Assembly: GCF_023701345.1 (NCBI RefSeq)
Contig: NZ_JAMPXE010000022.1
Location: forward strand, 1 to 33,358
Origin: Rhodoferax sp.
GTDB lineage: Bacteria; Pseudomonadota; Gammaproteobacteria; Burkholderiales; Burkholderiaceae_C
Length of the DNA: 33,358 nucleotides
Reading direction: 5' to 3'
The notes beneath the pieces were generated by a model, which was not told where the DNA came from, ran no database searches, and saw only the letters and a program-made list of their open reading frames with translations. Position 1 is the stretch's first letter. The number at the start of each line of letters is the position of its first letter. The translations under genes were made by a program, and so were the position numbers. Shown piece after piece: positions 1 to 33,358 of the stretch.

Positions 1-79
1 AGGGACTTGTAGCAAGCCGCGCATTTTAGAATGCAGCAGCAGCATTGCCCTGACGCCTGCATTTATTCCTTTATTTAAC

Positions 80-823
80 ATGCACAAACTCGTTTTGATT
101 CGCCACGGCGAATCCACCTGGAACCTGGAAAACCGCTTTACCGGCTGGACCGACGTGGACCTGACCCCTGAAGGCCTGGAGCAAGCCAAAAACGCCGGCC
201 GCCTGCTCAAAGCCGAGGGCTATGAATTTGACATTGCCTACACCAGCGTCCTGAAGCGCGCCACCCGCACCCTGTGGCATGTACTCGACGAAATGGACCG
301 CACCTGGCTGCCGGTGGTCAACAGCTGGCGCTTGAACGAACGCCACTATGGCGCGCTGCAAGGCCTCAACAAAGCCGACATGGCCAAACAGTATGGCGAT
401 GCCCAGGTGCTGGTCTGGCGGCGCAGCTACGACACGCCACCGCCGGCGCTGGAACCCACCGACCCGCGCAGCGAGCGCAGTGATCTGCGTTATGCCAAGC
501 TCGCCCCTGAGCAGGTGCCGCTGACGGAGTGCCTGAAAGACACCGTGGCTCGCGTCATGCCGTTCTGGAACGAAGCACTGGCCCCCGCCCTACGGCTGGG
601 CAAACGGGTGGTGGTGGCGGCCCATGGCAACTCGATCCGGGCGCTGGTGAAATACCTCGACAACATTTCGGACGACGACATCGTCGGCCTGAATATCCCC
701 AATGGCATCCCCCTGGTCTATGAACTCGACGACGAGCTCAAACCGATTCGCCATTACTATCTGGGCGACGCAGCGGCTGCGGCCAAGGCGGCTGCGGCCG
801 TTGCAGCCCAGGGAAAACAGTAA
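80..823 (+). CDS. gpmA: 2,3-bisphosphoglycerate-dependent phosphoglycerate mutase
   Basis: This cytoplasmic glycolytic enzyme interconverts 3- and 2-phosphoglycerate through a phosphohistidine. The 247-residue protein has the histidine phosphatase signature RHGESTWN at residues 8-15, with His9 the expected phosphorylated residue. It also has the [12 protein letters not shown] block near residue 90 and the second catalytic His in [10 protein letters not shown] near residue 182, all as in dPGM enzymes. Length is normal for the family. The last 15 or so residues are an alanine-rich tail ([17 protein letters not shown]), a low-complexity extension that is probably dispensable. No strong Shine-Dalgarno sequence precedes the ATG. 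A TAGAAT hexamer at 27-32 could be a -10 element, but I see no convincing -35. The next gene is 83 bases downstream on the same strand. Confidence 0.97.
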
Positions 824-840
824 TTTTTTGCGGTAGCACG

Positions 841-874
841 GAACCCTGGCGGAGTGCATCACTCCAAACGGTTC
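841..874. other. Nested inverted repeat between gpmA and the protease gene
   Basis: An inner perfect hairpin GGAGTG-CAT-CACTCC (851-865) is enclosed by outer arms GAACC (841-845) and GGTTC (870-874), making a two-tier stem-loop with a 5x4 internal loop. No T-run follows on the plus strand, so it is not a standard intrinsic terminator. It could be an mRNA processing or stability element, or a palindromic protein-binding site. Function is not known. Confidence 0.5.
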
Positions 875-906
875 ATGCTTAAGCGCTCACAGGGTCTGGA
901 AACACA

Positions 907-2379
907 ATGGGTCACAAATTAAAAGTCGCTGGCTGGATCTCGGTCGGCGTTGTCGCCGGTGCACTGACCACCGTCTCTTTGCAGACGGTGGCGCGGGGCG
1001 CGCTGGCCCCCTTGCCGCTGGAAGAGCTGCAACAATTGGCAGCCGTCTTTGGCATGGTCAAGACCAATTATGTCGAGCCGGTGGACGAAAAAAAGCTCAT
1101 CACCGATGCCATCGCCGGCATGGTGGCCGGGCTGGACCCGCACTCGGTGTATCTGGACAAGAAAGCGCTGAAAGACTTCAACGAAGGCACCACCGGCAAA
1201 TTTGTCGGCGTCGGCATTGAAATATCGCAGGAAGACGGACTCATCAAGGTGGTGTCACCGATTGAAGACTCTCCGGCCGACCGCGCCGGACTCAAGCCCA
1301 ATGACCTGATTGTCAAAATTGACGACACGCCCGTCAAAGGCATGACGCTCAACGAAGGCGTCAAGCGTATGCGCGGCGAACCCAATACCAAGGTGGTGTT
1401 GAGCATTTTCCGCAAGGACGAAAACCGCACCTTCCCGGTCACCATCACGCGTGAAGAAATCAAGACCCAAAGCGTCAAGGCCAAGCTGATTGAGCCCGGC
1501 TTCGCCTGGGTGCGCATCAGCCAGTTCCAGGAACGCACCGTGGCCGACTTCGCGCGCAAGGTCGAAGAGATCTACAAGCAGGAGCCGCAGCTCAAAGGCC
1601 TGGTGCTCGATTTGCGCAATGACCCCGGCGGCTACCTGGATGCCGCAGTCGCCATTTCGGCAGCCTTTCTGCCTGAAAACGTGACCGTGGTGTCGGCCAA
1701 TGGCCAACTCGAAGACAGCAAGTTCGTCTACAAAGCCTCGCCGCGCTATTACCAGCGCCGCAGTGGCACGGATCCGCTGAAACGCCTGGAAGAAGTCACA
1801 CGCGGTGCGCTCAAGACCGTGCCACTGGTAGTGCTGATCAACGAGGGCTCGGCTTCGGCCAGTGAGATTGTGGCCGGCGCCCTGCAAGACCACCAACGTG
1901 CCAAGCTGCTCGGCAACCAGACCTTTGGCAAGGGCTCGGTGCAAACCGCGGTCTGCCTGGATTCGGCTTTCCGCATGGACAACTGTCCCACGGCAGCGCT
2001 CAAGCTCACCACCAGCCGCTATTACACGCCGAGTGGCAAGTCGATCCAGGCCAAGGGCATCGTGCCTGACGTGATGGTGGACGAAAGCGCTGACGGCAAC
2101 CTGTTTGCCGCCCTGCGCACGCGCGAGGCCGATCTCGAAAAACACCTGTCCAGCGGCCAGGGCGATGAAGTCAAGGACGCGGCGCGTGAAAAAGCCCGCG
2201 AAGACGCCCGCATCAAATTTGAAGAAGAAATGAAAAAACCGGCGTCCGAGCGTCGTTTGCCCGAATTGGGTTCGGCAAAGGATTTCCCCCTGACCCAGGC
2301 CTTGAACCAGCTCAAAGGCCTGCCTGTGGTGGTCAGCAAGACCCTGGTCGAGCGACTCGAAGCGCCCAAAGATAACTAA
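907..2379 (+). CDS. ctpA: S41 family carboxy-terminal processing peptidase (CtpA/Prc type)
   Basis: This is a periplasmic serine protease of the C-terminal processing family, which trims or degrades envelope proteins. The 490-residue protein begins with a hydrophobic signal or anchor segment at residues 7-34. A PDZ domain follows at about 98-170 (FVGVGIEIS through KVVLSIFRK), then the S41 catalytic domain. The catalytic region shows INEGSASASEIVAGAL (residues 311-326, nucleophile probably Ser317) and FGKGSVQT, with Lys342 as general base and Gln346. This is the Ser-Lys-Gln arrangement known from CtpB-type enzymes. The C-terminal part (about 395-490) is charged and lysine/glutamate rich. The moeB/thiF-like gene follows after 8 bases, so the two are probably cotranscribed. 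The specific substrate cannot be read from the sequence. Confidence 0.95.
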   Translation: MGHKLKVAGWISVGVVAGALTTVSLQTVARGALAPLPLEELQQLAAVFGMVKTNYVEPVDEKKLITDAIAGMVAGLDPHSVYLDKKALKDFNEGTTGKFVGVGIEISQEDGLIKVVSPIEDSPADRAGLKPNDLIVKIDDTPVKGMTLNEGVKRMRGEPNTKVVLSIFRKDENRTFPVTITREEIKTQSVKAKLIEPGFAWVRISQFQERTVADFARKVEEIYKQEPQLKGLVLDLRNDPGGYLDAAVAISAAFLPENVTVVSANGQLEDSKFVYKASPRYYQRRSGTDPLKRLEEVTRGALKTVPLVVLINEGSASASEIVAGALQDHQRAKLLGNQTFGKGSVQTAVCLDSAFRMDNCPTAALKLTTSRYYTPSGKSIQAKGIVPDVMVDESADGNLFAALRTREADLEKHLSSGQGDEVKDAAREKAREDARIKFEEEMKKPASERRLPELGSAKDFPLTQALNQLKGLPVVVSKTLVERLEAPKDN

Positions 2380-2387
2380 GGGCTGGC

Positions 2388-3155
2388 ATGACCGATGACG
2401 AGTTGCTGCGCTACTCGCGCCACATCCTGCTCAATGAGCTCGGGATCGAAGGCCAGGAGCGCATCCTGGCGGCGCAGGTGCTCATCATTGGCGCCGGTGG
2501 TCTGGGTTCGCCGGTAGCGCTGTACCTGGGCTCGGCCGGCGTCGGCCACATCACCGTGGTCGATCACGACACGGTTGACATGACCAATCTGCAGCGTCAG
2601 GTGGCCCACACGGTGGACCGGGTCGGCAGCCCCAAGGTGCAGTCGATCCAGTTCGCCATTGCCCAATTGAACCCCGGCGTGCAAGTGACGGCCATCGCCC
2701 AACGCGCCGATGCCGCACTGCTGAACCGACTGGTCGCCCAGGCGGACGTGGTGCTCGATTGTTGCGACAACTTTGCCACCCGGCAGGCCATCAACGCCGC
2801 CTGCGTGGCGCACCAAAAGCCGCTGGTCTCGGGGGCTGCCATCCGTTTTGACGGCCAGTTGAGCGTGTTTGACGCGCGCGACGCCTTGTCGCCTTGTTAC
2901 GCCTGCGTGTTCCCGCCCGAGGCCACTTTTGAAGAAACCCGCTGCGCCACCATGGGCGTCTTTGCGCCACTGGTGGGCATCATCGGCACGATGCAGGCGG
3001 CCGAGGCGCTCAAGCTGATCAGTGGTGCCGGCCGCCCCCTGACCGGTCGCTTGTTGATGCTTGACGGCCGCGCCATGGAATTCACCGAAGTTCGCATCAG
3101 CCGCCACGCCGCTTGCCCGGTGTGTGGCACGCCCCACGCGCCTGTGCTGCCCTGA
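2388..3155 (+). CDS. moeB: E1-like ThiF/MoeB family sulfur-carrier adenylyltransferase
   Basis: The protein is predicted to activate the C-terminal Gly-Gly of a small ubiquitin-like sulfur carrier (MoaD or ThiS) by adenylation. That step belongs to molybdopterin or thiamine biosynthesis. The 255-residue sequence has the nucleotide-binding GAGGLG at residues 35-40, DHDTVDMTNLQRQ (59-71) and DCCDNFATR (124-132). Two CxxC pairs, Cys170/Cys173 and Cys243/Cys246, would hold the structural zinc. Cys186 in ETRCATMG matches the conserved E1-like cysteine. There is no C-terminal rhodanese domain. MoeB and ThiF cannot be separated with confidence by inspection and no moa or thi gene is adjacent, so the symbol is tentative while the family is certain. 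It lies 8 bases after ctpA and is convergent with the nuclease gene (4-base gap). Confidence 0.9.
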   Translation: MTDDELLRYSRHILLNELGIEGQERILAAQVLIIGAGGLGSPVALYLGSAGVGHITVVDHDTVDMTNLQRQVAHTVDRVGSPKVQSIQFAIAQLNPGVQVTAIAQRADAALLNRLVAQADVVLDCCDNFATRQAINAACVAHQKPLVSGAAIRFDGQLSVFDARDALSPCYACVFPPEATFEETRCATMGVFAPLVGIIGTMQAAEALKLISGAGRPLTGRLLMLDGRAMEFTEVRISRHAACPVCGTPHAPVLP

Positions 3156-3159
3156 ACAC

Positions 3160-3645
3160 TCAACGCGCAGCCTGACAGGGACCGTAGCGCTGGCGAAAAT
3201 CGCGCGGCAACAGGGCTCCAGGGTCAGAAAACAGACCAAATCCGGCCGCGCGTGCCGAGGCTTCCTCAATCGCATACGGGCCCGGACTGCCGCGCCAGCG
3301 GCTCGACCAGGCATGGCCGGCACTGACCAAAGCCGCGCCCACATCACGGCCATCGACACGCAGCCGGGCCAGGCCGCGGCCGTAAGTGTCCTGAAAATTG
3401 ACCTGCACCTGCACCGGCTTGCCTGCCACCAGTCCCTGCAGCGCCGCCCGTGCCGCGAGGCCCCCCGCCTGACACAACTCGGGCGCATCCAGCCCCAGCA
3501 AGCGCAGCTTTCTGGGTGCAACGCCACGCCCGGGTTTGACCCACAGGGTGTCGCCATCGGACACATGGGTCACTTCACCAATCCAGACCTTGGCCAGCGC
3601 ACAGCTTGGCAGCAGCCAGCACAGGCATATTATTTTTCGCAACAT
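3160..3645 (-). CDS. Secreted staphylococcal-nuclease-like (SNase) endonuclease
   Basis: This is a predicted exported calcium-dependent nuclease. Residues 1-18 form a signal peptide (MLRKIICLCWLLPSCALA, cleavage before KVW). The remaining 140 residues form an SNase OB-fold domain. The active-site set of staphylococcal nuclease is intact: Arg48, Asp53 and Glu56 in LRLLGLDAPE match SNase Arg35/Asp40/Glu43, and Arg90 in DTYGRGLARLRVDG matches Arg87. SDGDT at 29-33 supplies another metal-site acidic region. It is the last gene of the folE - BLUF - DUF429 - nuclease run and starts 8 bases after the DUF429 stop. Its physiological substrate is unknown; nucleic-acid scavenging is a reasonable guess. 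A cytoplasmic role is unlikely given the signal peptide. Confidence 0.88.
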   Translation of the reverse strand: MLRKIICLCWLLPSCALAKVWIGEVTHVSDGDTLWVKPGRGVAPRKLRLLGLDAPELCQAGGLAARAALQGLVAGKPVQVQVNFQDTYGRGLARLRVDGRDVGAALVSAGHAWSSRWRGSPGPYAIEEASARAAGFGLFSDPGALLPRDFRQRYGPCQAAR

Positions 3646-3653
3646 GGCAAGCC

Positions 3654-4508
3654 TCAGGCACTCACGATCCAGCCTTCCAGCGGATCCATGTCGGGTGGCA
3701 AGCCATACAGGGCGTCGCCCGCGTCATGCCGCGTTTGCGCCCATGCCGCCTGCATCAGACACAGCACGGCGTCCAGCGCATCACCACGGGCATCGTCGGC
3801 CAAGGCGTCTCGCTGCGCATGGGTCAGCTTGAGGCGCAAATCCAGCCGGGTATGGCCCTGCTCCAGCGCCGTGATCAGATCTTTGCGGGCAATCAAACGC
3901 TCGAGCGTCTGCCGCGCCTTGTCGTCGGCTTTGTAACTGCGCTGTCCCAGCACTTCGCGCGCCAGCATGCCGGGGTAGCCCTCCAGCGCGATCTTCAGGG
4001 GCTGGCTGGTGTCTTCTGCGGCAAGCGGCATGCCCGCAGACAAACCCGGCAGCGTGACACCGGCCTGCAGCAGCAAGGGAACACCGGCATGCAACATGAA
4101 CGCCACCGGCGGATTGACCCATTTCATGCTCGGGCTCGATCCGGCGGGCCCATCGGTCGCGCGATGGGCAAACTTGCCACCGACCGGGCGGTCATTGCAA
4201 AAAGTCGCAAACGCCTGGCGAATCTGATCCCGGCTCAAGGCGCCGTAATGCGCCATGCAGGCAGCCCAGCCGGTCGGCCAGCCCAGCGTTTGCACCAGTT
4301 CCCGCGGCAATCCAAATGGCAAATCAAAAGCACCAACCCAGCTGTGGGCTTGTTTCAGCCAATTCGAAAAGGCCGAAAGCGAGGCAAAACGCTCCAATCT
4401 TGAGAGCTGAACGCGCCCCTGGCGCAGTTCCCCAATCGCTAAAACAATGGTTTTTTTGGGCGTCGGTGCGCTGGAAAAATCACAACCCACCAGCACAGGG
4501 GCAGGCAC
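3654..4508 (-). CDS. DUF429 family protein, function unknown
   Basis: The 284-residue protein resembles the DUF429 family, for which an RNase H-like fold has been predicted. It opens with LVGCDFSSAPTPKKTIVLAIGEL, an acidic first strand with Asp10 typical of that fold. It continues with GAFDLPFGLPRELV near residue 60, a second acidic strand. Near the C-terminus, ARGDALDAVLCLMQAAWA is the third conserved acidic motif. No signal peptide or membrane segment is seen. The start is GTG, 3 bases after the BLUF stop codon and without a clear Shine-Dalgarno sequence, suggesting translational coupling. In-frame GTG codons four and six codons further in are alternatives. Biochemical function is not established. 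The position between a photoreceptor and a nuclease is suggestive but proves nothing. Confidence 0.8.
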   Translation of the reverse strand: MPAPVLVGCDFSSAPTPKKTIVLAIGELRQGRVQLSRLERFASLSAFSNWLKQAHSWVGAFDLPFGLPRELVQTLGWPTGWAACMAHYGALSRDQIRQAFATFCNDRPVGGKFAHRATDGPAGSSPSMKWVNPPVAFMLHAGVPLLLQAGVTLPGLSAGMPLAAEDTSQPLKIALEGYPGMLAREVLGQRSYKADDKARQTLERLIARKDLITALEQGHTRLDLRLKLTHAQRDALADDARGDALDAVLCLMQAAWAQTRHDAGDALYGLPPDMDPLEGWIVSA

Positions 4509-4511
4509 AGC

Positions 4512-4934
4512 TCAAGCGCGGCCAATGATGGAGGCCGTGGCCATCAGCTCTTCGAGCAAGGCCAGGGAAACAAGACCCGAGACCGAATAAGGATCGAGTT
4601 CGGGTTTTTCAGCGTATTTGAGCAAAATGGACGCATTGATGCGGTTCATGTTGACCTCTCCCATGGTCCAGCCGGCAAAGCGCCGCTCGGAGATTTCTTC
4701 GTAGTGCAGCAGCACCACGTCCTTGTGGCGCGGGTCACGCTGGATGTGCCCATACAGTTCACTGATCGCCATGCGTCCACCTTCAATGGCTTGCAGAAAA
4801 ATGCCGCCGCCGTAACACAGGACACCGGTGACACCGGCACACGGATTGTGGTCACGCGACTGATGCAAAATGGATCCGATAGCCTCTGGACTGGTGTCCA
4901 GCGCCCGGCTGGCATACAACAAACGAACCAACAT
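4512..4934 (-). CDS. Stand-alone BLUF blue-light photoreceptor
   Basis: This small cytoplasmic flavoprotein is predicted to bind FAD and sense blue light through a BLUF domain covering residues 1-95. All residues of the BLUF photocycle can be identified: Tyr7 in RLLYASRA, Asn30 in DHNPCAGVTGVL, Gln48 in IFLQAIEGG, and Trp89/Met91 in FAGWTMG. They align with AppA Tyr21, Asn45, Gln63, Trp104 and Met106. The remaining 45 residues form a short helical tail with no effector domain, so it must act through a partner, as in small BLUF proteins such as PixD. A ribosome site AAAGG sits 6-7 bases before the ATG, within the end of folE. The gap to folE is 2 bases and the gap to DUF429 is 3 bases. Output partner unknown. 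Confidence 0.95.
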   Translation of the reverse strand: MLVRLLYASRALDTSPEAIGSILHQSRDHNPCAGVTGVLCYGGGIFLQAIEGGRMAISELYGHIQRDPRHKDVVLLHYEEISERRFAGWTMGEVNMNRINASILLKYAEKPELDPYSVSGLVSLALLEELMATASIIGRA

Positions 4935-4936
4935 GA

Positions 4937-5638
4937 TTAACCTTTCTGGGGAATCAAGGACAAAAATTCACGACGCAAATTGGCGTCTTTCAGGAAGCTG
5001 CCACGCATCACCGAGTTGATCATCTTGCTGTCAACGTCCTTGACACCGCGCCAGCCCATGCAAAAGTGCGTGGCCTCCATGACAATGGCCAGACCATCGG
5101 GTTGTGTTTTTTGCTGAATCAGGTCAGCCAGTTGCACCACGGCTTCTTCCTGAATTTGCGGGCGGCCCATGACCCATTCGGCCAGCCGTGCGTATTTGGA
5201 CAAGCCGATCACATTGGTATGCTCGTTGGGCAGCACACCAATCCAGATCTTGCCCATGATCGGACAAAAATGGTGACTGCAAGCGCTGCGCACGGTGATG
5301 GGCCCCACAATCATCAGCTCGTTGAGGTGTTCGGCATTGGGAAACTCGGTAATGGGCGGTGCCTTGACATAGCGGCCTTGGAACACCTCATTGAGGTACA
5401 TCTTTGCCACGCGGCGCGCCGTCTTGTCGGTGTTATGGTCATGCTCGGCGTCAATCACCAGACTGTCCAGAACACCTTTCATCTTGGCTTCCACTTCGTC
5501 GAGCAAAAGTTCAAGTTCGCCAGGTTCAATGAAGTCGGCAATGTTGTCATTGGCATGAAAACGCTTGCGCGCGGCCAGCACGCGCTCACGGATTTTGACG
5601 GAGACCGGCGTGCCTTCTTCGGGGGGAGCTGAATTCAT
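4937..5638 (-). CDS. folE: GTP cyclohydrolase I
   Basis: This cytoplasmic enzyme converts GTP to 7,8-dihydroneopterin triphosphate, the first step of tetrahydrofolate (and related pterin) biosynthesis. The 233-residue sequence has the family blocks EHDHNTDKTARRVAKMYL (65-82), ITVRSACSHHFCPIMGK (114-130), GLSKYARLAEWVMGRPQIQE (145-164) and ATHFCMGWRGV (189-199). The zinc ligands are Cys120, His123 and Cys193. The N-terminal 25 residues are poorly conserved and start MNSAPPEEGT. It heads a tight minus-strand run with BLUF, DUF429 and SNase genes. The upstream gap to clsB (104 bases) is AT-rich, probably holds the promoter, and contains a 10-base perfect palindrome about 25 bases before the ATG. 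No clear Shine-Dalgarno sequence is visible. Confidence 0.97.
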   Translation of the reverse strand: MNSAPPEEGTPVSVKIRERVLAARKRFHANDNIADFIEPGELELLLDEVEAKMKGVLDSLVIDAEHDHNTDKTARRVAKMYLNEVFQGRYVKAPPITEFPNAEHLNELMIVGPITVRSACSHHFCPIMGKIWIGVLPNEHTNVIGLSKYARLAEWVMGRPQIQEEAVVQLADLIQQKTQPDGLAIVMEATHFCMGWRGVKDVDSKMINSVMRGSFLKDANLRREFLSLIPQKG

Positions 5639-5662
5639 GGGTTAAGTGCGCAGTAAATGAAT

Positions 5663-5672
5663 ATCAATTGAT
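5663..5672. promoter_or_regulatory. Palindromic decamer upstream of folE, possible operator
   Basis: ATCAATTGAT is a perfect 10-base palindrome in the AT-rich gap between folE and clsB, centred about 30 bases upstream of the folE start codon. Its place in a likely promoter zone makes it an operator candidate. A palindrome of this size also arises by chance in AT-rich DNA. I could not fix -10 and -35 boxes for folE. Confidence 0.25.
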
Positions 5673-5742
5673 GTTAGCAGTCTTTTTATGAAGCGGTTAT
5701 TCGACTAAAGCGCTTGTTACCAAAGCCAATTAAGCTATTTAA

Positions 5743-6963
5743 TCAATAGCGTTTTCCATTGATGAACAGTAATGCGCGCATGACCACATAGGCTACCCTG
5801 TCCAGCATGCGCTGCACGCGTGGCCGGTTGGCATATTCTGCGGGATCCACCCGTGTGCCAGCCACCTGCATGGCATGCTCCAGGCGTGCCTGCAAATCCT
5901 GCGCAAACGCCACGTCATCGACTACTACATTGGCCTCGCGTGCCAGCAACAGGCTCAAGGGATCCAGGTTGGAGGAGCCCACGGTGGCCCAATGACCATC
6001 AATCACAGCGACCTTGGCATGCAAAAAACTTACATGGTATTCCGTGATCTCGACCCCGGCGGCCAGTAATTTGCCATACACCATGCGCGCCGCATGAAAC
6101 TGCATGAAGTACTCATAACGCCCTTGCAACAACAAACGTACCCGAACCCCGCGCTGCGCCGCGTGCATCAAGCCTTGGCGAATTTTGCGTCCTGGCAAAA
6201 AGTAAGCATTGGCAATGATGATGTCGTGTTGTGCCTCACCGATGGCTTGTCGATAGGCCCGCTCGATGCGGGTGCGGTGGCGCAGGTTGTCACGCAAAAT
6301 CAGGTCGGCTCGGGTCTGCGCCGGTACGGCAAGCGCTGGCGTCGCATCAGACGCATCAGCGTGCACCATCACTTCAGGCGTCAGTTTGGCCGCTTCATGC
6401 AAAGCTTGCCAGGCTGCGGTCAAATCCCCCTGCCGCACGACACGCGTGGCTTGCAAGCGCAACCAGAATTGCAGCAGGGCGGCGTGAGCTGATTCAACCA
6501 GCGGGCCGGTCACGCGCACGGCAAAGTCAAACCGGGGCGACTCCAGGACACCGTGATTGGGGTCATAGAAATCGTCCAGCACATTGATGCCACCACAAAA
6601 AGCGACGCGACCATCCACCACGCACAGCTTACGGTGCAAGCGCCGCCAACGACTTGGAACGACCAGACCCATGCGTCCCAAGGGCGAGAAAATGCGCCAC
6701 GACACGCCAGCCGCCGAAAAACGATCCGCCCATTCGGGACTCAAACTGTCGGTGCCGGCACCATCCATCACGACGAACACCTTGACGCCGCGAAGGGCGG
6801 CGCGCTCCAGCGCATGCGCCACCAACGCGCCAGAAGCCTCGACATTGAAAATATAAGTCTCCAGGCGAACCTCATTCACGCTGCGCTCGATCGCTTGTAC
6901 CAGCGCCGAAAAGAATTCCTGTGAGCCCTGCAACAAATCGACCTGATGACCGGGTGCAAACAT
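5743..6963 (-). CDS. clsB: Cardiolipin synthase B-type phospholipase D family protein
   Basis: This is a predicted membrane-associated phosphatidyltransferase making cardiolipin. The 406-residue protein has two HKD motifs of the phospholipase D superfamily: H110-x-K112-xxxx-D117 in RLHRKLCVVDGRVAFCGGIN and H315-x-K317-xxxx-D322 in FLHAKVAVIDGHWATVGSSNLD. There is no N-terminal pair of transmembrane helices, which fits ClsB (YbhO) rather than ClsA. The upstream neighbour is an endonuclease/exonuclease/phosphatase protein related to E. coli YbhP, and the ybhP-ybhO pairing supports the call. The gap to that gene is 8 bases, so they are probably cotranscribed. The C-terminal region ends RVAYVVMRALLFINGKRY. 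Confidence 0.9.
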   Translation of the reverse strand: MFAPGHQVDLLQGSQEFFSALVQAIERSVNEVRLETYIFNVEASGALVAHALERAALRGVKVFVVMDGAGTDSLSPEWADRFSAAGVSWRIFSPLGRMGLVVPSRWRRLHRKLCVVDGRVAFCGGINVLDDFYDPNHGVLESPRFDFAVRVTGPLVESAHAALLQFWLRLQATRVVRQGDLTAAWQALHEAAKLTPEVMVHADASDATPALAVPAQTRADLILRDNLRHRTRIERAYRQAIGEAQHDIIIANAYFLPGRKIRQGLMHAAQRGVRVRLLLQGRYEYFMQFHAARMVYGKLLAAGVEITEYHVSFLHAKVAVIDGHWATVGSSNLDPLSLLLAREANVVVDDVAFAQDLQARLEHAMQVAGTRVDPAEYANRPRVQRMLDRVAYVVMRALLFINGKRY

Positions 6964-6971
6964 GGCGCGAA

Positions 6972-7706
6972 TCAGACCACAGGCAGGGCAAATTCAGCGA
7001 TCAGGGGCAAGTGGTCTGACATGCGCCACCAGATGCGCCCCCGCGGCACCATCAGACCCAGCGGCTTGAGGCCGCGGGCAAACACATAATCCAGCTGCGC
7101 CAATGGCAAACGCGACGGGTAAGTTGGCTCCCTTGCGTTCCAGCTGCGCAAGCCTGTCTGCGCCAGCGCCAGTTGCACGCTTGTACCCCAATCGTTGAAG
7201 TCACCAGCGACCAGCAAGGGCGCAGACGCGGGTATTTCACGCTGGATAAAGCGCTGCAATTGCGCCACCTGACGCACCCGGCTGGCCTTGACCAAGCCCA
7301 GATGCACGACCAGCACGTGCACCATTTGCCCGTGCACATCCAGCGTGACATGCAAAAACCCGCGCTGCTCCAGGCGGTGATCCGACATGTCTTCATGCTG
7401 ATGGGTCAGCACCGGCCAGCGTGACAACAGCGCATTGCCATGCTCACCATGGCGTGTGATGGCATTGGTGCGGTACACCGCCTCGTAGCCCTGAGGCGCC
7501 AAAAAGTCGGCTTGCGCCAGCTCGGGCCAATGTGGAAACCGTTTGGCCTCAAGACGGTTGCTGTACCGCACCTCTTGCAGGCACACCACATCGGCATCGA
7601 GCGACTCCACCGCCAGACCCAGATTGTGGATTTCCAGGCGCCGCGCCGGTCCCAGGCCTTGCACTCCCTTGTGAATGTTGTAGGTAGCGACCCGGATGAT
7701 GTTCAT
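6972..7706 (-). CDS. Endonuclease/exonuclease/phosphatase family protein (YbhP-like)
   Basis: The 244-residue protein, starting MNIIRVATYNIHKG, is a metal-dependent phosphoesterase of the EEP fold. Recognisable blocks are ATYNIHKG (7-14) with the first metal-site Asn, VVCLQEVRY with the metal-binding Glu near residue 45, LVAGDFNDWG near 174-183 with the DxN pair, and RMSDHLPLIAEF at the C-terminus with the catalytic SDH. The substrate (nucleic acid, phosphoinositide-like or lipid) is not evident. The clsB neighbour points to a lipid or envelope connection, as for E. coli ybhP-ybhO. The frame extends 33 codons further upstream, but that would run back into nudB. The ATG at 7706 overlaps the nudB stop as ATGA, a classic coupled start, so I used it. 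Confidence 0.88.
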   Translation of the reverse strand: MNIIRVATYNIHKGVQGLGPARRLEIHNLGLAVESLDADVVCLQEVRYSNRLEAKRFPHWPELAQADFLAPQGYEAVYRTNAITRHGEHGNALLSRWPVLTHQHEDMSDHRLEQRGFLHVTLDVHGQMVHVLVVHLGLVKASRVRQVAQLQRFIQREIPASAPLLVAGDFNDWGTSVQLALAQTGLRSWNAREPTYPSRLPLAQLDYVFARGLKPLGLMVPRGRIWWRMSDHLPLIAEFALPVV

Positions 7707-8191
7707 GGCTGACCTGACTGCTGAAAGAATCTTGGCAACAGCAGGCAGGCTTCGGCGTTGGAAGGTGAGAAACAGGCCTCTGCCGCCAACTTGTAGGGCA
7801 GCCACTGGAAGGCAGTGTGCTCATGCGGACTCAGCCGCACCGGGGTGCCTGCCGGCACCTGCAAGCCAAACAGGTGTTCGGTGTTGTGCCTCACGCCGGG
7901 TGCATAACGATGCAGCCAACGCGGATAAATCTCATACACATTTTCCAGCTGCCAATCCTGCAGCTGATCTGCCAGAGCTGCGCCCGGCGCGCAGTCAATA
8001 CCCGTTTCTTCGAACACCTCGCGCCGGGCAGTTTCGACAAATGACTCGTCGAGGCTGTCCTTGCTGCCCGTCACGGACTGCCAGAAATCATCGGCATCGG
8101 CACGCTTGATCAACAACACCTCGAGCGCCGGCGTGTGGATGACGACCAGCACCGACTGCGGAATTTTGAAAGGGCGAAAAGGCGCAGTCAC
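7703..8191 (-). CDS. nudB: Dihydroneopterin triphosphate diphosphatase, NUDIX family
   Basis: This NUDIX hydrolase is predicted to remove pyrophosphate from 7,8-dihydroneopterin triphosphate, the product of FolE, in folate biosynthesis. The NUDIX box is present as GSKDSLDESFVETARREVFEETGI. Preceding strands FKIPQSVLVVIHTPALEVLLIKRAD and the following DQLQDWQLENVYEIYPRWLHRYAPGVRHNTEHLFGL closely match NudB proteins. Length with the chosen start is 162 residues. The open frame extends to an ATG at 8242, but those 17 codons encode the stem-loop that terminates aspS. The GTG at 8191 (VTAPFRPFKIPQ) is therefore the likelier start, with GGAG about 13 bases upstream. It overlaps the next gene by 4 bases (ATGA). 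Confidence 0.85.
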   Translation of the reverse strand: MTAPFRPFKIPQSVLVVIHTPALEVLLIKRADADDFWQSVTGSKDSLDESFVETARREVFEETGIDCAPGAALADQLQDWQLENVYEIYPRWLHRYAPGVRHNTEHLFGLQVPAGTPVRLSPHEHTAFQWLPYKLAAEACFSPSNAEACLLLPRFFQQSGQP

Positions 8192-8212
8192 GGGCAAACA
8201 AGGGCTCCAGTT

Positions 8213-8239
8213 AAAAAGGGCACCAACTTGGCGCCCTTT
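8213..8239 (-). terminator. Rho-independent terminator after aspS, or attenuator before nudB
   Basis: Read on the minus strand, AAAGGGCGCCAA, a one-base loop region and TTGGTGCCCTTT form a stem of 12 pairs with one G-T wobble, and TTTTTAA follows. It lies 30 bases past the aspS stop. It also sits only about 21 bases before the nudB GTG, which leaves no room for a promoter between them. Read on the plus strand the same DNA is also a near-perfect hairpin. Confidence 0.85.
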
Positions 8240-8269
8240 CATTTTGCATCAAACCAGCATCAGTAATGC

Positions 8270-10072
8270 TTAAGTCGCCTTCACCGCTTCAGGGGTGCGC
8301 AGGCGAATATGCAGTTCGCGCAACTGCTTTTCATCCACCGGACTCGGCGCTTGCGTCAGCAGGCATTGCGCGCGCTGGGTTTTGGGAAAGGCAATCACGT
8401 CACGGATCGACTCGGCACCGGTCATCAGGGTCACGATGCGGTCCAGGCCAAAGGCCAGGCCACCATGGGGCGGCGCGCCGTATTGCAGCGCATCCAGCAG
8501 GAAGCCAAATTTTTGCTGCGCCTCTTCGGGCGTGATCTTGAGCGCATCGAACACTTTTTTCTGCACATCGGCACGGTGAATCCGCACTGAACCGCCGCCC
8601 ATCTCCCAGCCGTTGAGCACCATGTCGTAGCCCTTGGAAATGCATTTCTCGGGCGCGGTAACCATGTAGTCTTCGTGGCCGTCCTTGGGTGCTGTGAACG
8701 GGTGGTGCACGGCCATCCAGCGATCAGATTCTTCGTCATGCTCGAACATCGGGAAGTCCACCACCCACAGCGGCGCCCAGCGGTCGTCAAACAGACCGTT
8801 TTTCTTGCCAAACGCACTGTGACCAATCTTGATGCGCAAGGCACCGATGGCGTCGTTGACAATCTTTTCCTTGTCGGCGCCAAAAAACAACAAGTCGCCA
8901 TCCTTGGCACCGGTGCGCTTCAGGATTTCTGCCAGCGCCGCATCGTGCAGATTCTTGACCACCGGGCTTTGCAGGCCGTCACGGCCCTTGGTCACGTCGT
9001 TGACCTTGATCCAGGCCAGCCCCTTGGCACCGTAAATCTTGACAAATTCACCGTAGTTGTCAATTTCACTGCGGGTGATCTCGGCGCCGCCCGGCACACA
9101 AAGCGCCACCACACGGCCACCCTTGGTGGTGGCAGGTGTGGAAAACACCTTGAAATCGACATCGGCCATCACATCGGTGAGTTCGGTGAATTCGAGCTTG
9201 ACGCGCAGGTCGGGCTTGTCCGAACCAAAACGGCGCGCGGCTTCCTGGTAAGTCATGACCGGAAACTCGCCCAGGTCCACCCCGAGCGTGTTCTGGAACA
9301 CGGTCTTGATCATGCCCTGGAAAATGTCACGGATTTCTTCCTCGTCCATGAACGAGGTTTCAATATCGATCTGGGTAAATTCAGGCTGGCGGTCAGCGCG
9401 CAGGTCTTCGTCGCGGAAGCATTTGGTGATCTGGTAGTAGCGGTCAAAGCCGGCCACCATCAGCAACTGCTTGAACAGCTGCGGGCTTTGCGGCAAGGCA
9501 AAAAAGTGGCCGTCATGGACGCGGCTGGGTACCAGGTAATCGCGCGCGCCTTCAGGCGTGCTCTTGGTGAGCATGGGCGTTTCAATATCGACGAAGCCGT
9601 TGGCATCAAGGAACTTGCGCACTTCCATGGTCACGCGGTAGCGCAGCATCAGGTTGTTTTGCATGTAGGGGCGACGCAGGTCCAGTACCCGGTGCGTCAG
9701 GCGCGTGGTCTCGCTGAGGTTTTCTTCATCCAGCTGGAACGGCGGTGTGACGGAAGGATTGAGTACCTTGAGCTCGTGGCACAGCACCTCGATCTTGCCG
9801 CTCTTGAGGTTGGCGTTGACGGTGCCATCCGGGCGCGCCCGCACCAGACCCTTGACCTGGATGCAGAACTCGTTGCGCAGGTCTTCGGCCACGCCAAACA
9901 TCTCAGCGCGGTCCGGGTCGCACACCACCTGCACATAGCCTTCTCGGTCGCGTACATCGACAAAAATCACACCGCCATGGTCACGCCGGCGGTTGACCCA
10001 GCCGCACAACGTCACGGTTTGCCCCATCAGGGCTTCAGTGACCAATCCACAATAATGAGTACGCATTGCCAT
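8270..10072 (-). CDS. aspS: Aspartyl-tRNA synthetase, probably non-discriminating
   Basis: This class IIb aminoacyl-tRNA synthetase charges tRNA-Asp. With the start MAMRTHYCG the protein has 600 residues, the usual bacterial length with an inserted GAD domain. Blocks seen include the anticodon-binding OB fold [25 protein letters not shown] (21-45), [23 protein letters not shown], motif 2 [20 protein letters not shown] and motif 3 GLAFGLDRI. The residue after RRRD is His32. In Pseudomonas the matching His31 marks AspRS that also charges tRNA-Asn, while E. coli has Leu there. This suggests a non-discriminating enzyme working with GatCAB, which is not in the window. The frame extends 15 codons upstream, but homologues start at MAMR or MR; the ATG at 10066 is the alternative start. 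Confidence 0.95.
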
Positions 10073-10119
10073 AAAACTGCTTTCTAAGCCACCTGGAAGA
10101 AGTGGCGGGGTTATCAAAA

Positions 10120-10776
10120 TTATTTAAGTAAAACTTCCGGAGCGGCGGGAGGCACCGAGCCCATGGATATGACATAGGTCAGCGCCTCGTCCACACTCAT
10201 CTTGAGCTCAATCACATCACTGCGCGGCAACATCAGGAAAAAACCGCTGGTGGGGTTGGGCGTGGTGGGCACATAAACGCTGACAAAGTCCGCCCCCAGA
10301 TACGTTGCCACCTCGCCGCCCGGCGACCCGGTCTGAAACGCAATGGTCCAGGCGCCCTGGCGCGGGTACTGCACCAACAAAGCCGTGCGAAAGGCATTGC
10401 CATTGCTTGAAAACAGCGTGTCGGAAACTTTTTTGACACTGTTGTAGATGGTTTTGAAGACCGGAATATTGGTCTGGATGCGATGCCACTGGACCAGCCA
10501 CCAGCGCCCCGCCACATTCGACACCAGCGCACCCGTCAACAACAAGCCGCCAAATACCAAAATCACCCCGAGTCCGGGAATATGTTTGAAGTACTCCAGA
10601 GTACTCATCAAGGATCCGGGCAACATGGCCTGCAGCACCGTCAGCAGGCCGACAAAAATGCCATCAAGCAGTTCCATCAGCCACAACAGAACGGCAAAGG
10701 TAATCGCCGTGGGCAGCCAGACCAACAGCCCGGTCAACAGGTATTTTTTGAACGGCACAGAAACTTTCAGGGACAT
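10120..10776 (-). CDS. DUF502 family inner-membrane protein
   Basis: The 218-residue protein starts [27 protein letters not shown]. Two hydrophobic segments, about 12-35 and 62-90 ([18 protein letters not shown]), indicate an inner-membrane protein. A conserved cytoplasmic or periplasmic domain follows, with [41 protein letters not shown] and [20 protein letters not shown], the hallmark blocks of DUF502. The biochemical role is unknown. The gene begins 5 bases after the fmdB-like stop and lies about 47 bases before the chosen aspS start, consistent with one transcript. A longer open frame upstream would overlap the whole fmdB-like gene and is basic, low-complexity read-through, so I rejected it. 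No clear Shine-Dalgarno sequence; coupling to the upstream gene is likely. Confidence 0.88.
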
Positions 10777-10781
10777 GGAAT

Positions 10782-11108
10782 TTAACTGTGGCAAGCGCAA
10801 GCACCGCCACAGGCACCGGCGGCAGGCGCAGCCTCCGTCTTGGCAACGGTTGGCGTGCTGGCGGCAGCATCGCTTGCGGCGGGTACTGCCGTCGCAGTGG
10901 ATGCAGCGGCCGGGGCAGCGCCAGTGCCACCCTTGAAGTCCGTGGCGTACCAACCCGAACCTTTGAGCTGGAAACCTGCCGCCGTGAGCTGCTTGGCAAA
11001 GCTGGACTTGCCGCAAGTGGGACACTCGGTGAGCACGGTGTCGGACATTTTTTGCAACACGTCCTGGGCAAAGCCGCAGGCGTTGCATTTGTAGGCATAA
11101 ATTGGCAT
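10782..11108 (-). CDS. FmdB-type zinc-ribbon regulatory-domain protein
   Basis: A small protein of 108 residues. Residues 1-42 form the FmdB/CxxC-CxxC zinc ribbon: MPIYAYKCNACGFAQDVLQKMSD, with Cys8/Cys11 and Cys29/Cys32 (ECPTCGKSSF) as zinc ligands. A GWYATDF motif follows near residue 52. The remainder is an alanine/threonine/proline-rich linker ending in a second cysteine-rich tail (GACGGACACHS), possibly another metal site. The molecular function of the family is not established, despite the name from an amide-degradation regulator. The start was set to the conserved MPIYAYKC; the frame continues 10 codons further but without homology. It is the first gene of the DUF502 - aspS run and has a perfect -10 hexamer about 39 bases upstream. 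Confidence 0.88.
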   Translation of the reverse strand: MPIYAYKCNACGFAQDVLQKMSDTVLTECPTCGKSSFAKQLTAAGFQLKGSGWYATDFKGGTGAAPAAASTATAVPAASDAAASTPTVAKTEAAPAAGACGGACACHS

Positions 11109-11146
11109 GGTAATCAGACCTGTGTGAATGAGTCGCAAAACCGGTG

Positions 11147-11152
11147 ATTATA
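11147..11152 (-). promoter_or_regulatory. Probable -10 box for the fmdB-like - DUF502 - aspS transcript
   Basis: On the minus strand the sequence reads TATAAT, an exact sigma-70 -10 hexamer. It lies 39 bases before the fmdB-like ATG in an 83-base gap after ubiB. No good -35 exists at 17 bases (CCTCCG); TTGCCT is present at a 20-base spacing. An activator or a suboptimal promoter would be needed. Confidence 0.45.
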
Positions 11153-11191
11153 AAGTCGCCCCTTGAAACCGGAGGCAAAGGCCGGGCCGGG

Positions 11192-12760
11192 CTAGAAAAC
11201 CCGCACCCGCATCAATATCTGCATGACGATCAGCCCAAGCACAAAGCCGATCGCGCCATAGACCAGACCTTGCAGCAATTTATTGGTCCGCCGTTGTTCC
11301 AGCAACAATGCGCGTAACTCCTTGGCACTGCTATCGGCTGCCGGCTGCTTGAGAAAATCAAACAACAGGCGTGGCAGTTCAGGCAGCATCTTTGCATAAC
11401 GTGGCGCTTCATTACGCAACTCCTTGAGCAATTTTTTGGGCCCGATCTGTTCCACCATCCATTTTTCAAGAAAGGGTTTGGCGGTGTGCCACAAGTCCAA
11501 GTCAGGATCCAGTTGGCGCCCCAGACCTTCAATGTTGAGCAGGGTTTTTTGCAACAACACCAGTTGCGGCTGAATCTCGACCTGAAAACGGCGCGACGTC
11601 TGGAACAGCCGCATCAGGATCATGCCCAGGGAAATTTCCTTGAGCGGCCGATCGAAATAGGGTTCGCACACGGCACGCACAGCTGCCTCCAGCTCGTCAA
11701 CCCGTGTCGCTTTCGGCACCCAGCCCGATTCAATATGCAACTCGGCCACACGCTTGTAGTCGCGGCGAAAGAAAGCAATGAAATTTTGCGCCAGATATTC
11801 TTTGTCACCTTCGGTCAAGGTACCCACAATGCCAAAGTCGAGCGAAATGTAGCGGCCGAAAGTGGCCGGATCCAGACTCACCTGGATGTTGCCGGGGTGC
11901 ATGTCGGCATGGAAAAAACCATCGCGGAACACCTGGGTAAAAAAGATCGTGACACCATCCCGCGCCAGCTTCGGGATGTCGACCCCGGCCTCGCGCAAGC
12001 GCGCCACCTGGTTGATCGGCGCGCCCTTCATGCGCTCCATCACGATCACCTCGGGCATGCAGTAATCCCAGTACATCTCGGGAATCAGCACCAGACCAAG
12101 ATCGGCCATGTTGCGGCGCAGTTGGGCCGCACTGGATGCCTCGCGCACCAGATCCAGTTCGTCATGCAGGTATTTGTCAAACTCGGCCACCACCTCGCGC
12201 GGCTTGAGACGCTTGCCGTCTTCCGACAAACTCTCCACCCAGCCAGCCATCATGCGCAACAAGGCGAGGTCCTTGTCAATCACCTTTAACATGCCTGGGC
12301 GCAGCACCTTGACAGCCACATCCCTGGGGTTGCCATGCCTGTCTTTGAGCACGGCAAAATGCACTTGCGCAATGGAAGCACTGGCCACAGGCTCCCGCTC
12401 GAATGAGACAAAAATATCGTCCACCGATTTTTTGAAAGCGCGCTCGATGATACTAATGGCCACCTCGCTGGAAAATGGCGGCACCCTGTCCTGGAGCATG
12501 GCAAGTTCGTCAGCAATATCCACCGGCAGCAAATCGCGCCGCGTCGACAGCACCTGGCCGAATTTGACAAAAATAGGCCCCAGGCTTTCGAGAGTTTGAC
12601 GAATCCGCTGACCCCGGGGGGCGTCGAGCTTGCGCCCCAGCGTCAGGACCCGTGCCAGCCGCAGCAACCACGGTTTCTTGAAACTGTTGAGCGCCAGCTC
12701 ATCCAGACCATTGCGCAACATCACCCACAGGATGAAGGCACCGCGAAAAATATTGGTCAT
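11192..12760 (-). CDS. ubiB: UbiB, atypical kinase-like ATPase of ubiquinone biosynthesis
   Basis: This membrane-anchored protein-kinase-like (ABC1/ADCK/UbiB) ATPase supports ubiquinone biosynthesis, probably by helping extract lipid intermediates. Of its 522 residues, the family KxGQ motif is KFGQ at 66-69. The Ala-rich loop ASASIAQVH is at 126-134 and the nucleotide-site Lys is in VAVKVLRPG near 151. The catalytic-loop equivalent [11 protein letters not shown] is near 287 and the metal-binding DFG equivalent is SLDFGIVG. The C-terminus carries hydrophobic segments ([23 protein letters not shown]) for the membrane anchor. The ATG overlaps the ubiJ stop by 4 bases (ATGA), showing coupled translation in the ubiE - Tim44-like - ubiJ - ubiB operon. 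Length and motifs are as in E. coli UbiB. Confidence 0.96.
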
Positions 12761-13308
12761 TTGGCTGACTTGCCAGGCGCGAACGCTGCCGTCTTTGCCA
12801 AAAACTCCCGCAAACTGGTGCGCATGGTCCGGGCGATCTGACTCAGCGTGTGCGCAGGCACGTCACCAATGACACGCGCCAGATCTTCTTCCATGTCCCA
12901 GCGCACATGTTCGGTCAGCCAATTGACTTCTGCGGCCAATTGCACATCACCTTCAATGCGCACCGCTGGTTTTTCACCTTTGAAAACGGCTTGCGCCAGC
13001 GCCAGCGGCGACTCATCGGTGACGGTCAACACCAGATCCGGCTTGGCCTGCGGGTCTGCCAGGTCCAGCAAACCGGCCGGCGTGGCAACCAGCTTGAAGT
13101 AAAAAGTGCGCCATTGCACCAGCATGACCTGGTCTTTCTGGCGCACCAGGCGGGCCATGGCCTCGCTCTCCTGCATCAGCACATGGTTGAGCAGCAAAAC
13201 AATGCGGCGCTGGGCCTCATTGACGGCCCAAGCGGGGGGGGTAAATTTGGGAAGCGGGAGTTTTTCTACAAAACTCTCCAAAAAAGAAAAAGGGGTCTGT
13301 GTTGCCAT
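12757..13308 (-). CDS. ubiJ: UbiJ, SCP2-domain accessory factor of ubiquinone biosynthesis
   Basis: The 183-residue protein begins [20 protein letters not shown] and is predicted to bind ubiquinone intermediates through an SCP2 lipid-binding fold. It would act with the soluble Ubi complex. Visible features are [28 protein letters not shown], the sheet region [42 protein letters not shown], and a C-terminal helical part with [21 protein letters not shown], all as in UbiJ (formerly YigP). Its place between ubiE and ubiB matches E. coli order ubiE-ubiJ-ubiB except for the inserted Tim44-like gene. The start is uncertain by three codons: ATG at 13317 lies 3 bases after AGGGA, while the ATG at 13308 is nearer homologues. 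The stop overlaps ubiB by 4 bases. Confidence 0.87.
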
Positions 13309-13343
13309 AGACCCCATTATTCCCTGAAACCGGACGACCAAGC

Positions 13344-14330
13344 TTACTGCAGGGCTTGTACCCCTGCCACCAGCCAGCCACTGCGACCGTTTTTCGGCTT
13401 GATCATATTCCAGACTTCCCTGAACGGGCTAGGGCCGGCCGAAGGCTCTTCGCGAATCATGCCGGTAAATTCAACGCTGGCCATGTATTCGTCACCCAGG
13501 TCTTCGATGCCGAGCAAATGTGCCTCGATCATCACCACCTCGGTCTGGTTGCCAGGACCGCCGGTATGGGCCTCACGTTCGGCCAGTTGCGCCTGGATTT
13601 CCTTGAGCATGGTGTCCGTCATCATGACACGCAGGGCAGGCATGTCGGATTTGTCCCAAGCCGCCTGAAGCGAGATAAAGTTGGCTTTCGCGGCCTTGAG
13701 GAAACCCTCGGAATCGAAACCTTCCGGAATACCCCAGGTCTGTGAACCCGACAAGCCGGAACCGATCATCGAACCCGCTGCGGCAGGGGATGCGCCACCT
13801 AGCGTCGTGCTGTCAAAAGCTGATGTATTACGCTCCCACGGCCGTGCAGAGGCATCGTTGCCCACGTTTTCCGGTCGATAACTGACAGGCACTGAGGCTG
13901 GGCTGGCGGCACCGGCACCCTGAAAAGCAAAAGGTGAGACCGAAGGCTGTGAATCCTGATTTTTACGCCGCTTGAACCAGCCCACCGCAGCCATGATCAG
14001 CATCGCCAGCAAGGCGAACATCAGAACCTGACCCATGGCTTCACCCATACCCAGCGAACTGGCCAACCAGGCCAGGCCCAGACCAGCGGCCAAACCACCC
14101 AGCATCGCGCCCCAAGGTTTCTTGGGAGCCGTAGCCGCCGGGGCTGCAGTCGTGGGATTTTTTGTTGCTGCAGCTTGCGTGGGCGCAGTTGGGGCAGGTG
14201 CAGTCTGACGTTGCGTCACATTGCTTGACTGTTTGCCAAATGACATGCCGCCGCCAAAGCGTTTGGCAGCCTCGGCCTGGCCGGCCACCAACAGCAGACT
14301 CATTGTCAACATAGAAAGCCATCGTTTCAT
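13344..14330 (-). CDS. Tim44-like domain membrane protein
   Basis: The 328-residue protein begins with a signal-like segment (MKRWLSMLTMSLLLVAGQAEA). A low-complexity Ala/Thr/Pro linker (about 30-70) follows, then two closely spaced hydrophobic segments (about 75-95 and 98-118), then a second linker. The C-terminal Tim44/MBA1-like domain covers about 205-328: GFDSEGFLKAAKANFISLQAAWDKSD, then ALRVMMTDTMLKEIQAQL and SVEFTGMIREE. In mitochondria Tim44 works in protein import; the bacterial family role is unclear. It lies between ubiE and ubiJ, so a link to membrane assembly or to the Ubi proteins is conceivable but unproven. The ATG has a good ribosome site, GGAG with 5-base spacing. The gap to ubiJ is about 35 bases. 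Confidence 0.85.
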   Translation of the reverse strand: MKRWLSMLTMSLLLVAGQAEAAKRFGGGMSFGKQSSNVTQRQTAPAPTAPTQAAATKNPTTAAPAATAPKKPWGAMLGGLAAGLGLAWLASSLGMGEAMGQVLMFALLAMLIMAAVGWFKRRKNQDSQPSVSPFAFQGAGAASPASVPVSYRPENVGNDASARPWERNTSAFDSTTLGGASPAAAGSMIGSGLSGSQTWGIPEGFDSEGFLKAAKANFISLQAAWDKSDMPALRVMMTDTMLKEIQAQLAEREAHTGGPGNQTEVVMIEAHLLGIEDLGDEYMASVEFTGMIREEPSAGPSPFREVWNMIKPKNGRSGWLVAGVQALQ

Positions 14331-14390
14331 ACCGTCTCCAAATGTTTTGAACCTAAAAAAATAATCAGGCGGCCACCAAATTGAAACAAC

Positions 14391-15122
14391 TCAACACTTG
14401 ATACCGACATGCAAGGCTACCAGACCACCCGTCATATTATGGTAATCGACATGGCCAAAGCCATTAACTTTCATCAGGGATTTAAGCTCTTCCTGGCTGG
14501 GGTGCATGCGAATCGACTCGGCCAGATACTGGTAACTGGAGGCGTCGCCTGCCACCCATTCGCCCAGCTTCGGCAGCACCTTGAACGAATACCAGTCGTA
14601 GGCTTTTTCCAGCGGTTTGGCCACTTTGGAAAACTCCAGCACCAGCAACTTGCCACCGGGCATGAGCACCCGGTTCATCTCGGCCAGCGCCACATCCTTG
14701 TGCGTCATGTTGCGCAAGCCGAAGGCGACCGTGACCAGGTTGAAGTGGTTGTCGGGGAACGGCAGTTTTTCTGCATCACACACCAGTGTGGGCAAGACCA
14801 CACCGGCATCCACCAGGCGGTCACGCCCGGTGCGCAGCATGGCTTCGTTGATGTCGGTGTGCACCACCTGGCCCTGCTTGCCCACCTTGCTGGCAAACGC
14901 CAACGCCAGATCGCCGGTGCCACCCGCAATGTCGAGCACCTTGTCGCCCTCGTGCACATTGGCAACCGTGACGGTGTAAGCTTTCCAGACGCGATGCAGA
15001 CCCATCGACATCAGGTCGTTCATGACATCGTATTTGGACGCAACCGAGTCAAAAACGCCTTTGACGTGGCTGGCTTTTTCAGCCTCTTCTACCGTGCGGA
15101 AACCGAAATGGGTGGTGCTCAT
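14391..15122 (-). CDS. ubiE: UbiE, ubiquinone/menaquinone biosynthesis C-methyltransferase
   Basis: This SAM-dependent enzyme methylates the quinone ring carbon in ubiquinone (and menaquinone where present) synthesis. The 243-residue sequence shows the UbiE/COQ5 signatures: [29 protein letters not shown] (residues 19-47), the SAM-binding [16 protein letters not shown] (about 62-77), [27 protein letters not shown] (about 115-141) and [13 protein letters not shown] (about 151-163). The end [15 protein letters not shown] is typical. It begins the ubi gene run, 29 bases after the DUF971 stop. No strong Shine-Dalgarno sequence is visible. Only respiratory quinone methylation is supported; menaquinone production by this organism cannot be judged from the window. 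Confidence 0.97.
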
Positions 15123-15151
15123 GATTGAATCGAAGTTTGACTAAAAAAATT

Positions 15152-15565
15152 TCAATGGCTGGCGCAACCGCTGCCGGTCTTTTCGGGCATGGGCGCGTCA
15201 CGCTCGACACCTGCGGCAGCCAGGCGTGCGTTGTAGTCAGCCCACAACTTGTCTTGTTGCGAACCCAGAAAGTACAGGTAGTCCCACGAATAGATACCCG
15301 TGTCGTGCCCGTCTGAAAAGCTGGGTTGCACGGCGTAATTGCCCACCGGCTCCAGCCCGGTGAGCGTGACCTCGCGCTTGCCGGTTTGCAGCACCTCTTG
15401 ACCCGGCCCGTGGCCCGCCACCTCGGCGGAGGGCGAATAAACGCGCATCAGCTCAAACGGAATGCGAAACTGCGCGCCATCAGAGAAGCTGATTTCCAGG
15501 ACGCGCGACTGACTGTGCACGGTGATGTCTTGTGGCGTTGGGGAACCGTTTTGCAAACCTGCCAT
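15152..15565 (-). CDS. DUF971 domain protein
   Basis: The 137-residue protein has a DUF971 domain, the fold also found at the N-terminus of gamma-butyrobetaine hydroxylase. Blocks are PQDITVHSQSRVLEISFSDGAQFRIPFELMRVYSPSAEV (about 11-49) and VGNYAVQPSFSDGHDTGIYSWDYLYFLGSQQDKLWADY (about 74-111). The C-terminus ends in a poorly conserved tail with GSGCASH. In stand-alone form its function is unclear; links to Fe-S cluster or metal handling have been proposed for relatives. A strong ribosome site (GAGAGGTGA) precedes the ATG by 7-8 bases. It lies 34 bases after the large oxidoreductase stop and 29 bases before ubiE, so it may bridge the two as one transcript. Confidence 0.9.
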   Translation of the reverse strand: MAGLQNGSPTPQDITVHSQSRVLEISFSDGAQFRIPFELMRVYSPSAEVAGHGPGQEVLQTGKREVTLTGLEPVGNYAVQPSFSDGHDTGIYSWDYLYFLGSQQDKLWADYNARLAAAGVERDAPMPEKTGSGCASH

Positions 15566-15599
15566 GAAATGTCACCTCTCTTTGAAATTATCATCAAAC

Positions 15600-18500
15600 T
15601 CAAACCAGCACGCGCTCAATGCCGCCGTCGTTGGCGACCTTGACGTAATCCGGCATCCATTGTTCGCCCAGAATCTGCCTGGCCATCTCGACCACAATGT
15701 AATCGGCTTCCATCAGGCCGTTTTGCAGATCCTCCCCGAAGCGGCTCAGGCCCTGCAGGCAGGCCGGGCAGGAGGTCAGCATCTTGATATTGTCCTTGGC
15801 GCCGACGCCGGGGATCTGGCGCAACTGCGCTTCGCCCTTGAGAATTTCTTCTTCCTTGCGAAAACGCACCTGGGTCGAAATATCGGGGCGGTTCAAGGCC
15901 AGCGTGCCCGACTCGCCGCAGCAGCGCTCGGACTGGATCACGTTGTCGCCGAGCAAGGCTTTCACGGTCTTGAGCGGTTCCTGCAGCTTCATCGGGCTGT
16001 GGCAGGGGTCGTGGAACAGGAAGGCCCCGGCGTTGGCCAGCGTGATGCCTTTTTCCAGCAGGTACTCATGGATGTCGATGATCCGGCTCCCCGGAAATAT
16101 CTCTTCAAACTTGTAGCCCTGCAACTGGTCATAACAGGTGCCACAACTCACCACCACGGTCTTGATGTCGAGGTAATTCAGCGTGTTGGCGACCCGGTGG
16201 AACAGCACGCGGTTGTCGGTGATCATCTTCTCGGCTTTGTCGAACAGGCCCGAGCCGCGCTGCGGGTAACCACAGCACAGGTAACCCGGTGGCAGCACGG
16301 TTTGCACGCCGGCATGCCACAGCATGGCCTGCGTGGCCAGCCCCACTTGGCTGAACAGGCGCTCGGAGCCACAACCCGGGAAATAGAACACCGCCTCGGT
16401 CTCGGAGGTGGTGGTTTTCGGGTTGCGGATGATCGGCACGTAATCCTTGTCCTCGATGTCGAGCAGGGCGCGGGCGGTCTTTTTGGGCAGACCACCGGGC
16501 AGCTTTTTGTTGATGAAGTGAATCACCTGCTCCTTGATCGGTGCCGTGCCCAGCGTCGCAGGCGGCGCCTTGGTCTGCTTGCGGCCCATGACCTTCAGCA
16601 CATCGGCAGTCATGCGCTGCGCCTTGATGGCCACATTGACCATCACCGAGCGCGCCAGTTTGATGGTCTCGGGGTTGGTGGCGTTGAGCATGAACATGGC
16701 TGCCGCACCGGCTGGCCTGAAGGTTTTTTTGCCCATTTTGCGCAGCAGGTTACGCATGGCCATCGACACATCGCCAAAGTCGATGTTGACCGGGCACGGT
16801 GACAGGCATTTGTGGCACACGGTACAGTGGTCGGCCACGTCTTCAAATTCCTGCCAATGCTTGATGCTGACACCACGGCGTGTTTGCTCTTCGTACAAAA
16901 AGGCTTCCACCAGCAGGGAGGTGGCCAGAATCTTGTTGCGCGGGCTGTACAGCAGGTTGGCGCGCGGCACATGGGTGGAACACACCGGTTTGCACTTGCC
17001 GCAACGCAGGCAGTCTTTCACGCTGTCGGCAATGGCGCCGATGTCGCTTTGCTGCATGATCAAGGACTCATGCCCCATCAGGCCGAAGCTGGGCGTGTAG
17101 GCGTTGGTCAGGTCGGCATACAGGGCGTCTGGCGTCGGCTCGGCGCGCAGCAACTTGCCCTTGTTGAACCGCCCTTCGGGGTCGACTTTTGCCTTGTAGT
17201 CGGTAAACGGCTGCAGCTCGGCGTCGCTCAAAAATTCCAGTTTGGTGATACCAATGCCATGTTCGCCCGAGATCACGCCGTCCAGGCTGCGCGCCAGGGC
17301 CATGATGCGTTTGACCGCGCCGTGGGCCGCTTGCAACATTTCATAGTCGTCGCTGTTGACCGGAATGTTGGTGTGCACATTGCCGTCACCGGCGTGCATG
17401 TGCAGCGCCACCCAAACACGGCCCTTGAGCACGCGCTGGTGAATGGCATTGCATTCCTTCAGAATCGCCTCGAACGCCACGCCGCTGAAAATCTGTTGCA
17501 AGGGCTGGCGGATTTGTGTCTTCCAGCTGGCACGCAAACTGTGATCCTGCAACTGCGCAAACAGCGGCTCGACGTCGCGCAGCCAACCAGACCACAGTGT
17601 GCGCACCTCATCAATCAGTGCCAGCGCCTGCACCACACGGTCTTCCAGCAGCTCGGCCGCAGAAATTTCACCGGCATCGTCTTGCCGGCCCACAGGCAGA
17701 TGGCCCTGGGTGAAATAGTCCTGCAAAGCGTCGCACAGCGCCAGTTTGTTGCGCAGGCTCAGCTCGATGTTGATGCGCTCAATGCCGTCGGTGTACTCGG
17801 CCATGCGCGGCAGCGGAATCACCACGTCCTCGTTGATCTTGAACGCGTTGGTGTGGCGGCTGATGGCCGCCGTGCGCTTGCGATCAAGCCAGAATTTCTT
17901 GCGCGCCTCCGGGCTGATGGCGATAAAACCCTCGCCGCTACGTGAATTGGCCAGCCGCACCACTTCGCTGGTCACGCGGGCCACCTCGTCGGCATCATTG
18001 CCGGCAATGTCGCCAAACAGCACCATTTTGGGTACACCACCGCCACTCAAGGCGGCGCCGCGCTTGCTTTTGGTGGTGTAACCCACCGCTTTCAGATAGC
18101 GGTCATCCAGGTGCTCCAGCCCGGCCAGCAGCACACCACTGCGCTTTTGCTCGGCGAACATGAAGTCCTTGATCTCGACAATGCTGGGCACGGCGTCCTT
18201 GGCATTGCCAAAAAACTCAAGACACACAGTGCGCGTGTGCTGGGGCATGCGGTGCACCACCCAGCGCGCGCTGGTGATCAGGCCGTCACAGCCTTCCTTT
18301 TGGATGCCGGGCAGGCCGCTCAAAAACTTGTCGGTCACGTCCTTGCCCAGGCCTTCCTTGCGGAAGGATTTACCGGCAATGTCAAGTTGTTCCTTGCGAA
18401 TTGGCGTTTTGCCATCAGCCTTGAAATACTGCAGCTCGAAGCTGGCCACCTCCACATCATGGATCTTGCCCATGTTGTGCTTGATGCGGGTCACCTCCAG

Positions 18501-19496
18501 CCACTCGGCCTGCGGTGTCACCATACGCCAGCTCGCCAGGTTATCCAACGAGGTGCCCCACAGCACGGCTTTTTTGCCGCCGGCGTTCATGGCAATGTTG
18601 CCGCCAATACAGGAGGCGTCAGCCGAGGTCGGATCGACCGCAAAGACAAAACCGGCGCGCTCGGCCGCATGGGCCACGCGACTGGTCACCACGCCGGCTT
18701 CGGTCCAGACCGTGCCGACTTCATGGTCCAGCCCTGGCAGCCTGCGCATTTCAACCTCGGTCATGGCTTCGAGCTTTTCGGTGTTGATGACCACACTCTT
18801 CCAGGTCAGCGGAATGGCACCGCCGGTATAACCCGTGCCACCGCCACGCGGGATGATGGTCAGACCGAGCTCGATGCAACCCTTGACCAGATGCGCCATC
18901 TCGGCTTCGGAGTCCGGCGTCAGCACCACAAACGGGTACTCCACGCGCCAGTCGGTGGCATCGGTCACGTGGCTGACGCGGCTCAGCCCATCAAACTTGA
19001 TGTTGTCTTTGGCAGTCAGCCGGGCCAGCACTTTTTGGGCCTGGCGGCGCAAACTGGCGGTTTCCACAAAATGGGCATCAAAGGCTTGCACGGCCTGGCG
19101 CGCCACATCGAGCAAGCGGCCCACCAGCGCATCACGCTCTGGGTCGTCGGCGGGCTTGCGGCGTTTTTCAATTTCACCCAGGCGGTGCTGCAGGGCCTGC
19201 ACCAGCAGCACGCGGCGCTTCGGGTTGTCGAGCAGGTCGTCCTGTAGATAGGGATTGCGCTGCACCACCCAAATGTCACCCAGCACCTCGTACAACATAC
19301 GTGCCGAGCGGCCGGTGCGGCGTTCGTCGCGCAGTCGGTTCAACCAGTCCCAGGCGGATGCGCCAAGCAGGCGAATGACAATCTCGCGGTCCGAAAAAGA
19401 GGTGTAGTTGTAGGGAATCTCGCGGATGCGTTCGGGCCCGTGCGGCGCAATCGCGCCGGCAGGCATCAAGGACTTAAGCTGTGTGGGGGCGTTCAT
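15600..19496 (-). CDS. Large FAD / 4Fe-4S / CCG-domain oxidoreductase with N-terminal DUF3683 region
   Basis: This 1298-residue protein resembles a D-lactate or glycolate dehydrogenase chain fused to its iron-sulfur partner. Residues 1-165 form an extra N-terminal region of DUF3683 type. A PCMH FAD-binding domain follows from about 185, with [15 protein letters not shown] at 216-230, then the FAD-oxidase C-terminal domain ([28 protein letters not shown]). Two ferredoxin-like clusters are [11 protein letters not shown] near 825 and [12 protein letters not shown] near 895. The C-terminus has two CCG repeats of the GlcF/LldE type ([10 protein letters not shown] near 1075, HDPCHSP and CCGESGTLA near 1180-1195) ending in [10 protein letters not shown] near 1243. 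No transmembrane segment is obvious. The substrate is probably a 2-hydroxyacid, with electrons passed to quinone, but it cannot be fixed by sequence. It is divergent from ugpB. Confidence 0.9.
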
Positions 19497-19678
19497 CGGT
19501 TATTTGGGTAACAGCCATCGCGGGCGTTGCACGCTGTCACAGGCACGCTCAAGCTGGGCAGGCGATGTTACCGCAGCGCTGCATTGCCCTACTCGGGTGA
19601 TGGTGAGCCTGAAGGCACCTGAGGGAAACCCTGATATGCCCCCAGCCCAAATCTGCGTCTAATCAAGCTTTGGTCAGA

Positions 19679-19707
19679 TTGACACAATTTCGTCGCGGCT
19701 TTGTCAT
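19679..19707 (+). promoter_or_regulatory. Candidate sigma-70 promoter for the ugp operon
   Basis: TTGACA (19679-19684, exact -35 consensus), a 17-base spacer, and TGTCAT (19702-19707, 4 of 6 for -10) lie 43 bases before the ugpB ATG. A second TTGACT occurs at 19713-19718. A single TTGTCAT heptamer resembles half a Pho box, but the second half is missing. The ribosome site AAGGAGA at 19739-19745 is strong. Confidence 0.4.
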
Positions 19708-19749
19708 GATTGTTGACTAAGCTATGCCCTCTTACCTGAAGGAGATTCC

Positions 19750-21057
19750 ATGAAATTGAAACTTGCCGCCCTTGCCCTGGGCGCATCACTCTCCCTGGCA
19801 GCTCATGCGGTGACCGAAGTCCAGTGGTGGCACTCCATGACGGCCGTCAATGGCGAATGGGTCAATGACCTGGCCAAGGGCTTCAACGCCAGCCAATCCA
19901 ATTACAAGATTGTGCCCACCTACAAAGGCACCTACGACGAGTCCATGACTTCGGCCGTGGCGGCTTTCCGTGCCGGTAATGCACCGCACATCCTGCAGGT
20001 GTTCGAAGTCGGCACCGCCACCATGATGGCCAGCAAGAACGCCATCGTACCGGTCGGCAAGGTGATGAAAGACGCCGGGCAGAAGTTTGACCCCAAAGCC
20101 TACATATCGGCCGTCGGGGGCTACTACACCGCGCCCAGCGGGGAGATGTTGAGCATGCCGTTCAACAGCTCCACCACGGTTTTTTACATCAACAAAGATG
20201 CCTTCAAGGCGGCCGGACTGGACACCAGCAAGGCCCCCAGCAGTTGGCCCGAGGTCGCCCTGGCCGCCGCCAAGCTCAAGGCCAGTGGCCATAAGTGCCC
20301 GCTGACGATTGCCTGGCAGGGCTGGACCCAGCTGGAAAGTTTTTCTGCCTGGCACAACGTTGAATTTGCCACCAAAAGCAACGGCTTGGCCGGCATGGAC
20401 GCCCGCATGAAGGTCAACTCGCCACTGCATGTGCGCCACATTGAGAACCTGGCCAACATGCACCAGCAAGGTCTGTTTGTCTACAAGGGCCGGGCCAACG
20501 TACCGGAAGCCACCTTTATTTCCGGTGAATGCGCCATGATCACGACCTCGGCCGGGTTCTATGGCAACGTCAAGAAAAATGCCAAGTTCGCCTGGGCTCT
20601 GGCGCCGCTGCCCTACTATCCGGATGTGCCGGGTGCACCGCAAAACACGGTCATTGGTGGCGCCAGCCTGTGGGTCATGGCGGGCAAGAAAGCCGACGAA
20701 TACAAAGGCGTCGCCGAGTTCTTCACTTACATCTCCAGCCCCGAGGTGCAGTCTGCCAGCCACAAGCGCACCGGTTACCTGCCCATCACCACGGCCGCTT
20801 TCCAGTTGACCGAAAAATCGGGCTTCTACAAGGAAAATCCTGGAACTGATGTGGCCGTCAACCAGATGATCCGCAAGGTTACCGACAAGTCGCGCGGCAT
20901 CCGTCTGGGCAATTACGTGCAGATTCGCACCATCGAGGACGAAGAGCTGGAGCAGGTCTGGGGCGGCAAAAAGAGCGCCAAGGATGCACTGGACTCGATC
21001 GTGAAACGTGGCAACGAGTTGCTGGAGCGCTTCGAGAAAGCCAACAAGAAAGGTTAA
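19750..21057 (+). CDS. ugpB: Glycerol-3-phosphate ABC transporter periplasmic binding protein
   Basis: This periplasmic solute-binding protein delivers sn-glycerol-3-phosphate (and probably its diesters) to the UgpAEC importer. The 435-residue precursor has a signal peptide at residues 1-20 (MKLKLAALALGASLSLAAHA, cleavage before VTEVQWWHSM). The mature protein follows the UgpB pattern: WWHSMTAVNGEWVNDLAKGFN, YKGTYDESMTSAVAAFRAGNAPHILQVFEVGTATMM, PFNSSTTVFYINKDAF, AWQGWTQLESFSAWHN and TTSAGFYGNVKKNAKFAWALAPLPYYPDVPGAPQNTVIGGASLWVM. The Trp/Tyr-rich ligand pocket typical of UgpB appears intact. A strong ribosome site, AAGGAGA, lies 4-5 bases before the ATG. ugpA follows after 13 bases. The four-gene set in the same order supports the substrate call. 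Confidence 0.95.
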   Translation: MKLKLAALALGASLSLAAHAVTEVQWWHSMTAVNGEWVNDLAKGFNASQSNYKIVPTYKGTYDESMTSAVAAFRAGNAPHILQVFEVGTATMMASKNAIVPVGKVMKDAGQKFDPKAYISAVGGYYTAPSGEMLSMPFNSSTTVFYINKDAFKAAGLDTSKAPSSWPEVALAAAKLKASGHKCPLTIAWQGWTQLESFSAWHNVEFATKSNGLAGMDARMKVNSPLHVRHIENLANMHQQGLFVYKGRANVPEATFISGECAMITTSAGFYGNVKKNAKFAWALAPLPYYPDVPGAPQNTVIGGASLWVMAGKKADEYKGVAEFFTYISSPEVQSASHKRTGYLPITTAAFQLTEKSGFYKENPGTDVAVNQMIRKVTDKSRGIRLGNYVQIRTIEDEELEQVWGGKKSAKDALDSIVKRGNELLERFEKANKKG

Positions 21058-21070
21058 GCGCTAACCAGAC

Positions 21071-21952
21071 ATGGAAAAGCGCGTTTATTTCAGGTCGGCA
21101 TGGCTGCCGTGGGTGCTGATGGCGCCCCAGGTGGTCGTGATTGTCCTGTTCTTTTTTTGGCCGGCGGCGCAGGCCCTGCTGCAGTCGGTGCAGCAATCGG
21201 ACGCGTTTGGCACCTCGGTCGATTGGGTTGGGCTGGACAACTTCCGCAACCTCTGGAACGACGACACCTACCTGGCCTCGTTTTACACCACGGCCATTTT
21301 TTCAAGTCTGGTGGCGGTGGTGGGCATCAGTGTGTCGCTGTTACTGGCCGTTTTTGCCGACCGGGTTGTCAAAGGGGCCATGACCTACAAAACCCTGCTG
21401 ATCTGGCCCTACGCGGTGGCCCCGGCCGTGGCGGGTGTGCTCTGGCTGTTCATGTTTGCGCCCAGCGTGGGGGTGGTCTCTTACTGGCTGCGCGTTTTGG
21501 GCATTGACTGGAATCACCTGCTCAATGGCACCCATGCCATGACCCTGGTGGTCATGGCCGCCGTGTGGAAGCAGATTTCCTACAACTTCCTGTTCTTTCT
21601 GGCGGGGTTGCAAAGCATTCCCAAGTCCCTGATTGAAGCCGCCGCCATTGACGGCGCACGACCCTGGCGACGTTTCTGGACGATTGTGTTTCCGCTGTTG
21701 TCGCCCACCACTTTTTTCCTGCTGGTGATCAACATTGTTTACGCATTTTTTGACACTTTCGCCATCATTGACGCCGCCACGCAGGGCGGCCCGGGCAAGG
21801 ACACGGCGATTCTGGTTTACAAGGTGTACTTCGACGGCTTCAAAGCCATGGACCTGGGTGGTTCGGCCGCCCAATCGGTGGTGCTGATGGTGATTGTGGT
21901 GGCGCTCACCGTGGTGCAATTCCGCTATGTCGAGAAGAAAGTGAACTACTGA
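21071..21952 (+). CDS. ugpA: Glycerol-3-phosphate ABC transporter permease UgpA
   Basis: This inner-membrane permease pairs with UgpE to form the translocation channel. The 293-residue protein has six predicted transmembrane helices, starting with [29 protein letters not shown] (about 10-38). The binding-protein-dependent transport signature (EAA loop) is [24 protein letters not shown] near residues 194-217. [14 protein letters not shown] and [17 protein letters not shown] are typical UgpA/MalF-type N-terminal features. It follows ugpB by 13 bases without an obvious Shine-Dalgarno sequence of its own, and probably relies on read-through from ugpB. The gap to ugpE is unusually long (169 bases) for such an operon and is GC-rich, as described separately. 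Confidence 0.95.
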
Positions 21953-22121
21953 ACTATGACGCCCCCACGCTTGTCACTTTGTGTACTACGCTGTACGTGC
22001 CTCAACCAGAGCTTACGGCTCTTCGCCCCGTCCCACCCTGCACTGGCAGGCTGGGAGCCGCGGGCCTCAGCCCCGAGGGGGCCATGCCTTGCTTGGGGCG
22101 GCCCGGCGCGGCGGCAACACC
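21953..22121 (+). repeat. GC-rich repeat-like insert between ugpA and ugpE
   Basis: This 169-base gap is noncoding by homology. Its second half contains CCCCGAGGGGGCC (about 22071-22083) and then GCTTGGGGCGGCCCGGCGCG (22091-22110). From memory these look like an intergenic repeat common in Comamonadaceae genomes; the first half (ACGCTTGTCACTTTGTG) looks like a degraded copy of its left part. The palindromic core CCCCGAGGGG could fold into a hairpin in the transcript. The segment is open in the ugpE frame and would add 47 basic residues if translated. Family membership needs a genome search. Confidence 0.5.
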
Positions 22122-22973
22122 ATGGTTGAACGCCGCCCCTGGCTGACGGTGCTGTCACATGCCGTGATGATTTTGGGCGTGCTGGTGGTGGCCTTTCCGC
22201 TGTACCTGACCTTTGTGGCCTCCACCCAGACCTCGCAGGCCATCGTGCAGACCCCCATGCCGCTGTTGCCCGGTACTCACCTACTTGAAAACTATACCGC
22301 AGCCTGGAACGGCACCGGGGGTGGCTCAGGCTCCAAGGCGCCGGTCGGCCAGATGATGACGGTCAGCCTGATTTCGGCCCTGATCATTGCCGTTGGCAAG
22401 ATTGCAATTTCGCTGCTGTCAGCCTTTGCCATTGTTTATTTCCGCTTTCCGTTTCGCATGTTTTTCTTTTGGGCCATCTTCATCACGCTGATGCTGCCGG
22501 TGGAGGTGCGTATTGGCCCGACCTACAAAGTGGTGTCGGACCTTGGCATGCTCAACAGCTATGCCGGCCTGACGATTCCACTGATTGCCTCGGCCACCGC
22601 CACCTTTTTATTCCGGCAATTCTTCCTGACCGTTCCCGAGGAGTTGGTCGAGGCCGCGCGCATGGATGGCGCCGGTCCCATGCGGTTTTTCAAGGACATT
22701 CTGGTGCCGTTGTCCAAAACGTCGATTGCCGCACTGTTTGTGATCCAGTTCATTTACGGCTGGAATCAGTACCTGTGGCCCTTGCTGGTCACCACCAACG
22801 AGGACATGTACCCGGTGGTGATTGGCATCAAGCGCATGATCTCCGGCGGTGACTCCGAGATGCAGTGGAACATCGTCATGGCCACCGCCGTGCTGGCCAT
22901 GATTCCGCCAGCCCTGGTGGTGATGCTGATGCAGAAATGGTTCGTCAAGGGACTGGTGGATACTGAAAAATAA
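22122..22973 (+). CDS. ugpE: Glycerol-3-phosphate ABC transporter permease UgpE
   Basis: This second inner-membrane permease of the Ugp importer partners UgpA. The 283-residue protein begins [35 protein letters not shown], a first transmembrane helix typical of UgpE/MalG. It shows six helices in all and the EAA loop [23 protein letters not shown] near residues 183-205. The family block [26 protein letters not shown] follows near 225-250. The open frame continues 47 codons upstream through the repeat-like gap ([19 protein letters not shown]...). That stretch is arginine-rich, lacks homology and is read-through of the repeat, so I start at the ATG at 22122. No strong Shine-Dalgarno sequence precedes it (CGGCAACACC). 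ugpC follows after 10 bases. Confidence 0.92.
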
Positions 22974-22983
22974 ACAACAAAAT

Positions 22984-24006
22984 ATGGCCTCAATCACTTT
23001 AAAAAACGTCATCAAACGCTACGGCCACGGCAAAACAGCCAATCAGGTCATCCACGGCATCAACGCTGAAATTTTGCATGGCGAATTTGTTGTCATCGTC
23101 GGCCCCTCTGGTTGCGGCAAATCCACGCTGCTGCGCATGGTGGCGGGTCTGGAGGAAATCAGCGACGGCGACATTTCGATCGGCGACCGGGTCGTCAACC
23201 AGCTCGAACCCTCCGAGCGCGACATTGCCATGGTGTTCCAGAACTACGCGCTGTATCCGCACATGAGCGTGTTCGACAACATGGCCTATGGCCTGAAAAT
23301 TGCCAAGGTACCCGTCGATGAGATCAAGGCACGGGTGGACAAGGCCGCCAAAATTCTGGAAATCGGTCCGTTTCTCAAGCGCAAGCCGCGTGAGCTTTCT
23401 GGTGGCCAGCGCCAGCGGGTGGCCATGGGCCGCGCCATTGTGCGGCAGCCGCAGGTGTTCCTGTTTGACGAGCCGCTAAGCAACCTGGACGCCAAATTGC
23501 GCGCCCAAACTCGCCTTGAAATCCAGAAACTGCACCGCGAACTGGGCATCACTTCGTTGTTTGTCACGCACGATCAGGTGGAGGCCATGACACTGGCACA
23601 ACGCATGATGGTGATGAACGCCGGCGTCATGGAGCAATTTGGCACGCCCGAAGAGGTGTACAACCGCCCCGCCACGACCTTTGTCGCCAGTTTCATGGGC
23701 TCGCCACCCATGAACCTGTTGAAAAACGCCCCTGACGCACCGCCAAACACCATCACCGGTATACGCCCCGAACATCTGGACATCACCCCCAGTGGCTGGG
23801 CTTTGGAAGTGGAAGCGGTAGAAATGCTGGGTGCCGAGCGGCTCACCTATGGCCGCTGGGCGCATAGCGTGGATGATGAGCTGGTCATCATCCGCACCGA
23901 AGAGTCGAACACTGCGCCCGCCCTGGGCAGCACCATTTGTGTCACGCCGCGTGCCGCCAGGATTCACCACTTTGACGCAATGACCGGCAAGCGCGTTGAG
24001 CGCTAG
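22984..24006 (+). CDS. ugpC: Glycerol-3-phosphate ABC transporter ATP-binding protein UgpC
   Basis: This cytoplasmic ATPase powers the Ugp importer. The 340-residue protein has Walker [10 protein letters not shown] at residues 40-48, the Q-loop in [21 protein letters not shown], and the signature [14 protein letters not shown] near 138-151. Walker B is [12 protein letters not shown] near 159-170 and the H-loop is [15 protein letters not shown] near 193. A TOBE-type C-terminal domain (about 245-340, [34 protein letters not shown]) is characteristic of the MalK/UgpC subfamily. It is the last gene of the four-gene operon; no ugpQ phosphodiesterase follows. A weak terminator-like hairpin begins 5 bases after the stop codon. 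Confidence 0.95.
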
Positions 24007-24010
24007 CCCG

Positions 24011-24036
24011 CTGCCCCGCTTGGTGGGCGCAGTTTT
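24011..24036 (+). terminator. Weak intrinsic terminator after ugpC
   Basis: CTGCCCC (24011-24017), a 7-base loop, GGG, one bulged C and GCAG (24025-24032) give a seven-pair stem followed directly by TTTT. It lies immediately downstream of the ugpC stop, so it plausibly ends the ugp transcript. The short T-run and the bulge lower confidence. Confidence 0.45.
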
Positions 24037-24046
24037 GAAAAAATGC

Positions 24047-24092
24047 ACCGAAACTGAGCAGAAAAACCTCGGTGTCCCGCTCAGTTCACGGT
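24047..24092. other. Inverted repeat in the ugpC - glutaminase gap
   Basis: AACTGAGC (24052-24059) and GCTCAGTT (24079-24086) are perfect 8-base inverted arms around a 19-base loop. Flanking ACCG (24047-24050) and CGGT (24089-24092) extend the stem across a small internal loop. No T-run follows. It could be an RNA structure in the glutaminase leader or a binding site. The rest of the gap up to 24219 shows no gene and no promoter I could fix. Confidence 0.45.
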
Positions 24093-24219
24093 GATCGCCG
24101 GCGTCATGCCCGCAGCAAACGGGCGGTGACCGTCATGATGCACCCGACAAACGCGCGACCGGGACCACACAGGCATTGTTATTGCTTCAGCGCAAGCACC
24201 TAACTCACTTTGCACCAAC

Positions 24220-26028
24220 GTGGCCAAATCTCCAATCCAGGATTACCTTCAGGCTTTACACGCCCGTTTCAGTGGCTTGACGTCTGGCAGGGTGGCTGAT
24301 TACATTCCAGAACTGAGTCTGGCTGACCCCGGGTGGTTTGGCATTTGCATCGCCACCCAGGATGGTCATGTCTATGAGGTGGGCGACTGCAGCCAGCCCT
24401 TCACCATCCAGTCCGTCTCCAAACCCCTGACTTACGGGCGGGCGCTTGAACAGCATGGCGAAGCCGCGGTGCTTGAAAAAATCGGCGTCGAACCTTCAGG
24501 CGACGCTTTCAATGCCATCAGCCTGCACCCCCAAAGCGGCACGCCGCTCAATCCACTCATCAATGCAGGTGCCATTGCCGCCTGCGGCCTGGTTCCTGGC
24601 GACAGCATGGAGGACAAGACCGCGACCATACTGGAAACCTTCTCCCGTTACGCCGGCCGCCAGCTTGACATTGACCACAAGGTTTATGAGTCAGAAAGTG
24701 AAACCGGGCACCGCAATCGCGCCATCGGCTGGATGCTGCGCAATTTCTCGGTTATTGAAGATGATCCCACGGCCACCCTGGAAACCTACTTTCAGCAGTG
24801 CTCGATCCGCGTCACCTGTCGCGATCTGGCCATCATGGGCGCCACCCTCGCCAACGGCGGCGTCAACCCGATCACAGGCCAACGCGCCATCCCTGAGAAA
24901 TACGTTGCCAACGTCCTTTCCGTGATGGCCACCTGCGGCATGTACGACGCCTCGGGCGACTGGCTTTACCGTACCGGACTGCCCGCCAAGAGCGGTGTCG
25001 GCGGCGGCATCATGGCGGTGCAGCCGGGTCGCCTCGGGATTGCCGTCTTCTCGCCCAGACTCGACCAACAGGGCAACAGCGTTCGCGGGCTCGCCGTCTG
25101 CCATGCCTTGACGGCCGATCTGGGCCTGCACATGTTTGATGCATCGCAGCGTGCCATCCCGGCCATCCGCAGGGCCACCACCCGACGCTCGGTCAAATCC
25201 AACCAGCGCCGTGCTCAACAGGCCAATGACTACCTCTTGAGCGTCGGCAAAAGATTGCGCGTTTTCCATCTTCATGGTGCCCTGACCTTCGCCTCCATTG
25301 AGTCGGTTGTCCGAACCCTGACGCTGGAATCAGCCAGCACCAACGTTTTCATCGTCAACCTCAAACTGGTGCAGGGGATTGACCGCGCGGCAGCGAATTT
25401 TCTGGCTGGCATACGGGCCGAGCTATCGGGTCTTGGCAAAGAATTGATCTTTACCGAGGCAGGTGCCTGCTGGCAACCCCTGATTGGCGCGGGTGTTGAC
25501 CGCGAGGCTTTTTTTTCTGATGATGATTTTGCGCTGGAGTATGGAGAAAACCGGATTCTTGCCAACCGTTTTCCGAATCCTGCCGGGAGCAGCCAGACCT
25601 CTTTGGCTGAATGTGATCTGTTTCTCGGACTCAGCACACAAGAGTTGGCATGGGTCGATCAGTTGCTGGCCTCCCGAACGTACGCACAAGGTCAAACCAT
25701 CATCACCGCTGGCCAGGCCTCGAACGAACTGTTTGTCTTGACGGCAGGCGCCGCCATGGTCAGCATCTCAACCCAGGACGGTATCGCCCGACTCGACGCC
25801 TTCTCATCGGGCGCGACCTTTGGCGAGGTGGCTTTTCTGGACCGTTCACCGCGTTCGGCCAACGTCACGGCGCTCAGCCCGGTGGCGTGCCGCGTGCTGA
25901 GTCGCGAAGCCTTTGACCAGCTCGATACCCAGTCGCCCACGATCAAGATTCGCCTGCTCAGCAACCTGGCCGGCAGGCTGACCAGCATGCTGCGCCAGAA
26001 TGGCCGTGAACTCGCAGCCCTGAAATAA
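24220..26028 (+). CDS. glsA: Glutaminase A fused to STAS and cyclic-nucleotide-binding domains
   Basis: A 602-residue three-domain protein. Residues 1-305 are a serine-dependent glutaminase hydrolysing glutamine to glutamate and ammonia. The catalytic Ser65-x-x-Lys68 lies in FTIQSVSKPLTY; TPLNPLINAGAI (Asn115) and TGLPAKSGVGGGIMAV are further hallmarks. Residues about 345-430 form a STAS domain (LRVFHLHGALTFASIESVV, FIVNLKLVQGIDRAAANFLAGI). Its usual D-S-S-G phosphosite reads D388-R-A-A, so a SpoIIAA-style phosphoswitch is unlikely. Residues about 465-590 are a cNMP-binding domain. Its phosphate-binding cassette is FGEVAFLDRSPRSA with Glu536, Arg545 and Ser546, the set used by CRP-type cAMP binders. 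The start is GTG without a good Shine-Dalgarno sequence; no closer start exists. I infer that glutaminase activity is gated by a cyclic nucleotide. Confidence 0.9.
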   Translation: MAKSPIQDYLQALHARFSGLTSGRVADYIPELSLADPGWFGICIATQDGHVYEVGDCSQPFTIQSVSKPLTYGRALEQHGEAAVLEKIGVEPSGDAFNAISLHPQSGTPLNPLINAGAIAACGLVPGDSMEDKTATILETFSRYAGRQLDIDHKVYESESETGHRNRAIGWMLRNFSVIEDDPTATLETYFQQCSIRVTCRDLAIMGATLANGGVNPITGQRAIPEKYVANVLSVMATCGMYDASGDWLYRTGLPAKSGVGGGIMAVQPGRLGIAVFSPRLDQQGNSVRGLAVCHALTADLGLHMFDASQRAIPAIRRATTRRSVKSNQRRAQQANDYLLSVGKRLRVFHLHGALTFASIESVVRTLTLESASTNVFIVNLKLVQGIDRAAANFLAGIRAELSGLGKELIFTEAGACWQPLIGAGVDREAFFSDDDFALEYGENRILANRFPNPAGSSQTSLAECDLFLGLSTQELAWVDQLLASRTYAQGQTIITAGQASNELFVLTAGAAMVSISTQDGIARLDAFSSGATFGEVAFLDRSPRSANVTALSPVACRVLSREAFDQLDTQSPTIKIRLLSNLAGRLTSMLRQNGRELAALK

Positions 26029-26039
26029 CACGCATTCAT

Positions 26040-26088
26040 GTTCAAATGCCTTCACCTTGAACGGTACATCTACTGTTCGGTGTGAACA
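26040..26088. promoter_or_regulatory. Cluster of four GTTC/GAAC half-sites upstream of the HD-like gene
   Basis: Two inverted repeats lie in the 75-base gap. GTTCAA (26040-26045) pairs with TTGAAC (26057-26062) across 11 bases. TGTTC (26074-26078) pairs with GAACA (26084-26088) across 5 bases. The shared half-site and the position before the GTG suggest an operator or a leader structure. It is not a known site that I can name. Confidence 0.35.
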
Positions 26089-26103
26089 TAGGAGCTGTTT
26101 GAC

Positions 26104-27477
26104 GTGCCGATCGATACGGTCCATCGCATGAATGACTGGTTTGACCATGCCTTCCAGGGCTTGTCAGTGCATGTGCCCCCTGCCGAAGTACAGACAATGG
26201 CCATGCTGGTGCACCAGTGCATGGAAGAAAAAACGCGGACTTACCACACCGCTTTTCATGTTCTTGGCTTGTGCGAAGGCATGCAACCGATCCAGGTGCT
26301 GGCTGCACTTTTTCATGACGTGGTGTTTTACCAGGCTGACGGGGGGATCCCGGCTTGCGTGTCCACCTTGCTGGAGGATGTGGCGCGACCTGAAGCAAGG
26401 TTCTTGCGGCTGCTGGAAATTGCGCCCGATGACCGGGCGATTGCCCTCTGTGTTGATATTTTTGGTTTTCATCCAGGACAATGCCTGTCGCCGCGCAATG
26501 GCATGAATGAATTTCTGAGTGCCGTGGTCGCCGCTCGGCTGCTGCAAGCGCATTTGAGCGATGCGCAGTTGATGGCCGTGGTGGCCTGCATTGAATTGAC
26601 CATCCCTTTTCGCGCACCCGATGCGAAGGGCAACACCGCAGCGCAAAGGCTGGCCCAGCGTGTTCAGGCACGTTGTATCAGCCTGGCACCCGCCCTGTTT
26701 GACAAGGACCGGCCAGGCGCTGCATTTGTCAAGACCACAGTGACAAACGCGGTGGACCTCGCCAATCGGGACGTGACCGGCTTCATCGAGGCAGCCCCCG
26801 AGTACTGCTTGATCAACTCCATGTTGCTGGTCGAAGAATCCATGATGCCGCGGGCCGCTTCTTGCGAAAAGTCCCTGCTGGCATACCGCAAGGCGCTGCT
26901 GGCCATGGACATTTTCTTAAGTCAGCTCAACCCGGCCTGGGTAGGTCAAAGCTATGAGGACCACCCCACCGCCGAAGCCGTCACACAGATGCAGATGACG
27001 GCCCGACAAAACATTGCGTTTGTACGTGACTACCTGGCGACCGTGCTGAGCACTGTGGCCATCATTGAGGCGTTGACGCGAAGCACGGGCACCGTCTGGC
27101 CCATGGCCCTGTTTCTCGACAGCATGCGCTGCGCAGAGGGTGGTCCGTTTCCAGCCCCCCCTAACAAACCCATCCTCCATGCCGATTTGCGCCAGTTGCT
27201 CAGACACGGACTTGCACCTGAGGGGAATCCCGGTCTGGGCGCATTGCCTCTCACCGCCGACATCTATGGTTTCCTCGGTCAGGTGGCCACCCAGCAAGTC
27301 CGGCAACAGGCGAAGCAGATGTTTGATGGCATTTTGACGCCGCTTGCATTTTTGCAAATGCTGGACTGCAACATGGTCAGCGCCATCATCCGCAACATGG
27401 CAAAAATTGACACGCCACACCGGGAACAACTTTTGGCTCTGGAACACAAGCTGAATGCCGTCAGCATGCCTATTTAG
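26104..27477 (+). CDS. Uncharacterised protein with HD-hydrolase-like N-terminal signature
   Basis: I do not recognise this 457-residue protein as a named family. The N-terminal part has TRTYHTAFHVLGLCEGMQPIQVLAALFHDVVFY, with His48, His52 and the His71-Asp72 pair. This resembles the metal-binding H...HD pattern of predicted metal-dependent HD phosphohydrolases (YHNxxH...FHD). A further part, VVACIELTIPFRAPDAKG near 160-177, could supply later metal ligands. The C-terminal 200 residues are helical and unfamiliar. No signal peptide or transmembrane helix is seen. The start is GTG with GGAG 9 bases upstream; ATG at 26128 lacks a ribosome site. It follows the glutaminase fusion by 75 bases on the same strand and may be cotranscribed. 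A phosphohydrolase or phosphodiesterase role is possible but unproven. Confidence 0.6.
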   Translation: MPIDTVHRMNDWFDHAFQGLSVHVPPAEVQTMAMLVHQCMEEKTRTYHTAFHVLGLCEGMQPIQVLAALFHDVVFYQADGGIPACVSTLLEDVARPEARFLRLLEIAPDDRAIALCVDIFGFHPGQCLSPRNGMNEFLSAVVAARLLQAHLSDAQLMAVVACIELTIPFRAPDAKGNTAAQRLAQRVQARCISLAPALFDKDRPGAAFVKTTVTNAVDLANRDVTGFIEAAPEYCLINSMLLVEESMMPRAASCEKSLLAYRKALLAMDIFLSQLNPAWVGQSYEDHPTAEAVTQMQMTARQNIAFVRDYLATVLSTVAIIEALTRSTGTVWPMALFLDSMRCAEGGPFPAPPNKPILHADLRQLLRHGLAPEGNPGLGALPLTADIYGFLGQVATQQVRQQAKQMFDGILTPLAFLQMLDCNMVSAIIRNMAKIDTPHREQLLALEHKLNAVSMPI

Positions 27478-27561
27478 GCCCAGGGACATTACACGGCCAG
27501 CGTCAGCATTGACCGTCTTGCCAGATTACTTTTGAGATGAATCCGCCTTTGTTAAATTTTT

Positions 27562-27590
27562 TTGTAAAAAAGTGTGTTTATTGTTATAAG
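27562..27590 (+). promoter_or_regulatory. Strong sigma-70-type promoter for fecR - tolC-ompA
   Basis: TTGTAA (27562-27567), a 17-base spacer and TATAAG (27585-27590) make a good promoter in a sharply AT-rich tract. A start site near 27597 would give a leader of about 20 bases carrying the ribosome site AGGAAGAG before the fecR ATG. The composition stands out from the GC-rich surroundings. Confidence 0.65.
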
Positions 27591-27615
27591 TACGTTCTTA
27601 AAGGAAGAGATAAAA

Positions 27616-28089
27616 ATGAAAACCACCATCCACCACTATCTGACTGCAGGCGTCTTGTTCATACTCACAGGGACCATGCAGCTGTCACATGCCCAGGCCG
27701 AGAAAGTCGGAACGGTCAAAACCGTGAGCGGAGACGCCTGGGTCATTACGGGCGGGCAAAGCGTCAAGGCCCAGGTTGGCACCAACGTCCTCCTCGGAAG
27801 CCAACTCAAGACCGCCAAGGCCGCCAGCATGGGTGTGACCTTCAAGGACAACACCTTGATGTCGTTTGGGCCCGACACTGAATTGACGGTGGATGAATAC
27901 CTGTTTGCACCGGCACAAGGCCAGTTCAAACTGGGGGCCAGGCTGGACAAGGGCAGCCTGAACTACCTCTCCGGTGTGATCGCCAAGCTCAAACCTGACG
28001 CGGTCTCGGTCAAAACGCCCACCGGGACCATTGGTGTGCGGGGCACGCAATTCCTGGTCAACGTGCAAGCACCTGCATCGAGCCATTGA
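27616..28089 (+). CDS. Periplasmic FecR-domain protein
   Basis: The 157-residue precursor starts MKTTIHHYLTAGVLFILTGTMQLSHAQA, a signal peptide cleaved about residue 28. The mature part is a single FecR domain: VGTVKTVSGDAWVITGGQSVKAQVGTNVLLGSQLKTAKAASMGVTFKDNTLMSFGPDTELTVDEYLF, then GSLNYLSGVIAKLKPDAVSVKTPTGTIGVRGTQFLVNV. Unlike the FecR of iron-citrate signalling, there is no cytoplasmic anti-sigma part and no transmembrane anchor after the signal peptide, and no sigma factor is adjacent. Secreted FecR proteins of this type commonly sit beside CHASE2 cyclases, as here (cyclase convergent, 2 kb away). An upstream ATG at 27574 lies between the -35 and -10 boxes and is rejected. The start has a clear AGGAAGAG ribosome site. 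The tolC-ompA gene follows after 37 bases. Confidence 0.88.
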   Translation: MKTTIHHYLTAGVLFILTGTMQLSHAQAEKVGTVKTVSGDAWVITGGQSVKAQVGTNVLLGSQLKTAKAASMGVTFKDNTLMSFGPDTELTVDEYLFAPAQGQFKLGARLDKGSLNYLSGVIAKLKPDAVSVKTPTGTIGVRGTQFLVNVQAPASSH

Positions 28090-28126
28090 TTTCTCACCCA
28101 TCAAACTATTATTTTCAGGGGCTCGC

Positions 28127-30082
28127 ATGACATCAAATACAAAATTGACAGGCCTGATGCTGGCCCTGGTGACCGCTTGGGGCGCCCAGGCACAAGCCCT
28201 GCCAGAAACACTCGTGCAGGCAGCGCGCCAGGCGGTACTGACCAACCCTGATGTACAGGCGCGCTGGAATGGGTTCAAGGCTGCCGGCAACGAACAGGAC
28301 ATCACACGCGCAGGTTTTCTGCCCCGGCTTGATGTACAAGCTTCGGCAGGCAGAGAAAGTCGCAAAACCCCATCCACCGATTACGGCAAATACAACGCCA
28401 AATCGTCCGGGATCACGCTGAACCAGATGCTGTTTGACGGCATGTTTACCGCCAGCGAGGCAAAACGCCTCGGCTATGCCAAACTGACGCGTTACTACGA
28501 ACTGGCCGAAATTTCCGAGACCACCGCCATGGAGGCAGTTCGCGCCTACATTGACGTGACACGCTACCGCGAACTGGTCGATGCCGCCACGCAAAATTAC
28601 GTCGAGCACAAACAGGCGGCACAACTGGTCGAAGAGCGCGCCTCCTCCGGCGTGAGCCGCGGCGCCGATGTCGAGCAGGCCAACGGCCGCCTGGCGCTGG
28701 CGGAATCCAGCCTGCTGACCGAGCTGACCAGCCTGCATGACGCCAGTGCGCGCTACCTGCGGGTCATCGGAGAAAAGCCCCCGGCCAGTCTGCCGGGCCT
28801 GCCCGAACCTTTCACGCTGGGCAAGATGCCCAGTTCCACTGACGCCTTGCTGCAGGAGGGGTTGCCAGCCAGTCCGACCCTGAACGCCGCTTTGGAAAAC
28901 GCCCGCGCCTACCAACAGGCGCGTGCATCGCGGCAAGCCGCCTTCATGCCGCGACTGGACTTTCGCGCCTATCAAAACCGCGACAAGAATCTGGATGGCA
29001 TCGCGGGCAATACCAAAGTCAGTGGCATGGAACTGGCGCTGAACTACAACCTTTACCGTGGTGGTGCCGACGGCGCCAGAAAAAACCAGGCAGCAGACCA
29101 ACAAGCGCAGGCGCGCGACCTGCAGGACAAAGCCTGCCGCGATGTACGCCAGACCCTGACCATTGCCTACAGTGATGTGCTCCGCCTGAACGAGCAGTTG
29201 CGCTACATGGACCAGCACCGCCTGTCGACAGAAAAATCACGCGAGGCCTATCGCCAGCAGTTTGACATCGGCCAGCGTACCTTGCTGGATGTGCTGGACA
29301 GCCAAAGCGAATATTTTGAGGCCACCCGCTCCTACATCAACGCCCGTCACAACCAGGCTGCTGCGCAGGCGCGCACACTGGCTGGCATGGGCCAACTGGT
29401 GACGGCACTGGGGGCGAAACGCGCCGACGTGCCTGCAGCAGAAGCGGCCGGGCAGGACCGCAGCCGCATGGACACAACGGACTTATGCGCATTTGAAGTG
29501 ACCGAGGTGGACAGTGTCGACGCCATCAAGGCCAGGTTTACAACGCCAACTGCCTCAGCCGGTTCCTACGTTGTGTTGATCCCGAGTCCTGACGGCAGCA
29601 TTGGACGGATCACCGTGCAAAGCAAACAGGGCGAGCAGGTGCTGATCCAATCGGGGCAGGCTGTGCCCCTGGCTGGCGGCGCAAGCTTTGAGGTGGACAA
29701 GAAAAAAATGCAGCAGGATTTTGGCGCGGCAATGGCTGCCCGGCCGCCAGTTCCTGAACAGTTTGTGCTGTACTTCCTCCGGGGTGGTACGCGACTCACC
29801 CAAGAGTCTCAGGCCTTGTTGCCCAAAATGCTGGCGCGCGCCAAAGAACGCAAAATGCTCGATGTCTGGCTGGTGGGTCACACCGACACCGTTGGCGAGC
29901 CAAACCGCAACCATGCACTGGGGCTCAAACGCGCACAGACCATTGCCAGACAGTTTCAAAAACTGGGTTTGAAAGATATCGCCATGACCATCGAATCTTA
30001 TGGCGAGCGCAGCCCGCAGGTTGCAACCCCGGACGAAACCAACGAGCCGCGCAACCGTCGTGGTGAAGTGACTTTGCGTTAA
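28127..30082 (+). CDS. TolC-family outer-membrane channel fused to an OmpA peptidoglycan-binding domain
   Basis: A 651-residue chimera. After a signal peptide (MTSNTKLTGLMLALVTAWGAQAQA), residues about 25-430 are a TolC/LapE-like type I secretion outer-membrane protein. It shows both internal repeats (LTNPDVQARWNGFKAAGNEQDITRAGFLPRLDVQASAG and ASPTLNAALENARAYQQARASRQAAFMPRLDFRAYQNRD), YNLYRGGADGARKNQA, and FDIGQRTLLDVLDSQSEYFEATRSYINARHN. Residues about 455-651 hold an OmpA-associated region and an OmpA C-terminal domain: LYFLRGGTRLTQESQALLPKML, then VGHTDTVGEPNRNHALGLKRAQ. Asp587 and Arg602 have the 15-residue spacing of the OmpA diaminopimelate-binding pair. The frame is continuous with no stop or frameshift. 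The ribosome site AGGGG precedes the ATG at 28127; the longer frame overlaps fecR. No inner-membrane T1SS ABC transporter or adaptor gene is adjacent, so the exported substrate is unknown. Confidence 0.9.
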   Translation: MTSNTKLTGLMLALVTAWGAQAQALPETLVQAARQAVLTNPDVQARWNGFKAAGNEQDITRAGFLPRLDVQASAGRESRKTPSTDYGKYNAKSSGITLNQMLFDGMFTASEAKRLGYAKLTRYYELAEISETTAMEAVRAYIDVTRYRELVDAATQNYVEHKQAAQLVEERASSGVSRGADVEQANGRLALAESSLLTELTSLHDASARYLRVIGEKPPASLPGLPEPFTLGKMPSSTDALLQEGLPASPTLNAALENARAYQQARASRQAAFMPRLDFRAYQNRDKNLDGIAGNTKVSGMELALNYNLYRGGADGARKNQAADQQAQARDLQDKACRDVRQTLTIAYSDVLRLNEQLRYMDQHRLSTEKSREAYRQQFDIGQRTLLDVLDSQSEYFEATRSYINARHNQAAAQARTLAGMGQLVTALGAKRADVPAAEAAGQDRSRMDTTDLCAFEVTEVDSVDAIKARFTTPTASAGSYVVLIPSPDGSIGRITVQSKQGEQVLIQSGQAVPLAGGASFEVDKKKMQQDFGAAMAARPPVPEQFVLYFLRGGTRLTQESQALLPKMLARAKERKMLDVWLVGHTDTVGEPNRNHALGLKRAQTIARQFQKLGLKDIAMTIESYGERSPQVATPDETNEPRNRRGEVTLR

Positions 30083-30100
30083 CACCCCCCGGTGCGCTTG

Positions 30101-32245
30101 CTACTTCTCTGACATCACGATCAAATCGCCGGTCTGGTTCTCTTGCAGTCGCTGCAAGTGCAGCCGAACCAGCGGATCCTCGGGCCGCTCCCGGGCCAAC
30201 TGCTCAAACGCGACCCGGGCTGCCACCGGGTCTTGTGTGAGCAGCGCGTAAGCGGCTGCGTACTCTGGATCATCCAGCGGCGCGCCAGGAACTTCCAGTC
30301 CATTGTGAATAGGCTGAAACACCATCAATGGCTCCGTCTTGCCCTTGAGCACCAGGCGACCCACAGGACGGGTAACAACGCCGGTACAGCCTGACAAGGT
30401 GTTCTCGGAGACACAGATTCGCGTACCGAGATGCTTATTGACACTTTCCAGGCGCGACGCCGTGTTGATCGTATCCCCGAGGGCACGGTAGTCAAACATG
30501 TGCGAACCACCAAAATTGCCGACGATGACAGTTCCCGAATGCACCCCGATGCGGGTCTGGCCAAAAGCAAGTCCCTTGGCCCCCCTTATGTCATCCGCGT
30601 AACGCGAGGCAAAGCGCTGCATGGCAATCGCGCAACTCAAGGCACGCTGGCGGTGGTCGGGCTGCTGCACGGGCGCCGAAAACATGATCACCACGGCATC
30701 ACCAATGATGCGCTCCAGCGTGCCATTGAAGGAAAACGCAATACTGATCATTTGATCCAGGTAGGCATTCAGCAGCGCCACCACTTCGGCTGGATCGATC
30801 TTTTCCATCAAACTGGTAAAACCCGCCAGATCGGTAAAAATGAAGCTGCATTCCTGACGTTTTCCCCCCAGTTCAAGTTGATCCGGATGCTCAACAATGT
30901 AGGTCACCAGATTGGGCGACACGTAGCGCGAAAAGGCCTCACGAACAAAGCGCTGGCGGCGTTCGGTTGAAAGATGGTGCATGACACTGGACAGCGAAAA
31001 GGCTACAAAAATGCCCAGGGCAGGCGTGACCGGGTCGAGCAGCAAGCGGTGGTCGATAAAGGCCAACCAACCAGCCCAGATGACGCCACCGATCACCAGT
31101 AAGGTCACAAGGGCAGAGACCAGCGCGCCTGTCATCAGTGCCAGCGTGCCAAGCGCCAGACCACCAATGACGATGGTCAGGGCTTCGATCGAATTGGCCC
31201 AGGCCGGACGATAGAGATGACTGCCTGTGAGCACCTGTTCGAGCAACTGCGCATGGGCCTCAACCCCTGGCATGACACCGCCAAGCGGACTGAAGCGCAG
31301 ATCCATCAGGCCCTGGGCAGATGTGCCCACCAGCAGCAGGGATCCCTGTAATTCGGCATCCGGAATTTCTCCCGCCAGAATTTTCCAGGCCGGGATGGTG
31401 CGCTCCTTGACGGGTCCGGTAAAGTGAACCCAGGCCTCGCCCGCCGCAGTGGTCGGCACGACAAACTGGCCAATTTTCACCTCGGTCATGCCAACACCCG
31501 GGGTTTCTGAGGTGCGCAGCATGTAGTTTTGCGCCCCCTGCCCCACCCGCAAAACTTCCGCCACCAGCGATGGCACCAGGGTGTCGCCCAACCGCAACAG
31601 CAGCGGCACGCGGCGCACCACGCCATCGTTGTCAGGCACAAACGTCAACACGCCGTTACCTGCGGCGGCCGCACTCAACAACGGCAAGGACGGTACCGCC
31701 CGGCTGAAGGCATGGGCAAAGGGCAAGGCCGACTCACCCATGCTGACGTACCGGTACTTCTGGGCTGGCAAAGCCAGACCGGTGCCTTCGCGTTCAACCG
31801 AGAAACCCAGCACCACGCCGCCGGGTTCCAGCGCAGCTGCAAACAGATCATCATGGTCCGGCAGGCCGGCAATACTGTGCTGTGCTGAGGTGGGCAGGCT
31901 CCAGATATTGAGCATGGCCTTGGGCGAGGTCCGGTCGGGTTCGGCAAACAACACGTCAAAGCCAACCGCCGCCACCCCGGCCTTGCGCAAGCGTTCCACC
32001 AGCTCTGCAATCCTGCTGCGGGGCCAGGGCCATTGACCAACTTTGGTCAGACTTTCCTCATCGATGTCAATGATTCTTACCGGTACCGGCTGGTAGACAC
32101 GCGGGTGAACTCTTTGGTATTGATCAAACACCGCCTGACGCAAGGTTTGCATCAAGGGCGGATCAATCAGCAGAAGGGCGGCACCGATACCGACGGCCAA
32201 CAATGGCATCAGTATGCTCAAGCTCAAATGAAACCAACGACGCAT
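30101..32245 (-). CDS. CHASE2 sensor class III adenylate/guanylate cyclase
   Basis: A 714-residue inner-membrane signalling enzyme. One N-terminal helix (8-28) leads into a periplasmic CHASE2 sensor domain (about 30-345, with VRIIDIDEESLTKVGQWPWPRSRIAELVERL and VGFDVLFAEPD). Three membrane helices follow at about 352-420, then a linker and a class III cyclase domain at about 463-645. Metal-binding Asp472 (FIFTDLAGFTSL) and Asp516 (IIGDAVVIMF) and the transition-state pair Asn594/Arg598 (GDTINTASRLE) are present, so it should be active. By manual alignment the base-specifying positions read Arg512 and Arg587 instead of the usual Lys and Asp/Thr, leaving ATP versus GTP uncertain. A short TPR-like tail ends the protein. 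The ATG at 32245 has AAGGA 8 bases upstream, better than the ATGs further out. Convergent with tolC-ompA (18-base gap). Confidence 0.92.
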   Translation of the reverse strand: MRRWFHLSLSILMPLLAVGIGAALLLIDPPLMQTLRQAVFDQYQRVHPRVYQPVPVRIIDIDEESLTKVGQWPWPRSRIAELVERLRKAGVAAVGFDVLFAEPDRTSPKAMLNIWSLPTSAQHSIAGLPDHDDLFAAALEPGGVVLGFSVEREGTGLALPAQKYRYVSMGESALPFAHAFSRAVPSLPLLSAAAAGNGVLTFVPDNDGVVRRVPLLLRLGDTLVPSLVAEVLRVGQGAQNYMLRTSETPGVGMTEVKIGQFVVPTTAAGEAWVHFTGPVKERTIPAWKILAGEIPDAELQGSLLLVGTSAQGLMDLRFSPLGGVMPGVEAHAQLLEQVLTGSHLYRPAWANSIEALTIVIGGLALGTLALMTGALVSALVTLLVIGGVIWAGWLAFIDHRLLLDPVTPALGIFVAFSLSSVMHHLSTERRQRFVREAFSRYVSPNLVTYIVEHPDQLELGGKRQECSFIFTDLAGFTSLMEKIDPAEVVALLNAYLDQMISIAFSFNGTLERIIGDAVVIMFSAPVQQPDHRQRALSCAIAMQRFASRYADDIRGAKGLAFGQTRIGVHSGTVIVGNFGGSHMFDYRALGDTINTASRLESVNKHLGTRICVSENTLSGCTGVVTRPVGRLVLKGKTEPLMVFQPIHNGLEVPGAPLDDPEYAAAYALLTQDPVAARVAFEQLARERPEDPLVRLHLQRLQENQTGDLIVMSEK

Positions 32246-32327
32246 TGTGTGGTCCTTCATACGGCTGAAATAATGAACGCGGATCAATCGTTGTCATGCC
32301 GCTGATCTGTTTGAGATTCAGACAGAA

Positions 32328-32404
32328 TGGTGGGCCGTGTAGGACTTGAACCTACGACCAAAGGATTATGAGTCCTCTGCTCTAACCAACTGAGCTAACG
32401 GCCC
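32328..32404 (-). tRNA. tRNA with CAU anticodon (elongator Met or lysidine-modified Ile2)
   Basis: On the minus strand a 77-base cloverleaf is complete, with the CCA end encoded. The acceptor stem GGGCCGT/ACGGCCC has seven pairs. The D arm is GCTC...GAGC, the anticodon stem GAGGA/TCCTT has one G-T pair, the loop is CTCATAA, and the T arm is GTAGG-TTCAAGT-CCTAC. The discriminator is A. CAU is shared by Met and by Ile2. C4-G69 and C5-G68 match pairs reported as TilS recognition elements in E. coli Ile2, and the TTGGTC variable segment also resembles Ile2. I lean to Ile2; automatic annotation may say Met. It lies 24 bases after hrcA on the same strand. Confidence 0.95.
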
Positions 32405-32417
32405 GACCGAGTTGCGG

Positions 32418-32446
32418 ATTGTAATGGGCTACTTATGATGACTCAG
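32418..32446 (-). promoter_or_regulatory. Candidate tRNA promoter overlapping the hrcA 3' end
   Basis: On the minus strand TACAAT (5 of 6 for -10) lies 13 bases before the tRNA 5' end. CTGAGT (3 of 6 for -35) is 17 bases further upstream inside hrcA. Transcription would begin near 32411. The weak -35 keeps this tentative; the tRNA could instead be read through from hrcA. Confidence 0.4.
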
Positions 32447-33358
32447 CGCGTTGCTGACCAATTTGGACGTGATATCCACAATCTGGATCATGCGGTCATA
32501 AGCCATGCGGGTGGGGCCGACGACGCCCAGCGTGCCCACCACCTGACCATCCACCTCGTAGGGTGCGCTGACGATGGAGAGGTCTTCAAATGGCACCACC
32601 TGGCTTTCGCCCCCAATGAAAATGCGCACCCCTTCGGCCTGGCCGGTCACATCGAGCAAACGCATGAGCTGGGCTTTTTGCTCGAACAGGTCAAAGGCGC
32701 GGCGCAGATGGCTCATGTCGTTGGAGAAATCACTGACCGACAGCAGATTTCTCTCGCCGGAAATGATCACTTCGTCCTGCGCTTCGGTCATGGCCTCGGT
32801 ATTGGCCGCCACGGCGGCGTTCATCAGGCTGGCAATTTCGCTGCGCAAGGAATCCACCTCGTTCTTGAGCCGCTCGCGCACCTGCTCAATCGCCAGGCCG
32901 ACATAGTTGGTGTTGAGGTAGTTGGCGGCTTCCACCAGTTGCGACTGGGTGTAATCGACCTCGGTAAAAATGACCCGGTTTTGCACGTCGCCCTCGGGTG
33001 ACACGATGATGACCAGCAGGCGCCGCTCGGACAGCCGCAAGAACTCGATATGCCGGAACACCGAGGTGCGCTTCGGCGCAATGACCACGCCGACAAACTG
33101 GGACAGGCTCGACAGCAGATTGGCCGCGTTGGAGATCACTTTTTGCGGCTGGTCATGCGCCAGGCTGGGCGTGCCGATGTGGCCGCGCTGCACCGTGAGC
33201 ATGGTGTCGACAAACAGACGGTAGCCGCGCGCCGTGGGAATGCGTCCGGCCGAGGTGTGGGGGCTGGCAATCAGGCCCAGTTCTTCCAGGTCGGACATCA
33301 CGTTACGAATGGTCGCCGGTGACAAATCCAGGCCCGAGGCGCGCGACAAGGTGCGCGA
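32429..33358 (-). CDS. hrcA: Heat-inducible transcription repressor HrcA (5' end outside window)
   Basis: HrcA represses groESL and dnaK-type operons by binding CIRCE elements; its folding depends on GroEL. About 310 residues are present and the frame is open to the window edge ([10 protein letters not shown]...), so roughly 30 N-terminal residues are missing. The TTG at 33349 is not a real start, since family homology continues before it. The visible winged-helix part is [51 protein letters not shown]. It is followed by the HrcA core with [38 protein letters not shown] and the C-terminal [46 protein letters not shown]. No CIRCE element was found in the window. The tRNA gene follows 24 bases downstream on the same strand. 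Confidence 0.96.

Follow-up and report, generated by a model that had tools for sequence, protein, structure and literature searches.

The window analysed here, a 33,358-nucleotide stretch from the Rhodoferax-like genome (90.6% complete) of a freshwater bacterium, holds five genes between positions 24220 and 32287 (Table 1) in which a sequence-only reading had seen a second-messenger locus running from the cell envelope to metabolism. All five lie where that reading had placed them, the HD-like open reading frame being the one without a Pfam or NCBIfam match, and the cyclase gene is indeed on the opposite strand, convergent with tolC-ompA and separated from it by 18 bp. The end first given for the locus, 32245, falls on an ATG inside the cyclase reading frame, whose longest form begins at 32287, and either start may be right; the likely starts of FecR and TolC-OmpA are at 27616 and 28127. 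A separate fecR promoter in the AT-rich gap is possible, and a promoter scan listed no site there. Across the region, promoter-like sites are somewhat over chance (7 against 2.8 expected) and terminator-like sites show no excess (9 against 10.4), with none of either kind marking an operon end. A shared CRP-type operator was rejected as a candidate, since TGTGA-N6-TCACA with up to two mismatches matches 12 times in the window, against 14 expected.

Table 1. Features of the locus and of its chromosomal surroundings
Feature	Position	Strand	Basis
ugpBAEC glycerol-3-phosphate transporter, neighbour outside the module	19750..24006	+	NCBIfam UgpB/UgpA/UgpE/UgpC above cut-off
GlsA-STAS-cNBD (proposed effector)	24220..26028	+	Pfam, NCBIfam and PDB sequence matches
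HD-like protein, 457 aa (proposed signal-terminating enzyme)	26104..27477	+	predicted fold, invariant residues
AT-rich gap, 138 bp, HD-like gene to fecR	27478..27615	+	read from sequence
FecR-domain protein, 157 aa, probably periplasmic	27616..28089	+	PF04773 42.9 bits
TolC-OmpA fusion, 651 aa	28127..30082	+	PF02321 143.5 bits, PF00691 53 bits, TIGR01844
CHASE2 class III nucleotide cyclase	30101..32287	-	CHASE2 199 bits, Guanylate_cyc 76 bits
hrcA, chromosomal neighbour outside the module	32429..33349	-	PF01628, TIGR00331 above cut-off

The first gene encodes a glutaminase A (PF04960, 404 bits; TIGR03814, 362.6 against a cut-off of 255.4) that ends in a cyclic nucleotide-binding domain (cNBD; PF00027, 60 bits), with a STAS match just below its cut-off (PF01740, 22.1 against 22.6 bits). 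The phosphate-binding cassette, FGEVAFLDRSPRSA, is kept and retains its Glu and Arg (GE...PRSA). PDB sequence matches are to glutaminases and to PKA regulatory subunits, and hydropathy flagged no hydrophobic segment. GlsA-STAS glutaminases (NF002134) have the same glutaminase and C-terminal region, the model matching residues 3-412, but the fusion falls short of that family's cut-off (442.6 against 557) and carries the cNMP-binding domain in addition.

In the cyclase, a CHASE2 domain (residues 38-378) lies between membrane segments, with hydropathy marking hydrophobic stretches at 18-49 and 366-413, and is joined to a class III catalytic domain (478-655). Alignment shows the metal-binding D486 and D530 in all 71 orthologous cyclase loci collected from the family, and the transition-state N608 and R612 in all 70 that reach them; an alignment with CyaB agrees on these residues. 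The base-selecting positions are different: R526 and R601 are Arg in every one of the 71 loci, against Lys and Thr in all 20 CHASE2 paralogues, Thr at the second place being typical of class IIIb cyclases. This cyclase therefore lacks the contacts with the base that are canonical for adenylyl cyclases, Lys and Asp/Thr, of which Lys and Asp are the adenylyl-cyclase determinants (PMC4215837); with Arg in their place, its nucleotide product is uncertain. Of the 141 genera sampled in the family, 20 have such cyclases, in a search that scored few candidates per genome and may have missed some.

To describe gene neighbourhoods we used six-frame HMM scans within 6 kb of the cyclase in 37 loci of the genus, 34 loci of other family genera (30 genomes) and 20 paralogous CHASE2 cyclases of the same genus, the last being the best-scoring ones from 18 genomes and not a random draw. 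Scans were chosen because a greedy longest-ORF caller misses genes in high-GC loci; maps made with it have several empty rows and two loci (L073, L077) without the focus gene. Several loci stop at contig ends.

FecR lies near the cyclase in 29 of the 37 genus loci and in 30 of the 34 outside the genus, in line with the FecR-CHASE2 association already known from other genomes, and both FecR and an OmpA domain are found in 26/37 and 19/34. None of the 20 paralogues has OmpA nearby (Fisher 2.6e-9 against the genus loci, in a test that ignores phylogeny). Judged by these neighbourhoods, FecR, an OmpA-domain protein and the CHASE2 cyclase are shown to form a conserved core. TolC is absent from many of the loci (near 16 of 71, as against 48 for OmpA), and in many of them the fusion is replaced by proteins of about 200 aa that match its OmpA part alone (Pfam on one). 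By gene content, TolC fused to OmpA, an outer-membrane channel with a peptidoglycan-binding-type domain, is a variant of this core. Nor is the chimera unusual, since 119 of 120 homologues listed (of 1893) have both domains. A signal peptide can be seen by eye in FecR, although the hydropathy threshold did not flag one.

A rival reading makes TolC-OmpA a LapE-like protein, the outer-membrane component for type I secretion of an adhesin, with the cyclase as an adjoining biofilm regulator. Its TIGR01844 match is above cut-off, many homologues bear the JGI label 'adhesin transport system outer membrane protein', and FecR weakly matches the LapA retention module, scoring 27 bits where the cut-off is 50. 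A Burkholderia operon, BiofilmReg, has a FecR-domain protein (LysM-FecR) next to a CHASE2 sensor, as here, and has a role in biofilms; it signals through a histidine kinase and a response regulator rather than a cyclase, and the study reports no Comamonadaceae orthologues (PMC5192318). We regard adhesin secretion as unlikely, since among 84 matches to the LssB-type exporter none is above cut-off in this genome (of which 9.4% may be missing), scans of the locus proteins recognised no adaptor gene and no ABC exporter besides the ugp importer, and OmpA accompanies the cyclase in more loci than TolC does.

Genes encoding a cNBD are the second element of these neighbourhoods. They lie within 6 kb of 22 of the 37 orthologous genus cyclases, where about 1.2 hits would be expected and the background is about 13 matches per genome (18 chosen genomes, partly picked for a cNBD neighbour), and of none of the 20 paralogues (Fisher 2.8e-6, ignoring phylogeny). 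This clustering with the orthologous cyclases exceeds chance. Outside the genus a cNBD is near 4 of 34 loci, a comparison in which the cNBD model, built from 7 neighbour domains within the counted genus loci, may favour the genus over the family and paralogue sets; 15 of the 37 genus loci have none within 6 kb, some of them at contig ends. Five architectures are recognised by Pfam: the glutaminase-STAS-cNBD of the window, SulP-STAS-cNBD, cNBD-patatin, cNBD-GGDEF, whose cassette is without Arg at the usual position in 3 of 3 cases, and cNBD alone. On a cyclase tree made by a quick method with SH-aLRT support only, well-supported branches force at least 8 changes of cNBD label; for G488 (L093) the label was taken from a second contig (L071), while the cyclase of G195 (L209) is labelled 'none' though its GlsA sits on another contig (L152). 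Neighbourhoods of this kind show a cNBD gene often joined to the core and differing between lineages, and the same sensor beside various cNBD enzymes in relatives suggests a plug-in signalling module.

How far GlsA belongs to this arrangement is less simple. Of 89 genomes of the genus, 9 have the fusion, and every one of these also has the cyclase (p=2e-4, without phylogeny); in six it is on the cyclase's contig, at two different positions, and in a seventh its neighbours are HD-like, fecR and tolC. In G020 and G462 the opposite end of the locus holds a GlsA of a second type, 44-45% identical. In the family, whole-fusion matches were found in 13 of 399 genomes, the window's own included, and 9 of the 12 genomes of other genera show no cyclase match at the threshold used, few candidates per genome having been scored in either search; the GlsA-cyclase association at this level, with the window's own genome excluded, has p=0.063 (Fisher, ignoring phylogeny). 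G195, of another genus, has CHASE2 cyclase, TolC-OmpA, FecR and GlsA-STAS-cNBD together in rearranged order, and so four of the five components co-occur beyond close relatives; of the two conditions set for refuting the earlier proposal, the one on gene co-occurrence thus fails. Near another fusion (L144) there is a weaker, 31% match to the cyclase's catalytic domain, in a long frame with histidine kinase Pfam domains.

One can ask from these patterns whether the functional unit is FecR, OmpA and the cyclase alone, GlsA and the HD-like protein being neighbours of the chromosomal locale from ugp to hrcA with other roles. In G459, ugp, the window-type glsA and hrcA are linked at a place from which the module is missing, so that part of the linkage may be a shared locale; L066 and L067 carry the module without glsA, and of the 12 GlsA fusions outside the genus that of G195 alone had the cyclase family in its vicinity. 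The restriction of genus GlsA to cyclase-bearing genomes, the second GlsA type at the other end of the locus and the G195 arrangement point the other way, and we consider the locale explanation rather doubtful. The ugpBAEC genes themselves do not adjoin the module in L003/L021, L066, L067 or L068.

The HD-like protein matches no Pfam or NCBIfam family, PDEase_I (PF00233) included, and a PDB sequence search with its profile gave no matches at E 1 and none at E 10. Its AF2 model (pLDDT 86 for the whole, 91 for the domain) has a predicted class I cNMP-phosphodiesterase-like fold: lists from structure searches with Foldseek and VIA are headed by phosphodiesterase (PDE) catalytic domains, and with the class I enzymes (PF00233; PDE2, PDE4, PDE7, PDE9) it shares H-x3-H, HD and a late Asp. 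Residues invariant in 34 aligned rows include H48, H52, H71, D72, N135, E136, E164 and D223, of which H48, H52, H71, D72 and D223 are candidates for the metal-site and general-acid positions of a class I PDE. It differs from those enzymes in its missing Pfam match, in an identity of 8-14% to PDE structures and in an additional C-terminal region; the residues after HD also depart from the eukaryotic motif. The low identity, an rmsd of about 5 Å, Foldseek E values above 0.001 with a few unrelated chains within the first 50, and the want of a PF00233 match favour a different HD-superfamily phosphohydrolase, acting on nucleotides or alarmones and resembling PDEs through a shared helical fold; the conserved NEFLS motif is likewise reminiscent of other HD hydrolases. 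We rate this as a serious competitor at somewhat below an even chance. PDEase_I genes are too rare in the phylum sample (1 of 299 over cut-off; none in the window's own genome) to supply a bacterial PF00233 set for comparing profiles. Given the predicted PDE-like fold, turnover of the signal by this protein is plausible.

The HD-like gene is present in 18 of 89 genomes of the genus. In the family, where few candidates were scored per genome, 3 of 399 genomes have it, counting that of the window. Of the 14 genomes whose cyclase is at least 73% identical, 13 carry the gene, against 5 of the 75 others. In 14 of the 18 genus genomes that have it, the gene adjoins fecR, and in G459 a 52%-identical cyclase has it on its other side. 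Since only 9 of the 37 genus loci and none of the 34 others have it within 6 kb of the cyclase, it is not part of the core. The five genes thus do not travel as one fixed set: the FecR/OmpA/cyclase neighbourhood is kept, and GlsA and the HD-like protein are, by their occurrence, optional parts.

Among the nearest known arrangements is that of CyaD1, CyaD2 and CyaK with NsrA and Clr in S. meliloti, where a periplasmic CHASE2 sensor likewise sits on a class III cyclase, an outer-membrane protein relays the signal and a cNMP receptor reads the output (PMC13001267). NsrA is termed a beta-barrel protein, however, the receptor is a CRP-family transcription regulator instead of an enzyme-cNBD fusion, and the part of that account covered here mentions no linked FecR, GlsA or PDE-like gene (PMC13001267). 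Pycsar shares the two-part logic of class III cyclase and cNBD effector (PMC11224242), and PADLOC models for PycC match the cyclase (best 1.6e-18) and PycTIR the GlsA cNBD (6e-13). R526 lies four residues ahead of the second metal Asp, as the CTP-binding R142 of EaPycC does before D146, but Q144 of EaPycC is Ile here (PMC11224242). The window has in addition a membrane CHASE2 sensor, FecR/OmpA partners and metabolic effectors. The linked TIR or membrane cNBD effector of Pycsar is lacking, Pfam recognising no TIR domain in the five genes and hydropathy flagging no hydrophobic segment in GlsA; for a defence role, the PADLOC matches reflect shared domains only. In PMC, which leaves many subscription papers outside its scope, we found no paper joining a glutaminase, a STAS domain and cyclic nucleotide binding, nothing pairing CHASE2 with adenylate cyclase and TolC or joining a FecR domain, adenylate cyclase and OmpA, and no patatin, cyclic nucleotide-binding, adenylate cyclase and CHASE2 operon.

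We propose, giving it about an even chance, that the locus works as a modular unit for cyclic-nucleotide signalling, made of the core, a swappable cNBD gene and a candidate PDE-like protein. FecR and the OmpA part would inform the periplasmic CHASE2 domain of the condition of the outer membrane or wall, and the cyclase would then produce a cyclic mononucleotide. Binding of this nucleotide to the GlsA cNBD would alter the conversion of glutamine to glutamate and ammonia, and the HD-like protein may end the signal by hydrolysis. At the level of gene neighbourhoods, the second-messenger idea is largely supported: the parts for sensing, synthesis and response are real and a cNMP-binding gene recurs beside the cyclase in the genus, while turnover has stayed at plausible. 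A bolder version, which we think improbable, is that double-Arg CHASE2 cyclases are a distinct envelope-sensor family with a non-canonical product (e.g. cCMP). Swappable enzymes fused to a cNBD would read this product and set glutamine, anion-transport, lipid or c-di-GMP metabolism, and in some lineages a bacterial enzyme resembling class I PDEs would remove it; such a logic would be Pycsar-like but serve housekeeping or envelope stress.

The double-Arg active site makes the nucleotide made by this cyclase a question in itself. If the proposed signalling unit is correct, what CHASE2 domains sense would become testable because FecR and OmpA are candidate partners. The state of the envelope would then act directly on the activity of metabolic enzymes by way of a cyclic nucleotide and with no transcription factor of the CRP type, and this one cyclase family would offer a natural set of cNBD-fused proteins, among them a glutaminase, a SulP-family permease, a patatin lipase and a diguanylate cyclase.

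The window is one complete contig (C184) of a 3.42-Mb genome assembled in 224 contigs, and the named relatives found were Rhodoferax MAGs. Gaps of 75 bp between glsA and the gene for the HD-like protein, 138 bp between the latter and fecR, and 37 bp between fecR and tolC-ompA suggest that glsA with the HD-like gene could form one co-transcribed pair and fecR with tolC-ompA another. The convergent tolC-ompA and cyclase genes are 18 bp apart (see table, where L-numbers are loci cut from relatives' genomes).

We searched 89 genomes of the genus with the window cyclase and found an orthologue (E 1e-120 or better) in 37; among 399 genomes sampled across the family it occurs in 33, and in 20 of 141 genera. 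Neighbors were counted by one uniform six-frame HMM scan of 6 kb around the cyclase in three locus sets: these 37 genus loci, 34 loci from 30 genomes of other genera in the family, and, as a control, the loci of the 20 best-scoring paralogous CHASE2 cyclases of the same genus (31-34% identical). The genus loci contain FecR in 29 cases, OmpA in 29, both in 26 and TolC in 12, together with cNMP-binding domains (cNBD) in 22, the HD-like protein in 9 and glutaminase in 6. The corresponding counts in other genera are FecR 30, OmpA 19, both 19, TolC 4 and cNBD 4, with neither HD-like protein nor glutaminase within this distance. Around the paralogues, FecR is present in 13 loci, and OmpA, TolC and cNBD in none. 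The association of FecR with CHASE2 cyclases, which the sequence-only reading had described as known from other genomes, is thus general, while OmpA neighbors, and within the genus cNBD neighbors, distinguish the family of the window cyclase. At many loci the place of TolC-OmpA is taken by a protein of some 200 residues that matches the OmpA part alone (by Pfam in the one checked); the TolC channel is thus one version of an OmpA-type partner.

The cNBD proteins beside the cyclase are diverse (see table). Eighteen genus genomes hold 232 cNBD matches, or about 13 per genome, a background that predicts some 1.2 hits for the genus flanks scanned, against the 22 loci observed. A tree of 71 cyclases, built by a quick method, implies 11 changes of the cNBD label, and well-supported branches force 8 of these; the association has therefore arisen or vanished several times. 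In some genus loci, from other lineages, a GAF/HD_5 (HD-GYP-like) gene fills the same slot instead, which suggests a tie to c-di-GMP turnover. STAS-cNBD matches related to the SulP-STAS-cNBD proteins are also found close to GlsA-STAS-cNBD in L146, L150, L151 and L153 (by Pfam in L146 and L150).

Features of the cyclase loci, with coordinates where available
Feature	Location	Strand	Setting	Basis
ugpBAEC, GlsA-STAS-cNBD, HD-like, fecR, tolC-ompA	window, from 19750, in this order	+		
CHASE2 cyclase, then hrcA	window, beyond tolC-ompA; cyclase at 30101-32287	-	cyclase convergent with tolC-ompA	
Glutaminase-cNBD fusion	window; L024; L152		STAS match just under cut-off in window, none in L024 and L152	Pfam
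SulP-STAS-cNBD	L022:6336-8510; L202:2774-4984		adjoining cyclase	Pfam
cNBD-NTE P-loop-patatin	L193; L202; L214		other genera, adjoining same cyclase family	Pfam
cNBD-GGDEF	L035; L036; L037			Pfam
cNBD-only proteins	L030; L031; L033; L069; L199			Pfam
GAF/HD_5 (HD-GYP-like) genes	L025:10795-12960; L098:11082-13340; L023:52-3078; L062:10010-13090		directly 5' of cyclase	Pfam
Cyclase orthologue with in-frame stop	L101:9068-11206 (G478)		genome is a single contig	
396-aa ORF	window, 2376-3566	-	overlaps other ORFs	no Pfam match

The GlsA fusion occurs in 9 of the 89 genus genomes, all 9 of which have the cyclase (hypergeometric 2.0e-4, uncorrected for phylogeny). In four (G000, G003, G473, G483) it lies 5' of the HD-like gene and shares a contig with the cyclase; in G483 (L072) the frame is split into separate open frames matching residues 2-368 and 451-602, through either gene breakage or misassembly. 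In G488 it precedes the HD-like gene, fecR and tolC, with the cyclase on a separate contig, while G020 and G462 have, divergent from the cyclase 5' end, a form that shares 44-45% identity with the one in the window. The fusion genes of G459 and G493 are located elsewhere; G459 (L156) carries a window-type glsA beside ugp and hrcA, with a solute-binding protein and a GGDEF-EAL protein between glsA and hrcA in place of the module, which speaks against a tight tie of glsA to the module. Beyond the genus, a match spanning the whole fusion was found in 12 further genomes of the 399, of which three (G195, G237, G100) carry the cyclase as well. With the genome of the window left out, the family-level test gives p=0.063. 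In G195, of another genus, GlsA, FecR, TolC-OmpA and the CHASE2 part of the cyclase share a stretch of 5.2 kb, arranged in another order. Distant homologues of the HD-like protein (34%) with the same invariant motifs lie away from the cyclase in other genera (L042, L043).

The metal-binding D486 and D530 and the transition-state N608 and R612 of the cyclase are kept in all loci that reach them. The base-selecting positions R526 and R601 are Arg in 71/71 orthologous loci (37 genus, 34 other genera), and Lys and Thr in 20/20 paralogues, none of which has the double Arg. Adenylyl cyclases conserve Lys and Asp at these sites, with Glu replacing Lys in guanylyl cyclases, according to PMC4215837. 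EaPycC makes cCMP and has CTP-binding residues F100, R142 and Q144 and metal residues D102 and D146 (PMC11224242). Going by residue spacing, F100 and R142 have F484 and R526 as their counterparts in the window cyclase, whereas I528 takes the place of Q144. Because the paralogues also have Phe at the F484 position, the likeness comes down to one telling residue of three.

Literature searches in a PMC library found no description of this gene combination. A precedent is provided by the CHASE2 cyclases CyaD1/D2/K of S. meliloti with NsrA, where the signal is perceived via an outer-membrane protein (PMC13001267). In the present locus the signal and the product, as well as binding, turnover and the direction of control, are inferences. 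The evidence best supports a sensor-cyclase core combined with an exchangeable cNMP-responsive effector, which in this genome would be the glutaminase, joined by a likely signal-degrading enzyme.
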